Part shown: positions 1-54,027 of the stretch, in pieces | Numbering within the stretch: position 1 is the stretch's first letter | Layout of the letters: each line of letters begins with the position of its first letter | Origin: a candidate division WS1 bacterium | Lineage (GTDB): Bacteria > Armatimonadota > Zipacnadia > Zipacnadales > UBA5352 | Assembly: GCA_012522765.1 (NCBI GenBank) | Contig: JAAYJW010000372.1 | Coordinates: 1 to 54,027, forward strand | DNA length: 54,027 nucleotides | Direction: 5' to 3' | Program-made: the position numbers and the translations under genes | Notes under the pieces: model-generated | Told to the model about the DNA's origin: nothing | The model's input: the letters and a program-made list of their open reading frames with translations, nothing else | The model's database searches: none

Positions 1-34
1 ACGAAGATGCCTGCGGCGAGATAGGCTGTGGGGG

Positions 35-502
35 TCATGGATGGCACGCAATTCCGAGCGTCGGGTTTACAAGCTCACTGATGATGTGCTTGCGGCAGAG
101 GCGGCCGATGTATTTTCCCCCACTGGTGACGAAGATCTGCGGCTGGTGGTTGCGCGTGATAAGAAGCGCCGCCTGGGCCGCGAGTTCGTCCTCTTCTATC
201 GTAACGAAGTCCTCGGTGCGCATGATCTGCTCCACCCGGACGTCACGGAGTTCTTCGTCCGACAGGTTACGTAAGCCGTAACAGCGCGGAAGGTAGCTCA
301 GGCTGCCCAGTTCGGCAACCGAAGTTGGCAGTGCGAGGGCGAGGATGTCCTCTTCGCCGACCACTCCAAGCAGACGGTTGTCGGCGTCAACCACGGCGAT
401 GTTGCTGTGGGCGTAATCCGTCAGGAGTTCGGCTGCTCGTGTAATGTTGTCCTGAGGAGACAGGGTCGGAGCGTCGGTCTGCATCAGTTCTCGGGCGATC
501 AT
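35..502 (-). CDS. CBS-domain pair protein
   Basis: The 155-residue product is essentially two CBS domains (about residues 1-60 and 88-145) joined by a short linker, with no other catalytic or DNA-binding domain. The first carries the typical VVDADNRLLGVVGEEDIL strand-turn-helix. Tandem CBS pairs bind adenosine ligands (AMP, ATP, SAM) and usually regulate a partner, which cannot be identified here. The ATG at 502 was chosen because AGGAGG lies 8 bases upstream; a longer reading frame reaches 631 but has no ribosome site. A good sigma70-like promoter lies about 100 bases upstream (603-631). The gene is monocistronic as far as the window shows. Confidence 0.88.
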   Translation of the reverse strand: MIARELMQTDAPTLSPQDNITRAAELLTDYAHSNIAVVDADNRLLGVVGEEDILALALPTSVAELGSLSYLPRCYGLRNLSDEELRDVRVEQIMRTEDFVTIEEDELAAQAALLITRNHQPQIFVTSGGKYIGRLCRKHIISELVNPTLGIACHP

Positions 503-602
503 GGGGCGCCTCCTGTGCAGCAGCGAGCGGGGGCTTGGCATGAAAAAACCGGTGTCCACCATGTGGGCGGTCGCCGGCGCAATTCGCACATGTGACGAGG
601 AT

Positions 603-631
603 ATTATAGCGTACGGGGGTGATGCGGGCAA
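603..631 (-). promoter_or_regulatory. Promoter for the CBS-domain gene
   Basis: On the minus strand, TTGCCC (626-631) is followed after 17 bases by a perfect TATAAT (603-608). Transcription would begin near 596 and reach the CBS gene start at 502. Confidence 0.6.
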
Positions 632-639
632 GGTGAAAC

Positions 640-875
640 GCGACGATTTCCACTGTACAAACCCGAGCCCGCCCTCGTCGCTGCTCCGACATCATCTGGG
701 GCTTTACGCCCCTCAGGCGGCTCGCGCGTCCTCCGCTCAAATCTTATTCAGTCGGTCAGCCTGGGCGGGCTCGGAGCGAAACGGCGATTGTCTCAGCCAA
801 AGGCCTCACTCCGTTCTGAGTAGCGGGTTGGCTGTACCACACCTATCCCACCTCGGGACCCCGCCACCTCACCGC
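640..875 (-). ncRNA. Candidate structured RNA or long leader
   Basis: This gene-free stretch lies just downstream of a near-consensus minus-strand promoter. It contains a perfect 12-bp long-range stem (663-674 with 763-774). Nested inside are GCTG/CAGC (680-683 with 757-760), CCGAC/GTCGG (686-690 with 751-755) and a GGGGC/GCCCC hairpin (698-702 with 708-712). A second hairpin pairs 794-800 with 828-834 over 7 bp. The nested rod-like arrangement is reminiscent of 6S-type RNAs, but I do not recognise the conserved sequences of 6S, tmRNA, SRP RNA, RNase P or a known riboswitch. The ends are approximate. No convincing terminator is seen before the CBS promoter, so it could also be a long 5' leader of the CBS gene. 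Confidence 0.4.
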
Positions 876-881
876 ACCTAT

Positions 882-909
882 ATTATACCTCTTCTGACGC
901 GGGTATCAA
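882..909 (-). promoter_or_regulatory. Strong sigma70-type promoter reading toward 640-875
   Basis: On the minus strand TTGATA (904-909) and TATAAT (882-887) are separated by 16 bases; this is the best promoter match I found in the window. A perfect 5-bp hairpin, CGGGT/ACCCG (900-914), overlaps the -35 box and could be an operator. No protein gene starts within 370 bases downstream, which supports an RNA product or a long leader. Confidence 0.6.
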
Positions 910-1066
910 ACCCGTACTATCTCCTTCGATCTCCGACAGGGTACTCCTGCAAAGCAGAAAGCTTTTTTTATGCCGGCCTCGCAGGGTCTCCGCCATGTGC
1001 AGGTTGAGGGGGGCATTATGTCGAAGCAGGTCTCAGCAGGCCCAGGTTGAACGGGAGGATGTAAAG

Positions 1067-1843
1067 ATGGCAGAGCGAGTCTGTCCCGACTGTGGAGCGC
1101 GAGTCAATGATGCGCGATTCTGCCCCGATTGCGGGCGTCCGCTTACGGGACCCGAGGGCGCCGAGCAATCGGGGACTGAACTGGCTGCCGAGCCGCCGCC
1201 GGAGCCTGCCGCACAGGCTGAAGAATCTCCGCCCCCGCCACCTGCGCCTCCGGCCGATCAGCCGGGGGTATCTGCCGACGGACTCGAGCCTCAGGGGCCG
1301 CATCAGGAGCCGGAGTATGCCGGAGCGACCGCACTACAGCACGCGGCCGCGGATATCCAGCGCAGTCGCGTGCCTGCTGATGGGCTGCGGCGCTGTCCGG
1401 ACTGCGGAGAGGCAGTCTATGAGGGCGAGCGCGTCTGCTGGGGCTGTTCGAGACGGCTTCTGCCGCAGCAGGAGGCGCCTCCGGCGGGTGTTGCGGGTGG
1501 ACCTCCGATAGCGGGAGGCCCGGCTGTTGAGCCGGGAACTCTGCAGACCCGGGCGGCTGAGCCGCAGGAACCCGCCGCTCCTCGCGCTTCCGATGAAGCG
1601 ATGGCGTACGCGTGGTGGTCGTTCGGCCTCGGGCTGCTTTCGGTATTCAGTTGCGGTCTGCTCGGGCTGGTCGGAATCGCCTCGATCTGGCTGGGGCTGA
1701 TCGCGCACCGAAGGAATGCCGGTCCGGTGGCGATAGCCGGAGTGGTGGCGGGCGTCATCGGGCTGCTCATGCTGCTCGCCTGGGCGGTGGCGATGGTAGT
1801 GATGATGCCGAGGATCTTCCCTTCGGGGCCGATGCACATATGA
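1067..1843 (+). CDS. Zinc-ribbon protein with C-terminal DUF4190-like membrane domain
   Basis: The 258-aa protein begins with a zinc ribbon (CPDCG and CPDCG; Cys 6, 9, 19 and 22). A long Pro/Glu-rich linker follows, then a second ribbon at about 110-128 (CPDCG, CWGC) and two hydrophobic helices at about 180-250 typical of DUF4190 proteins. It should sit in the cytoplasmic membrane with the ribbons in the cytoplasm. The function is unknown; such proteins may scaffold or sense. The ATG at 1067 follows GGGAGG; the reading frame extends back to 995 without a ribosome site. The HEAT/TPR gene starts 26 bases downstream, suggesting co-transcription. Confidence 0.75.
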   Translation: MAERVCPDCGARVNDARFCPDCGRPLTGPEGAEQSGTELAAEPPPEPAAQAEESPPPPPAPPADQPGVSADGLEPQGPHQEPEYAGATALQHAAADIQRSRVPADGLRRCPDCGEAVYEGERVCWGCSRRLLPQQEAPPAGVAGGPPIAGGPAVEPGTLQTRAAEPQEPAAPRASDEAMAYAWWSFGLGLLSVFSCGLLGLVGIASIWLGLIAHRRNAGPVAIAGVVAGVIGLLMLLAWAVAMVVMMPRIFPSGPMHI

Positions 1844-1869
1844 CCCTGTAGCGATCGGAGGGCTCACTG

Positions 1870-2904
1870 ATGCGGCTGTTGCCCGTTGCGCTCATGATCG
1901 TGGCAGTTCCGGCCTTCGCACAGATGGCGCCGGCACCAGAGGAAGCTCCATCGCTGCTCGCGGGAGAAGCGCTACCGGACTGCCGCGTACTCTCCATCCC
2001 GGTGCTTGCCGGGCATTGCTACGCCCTTCCACGGCTGCTTGAGGGGCTGCAGTCTCCTGATGCTGACGTGCGCGCCCGCTGTTGCTTTCTCCTCGGGCAG
2101 ATTGCCGCTCCGGAGGTGCGTGATCCACTTGCCGCGCGATTGTCCGATGCGGACCGCAGTGTGCGTGAGTTCGCAGGCATTGCACTGTCGCGAATGGGCG
2201 ACATGCGCGGCGCACATGCCGCTGAGGCCGCATATCAGGGCAACCGGTGGTGGGTGAGATTCTGGGCCGTAGAGGCGCTGGGCATCGTGGGGATGATCCC
2301 GGCGGAGGTGCAGAATGACCCCGATCCGCTGGTGGGCCGCCTCGCGGCTGAGGCTCGGGAGGCGCAGTGGGAGCCGTTCGTGGCCGAGGTGTGTTACAGC
2401 GGCCCCGCTGACCTGACGCTGGACGAAGTGATCTTCGGACTTAGTAGCTACCTGATCGCTGAGACCGACTGGTGGTGGCACGCAGGGGACTATCCGCAGA
2501 TCCTGCGCGCGCAGGAGACGATCCTGTGGCTGGACCCGCAATGGACTGAGGGTTACGGCCTGGCCGGCTATCTCTACTGGAGTCTCGGGCGCAATACGGA
2601 GGCGGTTGGCACGTACCGGCGCGGAGTCGCCGTGGTGCCGGAGGCATGGGAGACGCATTTTGAGCTTGGCTTTTACTACTACAACGCGTGGAAGCGGTAT
2701 GAGGAGGCGGTGCCGCATTTCGCGCGCGCGCGTGAGCTTGGAGCGCCATCAGCGCAGGCGCGGCTGCATGCGCATGCCCTCGAGCACGCCGGACATCCGC
2801 GCGAGGCACTGGAGGTGTGGCGCGAGTTGCTTGCCGCCGATCCGAACAACGGCGTGCTGCGCCTGAACATCGAACGGCTGGAGGCACAACTTTCTTCGGG
2901 TTGA
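1870..2904 (+). CDS. Exported HEAT-repeat and TPR protein
   Basis: A signal peptide (residues 1 to about 18, ending AFAQ) precedes a HEAT-like helical repeat region (about 45-165; motif DPLAARLSDADRSVREFAG). TPR-like helices follow (about 200-340; GYLYWSLGRNTEAVGTYRRG and similar units). Both repeat types mediate protein-protein contacts, so this is probably a periplasmic scaffold rather than an enzyme. GGAGG lies 8 bases before the ATG. It is probably in one operon with the zinc-ribbon membrane protein upstream. The partner is unknown. Confidence 0.75.
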   Translation: MRLLPVALMIVAVPAFAQMAPAPEEAPSLLAGEALPDCRVLSIPVLAGHCYALPRLLEGLQSPDADVRARCCFLLGQIAAPEVRDPLAARLSDADRSVREFAGIALSRMGDMRGAHAAEAAYQGNRWWVRFWAVEALGIVGMIPAEVQNDPDPLVGRLAAEAREAQWEPFVAEVCYSGPADLTLDEVIFGLSSYLIAETDWWWHAGDYPQILRAQETILWLDPQWTEGYGLAGYLYWSLGRNTEAVGTYRRGVAVVPEAWETHFELGFYYYNAWKRYEEAVPHFARARELGAPSAQARLHAHALEHAGHPREALEVWRELLAADPNNGVLRLNIERLEAQLSSG

Positions 2905-3050
2905 CCATGCAGCGGCTTGATGGTAGGATTGTTTTTGTTATGTGATGAAGGTCCCGCCTCCCCCGGCGGGGAATGGAGTTTGCGTTCGCAGCCCCAGTTG
3001 AAGTCGAGGCCCCGGATTCGCGCTTACGGCCAAGAACTTGGAGTAATGTC

Positions 3051-5036
3051 ATGGCATTGAGAGAGACGCAAGAGCTTGCCGAGTACAGATCACTGATGGA
3101 GGCACCCGACAGCTATGAAGATGGCTTCGGGTGGCAGACTGTAGTCGGTGCATTTTTTATCGGCTTCATCATGATGCCCGGCTCGATCTACCTCGGGCTG
3201 GTAGCCGGGCAGACGATGGGCCCTGCTGCAGAGTGGACGACGATCATCCTCTTCACGGAGATCGCGCGCCGCTCGTTCGCACAGCTCTCGCGGCAGCAGA
3301 TCTACATCCTCTACTACATCGCCGGTGGCCTCACCGCGATGTATGGCGCGGTACACCTCTCCGGTGGAGCGTTTGCCGGTCTGATCTGGGCGCAGTTCTT
3401 GCGCGCCCAGGCACCCGGATCGCTCGGCGAGCAGGTGCCCAACTGGGTCTCCCCGCCTCCCGAGTCCGAGGCCATCACGCTGCGCACCTTCGCGCATGCG
3501 GACTGGGTCCCGGCGATCACGGTATTGCTGCTCACGCAGGTCTTTTCGCGTGTCGCGTGGTTCACCCTCGGCTACTCGCTCTTCAGAATCCTCTCCGACG
3601 GAGAGCAGCTACCCTTCCCGATGGCGCCGATCCAGGCGCAGGGCGCAACTGCCCTCGCCGAGGCGTCGCACAAAGAGGAGACATGGCGCTGGCGGATCTT
3701 CTCCATCGGCAGCATGATCGGGATCGGCTTCGGCATCATCTACCTGGCGGTACCTACGCTGACCGGCGCGGTGCTTATCCAGCCCGTCTCGATCCTGCCG
3801 ATCCCGTGGATAGACTTCACTCAGGGCACGGAGCGCTTCCTGCCCGGTGTGCCAACGGGTATCGGCACGAACCTCGCGACGCTCATGCTGGGCTTTGTGC
3901 TGCCGTTCTGGATGGTCGTGGGCAGCTTCCTTGCTGCGCTCACGACGGCGATCGTCAACCCGATCGCGCAGCACTACGGTTACCTGCCAACATGGCGCCC
4001 AGGCATGGAGACGACGCGAACGGCATGGGCGGGCAGCATTGACATCTGGCTCTCATGGGGTATCGGGACCGCCTTCGCTGTGGCGGGCATCGGCATCTAC
4101 AAGAGCTACCTGCAGTGGCGTGAGGCGAAGCAGTCGGGTAGTGAAGCGTACGCTTCGCGAGTGGGTTTCGGGCTGCCGGTACCGGGGCGCGGTGACTTCC
4201 GCGTATGGGTGATGATAGCGCTCTTCTTCGCCGCCACTACCGGGTATGTGGTCCTCTCCCGGATCCTGGTGCCGCAGTTCCCGCTGGTGTTCCTACTCAT
4301 CTTCGGGTACATCTGGACCCCGCTGGAGTCGTATATCAACGCACGAATGGTCGGCCTGACCGGTCAGTTCGTGTCTATACCGATGATCCGCGAGGCGACC
4401 TTCATCCTGTCCGGGTATAAGGGCGTGGATATCTGGTTCGCGCCGATTCCACTGTCCAACTACGGGGCGCAGGTGCAGCGCTTCCGCGAGATCGAGTTGA
4501 CCGGGAACAAGTTCACTGCGGTGCTGAAGGCGGAAGTCATGATGTTCCCGATCATGCTGGTCACCAGCTTCCTCTTCTGGGGCTACGTCTGGCGGCTGCA
4601 GCCGATCCCGTCAGTTTACTACCCGTACGCTCAGAAGATGTGGGACTACCAGGCGCTCACCCAGTGGGTCTGGTTCTCCTCGACCACCGAGGGTGGCCAC
4701 CAGGAGATCTTCCAGCGCGCCATCAAGCCGTGGCTGATGGTCGGTGGACTGGTCTTCGGCGTCGGGGCATACGGCTTCCTCAACTGGCTGCGCCTGCCGG
4801 TCATGACAATTTACGGCTGGATCCGCGGCCTCGGAATGCTGCCACACATGATCGTGCTGCAGTTCATCGGCGCGCTCATCGGCCGGTACTATCTGCGCGA
4901 GCGCTTCGGTGAGGAGAACTGGCGGCGCTGGCCTCCGGTGCTCTACGCGGGCTTCACCTGCGGCATGGGTTTGATCGCAATGCTGGCAATCGCCATCGTG
5001 CTGATCAAACAGTCCATCACGCAGATGCCCTTCTAA
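3051..5036 (+). CDS. OPT-like multi-spanning transporter (DUF6785/DUF6784 type)
   Basis: A 661-aa integral membrane protein with more than ten hydrophobic segments from residue ~25 to the end. The N-terminal stretch GSIYLGLVAGQTMGPAAEW and the overall pattern resemble oligopeptide-transporter-like proteins common in uncultivated Armatimonadota and Planctomycetota. The substrate is unknown, peptide or metal-chelate by analogy. The ATG at 3051 was chosen over 2973 because GGAG lies 7 bases before it and the extra 26 residues look non-coding. A strong hairpin follows the stop codon. It stands alone, 146 bases after the HEAT/TPR gene. Confidence 0.65.
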   Translation: MALRETQELAEYRSLMEAPDSYEDGFGWQTVVGAFFIGFIMMPGSIYLGLVAGQTMGPAAEWTTIILFTEIARRSFAQLSRQQIYILYYIAGGLTAMYGAVHLSGGAFAGLIWAQFLRAQAPGSLGEQVPNWVSPPPESEAITLRTFAHADWVPAITVLLLTQVFSRVAWFTLGYSLFRILSDGEQLPFPMAPIQAQGATALAEASHKEETWRWRIFSIGSMIGIGFGIIYLAVPTLTGAVLIQPVSILPIPWIDFTQGTERFLPGVPTGIGTNLATLMLGFVLPFWMVVGSFLAALTTAIVNPIAQHYGYLPTWRPGMETTRTAWAGSIDIWLSWGIGTAFAVAGIGIYKSYLQWREAKQSGSEAYASRVGFGLPVPGRGDFRVWVMIALFFAATTGYVVLSRILVPQFPLVFLLIFGYIWTPLESYINARMVGLTGQFVSIPMIREATFILSGYKGVDIWFAPIPLSNYGAQVQRFREIELTGNKFTAVLKAEVMMFPIMLVTSFLFWGYVWRLQPIPSVYYPYAQKMWDYQALTQWVWFSSTTEGGHQEIFQRAIKPWLMVGGLVFGVGAYGFLNWLRLPVMTIYGWIRGLGMLPHMIVLQFIGALIGRYYLRERFGEENWRRWPPVLYAGFTCGMGLIAMLAIAIVLIKQSITQMPF

Positions 5037-5063
5037 GGCTCAGCAGCAACCACGTGAGTACCC

Positions 5064-5098
5064 ACGGCGCCGCCCCACTCCAGGAGCGGCGCCGTTTG
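5064..5098 (+). terminator. Hairpin terminator after the OPT-like gene
   Basis: A perfect 10-bp inverted repeat (ACGGCGCCGC at 5064-5073, GCGGCGCCGT at 5086-5095) with a 12-base loop and a short T-rich tail starts 28 bases after the stop codon. Confidence 0.65.
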
Positions 5099-5140
5099 GT
5101 ATTTGAGGCATCGCACGGGGGGCTCTGAGGAGGACCAGCG

Positions 5141-6103
5141 ATGAGAATACCCCTCTCCCTGTCAGTTTACGAACACGCCGCCGCGATCATCGGCGTGACG
5201 CCGTGGGAGGCCTCGGGCGACCCGGAGCTGTGCTACCGTGCCCATCGCGAGGCGTGGCTGCTCTACGGACATTTTCCCGTTGTTGTTGGCATAGACATAT
5301 ACAATCTGGAGGCGGAAGCCTACGGCGCAGAGGTGCGGCGGCCGAGCGGGACGGGGATTCCGGCTATGACCGAGCCGATAGTGGCCTCAGCCGAGGAGGG
5401 GTTGGCCCTTCCGCCACTCGATCCGGCACACGGTCGCATCCCGATGATGATTGTGGTTGCGCGCAGGCTCGCGGAGGAGTTCGCTGAGGCGGATGTGCGC
5501 CTGCCGGTCAGCGGGCCGTTCTCGGTGGCGCAGAGCCTGCTGGGCCTCAACGCTCTTCTGGAGGCGGTCGCACTGGAGCCGGACGCGGTGCGCGCGCTGC
5601 TCGAGCATCTTGTGACCGGCCAGACGCGTTTCGCGGGGGCGGTGGTGGAGGCAGGGCTGCAGGTAGCGTTCTTCGAGTCGGCCGCGGCGCCTCCGCTGCT
5701 GTCGCCTGCGCAGTTCCGCGCGATTGAGGCGGGGCCGCTCCAGCGCGTGATGCGTGAGGTGGGGGAGATCTGTGGCCGACCGGTCCCGTGCATCATCGGG
5801 GGCGATACTGCGCCGCTTGTGCCGGAACTGCTGGCGACAGGCACTGACTTCCTGATTTGCCCCGCTGAGACCGATCGCCAACGCTTTCTTGCGGCTACGA
5901 TGGGGGCTCCTGAGGTGAAGGTGCGGGTCAACCTCGACCCGCCGGTGTACATGCAGGGGACTGAAGCGGAGATAGCCGCGGCAGTGGATGAGGTGGTGGA
6001 ACTGGCGAGGCTGCGGCCGAATGTGCTGCTGGGCACCGGCGCCATCCCGTATGAGACGCCGCCGGAGAAGCTGCTGTTTCTGAAGAGCTACTGCGAAGGC
6101 TGA
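5141..6103 (+). CDS. URO-D-fold methyltransferase-like protein
   Basis: The 320 residues match the uroporphyrinogen-decarboxylase fold over most of their length. They end in the family-typical segment GTGAIPYETPPEKLLFLKSY, as in MtaA/CmuA-type methylcobamide methyltransferases. The haem enzyme itself (HemE) is less likely, because its conserved N-terminal substrate-binding Arg-rich segment is not seen. Members of this branch usually move methyl groups between a corrinoid or zinc-bound thiol and small substrates, but the substrate cannot be read from the sequence. GAGGAGG precedes the ATG. The gene is isolated between a terminator upstream and the convergent LptA-like gene, whose stop is 3 bases away. 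Confidence 0.72.
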   Translation: MRIPLSLSVYEHAAAIIGVTPWEASGDPELCYRAHREAWLLYGHFPVVVGIDIYNLEAEAYGAEVRRPSGTGIPAMTEPIVASAEEGLALPPLDPAHGRIPMMIVVARRLAEEFAEADVRLPVSGPFSVAQSLLGLNALLEAVALEPDAVRALLEHLVTGQTRFAGAVVEAGLQVAFFESAAAPPLLSPAQFRAIEAGPLQRVMREVGEICGRPVPCIIGGDTAPLVPELLATGTDFLICPAETDRQRFLAATMGAPEVKVRVNLDPPVYMQGTEAEIAAAVDEVVELARLRPNVLLGTGAIPYETPPEKLLFLKSYCEG

Positions 6104-6106
6104 AGT

Positions 6107-6937
6107 CTACTGGTCGGGTGGTGGGGCCTCTGCGCCATCTGATTCCTGCACCGGCGCCGCCTGTTCGGTGGCCGGAGGGCTCTCCGCATCCTCGTCGTGG
6201 TCACGGCGCCTGCCGACGCCTGTTACCTGCTCGGCCTGGATCCAGTCCTCCTCGGTCGAGATGACGGCCCTCGGGCAGCGGAACTCGTCGCCCCGGTCAG
6301 TGACGATGCGGACATCGCCAGTCAGCGTGATCAGGTCCTTCTTCTCCTCGTAGACGGCGGTGTCAGCGTAGGCGGTCTTGTCCTCCTGCACTGCCTTCAC
6401 GCGCCCTGTCGCGGTCACCACCTCGACGTCCTCGCCGTACTGATAGACGATCTTCTCGCAGGTGATCGTCGTCTGGTCTTCCCACAGTTCCTCAAGATCG
6501 CGCGGCGGGGCGTCCTCATCCGTCTCTTCCTCAGGCTCCGCCGGCTGCTGGGTAGAATCCTGTTGCTTCTGAGTGACCGCCGTCACGTTGCCTGTGATCG
6601 TCGCGACTTCGTCATCGAAGTTCGCCTCAATGAGATCGCCGGTGATGGTGGTCTCAGGGTCCACCACGCGCGGGTTCCCCTTCGCGACCGCGGAGTTGGC
6701 GTCGTAGTCGTAGACTGCTTCATCGCAGTAGAGCTTGATCTCCTTATGAGAGAAGACCACGTTGCCGTCGAGGTAATACATCCCCTCAACCGGATCGTAG
6801 CGAAGGTGATCGGCCGACTCGATGCGCGCGCGATCCTCGTCCTCCGTGATACCGTCCGGCTCCTCTGGCTCCTGTGCCAGAGCCGGCATCAGCGGCAGGA
6901 CGATCAGCGCCATCAGCATGAGCAGTGGTCGTGTCAT
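6107..6937 (-). CDS. LptA/OstA-like periplasmic protein
   Basis: A signal peptide (1-21, ending PALA) leads into repeated OstA/LptA beta-strand units: ESADHLRYDPVEGMYYLDGN, KLYCDEAVYDYDANSAVAKG, then a second set after an acidic, Gln-rich linker (about 135-165). LptA bridges the periplasm in lipopolysaccharide transport. The doubled repeat set and linker make it longer (276 aa) than E. coli LptA (~185). The C-terminus is Pro/Ala/Glu-rich. The start ATG overlaps the stop of the LptC-like gene by 4 bases (ATGA), so the two are translationally coupled. Confidence 0.75.
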   Translation of the reverse strand: MTRPLLMLMALIVLPLMPALAQEPEEPDGITEDEDRARIESADHLRYDPVEGMYYLDGNVVFSHKEIKLYCDEAVYDYDANSAVAKGNPRVVDPETTITGDLIEANFDDEVATITGNVTAVTQKQQDSTQQPAEPEEETDEDAPPRDLEELWEDQTTITCEKIVYQYGEDVEVVTATGRVKAVQEDKTAYADTAVYEEKKDLITLTGDVRIVTDRGDEFRCPRAVISTEEDWIQAEQVTGVGRRRDHDEDAESPPATEQAAPVQESDGAEAPPPDQ

Positions 6938-7614
6938 CTCAGTCTGCCAAGCTCCTCCCGCACCGCGTCAACCGTGAAGACCGCCTGTATCGAGTCGAGC
7001 GTATATGCGTGCGTTTGCAGGCTGTAGACCAGGTTGCGCCCGGTTAGTTCGCCCTGATCGGTACGCAGTCTTACGCGACTGGTAGTACGGACGATCTCCT
7101 CAGGAACTACCACGTCAAGATTCTCAGTTCGCAGCGTCATGCCCTCAGAGCGCATCGTGACCTCGCCGGGGCAGTGGAGCGTCTGCGCATCGGGCACCCA
7201 CTGCACGCGCGGGGTGGTGATGATCGCCCCGCGCTGCGAGACGACTCTCACGCCACCGGTGATGTCGAAGCTGCGGTCGCTGGTCTGGTAGGTGGCTTTG
7301 CCGGCGGAGATGCGCACCACCGGTTTGCCGCCCTGGTAGACGAGGCCCTCTTTGAGACCGCTGGCCGCAACAGCGCGCCCGCCGCCGGTGATCTGGACCT
7401 CCTCGATATTGAGCCGCCACTGGGGCGTTCCGCCGCGGCTATGCTCGACCGTCGACTCGCGGATGGATACCGCGGGGGCCCCCGGATCGCGACGCTCAAC
7501 TGCGTCATCGCCGGAGCGCTGCTGCACCAGCCGCACAACAAGAACGGTCGCAGCAGCAGCCGCAATCACGATGAGCAATCCCGCAACGATCCTGCGCCAC
7601 CCGGTCGTCAGCAT
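6934..7614 (-). CDS. LptC-like protein, single membrane anchor
   Basis: A 226-aa protein with one N-terminal transmembrane helix (about 8-28) and a beta-rich periplasmic domain carrying OstA-type strands (for example SDRSFDITGGVRVVSQRGAI and LVYSLQTHAYTLDS). This is the layout of LptC, which passes lipid from the LptBFG ABC transporter to LptA. Its direct coupling to the LptA-like gene supports that role. No Lpt ATPase or permease gene lies in the window. The Shine-Dalgarno is weak. Confidence 0.72.
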   Translation of the reverse strand: MLTTGWRRIVAGLLIVIAAAAATVLVVRLVQQRSGDDAVERRDPGAPAVSIRESTVEHSRGGTPQWRLNIEEVQITGGGRAVAASGLKEGLVYQGGKPVVRISAGKATYQTSDRSFDITGGVRVVSQRGAIITTPRVQWVPDAQTLHCPGEVTMRSEGMTLRTENLDVVVPEEIVRTTSRVRLRTDQGELTGRNLVYSLQTHAYTLDSIQAVFTVDAVREELGRLR

Positions 7615-7699
7615 CGCCTGATCCGCAGCCTCATATCCTGTTGACGCCTGCGATAGGCGCCGCGTTCATCCGGCCGCAAGCAGGGCGGCGGGATGGGTT

Positions 7700-8926
7700 T
7701 CACTGTACTGTGAGCATGAAGTTGACGTCCTCGACGATCACGCCGCCGGGCGGCACTGCTAACTCGCGCGAGATGTTGCGTCCCTCGAACTCGACCGTGA
7801 TCTGATACTGCCCCGGCGGCACAAAGAGCGCGTAATGACCCGACGCATCGGTTGTGTCGCGGTCGAGGACGGTTCCGCTATCGAGACGGGTCGCGGTCAC
7901 CGTCGCGCCCGCATTGTCTGGTGCGCCGCTGAGTGTGACGGTCCCCGTGACGGTAAACGGGTCGCCGGGCGGATCGTCGGCGCGTTCAAAGATCTCGATG
8001 GTGATCTCGCCAATCCCCGGGAGTATCTGCAGCGTCTGGTGGTAGTTCTCGTAACCCTCGGCCGATACCAGCACCTCCTGGTCGCCAACAGGGACATCCG
8101 GGGCGACGAAGCGCCCATCAGGTCCGGTGACAGCAGGAGTGCTCCCGCCGATTGAGACCTCGGCTCCCTCGATCGGCCCCTGCGTGAAGACGTCCACCAC
8201 GGTGCCGGGGACGTCAATCGTGGTGTCGCCCGCCACGAGTTCAATCTGCAGGTCGGCGTTCTGCCCTGCGGCATCGGCGACGATGCGCACTGTGCCCGCG
8301 TCCGGCAGATAGCCTGCAGCCTGAGCCGTGAACATTCGATCGCCCGCGGGAACGCCGCCGATGATGAACTCGCCTGTGTTGTCAGAGAAGCCGCCAACGC
8401 GCGCGCCATCTCCAGTTGGTGGCGCGAACTCCACGAACGCGCTCGTTATCGGCCCACCAGTCACTTCGTCCACGACGATCCCGCCGATGGTGCCAGTAGT
8501 GGCGAGGTCGGCGGGTGTAAGCTCCACAGTGACCCAGGTGGCGGCAGTGACGGCCATCTGTACCTGCTGGACGCTCGTCACGTAGCCCTCCGCCGTTACT
8601 GTAAGCGGCTGGGTCGGCGGGGTGCCTGAGCCGACGGGGACGTTGCGCAGCACAAGTTGCTCGTCGCTCGGCTGGAGTAAGCCCCTGACGCCACCGGCGA
8701 TGACCGTCGCCGGGACCTGCAGTGGCGCGCTGGTGTCGGCATCCACCACGATGACCACGACCGCGCCGCCCGGCTCCACGCCGTCGGATGGTGGCAGGCC
8801 GCCGCAACCGGCGTTCAGCGTCACCAGCGCACACAGCGCGACAAGCATGATGACTTTGCAGCGCGTCAACGCTTGATCTGCCGCGTTAGAATCGAGTTTC
8901 GGTTTCCTCGCCAATGCCGCCATCAT
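7700..8926 (-). CDS. Lipoprotein with repeated carboxypeptidase-regulatory-like Ig domains
   Basis: A putative lipobox LNAGC places the lipidated Cys at residue 41 of the long form. The mature part holds three to four repeats of the CarboxypepD_reg/prealbumin type, each with a GTV-x-G/D core, a GGFSDNTGEFIIGGVPAG-like turn and a closing YLPDAGTVRIV-type strand. Such domains are structural modules on cell-surface proteins, with no catalytic residues. The ATG at 8926 (a second ATG at 8923 is equally good) follows AGGA and lies 5 bases after the upstream stop, so the gene is coupled to the 989-aa lipoprotein. The long positively charged n-region is unusual; a shorter start at 8848 lacks a ribosome site. 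Confidence 0.7.
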   Translation of the reverse strand: MMAALARKPKLDSNAADQALTRCKVIMLVALCALVTLNAGCGGLPPSDGVEPGGAVVVIVVDADTSAPLQVPATVIAGGVRGLLQPSDEQLVLRNVPVGSGTPPTQPLTVTAEGYVTSVQQVQMAVTAATWVTVELTPADLATTGTIGGIVVDEVTGGPITSAFVEFAPPTGDGARVGGFSDNTGEFIIGGVPAGDRMFTAQAAGYLPDAGTVRIVADAAGQNADLQIELVAGDTTIDVPGTVVDVFTQGPIEGAEVSIGGSTPAVTGPDGRFVAPDVPVGDQEVLVSAEGYENYHQTLQILPGIGEITIEIFERADDPPGDPFTVTGTVTLSGAPDNAGATVTATRLDSGTVLDRDTTDASGHYALFVPPGQYQITVEFEGRNISRELAVPPGGVIVEDVNFMLTVQ

Positions 8927-8931
8927 CCGTC

Positions 8932-11901
8932 CTATCGCGTAACCTGAACCGGCCGAAGCGCCTGTGCCTGCCGCCCGCTGTCGTCGCGAGCGTTCATGCG
9001 GACAAGGTACATGCCGGTCGGCACCGCCGTGCCTGTGTTGTCTCGCAGATTCCAGCTAAGCGTGTTCTGACCGACCTCCCGCGTTCCCAGCGCGATGCTG
9101 CGGACGGGGCGGCCGGCGATATTGAGGATCTCGACCTCCACATCGGCCGCGCTGCTGAGGGCGAAGACGATCTCGGCCGCGCCCGCGGAGCCCTGGAATG
9201 CCGACATGCTCGAGATGACCAGTGGCATCGAAGAGCGCTTGAGGCACTTGATCCGCAGCCGGCGGTTGACGCCCGATTCGTCGGCCGCGAGTTCGGCGCC
9301 TGCGCTCGTGCGCATGTAGGTGCGCTTGCCGGTCAGATCATCAATGAGCACCGGAGTTACATCGTCGGGTACATCGCTCATCTCCGGCCAACTCAGCCGC
9401 ACGGGCGTGTGAGGTAGCGGACTCTGCACCACCAGCGAGAACTCGCTTTCGATCGCCGATGCTGGCCGCACGTCGCGCAGGTAGCTACCCTCGCCACGGC
9501 CGGTGGGATCAAGGCGCGCGGTCAGGTGGATGCCGAAGCCCGGTGGGGCCTGCTGATCGTAGCGGTCCATGCCGTCGTGCGCATCATCAGCAACCCCGAT
9601 CTGCACCGACGAACGCATCGTGCCGGCGGAGACGGTGATCGGCAACTGCCACTGGAGCGCCTCCGTCCGTGGAACTGATGCAGGCGCGCTCGTGCCATCG
9701 ACAGCGAGCGCCGGGAATCGCAGCAGGGCGCCGCCGGAGCTCATGCAGCGGATCCAGTAGCCCTCGAACGGTCGCATCTGCTCGCTCTGCACGTATCCCT
9801 CGGCCTGTGAGTAGCCGAAGATGCCATCCTGGATGATCGTGGCGGCCACGGCGTCCTGGTAGCTGACCGCCGCCTCGCCACCGGCCTCGAACATGAGCGT
9901 GGATATGTCCACCGGCTCGCGACGGGGCGACCCGATCATATTCCAGCCGATCTTCAGCGGCACCACGAACGGCCGGTCCTCCGGCTCCAGCACTCCGCTA
10001 AGGTTGAGCGATATGTCGCTGAAGGTGCGCAGCCAGTATGCCCTGCCGGGTATCACGGGATCGGTTCGCGGGTAGAGCGTGTACTTGTTCGCGCCCGGAG
10101 CCTGAGGATCCCAGCGGGCAATCAGCAACTGATCCTCCGGTACGCCCAGCAACTCCGGGAGGTTCTGCGTTAGCGGGCGCAGCGGGAACGAGATCAGGTG
10201 CAGGCCGGAGCCTGCGGCCGAGAATTGGCGCGTCAGCGACACCTGCTGGCTTCCGTGCAGGAAGGTGACATACGAATCCCACGCCACGTTCATGACGCGC
10301 GTGATGGTCTGCTCCTCCGCGTTGGTGAAGGTGACGGTCAACTGCTGCGGCGTGAGATCGCCCGAGGTGATGCGACCTCCCCAGACGCCACGAGTCACCG
10401 GCTCTTCCGTGAGCCCCGCGCCGCCCTGCACGTCTATCGTGCCTTGATTGGCATCTATGATCGAGCCGTAGAGGTTGTTCTCATTCGACTCGAAGCCGCG
10501 CTGCCCGTAGGGGAATGGCAGCATCCGGCGCAGAGAACCGAGGTCCACCTGCACAGTGATGTTCTGCGGTCCGCCGATGTTGAAGAAGGTCGGTATGAGG
10601 AAGCCTTCGCCGGCATTCTCGCCGGTGCCGGGGATAGTGATAAGGTTCCCCTCTTCGGCGAAGAGCGAGACGGCGAAGTCATAGCTCCAGTAGGTCGTGC
10701 GCGCCTGACCGCCTCGCGGAGTCTCATCGCCCTCGACGTTCGTGTAGAAGTGCTCGGCGACCAGCGCTATTGCCTGCGTCAGCGGGATGTTCCAGATGAA
10801 GAGCTTGGGGCCCACGCGGATGCTGGTGTCGAGCACCCACTGGCGCTGGTACCACTCCTGGAAGGGCATGCCCTCCACCCGCGGGAGCACCTGCGACCCC
10901 AGTACCCGCAGCGCCGGGATGTTCCCCGGCAAGTCATCGCTGAAGTTCGCGTAGTAGGCCTCGTTGAAGCGGCGGAAGAACGTGTCATCCTCGACCCAGC
11001 ACTTGAACCACGCGCTGCGGCTCATCGCGACGCGCCACACGAGCATGCCGCTCCAGCCGGACTCCGGGAAGAATGTCGGCCCCCCGAGGTCCTGCTGGTT
11101 CTGCGGCTCATAGACCGAAGTGGCGTAGAACGGACCGGGACTGATCGGATCATATCCCGGAGCCACGCCGGGGCGCGTATGAATGGCAGTCGCTGCCGCA
11201 CCGGCAAAGCCCAGCTCCCACGAGTCATAGAAGAAGCCGGCATCGTCGTGGAATGCCTGCAGGACAAGGATCAGCAGGACGAACGAGTCCTCGGCGAAAT
11301 TGCCCGACAGCCGCGCCATGACGATCTCGTTGCTGCCGGCGTCGTAAAGGCCGCCCTGGATCGTGGCGAGATCCGGGTCGAGCCTGATGTTGACTGTGAG
11401 GTTGAATGCCGGACGCCCGTAGACGTTGTAGGCAACAGGAAGAGCACGAGTCAGGTAGTCGCCCAAGGCCGTCTGGTCGGCCTGACTGAAGCCCTCGAAG
11501 GTAAAGCGAAGTTCGTTCGTGGGCTCACCGATGGCGGTGTTCATCTGTGCCGCCCGCATCAGGTCGGGCGCGACGATCTGCCCATTGCGCAGGTGAACGA
11601 GCCTGCGTGGGAAGGTCGCGCGCGCCGTCGGGCTCTTCAGCCCGAGCCGCTGCAGTGTGAGCAGGCTCTGCTCGGCGCGGCGAAGGCTGTTGGCATTGTG
11701 CTGCAGGGAGATGGCCCGATGCGTGGCCGCTTTGCTCGCCGTCGCCGTTCGGATGCCATCGTCTGACACCACGACCGCGCCAATGGGGCCGTTGGCGACG
11801 GTAGCGAACGGCTCATTCACCACGTTCCGGAATGGCCCGGCCGTCGCGGCCGTGCAACCGACCGAGGCAACCGCTATCAACAGGGTCAGGAAGCGCAGCA
11901 T
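8932..11901 (-). CDS. Large surface lipoprotein with C-terminal FlgD-like Ig domain
   Basis: The 989-aa product starts with a lipoprotein signal (MLRFLTLLIAVASVGC, lipidated Cys 16). The middle (about 300-600) has a peptidase-like or architectural look but no HExxH motif that I can find. The last ~80 residues form a FlgD-type Ig fold (ILNIAGRPVRS then PTGMYLVRM), as used near the C-termini of exported proteins. The ATG at 11901 was preferred because AGGAGAG precedes it and it lies just after the upstream stop; the open frame runs back to 12195 only as a shadow of the upstream gene. Function unknown; probably works with the neighbouring barrel. Confidence 0.65.
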   Translation of the reverse strand: MLRFLTLLIAVASVGCTAATAGPFRNVVNEPFATVANGPIGAVVVSDDGIRTATASKAATHRAISLQHNANSLRRAEQSLLTLQRLGLKSPTARATFPRRLVHLRNGQIVAPDLMRAAQMNTAIGEPTNELRFTFEGFSQADQTALGDYLTRALPVAYNVYGRPAFNLTVNIRLDPDLATIQGGLYDAGSNEIVMARLSGNFAEDSFVLLILVLQAFHDDAGFFYDSWELGFAGAAATAIHTRPGVAPGYDPISPGPFYATSVYEPQNQQDLGGPTFFPESGWSGMLVWRVAMSRSAWFKCWVEDDTFFRRFNEAYYANFSDDLPGNIPALRVLGSQVLPRVEGMPFQEWYQRQWVLDTSIRVGPKLFIWNIPLTQAIALVAEHFYTNVEGDETPRGGQARTTYWSYDFAVSLFAEEGNLITIPGTGENAGEGFLIPTFFNIGGPQNITVQVDLGSLRRMLPFPYGQRGFESNENNLYGSIIDANQGTIDVQGGAGLTEEPVTRGVWGGRITSGDLTPQQLTVTFTNAEEQTITRVMNVAWDSYVTFLHGSQQVSLTRQFSAAGSGLHLISFPLRPLTQNLPELLGVPEDQLLIARWDPQAPGANKYTLYPRTDPVIPGRAYWLRTFSDISLNLSGVLEPEDRPFVVPLKIGWNMIGSPRREPVDISTLMFEAGGEAAVSYQDAVAATIIQDGIFGYSQAEGYVQSEQMRPFEGYWIRCMSSGGALLRFPALAVDGTSAPASVPRTEALQWQLPITVSAGTMRSSVQIGVADDAHDGMDRYDQQAPPGFGIHLTARLDPTGRGEGSYLRDVRPASAIESEFSLVVQSPLPHTPVRLSWPEMSDVPDDVTPVLIDDLTGKRTYMRTSAGAELAADESGVNRRLRIKCLKRSSMPLVISSMSAFQGSAGAAEIVFALSSAADVEVEILNIAGRPVRSIALGTREVGQNTLSWNLRDNTGTAVPTGMYLVRMNARDDSGRQAQALRPVQVTR

Positions 11902-11911
11902 CGCCACTCTC

Positions 11912-14900
11912 CTACTCATACCACTGCCACCACCTGCGCACGCCCTCCCTGAGGCATCGTCCAGCACGCCCGATGAGGCTTTCGGGCGGCCGCTGCCCTT
12001 GCATCTCTTCCCGGCCGAACGGTGCCGGCGGCTGCACCGTCTGTTGATCGGGCTGCTCAAACTCGCCCAGTCCTGTTTCGAAACCAGCGGTGCCGCCGAC
12101 GGGCGCGTAGTAGTGGGCGCTGCTGCCGCGCGTATCGTCGGCACCCGTGAAGAAGTCGGGGGTGCGGTTGGTGAACGTGCCGCTGCTTTGCCCAAAGGGC
12201 GTTGTGCTCATTCCGCCGCCGTAGTAGCCGCCCCCGAAGTCGGATCTGCGGAAGCTACCGCCGGTGCCGAAATCACCGATCCCGCCGGCTTCGTAGCCGT
12301 AGCCGCCCGTGTAGCCGGCGCCGTAGCCGCCGAAGCTCGAGAGCGCGCCGCCGTAGGTCGAGTAGCCGCCGCCCGCCCGGCCCGCCGAGCCGATGCCGCT
12401 GGAGAAGTTGGTCGAGACCTCCAGCAGCATGGTGTGCGCTATGTAGTCCTGGCTGCCGAACGAGCCGGTTCCGGCGCCCGGCAGCGGTAGATCAATATCG
12501 CCTGAGATGTTGCGGATGTAGCGATAACCGAGGTTGACGTCGCCGATGCCGCTGACGCGATAGCGCACGCCGAGTTCGCTGGTATCCTTCACGAAAGCCG
12601 CAAAGCCGCTGTTGTAGTCCGCTCTGCCGATGCGCCCGAAGAGGCTGACGCCGGGGCGCAGTTCGTAGTTAAGCTCACCTGAGATGTCAAAGAGATCGGT
12701 GGGCACGATCCGCGAAACCTGGTTCTCTCCGAAGCCGATGTAGGTTGGGCTGGAACCGCTCTGTTTGTGCAGATTGAGCCCGACACCCCACGGTTGGTTC
12801 TCCGGTCGGTAGTTCACGCCCAGCGCCATTATGTCATTCACTACCGAGCCCCGACCCTCCTCCAAAAACTCCATCCGGTCGCTGCCCAACGTGGCGGTCA
12901 GAGCCAGATCCCTGCTGGGCTGATAGCCGAGGGAGGCATTCATGTAGGTCTGTTCGCTATCGGCCAGATAGCCGACGCTCCCGCCGCTGGAGTAGTTGCG
13001 CTGACCGCCTGAGAGCGTCAGGTTGAGGTTGTCCGCCGGGCGCCACGAGATGTCCATGCGGGTGCTGGTATCTTCAAAGCGGCTGCGCTGGGGCTCATCG
13101 TCATCGCCGCCGGGTATCTCTCCGCCGCCGCCACCGGGATTGCCCGGCAATTGCAGGGTGCCGAAGCTGCCAATACCGCCGCCGATGCCTCCACCGATGC
13201 CTGCAATGCCGCCGTAGAAGCCACTCGAGACTGCGCCGTCGGACTGTGACCGTGTGTGGTCGAGATTGAAGCTGAGTCGGCTTGAGGGCGTCCAACGCGC
13301 GGAGAGCTGAGTGACGATACCGTCCGAGCGGTCGCCTGTGCCCGCGGCGCGCGAGCTGTTGGTGCCGTAGTGCCCGGCGAGAGAGAGATTGGCGGCGGGA
13401 GTATAGGTGGCTGAAATCTGCATCTGGTCGGTAGATGAGCCGCTTGTGGTGACGGATGAATCGGCGGCGAGGCCGGAAAAGCTCTGCTCCGTCTGCGACA
13501 GAGACATGTTGACCGAGAATGGCATGTCGTAGGGCGCGTACTGGAGCGTGAGCATATCGCTGGTCTGAGAGCTATCCCCGCGGCTGCCGCCGCTGTTGTC
13601 CATGGTCTGACGCGTGAGGCTCAGCGTCGGCCATCCCGGATAGCGCACATCTATGCCCATATCGTTGCGCGCCGTCTGTATCTCCAGACCGGTGCCCGCA
13701 GTGGCCTGAGCCGGCTGCATGCCGTAGGAGTAAAGCCCGTCGCTGAAGCCTGAATAGCCGCCGTAACCGCTGTAGCCGAAGCTGAGGCCCGAGTCGCTCT
13801 TCAGGTCGGAGTAGCGCTCATAGATGGAGATGTAGTCGTTGGCCTCCCACTGTGCGGCAAAGTTCAGCCCCTGCTCCTTGCGCTGAAAGCCGACCGTCTC
13901 GATGTAGCTGAAGTCAGGCTGCACATCGCGCATCTCGAGCGTGGCGGTCAGACTCGGGCGCGAGTATGAAAGGCTGCTGCGCCAGGCCTGCCCGCTGCGA
14001 TCCGACTGATCGCTCTGCGCGAAGTCTGCTCGGAAGGTCAGATTGTCATTGACGCGGTAGCCGAGGTCAATGCCGAAGACCTGAGAGTCGGCGGGAGCGG
14101 TCGTGTCGCCGAGGTCATAGAAGTAGCGGACAATAACCAGTGCGGTTGGAGGGACGGCGCGACGGAAGATGATCCGGCCGATCTCGTGGTAGACGTCGTA
14201 GTCCACGCTCTGCACCTGCTCCACGCTATCGACCAGCACTACCACCGATTGGCCGAGCGTCTGCCGCTCGCCCTCGAAGATCACCGTGGCCCCGTTGGGC
14301 AGGATCGGGCGGAAGTTCACGTCGAACGGCCCCGTGCTGCCGGAGGCCTGGAAGATGTCCTCCTGGAAGCCTGCGGTGTCTTCTGTGTGCTCTGGATCGC
14401 GCTTGTCCTGCATCAAGGCGGTGACACCCACCAGCATCCGGTCGTTGAGCAGCGGCATCTGCGCCCGTGCTCCGTAGAGCTGTCCGGGGCTGCTCTCCCA
14501 ACCATAGGACTGATAGGCGGCGGAGATCACCGAGGTGCTGGGGATGATGCGCGGCGGACCATCCACCGGTTCGAACCACAGTTGGCCGGTCTCGTAATCG
14601 AGGCGGTAGTCCTGGCCGAAGCGCATGACCTGCTCATCGACTTTGATGACTTCGCTGCCCTCTATGATCGGCGTGTAGCGGAGGAAGAATGGCCCGGAGG
14701 TGTTATTACCGTTGATCGTCTCGCGGCGGGTGAGGCCCTTCTCCTGAGAGTAGAAACCGCGCACCAGGCCGCCATTGGGGAGGACCTGGTCTATCTGCCA
14801 GCCCTTGAGGGTCTTGTTGAAGCTGGCGAACTCGTTCCCCGACAGCCGCACGTTGAGGTCGCCGAAGTAGAGGGCCGTCTCGTCAGTGGTCCAGCCGAGG

Positions 14901-15229
14901 ACGTAGCGGGTATAGTTCTGTCCCCAGCCGCTCGCGGAGATGTCGGCCTGAATGCCGAGGTTGCGCCAGATGGGCCCTTCGATGTGGAGGCTGCTGCGGC
15001 GGACGAATGAATCCGTGTCCCAGCGCTGGCCCTCGAATGCCGCCGCTGAGCCCTCCAGAGCATGGTTCTGCAGCGTCATGGTGTTCTGGCCGGAAACCTG
15101 CATGCCCTGGAAGAGGCCCCAGTCCTTGAAGATGCGGCCGATTCCGCTGAAGATGTCCTCAGCGTGGGCACCCCGAGCGCCCAGGAGCAGCAAAGCTATC
15201 AGCACCAGCAGGCGTTGACTGTAAAGCAC
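11912..15229 (-). CDS. Large outer-membrane beta-barrel protein
   Basis: A 1,105-aa exported protein with a signal peptide ending GARGAHA. Long stretches of alternating aromatic/polar strands span most of the length (for example TFRADFAQSDQSDRSG and LNFAAQWEANDYISIYERYS). An N-terminal soluble part (about 40-340) includes QDYRLDYETGQLWFEPVDG, a segment seen in large surface/secretin-like barrel proteins. Near the C-terminus (about 985-1055) is a Gly/Tyr/Ser-rich low-complexity tract; a poly-Gly tract lies near 670-700. The GTG at 15229 follows GGAG at a spacing of 8 and opens the signal peptide directly; the open frame to 15379 looks non-coding. It heads the run ending in LptC/LptA, which suggests an envelope role. 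It lacks the C-terminal aromatic residue typical of BamA-assembled barrels. Confidence 0.65.
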   Translation of the reverse strand: MLYSQRLLVLIALLLLGARGAHAEDIFSGIGRIFKDWGLFQGMQVSGQNTMTLQNHALEGSAAAFEGQRWDTDSFVRRSSLHIEGPIWRNLGIQADISASGWGQNYTRYVLGWTTDETALYFGDLNVRLSGNEFASFNKTLKGWQIDQVLPNGGLVRGFYSQEKGLTRRETINGNNTSGPFFLRYTPIIEGSEVIKVDEQVMRFGQDYRLDYETGQLWFEPVDGPPRIIPSTSVISAAYQSYGWESSPGQLYGARAQMPLLNDRMLVGVTALMQDKRDPEHTEDTAGFQEDIFQASGSTGPFDVNFRPILPNGATVIFEGERQTLGQSVVVLVDSVEQVQSVDYDVYHEIGRIIFRRAVPPTALVIVRYFYDLGDTTAPADSQVFGIDLGYRVNDNLTFRADFAQSDQSDRSGQAWRSSLSYSRPSLTATLEMRDVQPDFSYIETVGFQRKEQGLNFAAQWEANDYISIYERYSDLKSDSGLSFGYSGYGGYSGFSDGLYSYGMQPAQATAGTGLEIQTARNDMGIDVRYPGWPTLSLTRQTMDNSGGSRGDSSQTSDMLTLQYAPYDMPFSVNMSLSQTEQSFSGLAADSSVTTSGSSTDQMQISATYTPAANLSLAGHYGTNSSRAAGTGDRSDGIVTQLSARWTPSSRLSFNLDHTRSQSDGAVSSGFYGGIAGIGGGIGGGIGSFGTLQLPGNPGGGGGEIPGGDDDEPQRSRFEDTSTRMDISWRPADNLNLTLSGGQRNYSSGGSVGYLADSEQTYMNASLGYQPSRDLALTATLGSDRMEFLEEGRGSVVNDIMALGVNYRPENQPWGVGLNLHKQSGSSPTYIGFGENQVSRIVPTDLFDISGELNYELRPGVSLFGRIGRADYNSGFAAFVKDTSELGVRYRVSGIGDVNLGYRYIRNISGDIDLPLPGAGTGSFGSQDYIAHTMLLEVSTNFSSGIGSAGRAGGGYSTYGGALSSFGGYGAGYTGGYGYEAGGIGDFGTGGSFRRSDFGGGYYGGGMSTTPFGQSSGTFTNRTPDFFTGADDTRGSSAHYYAPVGGTAGFETGLGEFEQPDQQTVQPPAPFGREEMQGQRPPESLIGRAGRCLREGVRRWWQWYE

Positions 15230-15433
15230 AAGTGAAGCTCCGTTGAAGTGATGTCCCCGGTGGATGATGATAGTGAGACGGCTGCGCGGGGCGATTTGTT
15301 CCAGCCCGCAGTCTCTCAGCCGCTTCTTTAGCCATTCATCGCAGGATACCTTCCCGGACGCAGAGGAAGAGGCGCACACGACGGGGAAGGGTCTGCACCG
15401 ATCTTACCGATTCGCATCGAGGAGTCCAGTGCC

Positions 15434-16831
15434 ATGCGTCATCTCACCGTCGCATTGTGGGCATCTGCAGCGATTCTCGCGACTGTCGCGCTCGGCGGTT
15501 GCCCTTCGGGACAACCCGGTGGCGGCGCCGTTACGCCGACTACTGGCGAAAGTGCGGGTCCCGCCGTGGAACTGCAGATGTGGACGATCTGGAGCGCCGA
15601 GCCGCGAAAGTCGGCTCTAGATCAAATAGTCGCCAACTTCGAGGCCGCGCATCCCGGCATCCGCATCAATGTCGTCCCCACTGAGCCCGACGCCTATAAG
15701 AGCCGGATCCGCGTCGTCACCGGCTCGGGCAGTCCGCCCGACATCTTCTTCGTCTGGAGCGGAGAGTGGCTGCACAACTTCGTCCGCGGCGACAATGTGC
15801 TGCCGATCACTGCCGAGTTGGATGCCAACAACAGCGAGTGGCGTGACCGCGTCATGGGCGACGCGCTGAAGTGGTACACCTTCGATGGCGAGACCTACGG
15901 GATCCCGTTCCTGCGCCAATGCACATTCTTCTTCTACAACACGCAGCTATTCGAGCGAGACAACGTGCAGCCGCCTGCCACGTGGAATGAGTTCCTCGCC
16001 GCCTGCGACACGCTCAAGCGGCCGGACGTGGCACCGATTGCGCTGGGCAACTCCGTGAAGTGGCCCGCGCATCACTATGTATCGTGCCTCTGGCAGCGCC
16101 TGATGGGGCAGGACCAACTCGTCTCGGACTTCGACCCGCTGGGGCCGGGAGCCTATGATGATCCGGGCTACGTGAAGGGCCTGCAGATGTTCCGGGACCT
16201 CGTGGAGCGGGGTGTCTTCAACCGCGCGCCCAATGGAACGACGCGCGAGAACGCCCGTGCGCTCTTCTACACCGCCAGCGCGGCGATGTTCTACACCGGC
16301 ACCTGGGACCTCAACGCGTTGCGCGAGGGCGGAGAGGCTCCCGAAGACTTCTGGGACACGTGGGACTGGTTCAACTTCCCGGCGGTTGAAGGAGGCAGGG
16401 GAGACCAGCAGGCGCTGCATGGTGGCGCGGATGGCTATGTAATCTCCAGCAAGACCGCACACCCGGAGGAAGCCATCACCTTCCTGAAGTACCTGAACTC
16501 GGTGGAGGCGGCGCAGTTGTTCGTGGAGCAGTGCAAGGAGCTTGTGCTGGTCAACGGCGCGGTCACCGAGCAGAACGCCGATGAGCACCTGCTGCGGTAC
16601 GCCCGGCAGGTCGAAGCGGCGCCGACGATCGTCCCCTGGGCCGACACGCTGCTGGAGCGCTCGGTGGCGGAGGTGCTGTTGGATGGCTGCCAGGCGCTGG
16701 TCGAGGGTTCGATCACGCCCGAGCAGATCATGGACAACATGCGAGCGCGTCAGGCAAATGTGAAGAGGCACCTGCAGGAGCTTGGCGGCAGTTCGATGGA
16801 GGTAGAGACGCCCGAGAACGAGGCGGGGTAG
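15434..16831 (+). CDS. Sugar ABC transporter substrate-binding lipoprotein
   Basis: A 465-aa family 1 (MalE/UgpB-type) extracellular solute-binding protein. The lipobox ALGGC gives lipidated Cys 23, followed by a Gly/Pro/Thr linker. The fold begins at ELQMWTIWSAEPRKSALDQI and includes PDIFFVWSGEW and the C-terminal ALVEGSITPEQIMDNM helix. It captures a sugar or oligosaccharide for the two permeases just downstream. GAGGAG lies at good distance from the ATG. The divergent barrel gene starts 204 bases upstream. The exact sugar is unknown. Confidence 0.88.
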   Translation: MRHLTVALWASAAILATVALGGCPSGQPGGGAVTPTTGESAGPAVELQMWTIWSAEPRKSALDQIVANFEAAHPGIRINVVPTEPDAYKSRIRVVTGSGSPPDIFFVWSGEWLHNFVRGDNVLPITAELDANNSEWRDRVMGDALKWYTFDGETYGIPFLRQCTFFFYNTQLFERDNVQPPATWNEFLAACDTLKRPDVAPIALGNSVKWPAHHYVSCLWQRLMGQDQLVSDFDPLGPGAYDDPGYVKGLQMFRDLVERGVFNRAPNGTTRENARALFYTASAAMFYTGTWDLNALREGGEAPEDFWDTWDWFNFPAVEGGRGDQQALHGGADGYVISSKTAHPEEAITFLKYLNSVEAAQLFVEQCKELVLVNGAVTEQNADEHLLRYARQVEAAPTIVPWADTLLERSVAEVLLDGCQALVEGSITPEQIMDNMRARQANVKRHLQELGGSSMEVETPENEAG

Positions 16832-16892
16832 GGCCGCTCCAGCACCCACCGCGCGTCAGAACCAGCGCTCACGTCGTATTACGGTCAAAGCC

Positions 16893-17768
16893 ATGCGTCA
16901 TAGACCAATCACAGCCTGGATGCTCGTGCTGCCCGCGGCGGTGGTCTTCGCGTTCTACATCACCTATCCGCTGCTGCATACCATCGTGCTCAGCGCCTAC
17001 TCGTGGAGCGCGCTCAACCCGGTGCGCACATGGCAGGGCATGGGCAACTATGTTGAGCTTTACCACGACCCCGTGCTGCGCGTCGCGCTGATCAACAACG
17101 GGTTGTGGATCGTGCTGTCGCTGGTGCTGCAGCTTCCGCTGGCGATGCTGCTGGCGCTGGGGATAGGCTCGGCGCTGCGCAGGCATCGCATGCTGCGCAC
17201 GCTCTTCTTCTCACCGCTCATCGTTCCGGCAGTGGCCGTCGGTCTGATCTGGCAGCTATTCTACGAGCCGAACTTCGGAGCGCTCAACGCGCTCTTTGAG
17301 GCGATCGGGCTGGATGGATGGACCGCCGGGTGGCTGGGCGACCCGAAGCTGGCCACGTTGTGCATCATCATCGTCAGTTCGTGGCGCTACACGGGCTTTC
17401 ACATGATGATCCTGCTCGCGGGCCTGCAGGCCATCCCTGACGACATCTACGAGGCCGCGCGCATTGATGGGGCCAGCGCATGGCGCACCTTCTGGCACAT
17501 CACGCTTCCTCTGATGAAGCGCATCGTGCTGGTGGACGCGCTGCTTATCACCGTTGGCTCGGTGAAGATATTCGACCTCATCTGGGTCATGACCGAGGGC
17601 GGGCCGAACCGCGCCTCGGAGGTGCTCGCGACCTACATGTACCGAACCGCCTTCAGCGACGATCGCATGGGATATGCCGCCGCAATCGCCACTGTGATGC
17701 TCGTGCTGACGCTGATCGCCACGGTCATCTACGTGCGACTTACCGGGCAGGAGGAGGCGGAGGCATGA
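16893..17768 (+). CDS. Sugar ABC transporter permease, UgpA/MalF type
   Basis: A 291-aa inner-membrane permease with six hydrophobic segments. The cytoplasmic EAA loop, EAARIDGASAWRTFWHITLP, at about 190-210 docks on the ATPase. This loop and the order after a family 1 binding protein identify the carbohydrate-uptake CUT1 class. Its stop overlaps the start of the second permease (ATGA), so the two subunits are coupled. No ATPase gene follows; a shared MsmX/UgpC-type ATPase elsewhere is likely. Confidence 0.9.
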   Translation: MRHRPITAWMLVLPAAVVFAFYITYPLLHTIVLSAYSWSALNPVRTWQGMGNYVELYHDPVLRVALINNGLWIVLSLVLQLPLAMLLALGIGSALRRHRMLRTLFFSPLIVPAVAVGLIWQLFYEPNFGALNALFEAIGLDGWTAGWLGDPKLATLCIIIVSSWRYTGFHMMILLAGLQAIPDDIYEAARIDGASAWRTFWHITLPLMKRIVLVDALLITVGSVKIFDLIWVMTEGGPNRASEVLATYMYRTAFSDDRMGYAAAIATVMLVLTLIATVIYVRLTGQEEAEA

Positions 17769-18577
17769 GCAGGCGGCTTGCCGCGCGGCTGAGTGACGCG
17801 TTCTACGCGCTGTTGGCGCTGATCTTCATGCTGCCGCTGATCTGGACGGTGGTGGGGTCATTCCGGGCCTCAGGGCTGCGCACCGAGCCGTGGGGTCTGC
17901 CGGAGCGGCTCAACTTGTCGAACTACGCCGCGGCATGGGAGGGAAAAATCGGGGTCTATCTGCTCAACTCGACGGTGGTCACGGTCATCTCCGTCCTGGT
18001 CATCATCGCATTGAGCGCACCGGCAGCTTACGCTTTCGCGAGGCTGCGCTTCCGCGGCTCATCGCTGATGCTGGGCTTCATCCTCACCGGTCTGCTTATC
18101 CCGGCGCATGCGGTGCTGATCCCGCTCTACCAGTTGAACGCGGCGCTGGGAGTGGGGGACTACCTCGCCATCATCGGCCCCTACGTGGCCTTCGGCCTGC
18201 CGCTGTCGGTGCTGCTGCTGAGGGCCTACTTCGTGGAGATCCCGCGGGAACTCATGGAGGCGGCTATCATGGACGGTGCGGGGCACATGCGCATCCTCTG
18301 GACGATCTTCATGCCGATCGCCAAACCCGCTGTCGCGACTGTCGCGATCTTCCAGGCCTCGTGGATCTGGAACGAACTGCCCTTTGCGCTGGTGTTCATC
18401 GCGAGCGGCAGCCACTACACGCTGCCGATCGGCCTGCTGAGCTTCCGCGGTGAGCATATCACCGACTGGGGAGCGATTCTCGCAGGCGTCACTATCTCCG
18501 TCGTGCCGCTGATGGTGCTTTACCTGCTGTTCCAGAAGCACATAGTGCGAGGCCTGACGGCGGGTGCTGTCAAGTAG
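17765..18577 (+). CDS. Sugar ABC transporter permease, UgpE/MalG type
   Basis: A 270-aa second permease with six hydrophobic segments. Its EAA loop, PRELMEAAIMDGAGHMRILW, lies at about 160-180, with the family-typical C-terminal FQKHIVRGLTAGAVK. The ATG at 17765 follows GGAGG and overlaps the previous stop by 4 bases. The open frame extends back to 17480 only as a shadow of the first permease. It ends 19 bases before the convergent MFS gene. Confidence 0.9.
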   Translation: MSRRLAARLSDAFYALLALIFMLPLIWTVVGSFRASGLRTEPWGLPERLNLSNYAAAWEGKIGVYLLNSTVVTVISVLVIIALSAPAAYAFARLRFRGSSLMLGFILTGLLIPAHAVLIPLYQLNAALGVGDYLAIIGPYVAFGLPLSVLLLRAYFVEIPRELMEAAIMDGAGHMRILWTIFMPIAKPAVATVAIFQASWIWNELPFALVFIASGSHYTLPIGLLSFRGEHITDWGAILAGVTISVVPLMVLYLLFQKHIVRGLTAGAVK

Positions 18578-18596
18578 AGACGTCTCAGAAGCGGCC

Positions 18597-19889
18597 TCAG
18601 GTGGCCGCCCGGGGCTCCTCACCCCCGGCGTTCTCGGGCGCCGGCTCTGCAGCCTCCGCCGGGGCCACTGCAGGTCGGACCCACATCCACAGTATTATGG
18701 CGTTCAAAAGCAGCAGCCCGCTCATGATGACGAACGGCATGCGCAGCCCGTAGTGCGCTGCTGCGAGTCCACCCAGCAGCGGCCCGATGCCCATCCCCAG
18801 ACCGCCCGCTATCCGAGTATTGCCGAAGGATCTCCCGTAGGTATCCGCCGACACGGCCTGCCCCACTATCGCGTTCAGGCTCGGCATAGTGCCACCGCGG
18901 GCAAGTCCCATGCCCACCCGCAGGGCAATCAGATGGCCGATGGACTGTGCGAGCGCGTGCGGCGCGGCGAATATGGCCGAGGTGATGGTGCAGCCGACGA
19001 GCACGAGCTTGTGGCCGACCCGGTCGCCGAGCAGGCCGATACCCAGCGCACTCAGCCCGGCGGCGAGGCCAGCGATGCCCATCAGGAAGCCGGCGGTGGA
19101 GGCCGCGCGATCAGGCCCGGACATTGACTCAACAAGCAACGGGAAGATCGGGCCGACGAAGCTCGCGGTGAGACTCATCATGAAGAAGGCGACCAGCAGC
19201 GCCATGAGGCCCTTGCGACCGAACGCCTGGCGTAAACCGTGGTTCTGACCACCGGCGCCGGCGGGCTTGAACTGCTCCTTCGCTCCAAACAGCACGATGA
19301 AGCCGCCGATCGCGAGCAGAACGCCCGCACTGTAGAACGCCATGCGGTAGCCCCAGTGGTCGGCCACAAGCCCGCCCGCCCACGGCCCCACGCTCATACC
19401 GGTGAGCACCGCCACCTGCATCAATCCAAGCGAGAGGCCCATCCGGTGGTTGGGGGTGATAGAAGCAACCAGGGTGGTCGAGGCGACCACGGTGCCTGTG
19501 AGGGCGCCCTGCAGCATTCGGAGGACAAAAAGCTCGTGAACGTTGCTGGCCAAGCCCATCAGGGTGAGTACGAGGGCACCGCCGAACATTGACCGCTGGA
19601 CCATCATCTTGCGGCCGTAGCGATCGGCGAGCGCGCCCCAGATCGGTGCAAAGAGCGCCTGGGTGAGTCCTGCGCCGGTGATTACCAGTCCCGACCAGAA
19701 GGCGACGGCGGCCTCGCCACTGACACCGAGGTGGCGCACGTAGAAGGGCATGAATGGCATGACGCAGGAGAAGCCCACAATGCTCAGAACCTGCGCGATC
19801 CAGCATGCGTACAGCGTACGACGCCACGGGGGTTTCGACGGGGCCGAATCGGGTGTACAAACATCCACGCCTGGCGGGTCTTCACTCAT
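18597..19889 (-). CDS. Major facilitator superfamily exporter (DHA1-like)
   Basis: A 430-aa, 12-helix MFS protein. The loop 2-3 signature GALADRYGRKMM is intact and a related G-x-x-x-D-R-V-G-H-K lies in the second half (GLLGDRVGHKLV). This pattern fits drug or small-molecule exporters of the DHA1 group. The N- and C-termini are hydrophilic and Pro/Glu-rich. No clear Shine-Dalgarno precedes the ATG at 19889, so the start is uncertain. It reads alone, with 226 bases of mostly featureless sequence upstream. Confidence 0.85.
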   Translation of the reverse strand: MSEDPPGVDVCTPDSAPSKPPWRRTLYACWIAQVLSIVGFSCVMPFMPFYVRHLGVSGEAAVAFWSGLVITGAGLTQALFAPIWGALADRYGRKMMVQRSMFGGALVLTLMGLASNVHELFVLRMLQGALTGTVVASTTLVASITPNHRMGLSLGLMQVAVLTGMSVGPWAGGLVADHWGYRMAFYSAGVLLAIGGFIVLFGAKEQFKPAGAGGQNHGLRQAFGRKGLMALLVAFFMMSLTASFVGPIFPLLVESMSGPDRAASTAGFLMGIAGLAAGLSALGIGLLGDRVGHKLVLVGCTITSAIFAAPHALAQSIGHLIALRVGMGLARGGTMPSLNAIVGQAVSADTYGRSFGNTRIAGGLGMGIGPLLGGLAAAHYGLRMPFVIMSGLLLLNAIILWMWVRPAVAPAEAAEPAPENAGGEEPRAAT

Positions 19890-20076
19890 TCTGTAACATC
19901 ACACAGTCTGTCATGGCGACCTTCATTTCGGCGCTGCGGGCAGGTCTGTCGCAGGCCCGTTTCCCATCTGCTGGCCAACCGGCGCCGATCATCGGTACAG
20001 AGTGTATCTGGTCCGCGCGGATTCTTCAAGTAACGCGGCTGCGGAGCGGATGCGCCGCCCTCGGGAGTACGAGGCC

Positions 20077-20088
20077 CCCGCGCGCGGG
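20077..20088. repeat. Perfect GC palindrome downstream of the efflux operon
   Basis: CCCGCGCGCGGG is a 12-bp perfect palindrome 28 bases beyond the stop of the PII-like gene (minus strand). It could help end the efflux transcript but has no T-run, so terminator function is doubtful. The rest of 19890-20115 shows nothing clear. Confidence 0.3.
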
Positions 20089-20115
20089 CGCACGAGGTTG
20101 GAGCAGAGGCCCGTC

Positions 20116-20436
20116 CTACGCGAGTGCTTCGGCAGGGATTGCGAAGGCGCGGTAGCCGGGCCGCCGCGCATACTCCTCCGCGATGATCTGCTCATTGCGG
20201 CGCAGGATGGCCTGCACGAGTTCGTCGCTGGTGACGAAGGTCAGGATGACCGTGTTCGTACCGGGCCACACGGCCGTCCCCTCGTGCCTTCCGGTCGCGC
20301 CTATGCCGGAGACACCGCTGAAGCGGGTGTAGCCGACCACGTCGAGATCGTCGAGCACGTGCGTGAGCCGCTCAGCCAGGGGCGTCTCACACATCATCAC
20401 CAGCATGGTGCCGGGCCCAAGTTCGTGCTGTATCAC
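20116..20436 (-). CDS. PII-like protein linked to the RND pump
   Basis: The 106-aa product has the ferredoxin-like length and strand pattern of PII-family proteins, with a T-loop-like stretch around TRFSGVSGIGATGRHEGTAV and a C-terminal helix. It is probably a trimeric sensor. Divergent PII-like proteins occur directly downstream of heavy-metal RND pumps in other bacteria, and here it lies 20 bases after the RND stop. It lacks the classic uridylylation Tyr context of GlnB. The start is GTG at 20436 with GAGGTGA upstream. It probably tunes the pump or senses its substrate; this is inferred from context. Confidence 0.65.
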   Translation of the reverse strand: MIQHELGPGTMLVMMCETPLAERLTHVLDDLDVVGYTRFSGVSGIGATGRHEGTAVWPGTNTVILTFVTSDELVQAILRRNEQIIAEEYARRPGYRAFAIPAEALA

Positions 20437-20456
20437 TGACGGTCACCTCGCATGAG

Positions 20457-23400
20457 CTACTCGCGGTGCAGACGCCTGCTGATCCAACCACCGGCGCTCT
20501 CAGAGAGGCTGTAGGCCACTGGTATGACGAACAGCGTGAGGAAGGTCGAGGTGGTCAGGCCGCCGATCGCGGCGACGCCAAGCGGCTTCCACATCTCTGA
20601 GCCGGTCCTCGCCGCCAGGGCCAGCGGCACCATGGCAAGCAGCGTCGCCATGGCGGTCATGATGATGGGGCGCAGTCGCACGCCGCCACCTTCGATCAGC
20701 GCTTCGCGCAGCGCCATGCCGCGGTGCCGCATCAGATTGACCATCTGCACCAGCAGGATGGAGTTGCTGACCACGATTCCGGTCAGCATCAGGACCCCGA
20801 GCATCGCCATGATGCCCAGAGGGGTGCCGGTCAGAAGCAGAGCCCCGAGCACGCCGATCAGCTCCAGCGGGATCGCCAGCATAATGATGAGCGGCTGCAC
20901 AAGCGACTCGAACTGGGCGGCGAGGATCATGTAGATCAGCAGCACGCCGACCACGATAGCCGTCATCATACCGCCGAATGCTTCGGCCCGGTCTTCCTCA
21001 CTGCCGGCGAACTGGTAGCGGTAGCCCTGCGGCCAGTCCATCTCCGACAACTGCGCATCCACGTCACCGACTACGTCCGAGAGGGCACGGCCCTGGGTGT
21101 TGGCCGATACCGTTATTGCGCGCTCGCGCTCGTTGCGGCTGATCTGCGTCGGCCCCAGCGCGGGAACCACCGTCGCGATTGCGCTCAGCGGCACCATGTC
21201 ACCGGTGGCGGTGGTCAGGCGAGTGGTGCGCACCTGCTCCACCCACCCGCGATCCTCCTCGCGCGCCCGGACTTTGATGTCATACTCCGTGTCGCCCGCC
21301 CGGAACTTAGTGAGCTGTTCGGTGCCCCGCACCTGCGTCTGAATGCTGTGACCGATGTCGCTGACGGTAAGCCCGAGGCGCCCCGCCTCCTCGCGGTCGA
21401 TCAGCACGTGATACTCAGGGTTACTCGCTTCTGCGCTTATCTGCACGTCGATGGCACCGTCGGTCTGTTCGACCTTTTGCTGCACTTCGGCGGCGAGGGC
21501 GGCGAGCATGTCAAGATCGTCGCCGAGGACGCGTACCTCCAGATCACTACCTCCGCCGGGCCCGCCGCCCGCCTCGAAGCGCGTCTCCACGCCGGGAAGG
21601 GCGGCGAACTTCTCACGCAAGTCGTCCTCGATCTCAGTCACCGTTCGTTCGCGTTCGTCCCGGGGGTGAAGCTTGAGGGTGAAGTTCGCGGATCGCGTTC
21701 CGCCTCCTCCACCGAAGGCACTTGCGCCTCCGGCCTGGCCGAGTGTGACGGCGTAATGCTGCCTCTCCTCGACGCCGGCGAGCAGCCCCTCAACCTCCTG
21801 CGCGCGAGCGTTGGTGTACTCGACCGATGAGCCCACAGGGGTCTCCATCACGATAGTGAGTTCATCCTGCTCGACGCTCGGGAAGAACTCCATGCCGACG
21901 AGCGGGACGAGGCTGAGACTGGCGATGAACACTCCAATGGCCACCGCGATCACAATCGCGCGGTGGTTGAGCGACCATGCGATGGCGCGGCGGTACCACT
22001 GCGCGACTCTGTCGAAGGTGCGCGACCACGCCGCGAGCGCGCGGTTCATCGGGCCGAGGAGGCCGGATGTCTTCTCCAGGCGGTCATGTGCGCCCCGGCT
22101 GTACATGCGCTCGGAGAGCAGCGGCACGATCGTGACCGACACGATCAGCGACGCGAGCAGACCGAGCATGACGACGAGGGCCATCGGCGTGAACAGCACC
22201 GAGATCATGCCGCCCACGAACATGAGGGGGAAGAACATCACCATGGTGGTGACGGTGATAGCGGCGATGGCGGCCCAGAGCTCTTCGGTCCCGTTGATCG
22301 CCGAATCCAGCACCGGTTCACCCGACTCGATGTGCCGGTGGATGTTCTCCAACACAACAACCGAGTCATCCACGATACGGCCGATTGCGAGCACCAGGCC
22401 GCCCATCGTGATGATGTTGAGGGTCAGGTTGCTGAAGAACATGAAGACGAAGGTCACCAGCGCCGACAGCGGGATCGACAGGGCCGCGATGATCGTGCCT
22501 CGGAAGGTGGCGAGGAAGAGGAAGATGATCACCATCGCGAGGATCGCGCCCTCGAGGCCGACGCCGTAGAGGTTCTCCAGGCTGGCGCGGATGAAATCAG
22601 CTTCCTCGGAGGTGATGCTGACCTCGACGCCCTCAGGGAGCAGTTCGCCGAGGGCCTCAAGCTCCTCGCGGACGGCGTCAGAGACGGCAACGGTGTTGGC
22701 GCCCGATTCCTTCTGAAGCGAGATGCCGATCGCCGGATCACCGTTGAGGCGCGCGTAGCTGCGGATCTCCTGGTGGGTGTCGCGGATTTCCGCAACGTCC
22801 CGCAGGTAGACGGGGTGCCCGCCTCGAGTCGCCACGACGATGTCGCCGATCTCGTCCACCACGTCAAACTCGCCGATCACGCGGATCGTGTATTCGCGGC
22901 GGCCCTCGGTGGTGAAGCCGGCGGGGATGTTGCGGTTCTCACGCTGCAGCGCGCTTTCAACCTGAGCAACGGCGAGTTGGCGCGCGGCAAGCTTCTCCCA
23001 GTTGACCTCCACGTGAATCTCGCGCTGCAGGCCGCCGTAGATGTTGGCGGCGGCGACGCCCGGAAGCTTCTCAAGCTCCGGCTTGATGGTGTCTTCGGCG
23101 ATATCGCGCAGCCGCTCCATGTCCGCCATGCCGGTGACGTTGAGCGTCATCATCGGCATGATGATGGACGGGTCGATCTTCATGATGAGGGGGCGATGGA
23201 CATCACCCGGCAGGGCCTCGATCACGGGGTCAACCTTCTCCCGCGCGTCGAATGCCGCCCAGTTCATGTCCTTGCCCCAGTCGAACTCGATGATTACCAC
23301 CGAGAGGTCCTGTTGCGAGATCGAACTGATGCTCTCGAGGTCCTCTACGACCGCAGCCGCTTCCTCAATAGGCTTAGTGACGAATTCCTCCACCTGCGCG

Positions 23401-23567
23401 GGTGATGCGCCGGGATAGGCGGTCACCACCGCGACCACGGGGAAGGTGATGTCCGGCATCAGGTCGATCGGCAACTGCGTGAGCGCCACCGCCCCAAGCA
23501 CTACGACGCCCAGCACACACATCGCGATAAGAACTGGCCTGTTGATGGAGAATCGAGCTGGGTTCAC
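20457..23567 (-). CDS. RND efflux pump inner-membrane subunit
   Basis: A 1,036-aa AcrB/CusA-superfamily transporter: N-terminal helix, large periplasmic porter loop, helices 2-6, a second loop, helices 7-12. The proton-relay Asp pair is present in GRIVDDSVVVLEN (near residue 400). The family signature TQLPIDLMPDITFPVV opens the first porter domain. It looks like the HAE1/MdtC-like branch rather than CusA, because the TM4 motif is DD rather than the single acidic metal-pump pattern. A Gly-rich patch (GGASAFGGGGGTRSAN) lies near 610. Start and stop overlap neighbours: ATGA with the adaptor gene, 20 bases to the PII-like gene. Confidence 0.93.
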   Translation of the reverse strand: MNPARFSINRPVLIAMCVLGVVVLGAVALTQLPIDLMPDITFPVVAVVTAYPGASPAQVEEFVTKPIEEAAAVVEDLESISSISQQDLSVVIIEFDWGKDMNWAAFDAREKVDPVIEALPGDVHRPLIMKIDPSIIMPMMTLNVTGMADMERLRDIAEDTIKPELEKLPGVAAANIYGGLQREIHVEVNWEKLAARQLAVAQVESALQRENRNIPAGFTTEGRREYTIRVIGEFDVVDEIGDIVVATRGGHPVYLRDVAEIRDTHQEIRSYARLNGDPAIGISLQKESGANTVAVSDAVREELEALGELLPEGVEVSITSEEADFIRASLENLYGVGLEGAILAMVIIFLFLATFRGTIIAALSIPLSALVTFVFMFFSNLTLNIITMGGLVLAIGRIVDDSVVVLENIHRHIESGEPVLDSAINGTEELWAAIAAITVTTMVMFFPLMFVGGMISVLFTPMALVVMLGLLASLIVSVTIVPLLSERMYSRGAHDRLEKTSGLLGPMNRALAAWSRTFDRVAQWYRRAIAWSLNHRAIVIAVAIGVFIASLSLVPLVGMEFFPSVEQDELTIVMETPVGSSVEYTNARAQEVEGLLAGVEERQHYAVTLGQAGGASAFGGGGGTRSANFTLKLHPRDERERTVTEIEDDLREKFAALPGVETRFEAGGGPGGGSDLEVRVLGDDLDMLAALAAEVQQKVEQTDGAIDVQISAEASNPEYHVLIDREEAGRLGLTVSDIGHSIQTQVRGTEQLTKFRAGDTEYDIKVRAREEDRGWVEQVRTTRLTTATGDMVPLSAIATVVPALGPTQISRNERERAITVSANTQGRALSDVVGDVDAQLSEMDWPQGYRYQFAGSEEDRAEAFGGMMTAIVVGVLLIYMILAAQFESLVQPLIIMLAIPLELIGVLGALLLTGTPLGIMAMLGVLMLTGIVVSNSILLVQMVNLMRHRGMALREALIEGGGVRLRPIIMTAMATLLAMVPLALAARTGSEMWKPLGVAAIGGLTTSTFLTLFVIPVAYSLSESAGGWISRRLHRE

Positions 23568-25267
23568 TCCGTGACGCTCCCCTGCACGGGCGTGTCAGCG
23601 ATACGCACCCGAGTGCCATCCGCAAGCTGATCCTGGCCCTCGATGACGATCTGCTCGCCTACGCGCAGGCCGGAAACAACCTCCATTCGCGTCGCTGTCT
23701 GAAGCCCGGTTTCAACTTCGCGCCGAGTGGCCGTGTCGCCCTCGACAACGAAGACGTATTGCATTTCGCCCTCGGTCTGCACGGCATCCCGCGCGATGAT
23801 GAGGGCGTCGTCCAGTCGCTCGGCGACCACTGTTGCGCGGGCGAACATGCCGACCCGCACGCGATCCCCGCCGTTTACCAACCTTACGCGTACCATGCCC
23901 GTGCGGCTGCCGGGCTCCACTGAAGGCGAGATGGCGATGATCTCTCCGACGAAGACTTCGTCGGAGACGCCATCTACCCTGACCTCTGCCGCCTGCCCAA
24001 CCCGGACGCTCTCCATCTCACGCTCGCCCACCCGCGCCTCGACGTAGAGCACATCGCTGCTGACGATGGTGAGCAGCGGAAGTCCCGGTGATGCCCCCTC
24101 GCCCGGCTCGACGTGGCGGGCGGAGACCGTTCCGTTGATGGGTGATGTCACGACATACTTCGAGAGCTGCACAGCCGTCAGGCGCTCGCCCGCCTGCGCC
24201 TGCCTCACGCCCGCCTGGGCAGCAGCGACCTGTCGCCGCTGCACATCCACCTGGCCGCGACCGGCGACAGCAGCGTTGAGTTGTTCGCGGGCCTGCCTGA
24301 CGCCCTCCTCGGCGGCCCGAACGTCCTGCTGGGCCACCTCCATCTGTGTGCGATTCGCCTGCGCCTGCCCCAGCGCCTGTCGTGCCTGCTCGACGTTAAG
24401 CTCCGCCAGCCGAACCTGTTCGGACCGCGCGCCCTCCTCAACGAGGCTGAGCTGGTCCACCGCTTGCTGATGGCGCTGCTGCGCCAGCCGGTACTCCGTC
24501 TGCGTCTGGTCGAACTGCTGCTGGGAGATCACGCCGCCCTCCAGCAGGCGCCGGTAGCGGTTGAAGGTTTGCTCGGCGAGATCGAGGGATGCGCGCGCCT
24601 GCGCCACCTGTGCCTCGGCCTGGCGCCGCTCCTGGTCACGTGCGCCTGCCCGCACCTCCGCGAGCCGCGTCTCGGCGCTGCTCACCGCGGTGCGAGCCTG
24701 CTCGATCGCATTGTTCACCTGCGACTCCACCAGCCGCGCGGCGGCCCGCGCCTGCTCCAGCCGCTCCTGGGCCGCAGTCACACCTACCTCGGCCTGCCGA
24801 ACGGTGCTGGCAGTGGTGTCGCCGGTCAGTTCGAGCATCTCCCGGGCCTGGTTGAGAGCAGCCTGCGCGCTCTGCACGCCCGCCGCCGCCTGATCGCGCT
24901 GAGCGGCAGCGATCTGCATGTCAACGCGCACCAGCGTGCTGCCGCGCCTGACATAGTCGCCTACATCGGCGAGCACAGCCGTGACTTTGCCGGAGGTCTC
25001 GGCGACCACATCAACCTGATCGGTCGTCTGCACGGTGCCGGAGATCTCCAGCGTCTCCTCGATAGAACCGCGGACGGCAGTTGTCACCTGGACCGGGACG
25101 GCAGAGGCCTCCGCGGCCGTAGCGTCTCCCGGCTGATCTCCGCCCTCGCCGCGGCCACAGCCGTTCATTCCCGCAGTCACTGCTGCGACAAGCAATGCGC
25201 CTATGAAGATGATTGTCAACGGGCTACGGCTCCGTGGGCTCCGCCCCGTTGGCGACTGGTGCTTCAT
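23564..25267 (-). CDS. RND adaptor (membrane-fusion protein) with extended coiled coil
   Basis: A 567-aa HlyD/AcrA-type periplasmic adaptor. One N-terminal hydrophobic segment ends in NGC (possible but imperfect lipobox, Cys 37). The barrel-sandwich half-motif GKVTAVLADVGDYVRRGSTL is at about 90-110 and the second half, SPINGTVSARHVEPGEGAS, near 385. Between them lies about 260 residues of Ala/Gln/Arg-rich heptad sequence, much longer than in AcrA (~80), so the coiled-coil hairpin is unusually long or multi-stranded. The C-terminal beta-barrel and membrane-proximal domains look complete. It overlaps both neighbours by 4 bases. Confidence 0.88.
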   Translation of the reverse strand: MKHQSPTGRSPRSRSPLTIIFIGALLVAAVTAGMNGCGRGEGGDQPGDATAAEASAVPVQVTTAVRGSIEETLEISGTVQTTDQVDVVAETSGKVTAVLADVGDYVRRGSTLVRVDMQIAAAQRDQAAAGVQSAQAALNQAREMLELTGDTTASTVRQAEVGVTAAQERLEQARAAARLVESQVNNAIEQARTAVSSAETRLAEVRAGARDQERRQAEAQVAQARASLDLAEQTFNRYRRLLEGGVISQQQFDQTQTEYRLAQQRHQQAVDQLSLVEEGARSEQVRLAELNVEQARQALGQAQANRTQMEVAQQDVRAAEEGVRQAREQLNAAVAGRGQVDVQRRQVAAAQAGVRQAQAGERLTAVQLSKYVVTSPINGTVSARHVEPGEGASPGLPLLTIVSSDVLYVEARVGEREMESVRVGQAAEVRVDGVSDEVFVGEIIAISPSVEPGSRTGMVRVRLVNGGDRVRVGMFARATVVAERLDDALIIARDAVQTEGEMQYVFVVEGDTATRREVETGLQTATRMEVVSGLRVGEQIVIEGQDQLADGTRVRIADTPVQGSVTE

Positions 25268-26676
25268 TGTGTCTCGACCTCCTGCTGCATCTGGTCCGAC
25301 AAACCCATGGCCGTCCGCAGTTGCGTTACCGCAAGCTGCCTGTCATACTCAGCATTCACAAGTGATGCCTCCGCGGCGGCGAGTGCGGTGTCGGCGTCAA
25401 TTACCTCGATGCCCGCCGCCAGGCCCTCACGGTATCTAAGTTGCGCCATTCTCCTCCACTCACGCGCTTCCACCAGGCCCTGTTCTGCGGACAGTATCCG
25501 CTCCTGAGCCTCCTGTACTCGCAGCCACGCCAGCATTACATCCAGCGACACCTGTTCGGTAGCACGCTCAACGGAAAGCTCCGCCGCTGCAACGCGAGCC
25601 TGCGTCGATTCCACTCGCCCATCGCGTGCTCCGCCGTCGAAGATCGGCTTCTGCGCGACGATCCCGACCTGCCACGACCAGTCCGTTCCGCCGAGCCCGC
25701 CGGCGCTCTGTCGCGCATACTGGCCGGTCAGCGCGACCGTCGGCGCCAACTCCTTCTCCGCCAGCCGCAGGCTCAGTCGGGCCATCCGAAGTGACGTCTC
25801 CGCGGAGCGGATCTCGGGTCGGCAGATGCGGGCGGTCTCGATCAATGACGCTACGTCATCATCCGGCATAGGCGGTGAAGGCGCGTCGGCAACGGTGATG
25901 GCAAGCCCTTGCGGCAGTGCGAGGATATCTCTCAGTTGCGCCTTCGCCTGCTCCACCGCGGTCTGCACGACGATAAGCTGTTCGTTCGCCCGCGCCAGTT
26001 CCGTCCGCGCCTGCACCACATCGAAATGCGCGACGACTCCGGCCTCCTCCAACAACTCAGCGTTTCGGACGTGTTCGGCTATCGCGGTGACCTGCGCGGC
26101 CGCCACTCCTGCAAGCTGAACTGACCGCAGCACGCCGTAGCTTATCTGACGCGCCCCCTGCGCCACCTGCAGTTGCGCGGTTTCCACCCCCTGTCGCGCC
26201 GCCTCGATGCCCTCCCGAGCGATATCCTCGCCAATCCCGACGCGTCCGCCGGTGTAGATAGGCAGGTTCGCGGAGATGGTTGCCTGATAGGCCTCCTCCT
26301 GCCCGACCTGCACCTCCATCGGCTCCTCGCCCTCGGCGCCGGGTAGCTGTATCGTGCTCACCGGCCCCATCCGTATGGCTGTCGCCGAGAGATCGACGGA
26401 GAGGTTGTCGGCGGCCTCCGCCTGCCGAAGCTGCCCCTCCGCCTCCGGGATGGATTGTTGCTGGATCAGGATCTGCGTGTTCCGCTCTCGGGCCCAACGG
26501 GCGGCGCTGTCAGGCGTCAGGACCACTGATCCGTCGCTGCCGAGCGTCACGTAGGCCGGGAGTTCCGGACACTCCACCTCCTGCGCGTACGCAGGCGGCA
26601 CAAAGACCACTGCCAACAATCCCGCCGCCCGGACCAGGCGGCGGATCCCCTCACATACCCCGATGTCACGCATCAT
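25264..26676 (-). CDS. TolC-family outer-membrane efflux channel
   Basis: A 470-aa exported protein (signal peptide ending PPAYAQ) with the duplicated OEP architecture. It has long Ala/Gln/Glu-rich helices and conserved AREWRRMAQLRYREGLAAGI in the second half, plus the matching segment in the first (about 200-240). Two strand pairs per repeat make the barrel and helices form the tunnel that receives substrate from the adaptor-RND pair. The C-terminus ends just inside the adaptor start (ATGA). Its own start overlaps the AbrB-like gene by 11 bases, so the whole operon is coupled. Confidence 0.88.
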   Translation of the reverse strand: MMRDIGVCEGIRRLVRAAGLLAVVFVPPAYAQEVECPELPAYVTLGSDGSVVLTPDSAARWARERNTQILIQQQSIPEAEGQLRQAEAADNLSVDLSATAIRMGPVSTIQLPGAEGEEPMEVQVGQEEAYQATISANLPIYTGGRVGIGEDIAREGIEAARQGVETAQLQVAQGARQISYGVLRSVQLAGVAAAQVTAIAEHVRNAELLEEAGVVAHFDVVQARTELARANEQLIVVQTAVEQAKAQLRDILALPQGLAITVADAPSPPMPDDDVASLIETARICRPEIRSAETSLRMARLSLRLAEKELAPTVALTGQYARQSAGGLGGTDWSWQVGIVAQKPIFDGGARDGRVESTQARVAAAELSVERATEQVSLDVMLAWLRVQEAQERILSAEQGLVEAREWRRMAQLRYREGLAAGIEVIDADTALAAAEASLVNAEYDRQLAVTQLRTAMGLSDQMQQEVETQ

Positions 26677-26914
26677 CGCTCGCCGTGCTCCCCTCTTCCT
26701 GCTGCAGACGATTCAGGAACGCTGCCACGCGCTCGAGCATCGATAGCTTACACAGGCATACCATCTCGCCCGTGGGATGGTTGAAGACCAGCAGCTTGTC
26801 CCCGGGCGAAAGCCCCATCGTCTCTCGAGCTTCCGCCGGGATGACGACCTGCCCGCGCTCGCCCACCGTTACCGCGCCTACGAACTGCTCCTCAATAGCG
26901 CTTTCGTCAAACAT
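26666..26914 (-). CDS. AbrB/MazE-type DNA-binding regulator
   Basis: An 82-aa protein with a SpoVT-AbrB swapped-hairpin domain: VTVGERGQVVIPAEARETMG, then GDKLLVF (about 14-45). A short helical tail follows. Such dimers bind DNA or act as antitoxins. No toxin gene is adjacent, and the gene opens the efflux operon, so it is more likely the operon's own regulator. The ATG at 26914 was chosen for the GAGGGAG box 7 bases upstream; the frame extends to 26956 without a ribosome site. Its end overlaps the TolC gene by 11 bases. Confidence 0.8.
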   Translation of the reverse strand: MFDESAIEEQFVGAVTVGERGQVVIPAEARETMGLSPGDKLLVFNHPTGEMVCLCKLSMLERVAAFLNRLQQEEGSTASDDA

Positions 26915-26966
26915 CCGCTGCTCCCTCGGAATCATAGTCCCCGTACGATCAATCATATTTACATGA

Positions 26967-26987
26967 ATTATATGTGAGTATACCCAC
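26967..26987 (-). promoter_or_regulatory. Promoter and operator-like palindrome of the efflux operon
   Basis: A perfect TATAAT lies at 26967-26972 on the minus strand. Directly upstream, in the -35/-10 spacer, is the near-palindrome GTGGGTATACTCAC (26974-26987), with one mismatched pair about a GTATAC core. I see no good -35 hexamer, which fits a regulated promoter. Transcription would start near 26960, about 45 bases before the AbrB-like start. The spacing suggests the regulator binds here, but this is inference. Confidence 0.5.
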
Positions 26988-27098
26988 TGAAATGCTTCCT
27001 GTCAATCTGCTCTTCACAGGAAGGCATCTGTGCGAACCTTGGGATCTCGGCCGCGACCTGTGCGGTGAAGAACTGCTGCGGATGCTGCTGCGATCGAG

Positions 27099-27896
27099 TT
27101 AGCGGAACAGGCTCCCTGCATCCTGCGTTTGCGTCGGAAGGGCGACGGCCTGCCAACGCGTCCCCCCGGTGATGGTGCGCTCAATCTCTACCATGCTCGT
27201 GATCACCGCGATGCCGGCGGGATCCCACACTCTTAACGCGTACTGCCCCAGCGGGACCTTGCCCATGCGATAGTGCCCCTGATTGCCGCTCTGAGTGACG
27301 TAAAGCACCGTGTCGGCCTGCGGATTGAGCAGGGCCACCCGCGCGTTGGGCACGGGGACCGTCTGCATGGCCATCGTCATCCCCTCGGCGCGCTGAATGA
27401 CCTCGCGCTGGACGACTCCGGAAACAGATCCGAGATTGAGGTAGGTCCAGATGAAGGCCGCCAGGCCGAAGATGACGATGCCGGCGACGGCCCTGCCCAC
27501 GTGATCCCGAATAAGCGGCGCGACCATGGCTCCCACGAGCGCAAAAAGCGCGCCTGCCGGCAGCAGGTAGGCAATGATATCAGGCTCCGAGGGTAGCAAT
27601 TCCTGCTTGCGGAGCAGCAGCCAGCAGAGGCTGGCGAGAAAGAGGCCAATCACGGGGGCACGCACCGGGCCCCGGCGACTGTCGCCCACCCCTGCCAGCA
27701 GGCCGGCCATGATGTAGATGAACGGCTGCGTCCAGTACATGAAGGAGGCCACGCGCCCGAGGACGGCCGGTCGTGTCGCCTCCGGGCCCACCAGCAGGTC
27801 GAAGCCAACCAGCGAGACCAGCACGGCGATCGTGCCGCCGGTCACAGCCACGAGCAGGATCATCACAGAAGGCTGGTTGTCTTCTCTACGAGCCAT
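27099..27896 (-). CDS. Membrane protein with C-terminal prealbumin-like domain
   Basis: The 265-aa product has about five transmembrane helices (residues 12-160). A C-terminal soluble domain (about 178-260) has the look of a carboxypeptidase-regulatory-like beta-sandwich (NARVALLNPQADTVLYVTQS, then GKVPLGQYALRVWDPAGIAV). I do not recognise a family with a known function. GGGAGGG precedes the ATG at a longer-than-usual distance. A 31-base gap separates it from the upstream TIM-barrel-like gene, so the two may share a transcript. Confidence 0.6.
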   Translation of the reverse strand: MARREDNQPSVMILLVAVTGGTIAVLVSLVGFDLLVGPEATRPAVLGRVASFMYWTQPFIYIMAGLLAGVGDSRRGPVRAPVIGLFLASLCWLLLRKQELLPSEPDIIAYLLPAGALFALVGAMVAPLIRDHVGRAVAGIVIFGLAAFIWTYLNLGSVSGVVQREVIQRAEGMTMAMQTVPVPNARVALLNPQADTVLYVTQSGNQGHYRMGKVPLGQYALRVWDPAGIAVITSMVEIERTITGGTRWQAVALPTQTQDAGSLFR

Positions 27897-27927
27897 CTCT
27901 GCAGGCCCTCCCGTGCCGGGCTATATT

Positions 27928-28896
27928 TCAGCGAACCTGTGCAATAGTCCTCGCGAGCTCCGGCCGGAACCGCTCGTAGGCGGACGAGGCCGTCAGCGTC
28001 TGGTGCCCCGCGATTACCATTTGTTCCACGCCGGCATTCCGCGCGACCTTCAGTGCCTCAAGCAGCTTGTCTCGGGGGTGCGGGGAGCCGCCGATCCAGA
28101 TCAGCAATGGCTTTCGCTCAGCCCGCACCGCCGCGTTGGCCTCCTCGACCGTAGAGCGCAGAGCCACCTCCATGTCACGGCCCGCACTCTGCCACGGCAC
28201 ATACACAGAAAGCATGTCAACCGCCGCACTCTGCGCCAGCGGCTTGAGTGTATCCGAACCGAGGCCGGCATCGCGACCGCTCTGCAGGCTGGTCGGCATT
28301 ACCACCGATGCCAGCCTTCGATCCACCGCCTGCACAGCCGCCGCAGCCGCCAGGAGGAACATCAGAAGCGAATTGCGGCGGAACCTCGCCACGTCGCTAT
28401 CGAGTTCCAGCGGCATCTGGCGCTGCTGCTCGCCGTAGAACAGGCGCTGACACCACTCACAGCGGCAGGCCCAGACGCCGCGGGCCCCGTACATCGTCGG
28501 TTCATCCCACAGGAAACCGCGGCACTCCAGCAACCACGCCAGCGTCCGCATGTTGGACGAGAACCACTCGAGGAATGCGGGATTGTTCGGACAGGCCTTC
28601 GGCACCTTTCTCCCGCGGCTGTCCACCTGGCAGTGATGCGGATGCTCGCTGACGTAAAGGCTCTCGGTGGAGGCGTCCGGATCCGTTACGCGGCCATAGC
28701 CGAGAGGGACCACGTAGACCTCGAGTCCGGCGCCCTGGCAGGCACGAGAGAAGTCGGCAGCGGTCTGGGCATGCCAGCGCATCTCATCCTCGTAGCAGGC
28801 GATGAAGACGCTGGTGAAACCGTCATTGCGCAGCTCTCGTGGTTCGAGCTGCTCCATGGTCGCTACGCCGCCGCCGATAGAAAGCCCGACCTTCAC
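27928..28896 (-). CDS. Putative TIM-barrel, glycoside-hydrolase-like protein
   Basis: About 322 residues with a beta/alpha-barrel pattern: GLSIGGGVATMEQL at the first strand, FTSVFIACYEDEMRWHAQ, LEVYVVPLGYGRV, RGFLWDEPTMYG with an acidic pair typical of a catalytic strand end, and LLIWIGGSPHPRDKLLEALK. A CRCEWCQ cluster follows the fourth strand and may bind metal. The pattern recalls clan GH-A glycosidase-like proteins, but I cannot assign a family. The GTG at 28896 is preferred because the first strand begins there; an ATG at 29037 gives a 369-aa version with a basic, non-conserved-looking extension. Function not assigned. Confidence 0.5.
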   Translation of the reverse strand: MKVGLSIGGGVATMEQLEPRELRNDGFTSVFIACYEDEMRWHAQTAADFSRACQGAGLEVYVVPLGYGRVTDPDASTESLYVSEHPHHCQVDSRGRKVPKACPNNPAFLEWFSSNMRTLAWLLECRGFLWDEPTMYGARGVWACRCEWCQRLFYGEQQRQMPLELDSDVARFRRNSLLMFLLAAAAAVQAVDRRLASVVMPTSLQSGRDAGLGSDTLKPLAQSAAVDMLSVYVPWQSAGRDMEVALRSTVEEANAAVRAERKPLLIWIGGSPHPRDKLLEALKVARNAGVEQMVIAGHQTLTASSAYERFRPELARTIAQVR

Positions 28897-29117
28897 GGCC
28901 CCAGCGCCCCTTCGCAACGTCACACGCCGCTCCGGCGCAATCCGGCCGCGGCCTATCGCCTGGAAGAAGACATGCGGGTCCCTGTGCCATGCAACCGACG
29001 CATGCGTATTCCCCGCCCTCCCCACGTGCCCCTTCACCTTGCGGCGCGGATGTCAGAATAATCTGCAGCTACCCCGGAGCGGACGGTTGAGCGATGCCGC
29101 AGCAGTCGAAAAATTGT

Positions 29118-29131
29118 CGAACAACCGTTTG
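29118..29131 (+). promoter_or_regulatory. SOS box (LexA operator) of lexA
   Basis: CGAACAACCGTTTG matches the Gram-positive-type LexA site CGAAC-N4-GTTYG. A second half-site, CGAACAGTTGTG, begins at 29139. The box overlaps the -35 element of the lexA promoter, so bound LexA would block its own transcription. Confidence 0.75.
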
Positions 29132-29157
29132 CGGCAGACGAACAGTTGTGCTATGAT
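29129..29157 (+). promoter_or_regulatory. lexA promoter
   Basis: TTGCGG (29129-29134) and TATGAT (29152-29157) are exactly 17 bases apart. The start of transcription would be near 29164, giving a leader of about 70 bases. Confidence 0.65.
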
Positions 29158-29234
29158 GGCGCGCGAGGGCAGATGCCCGAGGCACATCCATGGCCCGCGA
29201 GATCGGGTCGGACCAACGGGAGGTATGTTCTATC

Positions 29235-29864
29235 ATGAGCGGTGAAGCACTCACACCGATCAGGCGCCGGATACTCGATTTCATCGCACGGACGGTGGAG
29301 GAGCAGGGCTACCCTCCGACCGTCCGGGAGATCGGGGCCGAGGTGGGGCTGAAGTCAAGCTCCAGCGTTCATTACCACCTGCGGGTGCTGGAGAAGGGCG
29401 GCTACATCGAGCAGGGTCGCACTGCCGAGGGTTCGCTCACCCGCGCGATCCGTGTGTCGGGACCTGAGCACGGGGCCGGCAGAGCGGCGACGCGCTATGT
29501 GCCACTGATCGGGACTGTAGCGGCAGGTCAGCCGATCCTCGCGACGGAGAACATCGAGCAGCTTGTGCCCACCTCCGCGGATCTTTTCGGTGGGGGCGAG
29601 TTGTTCCTCCTCGAGGTCGCCGGCGACAGCATGATAGAGGCAGGCATTCTCAATGGCGACCTGGTGGTCGTGAGCCAGCAGCCTACAGCCGAAGATGGGG
29701 AGATAGTGGTCGCTCTGCTTGGCGACGAGGCGACGGTCAAGTATCTCCACCGCCACCCGGACCGGATAGAACTGAGGCCCGCCAACGCCGCTCTCGAGCC
29801 GATCTTCGTGGATGACGTGCAGATCATCGGCCGCGTCAGGGGCGTGATCCGAGCGCTGCGCTAG
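29235..29864 (+). CDS. lexA: LexA repressor of the SOS response
   Basis: A 209-aa LexA. The N-terminal winged helix (LTPIRRRILDFIARTVEEQG, then VREIGAEVGLKSSSSVHYHL) binds SOS boxes. The self-cleavage site Ala97-Gly98 lies in GTVAAGQP. The catalytic dyad is Ser132 in AGDSMIEAG and Lys169 in EATVKYLHR, all intact. During DNA damage RecA filaments would trigger cleavage and derepression. The ATG at 29235 follows GGGAGG at a slightly long spacing; a longer frame from 29190 lacks a ribosome site. Its stop codon overlaps that of the convergent phosphatase gene (CTAG). Confidence 0.95.
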   Translation: MSGEALTPIRRRILDFIARTVEEQGYPPTVREIGAEVGLKSSSSVHYHLRVLEKGGYIEQGRTAEGSLTRAIRVSGPEHGAGRAATRYVPLIGTVAAGQPILATENIEQLVPTSADLFGGGELFLLEVAGDSMIEAGILNGDLVVVSQQPTAEDGEIVVALLGDEATVKYLHRHPDRIELRPANAALEPIFVDDVQIIGRVRGVIRALR

Positions 29865-31144
29865 TTCACGCGGCGCAGCACGGCGACCACGGCATCATCG
29901 CGGAACTCGCCGCCGCTGTAATCGCGTACGGTTCGCATGACGGCGGTTGCTATCTCGTTTGCGGAGGCGCCCTCATTCGCCGCCAGCACCTCAATCAGGC
30001 GCTCCTCGCCGAACATCTCGCCGCCGCGCAGGCGCGCCTCATGCACCCCATCGGTCGTCATCACCAGCACATCGCCGGTGCCCATGCGCGTGGAAAGCTG
30101 CGAGTAGTGGGGCTGGAGCGTCACTCCCACGAGCGGTGTGCCGGTGTCCAGCCGTAGCACGTCATCGGTGCGGCCCTCACGCAGGAGCAGCGGGTAGGGG
30201 TGGCCGCAGTTGGTGTAGGTCAGCCTCCCGGTCGGCAGGTGAAGCTGGATGACCACGGCGGAGGCGAAGCTGGAGGGCTGCATCGCATCGTAGACGCCAC
30301 GATTCACACGATCGGCGATCTCGGCGGGCGCCAGCCCCTCCCGTCCGGCGGCGCGCAGATGTGAGTGCATCATCGAGACGTGCATCATGCCGTACACGCC
30401 CTTGCCGGCCACGTCGGCGACCCACAGCAGTAGACGGTCATCGCCGACGAGCATCAGGTCGTAGAGGTCGCCACTGACGACACGGGCTACCTCAAGCCGG
30501 ACGGCCAGTTCGTAGCCTTCGAGTTCGGGGAGATCTTCGGGCAGCATCTGCTGCTGCATGCTGCGGGCCAGAAGCAGTTCGTGGCTGAGGCGAAGAGCGC
30601 GCGCGCGTTCCATCTCCCGAGCGCGCAGCACGTAGGAACTCACAAGCGCGAGAATGAGCAGTACCGGCGCGCCATTGCTCCACAGCAGGATGAGCATAGG
30701 CATCATCCCGAGCTGTCCCTGGGTGAGTATCTCCTGTGAAATTATGAAGCCAATGAGGGCGAACAGCGCGCTGATGATGGCGCCGGGCCTGCCGAACCAC
30801 ATGGCGGCGACGATGACGACGATGTAGTAGAGCTGAAAGAGCGCGACGGTCTGATCGCCCCACGCCATCACCGCGGTGGTGATGAGGTAGAGGTCCACCG
30901 CGATCGCGAGGGGGCGCTGCAGCGGTAACCAGCGGCCCGCGAGCCGTGATACGAAGAGCGCGAGGGTGTAGATGGCGGCGACGACCGAAGCGATCTGCAC
31001 CCCGACGGGTGTCTGACGGGCGAGGCCGAGGAAGGGGGACATGATAATCGCAATGATGATTGCACTGCGCACCAGCGCCACGATGATGTCCGACTCGTCC
31101 TCGCGGTCAGATCGCCTGTCAGCGTTGGTCTGATTGTCCGCCAA
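29861..31144 (-). CDS. Membrane-anchored SpoIIE/RsbU-type serine phosphatase
   Basis: The 427-aa product has about six N-terminal transmembrane helices (20-185). A short linker helix (LLLARSMQQQMLPEDLP) leads to a PP2C-like SpoIIE phosphatase domain (about 225-425). Metal-binding acidic residues are present: SGDLYDLMLV, WVADVAGKGV, TTDGVHEARL, FRDDAVVAVL. Such enzymes dephosphorylate anti-sigma-antagonists in partner-switching regulation; no STAS or HATPase partner is in the window. The TTG at 31144 is the best start, with GGGAGG 9 bases upstream; the frame runs on to 31351 inside the divergent pcm gene and has no ribosome site. Confidence 0.82.
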   Translation of the reverse strand: MADNQTNADRRSDREDESDIIVALVRSAIIIAIIMSPFLGLARQTPVGVQIASVVAAIYTLALFVSRLAGRWLPLQRPLAIAVDLYLITTAVMAWGDQTVALFQLYYIVVIVAAMWFGRPGAIISALFALIGFIISQEILTQGQLGMMPMLILLWSNGAPVLLILALVSSYVLRAREMERARALRLSHELLLARSMQQQMLPEDLPELEGYELAVRLEVARVVSGDLYDLMLVGDDRLLLWVADVAGKGVYGMMHVSMMHSHLRAAGREGLAPAEIADRVNRGVYDAMQPSSFASAVVIQLHLPTGRLTYTNCGHPYPLLLREGRTDDVLRLDTGTPLVGVTLQPHYSQLSTRMGTGDVLVMTTDGVHEARLRGGEMFGEERLIEVLAANEGASANEIATAVMRTVRDYSGGEFRDDAVVAVLRRVN

Positions 31145-31268
31145 TTGGCCACACCTCCCGGGAAGACAGATCGCAGGTGACGCACAAGGTTTTCTCCGGC
31201 GGGCCGCGGAATACCTGCTGAGCGGCACGAACCGCAGCTCAGATCCGGCGCCACGAAGGAGAGACAGG

Positions 31269-31937
31269 TTGAGCGGGCCAATGCCAGAATCCGAGGCCCG
31301 ACGCAAGCGCGAGTGGATGATCGATACCCAGCTTCGGTCGCGCGCAATCACTGATGAGCGGGTGCTCGCCGCGATGGCACGTGTCCCACGGGAGCGTTTC
31401 GTCGCTGAGGCGCTCGGGCACAGTGCCTATGACGACTCGCCGCTGCCTATCGGCTTTGGCCAGACCATCTCGCAGCCATACATGGTGGCGGCGATGCTTG
31501 AGGCGCTGGCGTGCGAGCCGCAGCATCGCGCGCTGGAGGTAGGCGCGGGCTCGGGCTATCAGGCGGCGCTCCTTGCGGAGCTGTGCGCGCAGGTGTGGAC
31601 GGTCGAGATCGTTGAGCAACTCGCGGCGCAGGCTGCGGCGACACTCCGGGCCCTTGGGTACTCCACCGCGAAGGTCGTTGTAGGCGATGGCACACAGGGG
31701 CTGCCCGAACATGCCCCGTATGATCGGATCATCGTGGCGGCGGGCGCACCATCTGTGCCCGAGCCGCTGCTCGAGCAGCTTGCGGAGGGCGGCCGCCTGG
31801 TGATTCCCATCGGCGGCCGGGTGGGGCAGCGCCTTGTCATCTGCCGCCGCGAGAGTGGTCGGATACATCGCTGCGAGAGCATGTCCTGCGCTTTTGTGCC
31901 GCTGATCGGGCTGTATGGTTGGTCACCGGGGCTTTAG
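31269..31937 (+). CDS. pcm: Protein-L-isoaspartate O-methyltransferase
   Basis: A 222-aa SAM-dependent methyltransferase that repairs isoaspartyl damage in proteins. Conserved landmarks are GQTISQPYMVAAMLEAL, the SAM-binding loop EVGAGSGYQAALLAEL, and VGDGTQGLPEHAPYDRI followed by VTAGAP-like VAAGAPSVPE. The preferred start is TTG at 31269 (AGGAGAG 5 bases upstream); an ATG at 31281 is four codons later. Upstream it is divergent from the phosphatase gene. The isomerase-like gene follows after 25 bases, so the two are probably co-transcribed. Confidence 0.92.
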   Translation: MSGPMPESEARRKREWMIDTQLRSRAITDERVLAAMARVPRERFVAEALGHSAYDDSPLPIGFGQTISQPYMVAAMLEALACEPQHRALEVGAGSGYQAALLAELCAQVWTVEIVEQLAAQAAATLRALGYSTAKVVVGDGTQGLPEHAPYDRIIVAAGAPSVPEPLLEQLAEGGRLVIPIGGRVGQRLVICRRESGRIHRCESMSCAFVPLIGLYGWSPGL

Positions 31938-31962
31938 ACGCACCTGCATCAAGGAGGACGAT

Positions 31963-32745
31963 GTGACAACGAAGATTGGCTTTCGCAGCATCGGCTACCG
32001 CCGGTATTCACCCGAGGAAGCAATCCGCCGCATCGCTGCCGTCGGCTTCGACGGGGTGGAGGTCTGCCTCGAACATCCCGGCCTTGAGCCTGAGCGGATT
32101 GATGTCATTGACGCGGCCAGGCTGGCTCAGGTCGCCGCTTCTGAGCGGATCGAGATCGCCACGGTCAGCTACCACGGTGACCGCGATCCGCTGCCACTGC
32201 GCTGGGAGCGCGCTCTGCGTGCCATCGAGCTTACGCAGGCGATGGGGACGGGGGTGCTGATCATCAACTCCCCGCGCCCGGGGCCTGATGCGCCCCCCGA
32301 GCTTGAGGCGATCTTCCACGAGCAGCTTGGGCGCCAGATCGAGCGGGCCGAGAGGCTGGGTGTCACGCTGGCGCTGGAGCCTGAGCCGGGGCTGCTGATC
32401 CACGGCTCCGACGATATGCTGGCGTTGCTGGAGCGTACTCGGAGCGATGTCCTCGCGGTCAACCTTGACGTCGGTCACGCCTATCTGACCGAGAGCGATT
32501 TCCCCGGTTCGATCGTGCGCCTGAGCGAGCACATCGCGGGCGTGCATGTTGAGGGGATGCCCGCAGGTGAGCACCGCCACCTCGTGCCAGGCGAGGGTGA
32601 CCTTGATCTGCCCGCGGTGCTCGATGTGCTGGCGGAGATCGGCTTTGAGGGTTGGCTTACCGTTGATCTGTTCGATATTGCGGACGCACCGGATGAGGCG
32701 GCCACCGCGTCGCTGGAAGAGATGCGCCGGTTGGTCGCCCGCTAA
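31963..32745 (+). CDS. Sugar phosphate isomerase/epimerase-like TIM barrel
   Basis: A 260-aa xylose-isomerase-like (AP endonuclease family 2) protein. It has AAVGFDGVEVCLEHPGLEP, metal-ligand-type Glu in TLALEPEPGLLIHG, Asp/His in VNLDVGHAYLTE and VHVEGMPAGEHRHLVPGEG, and a terminal TVDLFDI. All three metal regions look complete, so it is probably an active sugar or polyol isomerase. GTG at 31963 follows AGGAGG by 5 bases. It is part of the pcm-isomerase-PHP run. Confidence 0.82.
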   Translation: MTTKIGFRSIGYRRYSPEEAIRRIAAVGFDGVEVCLEHPGLEPERIDVIDAARLAQVAASERIEIATVSYHGDRDPLPLRWERALRAIELTQAMGTGVLIINSPRPGPDAPPELEAIFHEQLGRQIERAERLGVTLALEPEPGLLIHGSDDMLALLERTRSDVLAVNLDVGHAYLTESDFPGSIVRLSEHIAGVHVEGMPAGEHRHLVPGEGDLDLPAVLDVLAEIGFEGWLTVDLFDIADAPDEAATASLEEMRRLVAR

Positions 32746-32771
32746 TGCTCGTCTGAGGGAGCACGGGAGCG

Positions 32772-33542
32772 ATGGTGGACCTGCCGCGACCAATTCCCCC
32801 GCATGACGCACACACATGCACTACTGCCGGTGGTGGCCGCGACAGCGCCGCCGACATGGTACGCGCTGCCGAGGCCGCGGGACTTGAGGCGATCGCCATC
32901 ACTGATCCGGTATCACTCGATAGCGGGGGTCTCGACGAGAGAGTTGACGCGATCAATCGCCTGGCCTCACGCAGCACGATCGCCGTCATTCCCGGGGCGA
33001 GATGCACGATCCTTGACCCCGGAGGGCGGCTGAGCCTTCCATCGGGCGCTGAGAAGCGCATCCCGCTGGTGCTGGCGGCTATGTCAGCGCAGACGAACCA
33101 GATCGGGCGCGATGTCCCGGCGAGCAGGTCAAAGCTCATTGACAGTGTTTTCGGCGCGCTCAGCGAAGTGGTGCGGAGCGAGAGGGTTGATGTGATAGCG
33201 GACCCGTTCAACCTCGGGCGGTTCCCGGCGCCGCTTGGGCCTTCTGACCTGCCACGAGCTTACGTGCGCGATCTCGCGCGCCTGATGGTGAAGCATGACG
33301 TGGCGCTGGAGCTTTCCGCGCGGGCGTGGTGGTGGCACCCGTCGCTGTCGATCGAGGAGTTCATCCGTGACTGGTCATCGGTCTTGGCGGTATTTGCGGT
33401 GGAGGACGTGAAGTTCGTGGCAGGCACCGGAGCGCGCTGCGCCGGTGAGGTGGGGAATAACCACTTCACGCGGCGAATGATGCGCCTGTCGGGCATCGAG
33501 CTTTCGCAGGTAGTGAAGCTGCATAGCCTCGCGGGGCGATAG
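32772..33542 (+). CDS. PHP-domain-like protein
   Basis: The 256 residues resemble the PHP phosphoesterase fold. It opens with PPHDAHTCTTAGGGRDSAADM and ADMVRAAEAAGLEAIAITDP. In active PHP enzymes the last motif reads TDH; here it is TDP, so one metal ligand is missing. A later barrel-strand region, ALELSARAWWWHPSLSIEEF, keeps a His. It may have lost hydrolytic activity or use a changed metal site. It starts 26 bases after the isomerase-like gene and ends that run, 37 bases from the convergent flavodoxin gene. Confidence 0.65.
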   Translation: MVDLPRPIPPHDAHTCTTAGGGRDSAADMVRAAEAAGLEAIAITDPVSLDSGGLDERVDAINRLASRSTIAVIPGARCTILDPGGRLSLPSGAEKRIPLVLAAMSAQTNQIGRDVPASRSKLIDSVFGALSEVVRSERVDVIADPFNLGRFPAPLGPSDLPRAYVRDLARLMVKHDVALELSARAWWWHPSLSIEEFIRDWSSVLAVFAVEDVKFVAGTGARCAGEVGNNHFTRRMMRLSGIELSQVVKLHSLAGR

Positions 33543-33579
33543 CCTGGGCGTGGGCCGCTGGATCAGCGCGTCTGGCAGG

Positions 33580-34059
33580 CTATCCGAATAGCCTCACGGC
33601 GAGTTCCGCGATCTCACGCCCGTACTCCGCGCAGCGTCGCCGGGCGGTCTCATCCGGGGCTCCCTGGCAGGTGGGGCCGTAGTGAGGGCCCTTCACAACG
33701 CCCTTGACGATCATCCCGTGCACCAGCAGGCAGGTGATGATATCCATCAGCGTCGTCTCATTGCCACCGCCGATGACCCCGGATGTCGAAAACGCACCCC
33801 CGATTTTGCCGTCCAGTTCCCCGTGATGCTTCACCGACTCATCAATAAGCTGTTTCACCTGTGCCGCCATGGTGCCGTAGTAGACGGGGGAACCGATGAT
33901 GATGGCATCGAACTCGAGCAGGTCGTCGGCGTTGAGATCGCCGACCTCGCGAAGCTGCACCTGCGCCCCCTCGGTCTCCGCAGCGGCCTTCGCGATATGC
34001 TCCGCCATCTCCGCGGTGTGGCCGGTCTTCGAGAAGTATGCCACCAGGATGTCGGCCAT
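33580..34059 (-). CDS. Flavodoxin-like FMN protein
   Basis: A 159-aa flavodoxin fold. The FMN phosphate loop is YFSKTGHTAEMAEHIA (about 8-23), the isoalloxazine-side loop GSPVYYGTMAAQVKQLID (about 57-74) and the second loop FSTSGVIGGGNETTL (about 90-104). It most resembles WrbA/NAD(P)H:quinone-oxidoreductase-like flavodoxins and probably carries electrons or reduces quinones in the cytoplasm. The ATG at 34059 was chosen as the start of the fold, with AGGAGG 11 bases upstream; the frame reaches 34098. It is a single-gene unit. Confidence 0.82.
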   Translation of the reverse strand: MADILVAYFSKTGHTAEMAEHIAKAAAETEGAQVQLREVGDLNADDLLEFDAIIIGSPVYYGTMAAQVKQLIDESVKHHGELDGKIGGAFSTSGVIGGGNETTLMDIITCLLVHGMIVKGVVKGPHYGPTCQGAPDETARRRCAEYGREIAELAVRLFG

Positions 34060-34443
34060 CGCTTCATCTGCCTCCTCGCGCGCCTGTCGGACCAACAAGC
34101 AATCGCACTTACCGCACCAAGCGACAGAGTCGCAAGTAGAGCGGGTGCCCTCGCCCGCTCACGGAGCGCAACACTATCACAGTTCAATCCGTCGCGGGAG
34201 TGCTGTTGACGGCATCATCGTTATCGCGACATTTCCGGGCGGACCGACGAGCGCGTGATGTCTTCAGTGTGCGGGCGTGGGCGCCCGCACTACATGATGC
34301 TGAGAGGTAGAGTCGACAGCGAGAGACAGGTGCGTGGCTATCTCCGCGCGATCTCTCTCAGTTCCTGCGCTATGAGGGCAGGGGGCGCCTACCATCATCA
34401 GTCTGCGCCCCCGTCCTGATCACTAACCGCTCACTCGCTGCCG
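34060..34443. other. Gene-free stretch with several small inverted repeats
   Basis: No reading frame here looks coding. It holds four perfect short inverted repeats: GCGAC/GTCGC (34121-34133), AGCGGG/CCCGCT (34140-34159), GTGCGGGCG/CGCCCGCAC (34269-34290) and GGGGGCGC/GCGCCCCC (34381-34412). None has a T-run. The last, about 30 bases beyond the isomerase stop (minus strand), may help end that transcript. The rest shows nothing I can name. Confidence 0.45.
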
Positions 34444-35247
34444 TCATCCGATCAGCCGCAGGAGTTCCTTCACGCTCGCCTCGATGCCGTCCTCATCCTG
34501 CGGCCCCGGCTCCCACGCGACCCAGCCGCTCCAGCGTCGCTCGTGCAGCATGTCGAAGACCTTTGCGACCGGCGTAACGCCCTGGCCGAGGACGGCTTCC
34601 TTGCCGCGGGGGGCGCCGTTCTCTTCCCAGCGCTCCGCGTAGTCCTTGATGTGGAAGTGCCACGCCCATGGCATGCACTTCATCACCGCGTCGAAGGCGT
34701 CCTGGCCCCAGAGGGTGAAGTTGCCGGTGTCGGGGCAAAGGCCGAGGCCCTCATCGGCGAGCACCTCGCATGCGCGTGCCATGTCCTCCCCGGTGTGCAG
34801 CAGGAAGCCTGCGTTCTCGATGACCAGCTTCTGCTCGACATCCTTGAATAGCTGGAGCTTCTCCCGCAGGCGGTCGAGGTAGCGCTGGAAGTTATCCTCG
34901 CCCTTATGCGCGTGCTGCGAGCCATGGGTGAAGCAGATGGTCGCGCCGAGTGTCTGGGCGTTCTCGATCCCGCGCGGGAAGGCGGCGTCGGCGGCCTCGA
35001 CCTTCTCAGGCCCATCGCTCACGAGGTCGGCGGAGATGTAGTAGCACGAACACTCGAGGCCGGAACTTTCGAGCGCGCTGGCGAGTGTATCCACGCCATA
35101 CTGATCCACCGCGCGGGCGAAGATGTCTATGCCCTCAATGCCCATCTCCCTGAGCATGGCGAATTGCTCGGCCGGCTCCTGCTCCTCGCCGCGCCAGACC
35201 GGGGGGTAGAGCTTGCCCATCCACATAACTGCGGGTCGCATTGCCAT
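34444..35247 (-). CDS. Sugar phosphate isomerase/epimerase-like TIM barrel
   Basis: A 267-aa xylose-isomerase-like barrel. Landmarks are GIEGIDIFARAVDQYGVD, metal-type Glu in KLVIENAGFLLHTGED, Asp in GLCPDTGNFTLWGQD, His in WHFHIKDYAE and final Glu in WVAWEPGPQ. All expected ligand positions are occupied, so it is likely active on a sugar or inositol-type substrate. The second ATG (M3) has the better spacing from AAGGAG. The ThuA-like gene lies 52 bases upstream on the same strand, and both together are common in sugar-catabolic loci. Confidence 0.82.
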   Translation of the reverse strand: MAMRPAVMWMGKLYPPVWRGEEQEPAEQFAMLREMGIEGIDIFARAVDQYGVDTLASALESSGLECSCYYISADLVSDGPEKVEAADAAFPRGIENAQTLGATICFTHGSQHAHKGEDNFQRYLDRLREKLQLFKDVEQKLVIENAGFLLHTGEDMARACEVLADEGLGLCPDTGNFTLWGQDAFDAVMKCMPWAWHFHIKDYAERWEENGAPRGKEAVLGQGVTPVAKVFDMLHERRWSGWVAWEPGPQDEDGIEASVKELLRLIG

Positions 35248-35299
35248 AGGTTCTCTTCTCCTTGTGTCATTGCTGGTTCGTAGCGTCGATGAGCAACAA

Positions 35300-35938
35300 C
35301 TACAGCGCCCGTGCGGCCCAGAGCATGCCGCGGGTGATGATCGTCAACGGCTCTTCCTGTGCCGCAACTTCGGCGTTGTGCCCCAGTGAGGAGTAGAAGA
35401 CGCGGCCCTCGCCCCACATCTTCTTCCACACGACCGGCACCGGCGCGTCGCCGTAGTCGCGGAAGTATGTAACCGCCAGCACCTCATTGTTCGGATCAAC
35501 GTGCATGTAGTACTGCTCGCTGGTGACCTCGAAGTCTTCGATGCCGGCGACGATCGGGTCTTCGGGCTTCACGATCTCGACGGCATAAGTGATGCCCGCG
35601 CCGCCCGGATGCGCGACCCACTGGCCGCCCACCATGAACTGGAACTCGGTCTGCTGCCGGAATGCATCGCCCATCCCGCCATGGAGGCCCGCGATGCCCA
35701 CGCCCGATGCTACGGCACCGAGCAGGGGCTTGAGTTGCTCGGTGGTGATCTCGCCCATCGTCCACTGCGGCACGATCAGGTCGAGGCCCTTGAGCTTCTC
35801 CGCGTCGAGAAAAGCGTCCAGCGTGTCGGAGATCTCCACCTCAAAGCCTTCATCACTAAGAGCGGCACCGAGGATGTCGGCCACCTGCTTCGGCTCGTGG
35901 CCATCCCAGCCGCCCCAGACGATCAGTGCCTTCTTCAT
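35300..35938 (-). CDS. ThuA-like protein
   Basis: A 212-aa ThuA-domain protein with a glutamine-amidotransferase-like fold: KALIVWGGWDGHEPKQVADI, then LDLIVPQWTMGEI, GVGIAGLHGGMGDAF, and PVVWKKMWGEGRVFYSSLGH near the C-terminus. ThuA proteins are linked to trehalose and related disaccharide use, probably on keto-sugars; the reaction is poorly defined. The ATG at 35938 follows GGGAG; the frame to 36019 has no ribosome site. Next to the isomerase-like gene, it probably acts in the same sugar pathway. Confidence 0.85.
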   Translation of the reverse strand: MKKALIVWGGWDGHEPKQVADILGAALSDEGFEVEISDTLDAFLDAEKLKGLDLIVPQWTMGEITTEQLKPLLGAVASGVGIAGLHGGMGDAFRQQTEFQFMVGGQWVAHPGGAGITYAVEIVKPEDPIVAGIEDFEVTSEQYYMHVDPNNEVLAVTYFRDYGDAPVPVVWKKMWGEGRVFYSSLGHNAEVAAQEEPLTIITRGMLWAARAL

Positions 35939-36034
35939 GTCGCTCCCTCTCCCGTCAATGCGTGAGCGCTGAGTGTGCTCTTCGCCGCACAGCTCGGTGT
36001 GACCTGCGCGGGGAGCCATCTTCAGAAAGTGCGA

Positions 36035-36056
36035 GGCCGGAGGATGACCTCCGGCC
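36035..36056 (-). terminator. Hairpin after the prepilin gene
   Basis: A perfect 9-bp inverted repeat, GGCCGGAGG/CCTCCGGCC, with a 4-base loop sits 33 bases beyond the prepilin stop codon. On the minus strand it is followed by CTCGCACTTTCT, a weak T-rich tail. Confidence 0.55.
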
Positions 36057-36088
36057 CCGCTACGATCATCGTGTGGCGCAGGGTACTT

Positions 36089-36772
36089 CTACCACGGGTG
36101 GTCGTAGTGGGCCCCACCGGTCTTTGTGAGGTAGAAGTAGTAGTTGTTGTAGTCGCCGCTGTCCTGACCCAGTGGCGGGACGCCGAGGCTACTGACCTTC
36201 ATCCACTTGGCGTGACCATCGCACCAGACGACGTTGAGGCCATCGTTGTGACGGGCCTGATACTCGTTGCGTCGCCACGCCTGCCCGCCGGCCTCGGGTG
36301 CGCAACTGCTTGGGATGAAGACGTAGGCGGCAGACGCGTCCACCCACATGACGGTCTCCGCCGGCTTCTCAAGCTTCGCGATAGGCTGATGCGCAAGCTG
36401 ACTGGAAATGTAGCCGTACTCAGCTCTACCGCGCTGGCTGTTATCGGCGGGAGCCGGCAGATCCGGAAGGATGGTGCGGTTATCTGTGGGACAGTCAAAA
36501 AGCTGCGTGTTCATGACGTAGGGCTGAAGCAGCCAGGCTGCGTAGATCAACTCACCCGTGCCGGTCGCCTCGGACCAACTGTGCATCATCTCATCGTAGT
36601 CCTGAACGTACATCATTTCTGCAGTGCCGATCTGCTTGAGGTTGGAGAGGCAAGAACTCTGACGCGCCTTTTCCCGCGCGCGGGCGAAGACAGGAAAGAG
36701 AATCGCCGCGAGGATCGCAATGATCGCAATCACAACCAGCAATTCGATGAGCGTAAAGCCGGTTCTGCGCAC
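36089..36772 (-). CDS. Type IV/type II prepilin-like protein with H-X9-DG-type tail
   Basis: A 227-aa pseudopilin. The prepilin peptidase site is [18 protein letters not shown], with cleavage before Phe and Glu at +5. A ~25-residue hydrophobic helix, the [19 protein letters not shown] stretch and a C-terminal [19 protein letters not shown] motif follow. This is the DUF1559/H-X9-DG class that is greatly expanded in Planctomycetota and Armatimonadota. It is exported and membrane-anchored; its role is unknown. The start is GTG at 36772 with AGGAGG 8 bases before it. No secretion machinery is nearby. Confidence 0.88.
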
Positions 36773-36992
36773 TTGAATCGCCTCCTGTGTATTCGTTCAT
36801 TCGGGTGCACGCTTCTTCTTGTACCGCCGGTCACCTGCAGTTGTGCGTGTTAAGGTTGCGTGATCGCTTGCGGGGAGCAGACAGGTCAGAGTTGACGCGG
36901 TATCAACCGCATCGTCTGCAGGAGCCGATGCACTCGACGGCGAAGCCGCCTGCTGCGGCACAATAGCCACACTACCGGACGGAGGCCCACTG

Positions 36993-37931
36993 ATGACCGG
37001 CGAGAACGTGCAGATCGCGACTAATCCACTGTGGTCGGCCACCCCCACGCCCCTCACTGAGGAGTTCAAGATCGATGTCGACTCCACGGCACGCCTTGTC
37101 GAGCATCATCTCAGACTTGGCGTTGATGGCCTGTTCATCATCGGCTCCTGCGGGGAGGGGCCGTGGCTGCCGCGCGAGCAGCAGCGCATCTTCATCCGCG
37201 AGGTGTGCCGGCGCAACGACGGCCGTATGACCATCGGCGCGCAGGTGACGGACAATTCGGCGCCGCGGATCATAGAGAACGCGCAAATGGCGGCCGACGA
37301 GGGGGCGGACGTTGCGATCATGGCGGCGCCCTTCAAGCTGATGGGGCCGCTGGCATCGAGCAAGCTGCTCGACCTTTACCTCGACGCAATCGAGGGCAGC
37401 CCACTGCCGGTGGGGATCTACGACCTTGGCACGCGGGACAAGACGCTGGTGCCGCTGGAGGTCGTCTATGAGGCGCTGCGGCACCCGAAGGTCGTCGCGC
37501 TCAAGGATAGCTCCGCGGAACCTGAGCGGCAGGCGGCGGCGCTGACAGTGCGGGCCGACCGCCCGGAGCTTCGCGTGATGAGCGGCGATGAGTTCGACCT
37601 GCCGAAGTACCTTGGCGCGGGCTATGACGGACTGGTGCTGGGAGGGGCGATCTTCAACGGTGCCCTCGCGCGGCAGATCATGGACGCTATCGCCGCGGGC
37701 GAGATGGAGCGCGCGCAGCAGATGCAGGATCGCATGAACGCGCTGATGTATGATGTCTACGGCGGCGAGACGATTTCCTGCTGGCTCGCGGGCCTCAAGC
37801 ACCTGCTGGTGCGGATGGGCATCTTCAGCACACATGCGAACCTGCTCGGCTATGAGCTTAGCGACGACTGCGCGACGAGGATTGAGAGCGCGCTCGAGCA
37901 GTACGACGACGTGCTCTTCCCGGAGGAGTGA
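36993..37931 (+). CDS. DapA/NAL-family aldolase-like protein
   Basis: A 312-aa member of the dihydrodipicolinate synthase/N-acetylneuraminate lyase family. The Schiff-base Lys171 lies in VVALKDSS and the catalytic Tyr143 in GIYDLGT. The keto-acid loop that is GTTGE in DapA reads GSCGEGP. It probably cleaves or condenses pyruvate with an aldehyde; true DapA is unlikely because the setting is not lysine synthesis. It is the first of three tightly packed genes with the ureohydrolase-like and alcohol dehydrogenase genes. Its stop lies 5 bases before the next ATG. Confidence 0.8.
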   Translation: MTGENVQIATNPLWSATPTPLTEEFKIDVDSTARLVEHHLRLGVDGLFIIGSCGEGPWLPREQQRIFIREVCRRNDGRMTIGAQVTDNSAPRIIENAQMAADEGADVAIMAAPFKLMGPLASSKLLDLYLDAIEGSPLPVGIYDLGTRDKTLVPLEVVYEALRHPKVVALKDSSAEPERQAAALTVRADRPELRVMSGDEFDLPKYLGAGYDGLVLGGAIFNGALARQIMDAIAAGEMERAQQMQDRMNALMYDVYGGETISCWLAGLKHLLVRMGIFSTHANLLGYELSDDCATRIESALEQYDDVLFPEE

Positions 37932-37936
37932 GGGCA

Positions 37937-38884
37937 ATGCCCGAAGCAATGACCATCGCACCCGCACGCGGCTTCATCAATGCTCCCGTGCACAGCGACC
38001 TTGCGACGCTGGAGGCCGACATCGCGATCCTCGGCGTGCCGTGCGGGATGCCCTACACGATCGGGCAGGCGCGCAGCACGATCGCGCCTGCATACATCCG
38101 GGAGAAGTCCATGCGGTTCGGGAGCAGCCTGCTCAATCGCTGGAGCTTTGACCTCGGCGGGGAATTGCTTGATGGCCGAGACGTGCGGGTGGTGGACTGC
38201 GGTGATGTGCGGAGCGATCCGCTGGACTACCCCGGAACGGTTGAGCGCGCTACCGAAGCAGTGCGCATGATCCTGCAGGCCGGAGCGGTGCCGATCGTCT
38301 TCGGCGGCGACGACGCCGTGCCGATCCCGGTGGTGAGGGCATACGAGGAGTCCGGGCCGATCCACGTGGTGCAGATAGATGAGCACCTCGACTTCAAGGA
38401 CGTGGTGCTCGGGCATGGCGAAGGCTTCTCCAGCCCCATGCGCCGGATCTCCGAGATGCCCTGGGTGGAGCGCAGCTACCAGGTGGCGCTGCACGGGCAG
38501 GGGAGCGCGCTGACGAGCGATCGTGAGGATGCGCTGGCGGCGGAGAACGTGCTGATCACCGAGCGCGAGGTGCATGAGCGCGGCGTTGAGTGGCTGCTGG
38601 AGCAGATCCCCGCCGACTGCGACTACTTCGTCACAATTGATCTCGACGGCTTCGACGCCACCGTCTTCCCGTGCGTGAGCCACCCCGAACCCGGCGGGCT
38701 GAACTTCCATGAGGGCGATGACCTGCTGCGGGGACTGGCGCAGAGAGGGCGTGTCGTCGGCGTGGACCTCGTGGAGATGGTGCCCGAGCACGATCTCCAC
38801 GGCCTCGGCGGACATAGCGCCGGGCGACTGATCATCAACTTGATCGGGGCTATGATACGCTCCGGGCAGTTCGACCGTGCCTGA
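37937..38884 (+). CDS. Ureohydrolase (arginase/agmatinase) family protein with altered metal site
   Basis: A 315-aa arginase-superfamily protein. Metal motif 2 is DEHLD (Asp148, His150, Asp152) and motif 3 TIDLDGFD (Asp235, Asp237), both intact. Motif 1, normally GGDHS, reads GGDDA (residues 123-127), so the His ligand of the first manganese is replaced by Asp126. The DP following motif 3 is ATV. The substrate may therefore be an unusual guanidine, amidine or formimino compound, or activity may be reduced. An alternative start is GTG at 37928, overlapping the previous stop; GGAGGA serves both. The iron-type alcohol dehydrogenase gene follows after 24 bases. Confidence 0.78.
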   Translation: MPEAMTIAPARGFINAPVHSDLATLEADIAILGVPCGMPYTIGQARSTIAPAYIREKSMRFGSSLLNRWSFDLGGELLDGRDVRVVDCGDVRSDPLDYPGTVERATEAVRMILQAGAVPIVFGGDDAVPIPVVRAYEESGPIHVVQIDEHLDFKDVVLGHGEGFSSPMRRISEMPWVERSYQVALHGQGSALTSDREDALAAENVLITEREVHERGVEWLLEQIPADCDYFVTIDLDGFDATVFPCVSHPEPGGLNFHEGDDLLRGLAQRGRVVGVDLVEMVPEHDLHGLGGHSAGRLIINLIGAMIRSGQFDRA

Positions 38885-38908
38885 CAGGCGGGGGAATGGA
38901 GGAGTAAC

Positions 38909-40042
38909 ATGGCTGAGATCACGCTGCGCAGCGCGAAAGAGATCATCTTCGGCTCTGGATCCCGGGTGGAAGTCGGCGCTCAGGCGGCGCTGCTGGGCAA
39001 CCACGCGCTGATCGTTTGCGGGCAAGGCTCACTGCAGGCCTCCGGGGCGCTGGATGAACTTCGGGCGCACCTTGAGGAGGCGGGCGTCACCGTCACAGTC
39101 TTCGCTGAAGTCGAGGCGGAGCCATCGCTGGACACGGTGGAGCGTGGGCGGGAGGCCTTCTCCGCGGGCGGTTGCGACATGGTGGTGGCGGCGGGCGGCG
39201 GTAGCGCGCTTGATGTCGGGAAGGCGATTGCCGCCCTCGCGCCGTTGCCTGAGCCGTTGAGCGACTTCTTCGCAGGCGCGATGATTCCCGGGCAGGGAAG
39301 GCCGTGCATCGCCCTGCCGACCACCTCAGGCACCGGGGCGGAGGTGACGCCCAACTCCGTGCTGACCGACACCGCTACCGGCACCAAGGCGAGTATCCGC
39401 GGCCATGCGCTACTGCCGGAGATTGCGCTGGTGGACCCGGAACTGACGCTGTCGCTGCCGCCCGATCAGACGGCCTTCTCCGGTCTCGATGCGCTGACGC
39501 AGGCGATTGAGGCGTATGTCTCGACCGGTGCAAACCCCGTTAGCGCGCCGATGTCGGAGGAGGCTGTGCGGCGCATTGCAGGGAGCCTGCGGCAGGCGGT
39601 GCAGGATGGTCGCAATCTGCAGGCGCGTGAGGACATGGCGCTGGGGAGCCTGCTGGCGGGGCTGGCGCTCGCGAGCGCCCGGCTTGGGCTGGTGCATGGC
39701 CTCGCGCACCCGCTCGGATCGCTCTACCACCTCCCGCACGGGATGGTCTGTGGGGCGCTGTTGCCCTGGGTGATTGAGTTCAACCTGCCTGCTGCTGAGG
39801 GCAAATATGCGCGCCTCGCGCAGATGGCGGGAGTGGGGGAGAGCGCCGAGGACTTGCTGGAGTGGGTGGATGGCCTGGTGGAGGATCTTGGCGCCGGCGT
39901 GGACTTTACGGCGCGTGGACTGAAGCGAGATGACTTCGACCGCATCGTGCCTTACACGGTGGCGTCGGGCTCATCGAAGCACAACCCGCGCCCGGTGGAT
40001 GAGCAGGGCGTGACGGAGCTGCTGGGGCGGCTGATCGAGTGA
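38909..40042 (+). CDS. Iron-type (group III) alcohol dehydrogenase
   Basis: A 377-aa member of the Fe-ADH family. The NAD loop is GGGSALDVGKAIAAL and the metal-side loop PTTSGTGAEVTPNS. Metal ligands are Asp in PDQTAFSGLDALTQ and three His in LVHGLAHPLGSLYHLPHG. It oxidises an alcohol or reduces an aldehyde. GGAGGAG precedes the ATG. As the third gene after an aldolase and a ureohydrolase-like enzyme it may process an aldehyde made by the aldolase. It ends 20 bases from the convergent ceramidase-like gene. Confidence 0.87.
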   Translation: MAEITLRSAKEIIFGSGSRVEVGAQAALLGNHALIVCGQGSLQASGALDELRAHLEEAGVTVTVFAEVEAEPSLDTVERGREAFSAGGCDMVVAAGGGSALDVGKAIAALAPLPEPLSDFFAGAMIPGQGRPCIALPTTSGTGAEVTPNSVLTDTATGTKASIRGHALLPEIALVDPELTLSLPPDQTAFSGLDALTQAIEAYVSTGANPVSAPMSEEAVRRIAGSLRQAVQDGRNLQAREDMALGSLLAGLALASARLGLVHGLAHPLGSLYHLPHGMVCGALLPWVIEFNLPAAEGKYARLAQMAGVGESAEDLLEWVDGLVEDLGAGVDFTARGLKRDDFDRIVPYTVASGSSKHNPRPVDEQGVTELLGRLIE

Positions 40043-40062
40043 GGAGCCACTGTGAACGGTGG

Positions 40063-41367
40063 TCATGATATTAGCGCCCTGACTTCGCGGGCGATGATGT
40101 CGTCTATCTCCGGCACGAAGGGCGCGGGGCGCTCGTGAAAGCAGATCGAGCCCAGCGCCTCATGCCCGCCCTCCGGCAGCATCTGCGCCGTCGGGATATA
40201 CGCGTCGGTGTAGGTGCAGTAGCCGAGGAAGATCGTCTGCTGCTCCGGGAAGAGGTCCTTCACCGCGCGCCCGACTTCGGCCGTCACCTCGCCCGACATA
40301 GCGATGAGCTGAAGCGCGTCATTGAGTCGCCAGTGCGTCAGGTGCATGCGGAAGGCCTCCGGCACCGTGCCGGCGCGCATCTGCTCGAGCAGATCGCTCG
40401 CCCACAGGCGCATGATCGAGCGGTTCGCGGGCCGGTAGCCGTCCGGTATCTCCGTGTCGAAGGGGCTGCTCATGCTCATCAGTTCGTCGCGCGTGGGGAG
40501 CCGCGAGGCGTCGTAGGGTATCGCGAACTCGCGCTCGGCGCTGCTGAGGCTTAGTTCGATCGGCTTCATGTTGTCGGAGCGCACGAAGTCGGCGATGCCA
40601 CGCGCTACTTCGCGCCAGTACTCGCGATACGCCTCCTCGTCACCACGCTCGCTGATGCGGGTCATCACGCTCCCCGCGGCACCCTGCGCGAACGAGGTGA
40701 TGACGTTCTCGCCAAGCTCCTGCTTGAGCCCCTGCGCGATCTGCCCCGGCCAGTCGGCGCTGATGAGCAGCTTGCTCTTTGAGGTCGAGTGGCAGGCGTA
40801 GGAGTAGAGGACGCCGAGCAACTTGTTGTCGCGGTAGAACGCGAAGAGCGGCAACTCGGGATCGTAGTAGCCATCCTCGTTGATCCCGAGGCCCATGATC
40901 CCGGTCTCCGGGTTGCGCCTGCGGCGGTTGACGCCGAAGTGCGCCTCCGTGGTCCCGTGCTTCACGCGCACCGGCTGCAGGTCATCCAGCGCCGCCGCGA
41001 TGCCCTCGCGGATCGTCTGCTCAAGTCTGCAGAGATACTCACGGTCCACGGGCCAGTGCGGGTAGCAGCGCTGGAGGAAGAGCGCCGGCGCTGAGTGGGT
41101 ATGCGAGAGGTTCAGGACAAGTGACGCGCTCGGCAGGCCAAGCTCCGCCTCCGCCCAGAGCTTTGTGCGCCAGGAGAGATCGCGCGACCACTTGAGCAGA
41201 TCGGCGGTGAGGAGGACAAGTCGCGTTCCGGCATCGTCCTCGAGGGCGATGACTCGGAGGTAGAGCGGGTCGTCCACTCCCTGGCTACCCTCAGAGCGGC
41301 TGGGATAGCCAGCAAGAAACGAACCGACCGGTGGCGTGACATCCGCCTCAAAGAAGCCTGCGTTCAT
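40063..41367 (-). CDS. Neutral/alkaline ceramidase-like protein
   Basis: A 434-aa protein with the neutral/alkaline non-lysosomal ceramidase fold: FEADVTPPVGSFLAGYPSR at the N-terminus, VLNLSHTHSAPALF, YACHSTSKSKLLISADWPG and FAQGAAGSVMTRI, giving His and other zinc-site candidates. No signal peptide is seen, so it may be cytoplasmic, unlike most ceramidases. Members outside classical ceramidases hydrolyse other amides or are uncharacterised. The ATG at 41367 follows GGGAGG; the open frame to 41712 is non-coding. Confidence 0.78.
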   Translation of the reverse strand: MNAGFFEADVTPPVGSFLAGYPSRSEGSQGVDDPLYLRVIALEDDAGTRLVLLTADLLKWSRDLSWRTKLWAEAELGLPSASLVLNLSHTHSAPALFLQRCYPHWPVDREYLCRLEQTIREGIAAALDDLQPVRVKHGTTEAHFGVNRRRRNPETGIMGLGINEDGYYDPELPLFAFYRDNKLLGVLYSYACHSTSKSKLLISADWPGQIAQGLKQELGENVITSFAQGAAGSVMTRISERGDEEAYREYWREVARGIADFVRSDNMKPIELSLSSAEREFAIPYDASRLPTRDELMSMSSPFDTEIPDGYRPANRSIMRLWASDLLEQMRAGTVPEAFRMHLTHWRLNDALQLIAMSGEVTAEVGRAVKDLFPEQQTIFLGYCTYTDAYIPTAQMLPEGGHEALGSICFHERPAPFVPEIDDIIAREVRALIS

Positions 41368-41639
41368 CGGGGTACCTCCCACTGCCGCGCTAGCGTCGGG
41401 GCAGCATTCCTCTCCGGTGATGAATGGCCTCCTGCTAACGCATTTGGTCGCGCATGCGTGAACAGGCGTGGTAACGTTTGTGGCTCGGTTGAACATAGAC
41501 TGTTCATGCTGCGTCCGGGTACCATGACAACGGAGAGGTGGCCGCGTGGTGGGGGTAGACAAATAGCCGAGCAGACGGTATCTTTCCCCGGGGCGGCGCT
41601 TTGCCGGCCCATCACAATGGAAGCTCGCCGACACGCGGG
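41368..41639 (+). promoter_or_regulatory. Upstream region of the isoprenoid cluster with an operator-like repeat
   Basis: This 272-base gap between divergent genes holds a perfect inverted repeat, TGAACA-tagac-TGTTCA (41490-41506), placed like a regulator site for the rightward cluster. It differs from a LexA box (arms 7 rather than 4 bases apart). I see no convincing -35/-10 pair and no reading frame that looks like a gene. Confidence 0.45.
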
Positions 41640-42485
41640 GTGAAGCCGGTGGTCGGAAGCTGCAGCGTTGTCTTGAGCAGGAGTCTTCATTCGGACGATC
41701 GCGCTCGCGCACTCGAAGACGAGCTGGCTGAGCGACTGGTCGGGCGCGGCGTTGGCGTGCTCATGCTTCCTCACCTCTATCACCTCCGCCACGGTAGCGA
41801 ACTGTGGCAGGGAGTCGCCTCTCTTCCCGGCGAGATCGCCATCTGCGGGTGGCTCAATCCACGGCCTATCCGGTGTCTCGTGGAGCAGCATGTGGGCCGC
41901 GAAGCCACCTTTTGCTTAGACCTCGGAGCGCTCGCTTCAGTTGATGACGCGCTCGAAACGCTGGCGGGCTTTCTGCCGCAGGGCGGCGGTGAGGGCGAAC
42001 TGCGCGAACTCACCGAGCCGACTGCCGAGCGGTGGTATCCGGTGCTGGATTGCTCGCGCTGCACCTTTTGCGGACACTGCCTGCAGTTCTGCCTCTTTGG
42101 CGTCTACGAGCGGGATGAACAGGGGCGAGTGATTCCGGTGAAGCCCGACAACTGCAAGCCCGGGTGCCCGGCCTGCAGCCGCGTTTGCCCGCAGGGCGCG
42201 ATCATCTTTCCGCTCAGTGACGAACCCGCCATCGCCGGTGCGCCGGGCACGCTCATGCAGCCCGATGCCGCCGCCCGGCGGATGTACTACGTCCGCACAG
42301 GCCTCAACTGCCCCGTTTGTGGTGAAGTGAGCGAGGCGGGCGATCTCTCCTCGCGTGATGCTCCGGTCTGCGAGGAGTGCGGACGGCCTCTGGGCCCCGG
42401 CATCGCTGCCGATTCACCCGTTCATGCAGAAATAGATGCGCTGATCGATTCGCTCGACCGCATGGCCGGCGGTGAAGGCGAGTGA
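41640..42485 (+). CDS. Ferredoxin-type 4Fe-4S protein with C-terminal zinc ribbon
   Basis: About 281 residues. An alpha/beta N-terminal domain (about 1-125) of unknown family precedes a two-cluster ferredoxin domain: Cys138, 141, 144, 151 in CSRCTFCGHC and Cys172, 176, 179, 183 in CKPGCPACSRVCPQGA. Then comes a CPVCGE/CEECGR zinc ribbon (about 225-255). It probably supplies electrons to the radical SAM enzyme whose start overlaps its stop (GTGA). The start is uncertain: TTG 41601, GTG 41640 and GTG 41649 are all possible and none has a strong ribosome site. It is the first gene of the cluster. Confidence 0.68.
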   Translation: MKPVVGSCSVVLSRSLHSDDRARALEDELAERLVGRGVGVLMLPHLYHLRHGSELWQGVASLPGEIAICGWLNPRPIRCLVEQHVGREATFCLDLGALASVDDALETLAGFLPQGGGEGELRELTEPTAERWYPVLDCSRCTFCGHCLQFCLFGVYERDEQGRVIPVKPDNCKPGCPACSRVCPQGAIIFPLSDEPAIAGAPGTLMQPDAAARRMYYVRTGLNCPVCGEVSEAGDLSSRDAPVCEECGRPLGPGIAADSPVHAEIDALIDSLDRMAGGEGE

Positions 42486-43975
42486 CTGCTGTATCGGGAA
42501 AGCCGGTCGTGCTTACCGCCGATCGCACCCTCATGGCCGACCACCGCACGCTCTTCGGCGGTATGATTGCGGCCAGCCAGACGACCACGACCCCACGCCC
42601 GCTGATGGACCACCTTCTCGCGCCGCGCTCGCGGCTCTCTGTGGCTCCCCTGGGACTGAGGCGAGTGGAGGCGGCGCTGCTTTGCGACGGCTTCTCCGAC
42701 GGAGACGTGGCGGTGGTGGAACCTGAGCGGCTGGCTGAGGTCATCGGGCCCGAGACGCGGGTCATCGGCGTGAGCGCCGGTGAGGCATGCGGTCTCGGGA
42801 TGAACTCCACCACGATGACCGCCATCGCCGGAGGCGAGATCTATCCGAGGGCGTTGGTGCTGGAGCTTATGCGCGAAATCGGTCGCCTGCGCGAGCGCGC
42901 TCCGGATGCGCGCGTGGTCCTTGGTGGTCCGGGCGCATGGCAACTGGTGGCCAACGATGCGCTGCGAGTGGAGCTTGGTGTGGACCACGTGGTGCACGGG
43001 CCAGTGGAGGGGAATGTCGCGGGACTGATGCACGCCATGGCCGCCGAAGACGACCTGCCGGTGCTGCTGGAGGGGGGTGCGGTTGATGCCGCGTCCATCC
43101 CGGCGATTCGTGGCGCATCAGCGATGGGGGCGGTGGAGCTTTCGCGCGGCTGCGGGCTGGGCTGCACCTATTGCGTGATGGGGCGGGAGGCAATGCGGCA
43201 TCTGCCGGAGGAGACGATTCTCGCCGACGTGAGGACGAACATCGCGGCGGGGATGCGCGGGATTGCTGCCATCAGCGAGGATCTGCTTCGTTACGGCTGC
43301 ACCGGCTCGAAGCCTCATCCCGAGCGGCTGATTGCTCTGCTGCGGCAGATGCGGGAAATCCCCGGGGCCGGGCTCATTCAGACCGACCACGCGAACATCA
43401 TCTCGGTCGCGGCCTACTCTGACGCTGAGCTTGCACAGGTGAGGGAACTGATGGTTGGCGAGACCGGCTGCCGGCATCCGTGGATGAATCTGGGCGTGGA
43501 GTCGGCCTGCGGGCAGTTGTTGGCACAGAGCGGTTCGGCGAAACTTGGGGGCACTGCTCCGGCGGAGTGGGGTGAGTTCGCGGCTGAGCAGCTTCGACGA
43601 CTGGTGCGAGCGGGGTTCATGCCGATGGCGAGCCTGATAATGTGCCTGCCGGGGGAGACGCCCGAGCATGTGCGGGCGACGCTTGAGTGGGTGAAGGGGC
43701 TATCGCGGGAGCCGCTGACGATCTTCCCGGTGCTCTACGCGCCCATTGACGGCAGCTCGCCACCGACGCGCGCCGATCTGACGCGGGAGCACTGGCGGCT
43801 GATCGGGGCTTGCTACGACATCAATTTCCGTGAGGTGCCGCGGATGTTCCGTGACGGTCAGGCTGCGGTCGGCGTGCCGTGGGCGCGAAGGATGGCGCTG
43901 CAGCTGCTCGGCTACGGACAGGTCGGGCTCTGGAGCGCGCTTTTTGCCTGGCACGGATGGCGCGCCGCACAATGA
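42482..43975 (+). CDS. B12-binding-type radical SAM enzyme
   Basis: A 497-aa radical SAM protein. Residues 1 to about 190 form an alpha/beta, B12-binding-like N-terminal domain without an obvious DxHxxG base-off motif; it includes the family stretch VAPLGLRRVEAALLCDGF. The iron-sulfur motif is Cys224, Cys228, Cys231 in RGCGLGCTYCVMG. SAM-binding elements follow, including GVESACGQLL. Relatives modify natural products or cofactors, often by methylation or C-C bond chemistry. GTG overlaps the ferredoxin stop, and its own stop overlaps the cyclase start by 4 bases, so the three are translationally coupled. The substrate is plausibly the cyclase product or substrate. Confidence 0.78.
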   Translation: MTAVSGKPVVLTADRTLMADHRTLFGGMIAASQTTTTPRPLMDHLLAPRSRLSVAPLGLRRVEAALLCDGFSDGDVAVVEPERLAEVIGPETRVIGVSAGEACGLGMNSTTMTAIAGGEIYPRALVLELMREIGRLRERAPDARVVLGGPGAWQLVANDALRVELGVDHVVHGPVEGNVAGLMHAMAAEDDLPVLLEGGAVDAASIPAIRGASAMGAVELSRGCGLGCTYCVMGREAMRHLPEETILADVRTNIAAGMRGIAAISEDLLRYGCTGSKPHPERLIALLRQMREIPGAGLIQTDHANIISVAAYSDAELAQVRELMVGETGCRHPWMNLGVESACGQLLAQSGSAKLGGTAPAEWGEFAAEQLRRLVRAGFMPMASLIMCLPGETPEHVRATLEWVKGLSREPLTIFPVLYAPIDGSSPPTRADLTREHWRLIGACYDINFREVPRMFRDGQAAVGVPWARRMALQLLGYGQVGLWSALFAWHGWRAAQ

Positions 43976-45726
43976 ATATTGACCGCGTCCGCCTTGACCA
44001 CGCGATTGATGCGGCCCGGGCGGAGTTGCTCGGGAGGCGCAGCGCCGGGCCGTGGTGGGAGGGGCATCTGTCATCCTCCGCGGTCTCGACGGCCACGGCA
44101 GTGATCGCCCTGCAGTCAGCGGGTTTCGACGAGGATGGCTCGCTCGTTGAGCGGGCAACGGAATGGCTGGTCGGCACGCAGAATGCCGATGGCGGCTGGG
44201 GTGATACTCCTAACAGCCAGAGCAACATCGCGGCAACGGCTCTGACCTGTGCGGCCCTGACGATGGCGCCGGGAGATCATCTCACGGCGCTTGGAGGCGC
44301 CGGTGGATGGATCGAGAGCGAGGCGCCAGGCGGTGATGTGGCGACTGCAATCCGCCGGCGCTACGGAGACGACCGCACCTTCCAGGCGCCGATCCTTGCG
44401 GCATGTGCGCTGGCGGGGCTGGTGGAGTGGGAGGAAGTGCCGCCGCTGCCCTTCGAGCTATCGGTGCTGCCCCGCGGGCTTCATGCGATGCTTCGGCTGC
44501 AGGTGGTCAGCTACGCGCTTCCCGCGCTGATTGCGGTGGGCGCGCTGATACACACGCGGCGCAGGGGCAATCCGGCCGCGCGCATACTGCGCTCGGTGTC
44601 GCTGGGGCGAGCGCTGTCGCTCCTGCCGGACCTGCAACCGAGCAGCGGCGGCTTCCTCGAAGCCGCGCCGCTGACGGCATTCGTGGCGATGAGTCTAGTG
44701 CCGCTGCTCGGCCGCGACCATGTGGTGGTCGAGGGCTGCCTGGAGTTTCTGCGGGAGGGCGTGCGTGGGGATGGCAGTTGGCCCATCGACAGCAACCTTT
44801 CCGTCTGGGTCACTACCAACGCGCTGATGGCGTTGCGCCAGTCGGGAGGCATCCCCGGGGACATCGCCGAGGGGGCGCATGAGTGGCTGCTCAAGCAGCA
44901 GCTTGCGCACACGCATCCCTTCACCGGCGCGGGGCCGGGAGGATGGCCGTGGACGCACCTGCCGGGAGGCGTCCCGGACGCGGACGACACCGCGGGCGCG
45001 GTGATAGAGATGGCCGGCACGGGGGAGGGGGCGGCGGCCAGGGCGGGCGTGGTGTGGCTGAGCGGGCTGCAGAACACCGACGCCGGATGGCCGACCTTCT
45101 GCCAGGGATGGGGGCGCCTGCCGTTTGACAGCAGTTCGCCGGATATCACCGCTCATGCGTTGCGCGCGATAGACGCGACGCTGAAGATGGATGATGATGG
45201 TGGCGGCTATCTGGCACGCCTGCTCGCGCTCAACATGGGCGCCACGATGAAGCGCGGTTTCGGCTATCTGGCCGCGACACAACATGAAGATGGCTCCTGG
45301 GCGCCGCTGTGGTTTGGCAATCAGAGGGTTCGTGGTGAGGCGAACCCGGTCCTTGGGACCGCCCGGGTGCTGGCAGCGTGGGCGGACTGCGGGCACGGGG
45401 ACGATCCTCATGCGCGGCAGGGGCTTGACTATCTGCTGGGCGCGCAGAATGGCGGCGGGGGATGGGGCGGCGGCAAGGGCATCACCAGCAGCGTCGAAGA
45501 GACGGCACTGGCGGTGAGCGCGCTTTCTCGCTTTGCCGGCACTGAGCAGGTTGATGAGGCCATTTCGGATGGTGTGGACTACCTGCTTGCACACGTTGAA
45601 GATGGAAGCTGGGTTGAGCCGTCTCCCATCGGCCTTTACTTTGCGAGCCTGTGGTATACTGAAGATCTCTACCCGATCACATGGACGCTGGAGGCGCTTG
45701 GAAGAGTGCGGAAGCTCGTCGGTTGA
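43972..45726 (+). CDS. Squalene-hopene-cyclase-like class II terpene cyclase
   Basis: A 584-aa alpha-barrel (two-toroid) protein with QW-type repeats, for example QNADGGWGDT (near 63) and QHEDGSWAPLWFG (near 440), and GAQNGGGGWGGG near the C-terminus. The catalytic class II motif DxDD is intact as DADDT (residues 336-340, in PDADDTAGAVIE), so it should protonate a polyene or epoxide to start cyclisation. It is slightly shorter than bacterial squalene-hopene cyclases (~630). The ATG at 43972 overlaps the radical SAM stop (ATGA). With no squalene synthase genes in the window, the substrate could be squalene or another polyprenyl chain made by the downstream synthase. Confidence 0.82.
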   Translation: MNIDRVRLDHAIDAARAELLGRRSAGPWWEGHLSSSAVSTATAVIALQSAGFDEDGSLVERATEWLVGTQNADGGWGDTPNSQSNIAATALTCAALTMAPGDHLTALGGAGGWIESEAPGGDVATAIRRRYGDDRTFQAPILAACALAGLVEWEEVPPLPFELSVLPRGLHAMLRLQVVSYALPALIAVGALIHTRRRGNPAARILRSVSLGRALSLLPDLQPSSGGFLEAAPLTAFVAMSLVPLLGRDHVVVEGCLEFLREGVRGDGSWPIDSNLSVWVTTNALMALRQSGGIPGDIAEGAHEWLLKQQLAHTHPFTGAGPGGWPWTHLPGGVPDADDTAGAVIEMAGTGEGAAARAGVVWLSGLQNTDAGWPTFCQGWGRLPFDSSSPDITAHALRAIDATLKMDDDGGGYLARLLALNMGATMKRGFGYLAATQHEDGSWAPLWFGNQRVRGEANPVLGTARVLAAWADCGHGDDPHARQGLDYLLGAQNGGGGWGGGKGITSSVEETALAVSALSRFAGTEQVDEAISDGVDYLLAHVEDGSWVEPSPIGLYFASLWYTEDLYPITWTLEALGRVRKLVG

Positions 45727-45812
45727 CCGGATCTGTTTGCTGCAACGCCCTTCAAGCCCGGATGCGGGGTGGCAGGAGAGGGCGCTTATATTGCCCGTGG
45801 AGGACGATGCCA

Positions 45813-47234
45813 ATGTCAGCAGTAACTGCTCGCACGATCATCGCGACAATAGCCCTGATCGCGCTGGTCGGCGCCGGTGTGTGCGGCGCCGATGATTACG
45901 TGGGCTGGCGAACTGACGGGACCGGGGAGTATCCGGACGCCACGCCGGTTACCACGTGGTCGGCGGAGATGAACGTCATCTGGAAGACGCCGATGTCCGC
46001 AAAGAGCAACTCGCTGCCGACGATCGTCGGCAATCGCCTCTTCGTCTGTTCCGAGCCTGCTACGCTGCTGTGCGTTGACAAGACGACCGGCGCGATCCTC
46101 TGGGAGGCGTCAAACAACCCGGCGGACATCGCGCCTGCCGAGGGGGTCGCCGATCTCGAGGCCAAGACGGCTGAGTTTAACCGTCTGCGGGGCGAGATCG
46201 GCAAGGCGTCTCGCGAACTACGTAATGTGCGCAAGCAGATTCAGGACGCGCCGACTGCCGAGTTGAAGGCGCGCCATGACGAACTGCAGGCGCAGATTGC
46301 GGCGCTCAACGAGCAGATCAAGCCGCTTCGCGAGACGTGGTATGTGCGCCCGGTTACTCATGATTACAACGGCTACTCCTCTCCGACGCCGATCAGCGAC
46401 GGGCAGCACGTCTGGGCGGTCTTCGGCAATGGCATCGCCGCCTGCTACGACATGGACGGCAATCGCATCTGGGCGCGTTTCATCGAGAGGCCGCCAAACG
46501 ACTGGGGAACGTCGAACACACCGGTGCTCGTGGATGGCAAGCTGATCCTGCACCTCGGACAGATGCGGGCACTTGAACCGCTCACCGGCGTCGAGGTCTG
46601 GGCCCAGCCCAAGGCAGGCTGGAACTGGGGTACTTCGTGGGTGCATGAGATTGAGGGCGTGCCGCTGATCATCACCTCCAACGGTGATACCGTCCGTGCC
46701 GACGACGGTACGATCATGGCCAGCGGGCTGGGCAGGCTCCGCTGGGGCTCGGGGCCGATGGTGGACGATGGTGTGCTTTACTACATTGACAACCAGGACG
46801 GCGAGTACATCAGCCGCGCCTGGCAGTTGCCGACGACGCTCGCCGAGCCATTCCAGCCGCAAATGCTCTGGCAGATCACGCCGAAGAAAGATCGTTACTA
46901 CGCCTCCCCGGTCATACTTGACGGGCTAATCTACGCGATCACCCAGGCGGGTGTGCTCTCGTGCATTGATGCCGCCACGGGGGAGATCGTCTACGAGCAG
47001 AACCTGCAGACGGGTAAGCCGGTCTTCTTTGCGAGTATCGTCCTCGCGGGCGACCTGCTCATGGCTTCCCAGGAGAGCGGAACTACGGTCATCTTCCAGC
47101 CCGGGCGCAGCTACGTTGAGGTGGCGCGCAACGACCTCGGCGAGATGGTCCGCAGTACACCGGTGTTTGATGGCGACCTGATGTACGTGCGCGGCTATGA
47201 GCATCTGTTCTGCATAGGTAACGCTGCCGGATAG
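45813..47234 (+). CDS. Exported PQQ-type beta-propeller with coiled-coil insertion
   Basis: The 473-aa protein has a signal peptide (1 to about 25, ending GVCGA) and a PQQ/quinoprotein-like beta-propeller with repeated LLCVDKTTGAILWE-type blades, for example at 85-98 and LSCIDAATGEIVYE near 385. Residues ~108-172 form a charged heptad helix pair inserted in a blade loop (LEAKTAEFNRLRGEIGKASR and onward). I see no dehydrogenase Ca/PQQ ligand cluster that would mark an alcohol dehydrogenase. It is probably a periplasmic scaffold. It starts 86 bases after the cyclase (GGAGG 9 bases before ATG) and lies 15 bases before the DUF116 fusion, apparently in the same unit. Confidence 0.72.
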   Translation: MSAVTARTIIATIALIALVGAGVCGADDYVGWRTDGTGEYPDATPVTTWSAEMNVIWKTPMSAKSNSLPTIVGNRLFVCSEPATLLCVDKTTGAILWEASNNPADIAPAEGVADLEAKTAEFNRLRGEIGKASRELRNVRKQIQDAPTAELKARHDELQAQIAALNEQIKPLRETWYVRPVTHDYNGYSSPTPISDGQHVWAVFGNGIAACYDMDGNRIWARFIERPPNDWGTSNTPVLVDGKLILHLGQMRALEPLTGVEVWAQPKAGWNWGTSWVHEIEGVPLIITSNGDTVRADDGTIMASGLGRLRWGSGPMVDDGVLYYIDNQDGEYISRAWQLPTTLAEPFQPQMLWQITPKKDRYYASPVILDGLIYAITQAGVLSCIDAATGEIVYEQNLQTGKPVFFASIVLAGDLLMASQESGTTVIFQPGRSYVEVARNDLGEMVRSTPVFDGDLMYVRGYEHLFCIGNAAG

Positions 47235-47249
47235 CGGAGGACATGATCG

Positions 47250-48989
47250 ATGTCCCACGGCCAACTCGTGCCTGAGGCGCACGCACCAGGTGAGATCAAG
47301 CAGGTGCCGCAGGAGGCGGCGGTCCGGGAGAAGATCCGGACCGCTGCCGCCGACATCATGCATGGCAGACCCCGTGCAAGTGCCCCCGGACGAGACCTAC
47401 TCGCCGAGCTTGGCGCCGAGTTGCTGCAGCGCCTCGAGCTGCCGCCGACTTGCCTCGGCTTCACGATGGTGGCGCTGAGCAACGCATTCTGGCGTGAGCA
47501 ATACGAGGCGGTGCCGCTGCATCGGCGCTTGCTGCTGCTGCCCAAGTGCCTGCGGGACCCCGTCGCCTGCAGGGGGACGTTCGACTCGGTCGGCCTCAAC
47601 TGCGCCGGCTGCGGTGCGTGCGTAATCGGCGACCTCGTGGCGAAGGCACAGACGCTCGGATATTCGGTGATCGTGGCCGAGGGCACCTCGTCGGTCATCA
47701 TGAAGGTGCTCGAAGGAGAGGCCGATGCCATCCTCGGTGTCGCCTGCCTTGATTCGCTCGATGAGTCCTTCGAGCCGATCGCTGACCTCGGAGTGCCGAA
47801 TCAGGCGATCCCCCTCCTGAGGGACGGCTGCGAACGTACGGAGACAGAGCCCGCGCTGATTGCGCAGTTGATGACCGTCATGCAATCGTCAGCGATCCAG
47901 ACCACGCGCACGTCGGTTCCTCTGCTACGGGCCACCCGTGAGATATTCGCCGCCTCGTCTCTTGCCACGCTGCTGGGACTGCACGTCTCGGACGGTGCGT
48001 TTGCCTCAGGGGCGGCCGATGAGCCGCTTCTGCAGACCGAGGCGCTGGGTCTTGACTGGCTGGTGTGTGGCGGCAAGCGCCTGCGGCCGTTCGTGACCGT
48101 CGCGGCTTACGCACTCGGCCGCCATGGTGTGAGGTCGCTGGAGCCGCGCGCGAATGCAGGCGAGATGCTCGATGAGCCGGTGCAGGCGCTGGCGGTGGCG
48201 ATCGAGGCGCTGCACAAGGCGTCGCTGATCCATGACGACATCGCTGATGGTGACGAGTTCCGCTACGGCCGCCGCACACTGCACGCAAGCCACGGCACCG
48301 GGATCGCAATCAACGTGGGCGACTGGCTGGTGGGGCTTGGATATCGGCTTGCCGGGGACCAGGCGGAGGCTTTCGGAGGCGATCGGGCGGCCGAGATCGC
48401 GACGCGACTGGCGAAGGCACAGCTTGCGCTCTGCAAGGGACAGGGCGCGGAGCTTGCGTGGATCGGCAGCGAGAGCAGGGCGCTGCGGGCAGCCGACGCG
48501 CTTGCGATCGGCGCGCTGAAGACCGCTCCGGCGTTCGAAGTTGCGCTGCATGCGGGTCTCATCGCGTCTGGAGCGCACTACGAGCGTGACGTAGTCGCGC
48601 GCTTCGCCACCTACCTCGGTGAGGCCTATCAGGTGCTCAACGATCTTGAGGACTGGCGCGACGATGTCGGCAACAAGGTGTCGGTGGGGCTTGATGTGCT
48701 CAGCGGGCGGCCCACGATGCTGCGCGCCTTCGCCACTGAGGCGGGTGGGTGGGAGCAACTGGCTCGTTTGCGTGAGGAGTCCGATCCGCAGGCCATCGTG
48801 GCGTCTGTGCGGCGACTGTACGATGAGACCGGGGCGTTTGAGAAGACGAGGGCGCTGCTGGGGGGGCTGCGTAACCGGTGCCTGACGCTTGCCGAGGGTA
48901 TGAGGCCGGAGGCACTTGGCGAGTTACTGCGCTTCCTGACGCGGACAGTCCTGCGCGAGCGAGGCGAACCGCGGACGCGGGAGGTCTGA
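47250..48989 (+). CDS. DUF116 domain fused to isoprenyl diphosphate synthase
   Basis: A 579-aa two-domain protein. Residues ~40-215 are a Cys-rich DUF116-type domain (Cys100, 107, 118, 121, 124, 166, 194; the 118-124 set reads NCAGCGAC and may hold metal or Fe-S). Residues ~255-560 are a trans-isoprenyl diphosphate synthase with GGKRLRP (274-280) and the first Asp-rich motif DDIAD (329-333). The second motif reads NDLED (464-468), where the first Asp is replaced by Asn. It should condense IPP with an allylic diphosphate to make a polyprenyl chain; chain length cannot be read safely. GGAGG precedes the ATG. The toroid gene follows after 2 bases. Confidence 0.85.
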   Translation: MSHGQLVPEAHAPGEIKQVPQEAAVREKIRTAAADIMHGRPRASAPGRDLLAELGAELLQRLELPPTCLGFTMVALSNAFWREQYEAVPLHRRLLLLPKCLRDPVACRGTFDSVGLNCAGCGACVIGDLVAKAQTLGYSVIVAEGTSSVIMKVLEGEADAILGVACLDSLDESFEPIADLGVPNQAIPLLRDGCERTETEPALIAQLMTVMQSSAIQTTRTSVPLLRATREIFAASSLATLLGLHVSDGAFASGAADEPLLQTEALGLDWLVCGGKRLRPFVTVAAYALGRHGVRSLEPRANAGEMLDEPVQALAVAIEALHKASLIHDDIADGDEFRYGRRTLHASHGTGIAINVGDWLVGLGYRLAGDQAEAFGGDRAAEIATRLAKAQLALCKGQGAELAWIGSESRALRAADALAIGALKTAPAFEVALHAGLIASGAHYERDVVARFATYLGEAYQVLNDLEDWRDDVGNKVSVGLDVLSGRPTMLRAFATEAGGWEQLARLREESDPQAIVASVRRLYDETGAFEKTRALLGGLRNRCLTLAEGMRPEALGELLRFLTRTVLRERGEPRTREV

Positions 48990-48991
48990 GC

Positions 48992-49903
48992 GTGGGCTAC
49001 CTCGACGTGCTGGACGGCATCCTTCGCCCGGGGGTGCACCTGCTTGGAGAGGGATTCGCGGCGCTCGAATGTGGCTGGATTGAGCGCCAGGAGTTGGCCG
49101 GTGGCGGTTTCCGCGGGCGCAGCGGCGGCGATGATCTCTACTACACGGACTTTGCATTGCGCGCAGTGGACCTCATTGGGCCGCAGTCACCTCTGTTCGC
49201 GACAACGGCAGAGCGGATGCGTCACAATCTGCCCGCGCCACTCGACGTTGTTTCTGCGTTCAGCATCCTCAGTTGCGCCCGCACGCTCTCCCGCCACGGC
49301 CACGCCATCAGCGCGGATCAGCGTCACATTCGCAAGCTGCTTGCGCGGCAGACGCTGCCGGAGGGCGGTTTCGGTGTCAACAAGTCCAGCGAGACCAGCG
49401 CCTATCAGACCTTCCTCGGCACGCTCTGCCGCCAACTGCTCGGAGATGAGGCCCCGGTGGCTGCCGACTGTGACGCAATTCGCAGGCTGCAGCGTGAAAG
49501 CGGCGGATTCGCAGAACGCGAGGCTGGCGATGTGGCGCAGACGAATGCCACCGCTGCTGCCGCGGCGGTACTGCTGATGGGCTCCGCGCTGCAATCTGAC
49601 GACGCCGAGGGGGTTACGCGTTTCGTCGCCTCTATGCAGGCAGAGGACGGTGGTCTGCGCGCACATGCCGAGGCACGCGGAGGTGACCTTCTGTCGAGCT
49701 TCACCGCGTTGCTGACGCTGTGTCTGCTGGGGGCGCCGGCGGCGCTGGAGCTCCCGGCGCTGGGTCGGTTTGTGAAGGGCGCAGTCAGGCCCCGTGGAGG
49801 CTTCGGGGCCTCACAGCACGATCCCGGAGCGGACGTCGAGTACACCTACTACGGGATCGCCACTCTCGGTCTGCTGCGCTCGCTGGTGGAGGCGGACTGC
49901 TGA
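48992..49903 (+). CDS. Prenyltransferase-beta/terpene-cyclase-like alpha-toroid protein
   Basis: A 303-aa protein of repeated helical hairpins with GG-rich turns: LAGGGFRGRSGGDDLYYTDF near 25-45, LPEGGFGVNKSSETSAY and RPRGGFGASQHDPGADVEYT near the end. This matches the beta subunit of protein prenyltransferases and the single toroid of terpene cyclases. Zinc-ligand positions are not conserved: the Asp-x-Cys site reads DDLYY and the final His of the H-T motif is Tyr in VEYTYYG. So it is unlikely to be a classic zinc prenyltransferase, and no DxDD is present. GTG at 48992 follows GGGAGG by 7 bases. Its stop overlaps the glycosyltransferase start by one base. Confidence 0.72.
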   Translation: MGYLDVLDGILRPGVHLLGEGFAALECGWIERQELAGGGFRGRSGGDDLYYTDFALRAVDLIGPQSPLFATTAERMRHNLPAPLDVVSAFSILSCARTLSRHGHAISADQRHIRKLLARQTLPEGGFGVNKSSETSAYQTFLGTLCRQLLGDEAPVAADCDAIRRLQRESGGFAEREAGDVAQTNATAAAAAVLLMGSALQSDDAEGVTRFVASMQAEDGGLRAHAEARGGDLLSSFTALLTLCLLGAPAALELPALGRFVKGAVRPRGGFGASQHDPGADVEYTYYGIATLGLLRSLVEADC

Positions 49904-51198
49904 TGCGCATCGTGCACCTCGCCGCCGGAGCGGGCAGTATGTATTGCGGCGGATGCGTTCGCGATGCCGCGATGGCGCGCGCCCTCATCGCACGGGGGCA
50001 TGACGTGCAGATCGTCCCGCTCTACACGCCGCTGCGAATTGATGCGGATCTTCCGGTGACGGAGGTGCATCTCGGCGCGCTCAACGCGTACCTCCAGCAA
50101 CTGTCCGGCATCTTCGCGAGAGTCCCGCGACCTATCGCGCGTGTGCTCGACAATGAGCGGCTGTTGCGCTTCGTTTCGCGTTTCGCGGTCAGCACGAAGC
50201 CCTCGCAGCTTGGGCCGATGACGGTCTCGGTGATCGCAGGTAGCGATGGCAGGCAGCGCGCGGAACTGAGTCGCCTCGTGGACTTCCTCGCGTGCGAGGC
50301 GCGGCCGGATGCGGTGACGATCACCAACTCGATGCTCTCCGGCGTGGCGCCGGAGATGAAGCGGCGGCTGCGTGTGCCGGTGCTCTGCGAGGTGAAGGGC
50401 GAGGATGGCTTCATTGACGCCATCCCCGAGCCGCATCGATCTGAGGCGCTAACGCTGCTGAGGCGTAATGCAGCCTCGGTGGATCGCTTCATCTCGCCCA
50501 CCGCAGCCTACGCCGATCACATGGCCCAGTGGCTGGAGGTGGAGCGTGAACGGATCGCGGTGGTGAGCACCATCATTGACGCGGAGGCATTGCATCGTGC
50601 CGGGCCACGCCTTCGCCGGCCGTTCACCGTCGGCTATCTCTCCGTGATCACACCGCGCAAGGGTCTGCACGTGCTGGTTGATGCACTGGCGATCCTGGTT
50701 CGTGAGGGCCGCGATGTGAGGTTGCGCGCTGCGGGGCAGGTGCTGGATCGGCGCTACTGGCGGGAGATTCGCGCCACCATCCGCCGGGAGCGCCTGAGTG
50801 ATCGCGTGGAATACCTGGGGGAAGTCAGCGTGGCGGATAAAGTGACGCTTTTGCACTCGTTGAGCGCATTCTGCCAGCCGTCAATCAAGCCGGAGGTGCT
50901 TGGGACGGCCGCGCTGGAGGCACAGGCGGCGGGCGTGCCGGTAGTCGCGCCTGATGAAGGTGTCTTCCCGGGGATGCTCGGGCTCACCGGTGGTGGGGTG
51001 ATGTTCGAGTCGGGGGATGTTGACGCCCTCGCAGAGCGGCTGGCTGAGCTGATGGATGATCCGGTACGCGCGGATGCGATGGGGGAGAGTGGGGCGGCGC
51101 AGGTTGCGCGGCAGTTTTCAGCGGAGTTGGCTTCTGAGACCATGGAAGCGATACTGACGGCACTGGAGGCGCAGGGAGATGGCGAAGAAGCTGTGTAA
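49903..51198 (+). CDS. GT4-family glycosyltransferase
   Basis: A 431-aa GT-B glycosyltransferase. The N-terminal Rossmann domain opens with HLAAGAGSMYCGGCVRDAAM. The C-terminal nucleotide-sugar domain has GYLSVITPRKGLHVLVDALA and the GT4 donor signature PSIKPEVLGTAALEAQAAGV with its two Glu. The acceptor is unknown; context suggests a terpenoid or polyprenyl lipid made by the preceding genes. The ATG at 49903 overlaps the toroid stop (TGATG). The reading frame extending back to 49720 is a shadow. Confidence 0.87.
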   Translation: MRIVHLAAGAGSMYCGGCVRDAAMARALIARGHDVQIVPLYTPLRIDADLPVTEVHLGALNAYLQQLSGIFARVPRPIARVLDNERLLRFVSRFAVSTKPSQLGPMTVSVIAGSDGRQRAELSRLVDFLACEARPDAVTITNSMLSGVAPEMKRRLRVPVLCEVKGEDGFIDAIPEPHRSEALTLLRRNAASVDRFISPTAAYADHMAQWLEVERERIAVVSTIIDAEALHRAGPRLRRPFTVGYLSVITPRKGLHVLVDALAILVREGRDVRLRAAGQVLDRRYWREIRATIRRERLSDRVEYLGEVSVADKVTLLHSLSAFCQPSIKPEVLGTAALEAQAAGVPVVAPDEGVFPGMLGLTGGGVMFESGDVDALAERLAELMDDPVRADAMGESGAAQVARQFSAELASETMEAILTALEAQGDGEEAV

Positions 51199-51331
51199 GC
51201 TGGCAAAGAAGCTCGAGTTGAAGGAGATTGCTGCGGCGGCGCGAAGCGGTGACTTCATCTGCAGCAAGTGCGGGCGGACCGCCTCGGACAAGAAGTCTCT
51301 GTGCAGGCCGGTGGGGGTGGAGGAGCTGTAG
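51179..51331 (+). CDS. Small CxxC protein (50 aa)
   Basis: This short gene overlaps the glycosyltransferase end by 20 bases. It encodes a Lys-rich N-terminal helix (MAKKLCKLAKKLELKEIAA) followed by FICSKCGRTASDKKSLCRP, a probable zinc or Fe-S knuckle (Cys28, 31, 42; Cys6 near the start). I recall similar tiny proteins in other bacteria, with no known function. GGGAG precedes the ATG within the upstream gene. Its conserved-looking cysteines and overlap make it a likely real gene. Confidence 0.6.
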   Translation: MAKKLCKLAKKLELKEIAAAARSGDFICSKCGRTASDKKSLCRPVGVEEL

Positions 51332-51356
51332 CCCGAGCCGTGAGAGGGGAATGACA

Positions 51357-53735
51357 ATGTTGGGCGAGTTCTCGATCGTTGCTGCACTGGTCTTTGGCCT
51401 GCTGTTCGCCGCGACAGGTGTCGCGCGTCCGGATGAATTCGGTGATCCGGATCGCGCGGCGGAGATAGCGTCTATGCTGCCTGCTAACCCGGGAGGGCCG
51501 GGGCGCCCGATCAGCGATCGCGAGGCATGGGAGGCGCTAGTCGCTGCTGGCGCCTGCAGCGGCGCGATCGCGACCGCGGAGAAGCATCTCGCCACGCCGC
51601 TCCCGGACCTGCCCGACGAGCTCTTCCTCGACTTCTCCCGCACTGGCAACCGCACACGCTGGCAGAGCGTCTCCGGTCAGCGCCGCGGCAGGCTCGCGCC
51701 GCTGGTGCTGGCCGAATGTGCGGAGGACCAGGGGCGTTTCATCGCGGCCATCGAGGAGCTTGTGGCGGCGCTCTGTGCCGAACGCACGTGGGTCATGCCC
51801 GCGCATGACCGGAGCCTCGCGAACTTCAACCGCGAGCAGATTGACATCGACCTCGCCTCATCCGCGCTGGGGTGGCAACTGGCGCTTACGAACTACCTGC
51901 TTGGCGACCGCCTCAGCGACGAGACACGCGACGTGATCCGCACCAACGTCGCCGAACGCGTGCTGGAGCCGGCGCTCGCCATGTACCGGGGCGACCGCGA
52001 GCCCAACTGGTGGATGCGCACCACCAGCAACTGGAACGCGGTCTGCCTCGCGGGAGTGACCGGGGCGGCGCTGGCGCAGGTCGAGGACCGCAACCTGCGC
52101 GCGGATTACATCGTTGGTGCGGAGAAGTCGTCAGAGGGCTTCCTGAGGGGCTTCCCGGCGGACGGCTACTGCACCGAAGGCCTCGGCTACTGGAACTACG
52201 GCTTCGGGCACTACATCCTGCTGGCGGAGGCGGTATATCAGGCGACCGGAGGCGGCGTTGACTTCATGGCGCGCCCCGGCGTCGCCGCGCCGGCCACCTT
52301 CGGCGCCCGCATTCAGATCATGGGCGGTGTGGCGCCCGCCTTCGCCGACTGCGCGATCAACGCCCGCCCCGACAGCCGCTGGATGCACTACATCAACGGA
52401 CGCTACGGCCTCCGCCTCGATGCACACGATTCTTTTGAGCCGGCGCGGGCGTTCAGCAGTGACCTCCAGGGCGCGACGATCTTCGGCTTCCCCAACTCCG
52501 CCAGCGAAGGCCCGCTGCTCGATGGCGCCGACCTCGGCTCGCCGCTGCGGGCGTGGTTCAATGACGCGGGCATCCTCGTCAGCCGTCCTATTCCCGATAG
52601 CGATTGCCTGCTCGGGGTCGCGCTTAAGGGCGGCAACAACGCCGAGCATCACAACCACAACGATGTTGGCTCATACGTCTGCGTAGTGCAGGATCGCCCG
52701 GTGCTGCTTGATCCCGGCAGCGAGGTCTACACGGCGCGTACCTTCAGCAACCGCCGCTACGAGAGCAACGTGCTGAATTCGTGGGGACATCCGGTGCCGG
52801 TCGTTGCGGGGCAGCTTCAGCGCACGGGGAGCGATGCCCACGGCGTGGTCCTCGCCAGTGACTTCAGCGATGAGCGCGACACGCTCACGCTGGACATCGG
52901 TTCGGCCTACGAAGTGCCCGAACTGACGCGCCTGGAGCGTAGCTTCGTATACGATCGCACCGGTGATGGCTCGCTCACAGTGAGCGACGCTGTAGCCTTC
53001 GCCGAACCGAGGAGCTTCGAGACCGCGCTGATCACCGACGGCTCGTGGGAGCGCGTGGATGGGCAGACGCTGCTGGTGCGCGATGGCAACCGCGCCGTGA
53101 ACGTGCGCGTGGACACCGGTGGCTTGGCGTGGGAGCTTGTGGTGGATGAGATCGAGGAGGACGCGAAGGCGCAGCCTGCACGCCTCGGCATCCGGCTGAG
53201 CGAGCCCGTCTCGGAGGCGACGGTGACGGTGATGATCATGCCGATCCGCGACTTCGGGCTCACGGGCGAGAGCGTGCTCTTCAACGGCGACTTCGCGCTC
53301 GGAGCGGACGGCTGGTCGATCTCGGCGAACTCGCTGGGCGAGATCAGCGACGAGCAGGTGGCGGTGGGGGAGCGTTCGCTGAAGATCACCGACGAGAGCG
53401 ACACTGCCGGGGCGAACGTCACCTCATCGCGCATCAGGGTTGAGGGCGCGGGAAAGTGGCTGCTGCGCGGGCAGGCGCGGATCGAGAGCGGCTCGGGCAT
53501 CGGGATGTACATGCGCTACTACGACGAGAACGGTGCGCGTCTCAACGAGGCCGACCGGCGTGGCAACATTCCGCCGGTGGGGACGCTTGAGGGCCCGGTG
53601 GGGGAGTGGGCGCCCTTCGAGTTCGCCTTCGAGACGCCCGCGGGCACCGCAAGCATGGACCTGTGGATCCACAGCTTCAATGCCGCTGTGGTCACCGCGT
53701 TCATCGGCGACCTGCGGATTGTGCCGGGGGAGTAG
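51357..53735 (+). CDS. Heparinase II/III-like enzyme
   Basis: The 792-aa product has a signal peptide (1 to about 22) and an N-terminal alpha/alpha-barrel with NWNAVC and CTEGLGYWNYGFGHY (Tyr278). The beta-sandwich region contains the hallmark HHNHND (431-436), followed by GSYVCVVQDRPVLLDPGSEV. These match heparinase II/III-type polysaccharide lyases; substrates in this group include glycosaminoglycans, alginate and other uronates. A C-terminal beta-sandwich (about 640-790), probably a carbohydrate-binding module, follows. The second ATG (51357) is better spaced from GAGAGGGG than the first (51351). It follows the CxxC gene by 25 bases but looks functionally separate. Confidence 0.82.
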   Translation: MLGEFSIVAALVFGLLFAATGVARPDEFGDPDRAAEIASMLPANPGGPGRPISDREAWEALVAAGACSGAIATAEKHLATPLPDLPDELFLDFSRTGNRTRWQSVSGQRRGRLAPLVLAECAEDQGRFIAAIEELVAALCAERTWVMPAHDRSLANFNREQIDIDLASSALGWQLALTNYLLGDRLSDETRDVIRTNVAERVLEPALAMYRGDREPNWWMRTTSNWNAVCLAGVTGAALAQVEDRNLRADYIVGAEKSSEGFLRGFPADGYCTEGLGYWNYGFGHYILLAEAVYQATGGGVDFMARPGVAAPATFGARIQIMGGVAPAFADCAINARPDSRWMHYINGRYGLRLDAHDSFEPARAFSSDLQGATIFGFPNSASEGPLLDGADLGSPLRAWFNDAGILVSRPIPDSDCLLGVALKGGNNAEHHNHNDVGSYVCVVQDRPVLLDPGSEVYTARTFSNRRYESNVLNSWGHPVPVVAGQLQRTGSDAHGVVLASDFSDERDTLTLDIGSAYEVPELTRLERSFVYDRTGDGSLTVSDAVAFAEPRSFETALITDGSWERVDGQTLLVRDGNRAVNVRVDTGGLAWELVVDEIEEDAKAQPARLGIRLSEPVSEATVTVMIMPIRDFGLTGESVLFNGDFALGADGWSISANSLGEISDEQVAVGERSLKITDESDTAGANVTSSRIRVEGAGKWLLRGQARIESGSGIGMYMRYYDENGARLNEADRRGNIPPVGTLEGPVGEWAPFEFAFETPAGTASMDLWIHSFNAAVVTAFIGDLRIVPGE

Positions 53736-53752
53736 CACGAGACGGACGGTGC

Positions 53753-54027
53753 CTACCCCAGGTCCTCGATCTCCACGACCCGGTGCTGCATCATCGCGTC
53801 ATCGGCCGCGTAGGCGATCAGGTGGCCGTAGACCGAATCGAGGATCTCGGTTGAGCTGATCGAGCGCTCTTCGCCACGCACGGCATGCACGAAGTCCTCC
53901 ACCAGTCGCATGTCGCCGCCACCATGCCCGTCGGCGCTCACATTTACGTCCACGGTCTCCTCGGAGTACTCGTGCCCCTCGCGCGCATCTGCGTGGCGGA
54001 TGACGAGCGATCCGTCCTCCATGAAGC
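53753..54027 (-). CDS. Gfo/Idh/MocA oxidoreductase, C-terminal part
   Basis: The last 91 or so residues of a larger gene that runs off the right edge; no start is in the window and no stop lies between the frame and the edge. The sequence (DGHGGGDMRLVEDFVHAVRG, then STEILDSVYGHLIAYAADDA) is the C-terminal end of a Gfo/Idh/MocA-type NAD(P)-dependent sugar dehydrogenase. It converges with the heparinase gene, 17 bases away. Confidence 0.72.
   Translation of the reverse strand, partial: FMEDGSLVIRHADAREGHEYSEETVDVNVSADGHGGGDMRLVEDFVHAVRGEERSISSTEILDSVYGHLIAYAADDAMMQHRVVEIEDLG

Follow-up and report, generated by a model that had tools for sequence, protein, structure and literature searches.

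The proteins of the DUF116 family (COG1852/arCOG02078) are likely to adopt a flavodoxin-like fold, carry a CxxCxxC motif and may serve electron transfer (Makarova et al. 2015, PMC5898192). The stand-alone members of methanogens (COG1852, MMP0162) have N-terminal membrane helices and are encoded beside sulfite/nitrite reductase or ATPase genes; the same paper gives one sentence to a fusion, found in some bacteria, of DUF116 to a polyprenyl synthetase, Psta_0175 of Pirellula staleyi (PMC5898192). Two further groups of enzymes are relevant here: the all-trans isoprenyl diphosphate synthases, and the class II terpene cyclases represented by the squalene-hopene cyclase (SHC) 1gsz. To our knowledge DUF116 has no known function.

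Here we describe a locus from a candidate division WS1 bacterium (Armatimonadota), located within the 54,027 nucleotides of DNA that were analysed (the window). One gene of this locus encodes a protein which, judged by the published description, has the same domain architecture as Psta_0175; planctomycetes are also among its hosts. With the stand-alone methanogen proteins it has in common PF01976 and the CxxCxxC core, but not the membrane helices or the genomic neighborhood. With GGPP and octaprenyl diphosphate synthases it shares the fold, GGKRxRP, the first DDxxD, GQ and KT; it differs from all-trans synthases in the N-terminal DUF116 domain, in NDLxDW for DDxxD, in RYG for RRG after the first motif and in GRPT for GKxT. 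The cyclase encoded nearby is, like 1gsz, a two-toroid class II protein with DxDD and paired His; however, it is distant from SHC and shorter, and many of its hosts lack a squalene synthase. The fusion architecture itself is thus already published; the cluster context was not found described, a search of the openly accessible literature for polyprenyl synthetase, squalene-hopene cyclase and planctomycetes together having found no description of such a cluster, and the published sentence on the fusion comes without an analysis of cyclase cluster, motif or squalene synthase. With a probability of about 0.6, we read the fusion as a prenyl-chain-supplying, redox-linked enzyme of a conserved cyclic-terpenoid-lipid cluster that operates without canonical squalene synthase.

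A single two-domain protein

The fusion gene and its two domains are positioned in the window as follows.

47250..48989, + strand: DUF116–isoprenyl diphosphate synthase fusion (ORF of 579 aa, ATG to TGA, no internal stop)
47445..47849, + strand: DUF116 domain (aa 66-200, by Pfam; Cys100, 107, 118, 121, 124, 166 and 194 invariant)
48066..48779, + strand: isoprenyl diphosphate synthase domain (aa 273-510, by Pfam and fold match; DDIAD at aa 329-333, NDLEDW at aa 464-469)

A GGAGG-type site lies 5' of the ATG. The preliminary description had seen one uninterrupted frame joining DUF116 to a synthase, and had proposed a domain search of the two halves: both Pfam domains do lie within this frame, and both matches are far above their cut-offs (PF01976, E 8.3e-29, 100.5 bits against a gathering score of 25; polyprenyl_synt PF00348, E 7.6e-33, 114 bits against 27). 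The motifs GGKRLRP, DDIAD and NDLED, read in the same description, are all present, and the structure model of the whole fusion is confident (pLDDT 91.7, pTM 0.90).

About 24 of 291 Armatimonadota genomes encode a full-length homologue, with 38-66% identity; DUF116 of any kind is found in 24 of the 291, as one copy each and always within the fusion. Of 246 evenly drawn Planctomycetota genomes, 55 contained the fusion. A scan of contigs gave at least 572 confirmed relatives, the best 80 of which belong to Armatimonadota ('Candidatus Zipacnadia'), Planctomycetota, Verrucomicrobiota, Methylacidiphilum and Sumerlaeota; a search of plasmids found no fusion. In the second of two alignment sets (locus L021 was left out of the alignments) all 79 proteins are fused at full length. 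The same architecture in several phyla, and its presence in 79 of 79 proteins, rules out a sequencing frame error that merged two genes.

Divergence is correlated among the DUF116 half, the synthase half and the SHC-like cyclase (r 0.85, 0.78 and 0.60, with 0.85 for the distances of the two halves of the fusion), which is consistent with joint inheritance. The fusion is conserved across phyla and its halves co-evolve, so that a functional tie of DUF116 to the synthesis of prenyl chains is well supported.

The synthase half

The best fold matches of the synthase half are GGPP and polyprenyl synthases (E 1.5e-12). The first motif is kept, with D329, D330 and D333 invariant; GQG, KT and an Ala-Ser pair at -5/-4 ahead of the first motif are likewise invariant in the 79 sequences. 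Ala-Ser at these positions is a feature of medium- and long-chain prenyl synthases and so counts against FPP as the only product: it argues, by analogy, for something longer. The predicted chain length comes from these two residues, and the product that the synthase half supplies to the cyclase would most likely be a prenyl diphosphate of at least C20.

The second motif is neither DDxxD nor DxxxD: it reads NDLEDW, with the other two Asp retained. The preliminary description had treated the Asn as a peculiarity of this protein. That view is refuted by the alignments, two overlapping sets in which NDLxDW is the rule of the subfamily (Asn in 78 of 79 and 20 of 23 sequences; the exceptions are DDLTDW, DDLHDF, DDLHDL and DDLEEW). 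The unfused Armatimonadota synthases that were read have DDxxD or DDLLG at this place. An Asn-first second motif, two retained Asp and some members with DD lead us to file the synthase half, on its motifs, as a divergent branch of the all-trans isoprenyl diphosphate synthase superfamily, not as a canonical member. The same description had suggested altered metal use or chain length. However, the Asn-first motif NDxxD is a working metal motif in UbiA prenyltransferases, enzymes with a metal site similar to the one in FPP synthase (PMC7839719), and the substitution alone is therefore no argument for either change. NDLxDW is a subfamily signature and, by the same analogy, probably still serves as metal ligand.

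The DUF116 half

Cys118, 121 and 124, singled out in the preliminary description, prove to be part of a larger set of seven cysteines, all of them unchanged throughout the 79 full-length sequences; the fusion thus has the conserved cysteines, CxxCxxC included, that mark the DUF116 family. The model of this half (pLDDT 91.6) has alternating strands and helices, an arrangement as expected, at the level of the model, for a flavodoxin-like fold. A profile search found no credible solved relative of DUF116, and a fold search with the model found no significant one (best E 7.5e-3, TM about 0.3), the weak matches to cobalamin-domain and flavodoxin-like structures all lying below significance.

On the basis of its cysteines, DUF116 is most likely a dedicated Fe-S redox module of the fusion, with Fe-S binding putative. 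It had been proposed that the domain works on or senses prenyl-chain synthesis. Conservation and the correlation between the halves speak for the functional tie; nothing supports sensing. The published suggestion (PMC5898192), together with the Fe-S and radical-SAM partners encoded in the cluster, points to electron transfer instead.

A conserved gene cluster with a cyclase

The fusion belongs to an operon, the other genes of which are listed in order.

41601..42485 (start uncertain), + strand: ferredoxin-like protein with 4Fe-4S-type Cys motifs (weak PF13187/PorD), first operon gene
42482..43975, + strand: radical SAM protein with B12-type N-terminal region (PF04055; closest TIGR04013, 75 bits, below cut-off)
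43972..45726, + strand: SHC-like class II terpene cyclase (PF13243/PF13249; DADDTA at aa 338-343)
45681 or 45807 to 47234 (start uncertain), + strand: PQQ-type beta-propeller protein (PF13360), accessory
48992..49903, + strand: single alpha-alpha toroid protein (Prenyltrans PF00432), without DxDD
49903..51198, + strand: GT4 glycosyltransferase (PF00534), its ATG overlapping the toroid stop

The genes are tightly packed: the radical SAM GTG overlaps the ferredoxin-gene stop by 4 bp, the cyclase ATG overlaps the radical SAM stop, and the toroid gene begins 2 bp after the fusion stop. The order ferredoxin, B12/radical-SAM-type protein, SHC-like cyclase, [PQQ propeller], fusion, toroid protein, GT4 is recurrent. 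The ferredoxin-like gene is conserved in position and cysteines (29 sequences), as are the CxxxCxxC cysteines 224, 228 and 231 of the radical SAM protein (31 sequences) and, in several loci, the downstream GT4 gene. Four of these genes (ferredoxin, radical SAM, toroid and GT4) are not adjacent to the fusion/cyclase pair in many planctomycetes and are thus not obligatory neighbors. Among solved structures the toroid protein is closest to geranylgeranyl transferase beta subunits, but its conserved columns (38 sequences) contain neither Cys nor His; it may bind lipid as a partner of the cyclase.

An iron-type alcohol dehydrogenase is encoded upstream of the operon (38909-40042), and one is also found upstream of the ferredoxin gene in several planctomycete loci (L110, L092, L098, L122 and L123); it may be a pathway member or a chance neighbor. 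Elsewhere in the window, judged by translation only, three adjoining ORFs (20457-26676, - strand) resemble an RND efflux pump, a membrane-fusion protein and a TolC-like channel, and an ORF at 29190-29864 (+ strand) resembles the LexA repressor.

The pairing of fusion and cyclase is nearly obligate. The SHC-like cyclase is present in 26 of the 291 Armatimonadota genomes, and 23 of the 24 with the fusion have both (Fisher p 8e-30, a value overstated by the non-independence of related genomes). Among loci with enough flank, the SHC-like gene is upstream of the fusion on the same strand in 17 of 19 from Armatimonadota and 51 of 63 from other groups; a same-strand match to the PQQ propeller occurs in 12 of these 19 loci and in only 1 of the 63. 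Two Armatimonadota genomes, G273 (contig C96) and G205 (contig C20), have the cyclase and no DUF116 match; in G273 the cyclase lies at the very edge of its contig, and its partner may therefore be unassembled. The DADDTA of the cyclase aligns with DVDDTA of 1gsz and its His397 (residues counted from base 43966) with His451; DxDD is in every listed motif variant of 81 cyclase sequences. Its score against the hopene-cyclase equivalog TIGR01507 is 88.7 bits, far short of the cut-off of 431.

Cyclase substrate and alternative roles

The cyclase raises the question of its substrate. The window genome (97.7% complete) contains no protein of PF00494, a family which we take to comprise squalene synthase, HpnC/HpnD and phytoene synthase. 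PF00494 is also missing from 15 of the 23 other fusion-bearing Armatimonadota, several of them 95-99% complete, so that 16 of 24, the majority, are without any squalene or phytoene synthase. In most of the Armatimonadota hosts the cyclase thus probably uses something other than canonical squalene, and the synthase encoded nearby is the obvious candidate to provide it. In other groups 6 of 25 fusion-bearing genomes lack PF00494; the other 19 carry squalene or phytoene synthases, and the cyclase could use squalene in those.

The fusion might alternatively serve quinone synthesis, as the medium- or long-chain prenyl diphosphate synthase of its host; DUF116 would then be an appendage, either passive or regulatory. 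Besides a separate IspA-like synthase (L132) it is the sole synthase of the window genome, which also encodes a UbiA-type prenyltransferase, and the Ala-Ser pair resembles that of long-chain synthases. However, most hosts outside the window's family have a third, separate synthase, and the fusion tracks an SHC-like cyclase that is dispensable for quinone synthesis; a quinone role is therefore unlikely.

A second alternative takes the lack of squalene synthase further: DUF116 and the synthase half would together replace that enzyme, by a reductive head-to-head reaction or reductive dephosphorylation that yields a squalene-like hydrocarbon. Two observations speak for this: the squalene-cyclase-like partner is encoded in genomes that have no SQS/PSY protein, and a redox-type domain carries seven invariant cysteines. 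On the other hand, no mechanistic motif ties DUF116 to IspH or squalene synthase, the domain has no fold match, class II cyclases also accept prenyl diphosphates directly, and squalene/phytoene synthases coexist with the pair in most of the other-phylum genomes tested. We regard this as a long shot. The same holds for its fullest form, in which an Fe-S redox domain and a synthase would produce a squalene-like or otherwise reduced prenyl chain and so give Armatimonadota and Planctomycetota a route, independent of squalene synthase, to hopanoid-like lipids that are polycyclic and glycosylated.

That the synthase half has little catalytic power and acts instead as a scaffold or in substrate binding is suggested by a near-invariant N464 in place of the first Asp of the second motif, a metal ligand in farnesyl diphosphate synthases, but is distinctly improbable given that the remaining catalytic positions examined are retained, that the same family includes DDLTDW, DDLHDF and DDLEEW members and that UbiA enzymes are active with NDxxD (PMC7839719).

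Proposed pathway and significance

Under the preferred reading, a redox-linked supplier of prenyl chains to the cyclase, the two-part enzyme probably helps to make a cyclic membrane lipid. The IspA-like synthase would supply FPP, which the synthase half, with Mg2+ on DDxxD and NDxxD(W), would elongate to an all-trans prenyl diphosphate of at least C20. With its seven cysteines the DUF116 half would bind one or two Fe-S clusters; the electrons that it passes on, probably drawn from the neighboring ferredoxin, would go either to a step that reduces the prenyl chain or to the radical-SAM protein. The SHC-like cyclase would then close the rings, and the GT4 enzyme would add a sugar.

DUF116 gains a concrete candidate role from the fixed fusion, from a cyclase partner that is nearly fixed and from hosts that lack squalene synthase. 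Should polycyclic lipids be the product of the pathway, common soil and water bacteria would have a source of hopanoid-like biomarkers not recorded so far, and this would caution against taking SHC-like genes as proof of squalene-derived hopanoids.
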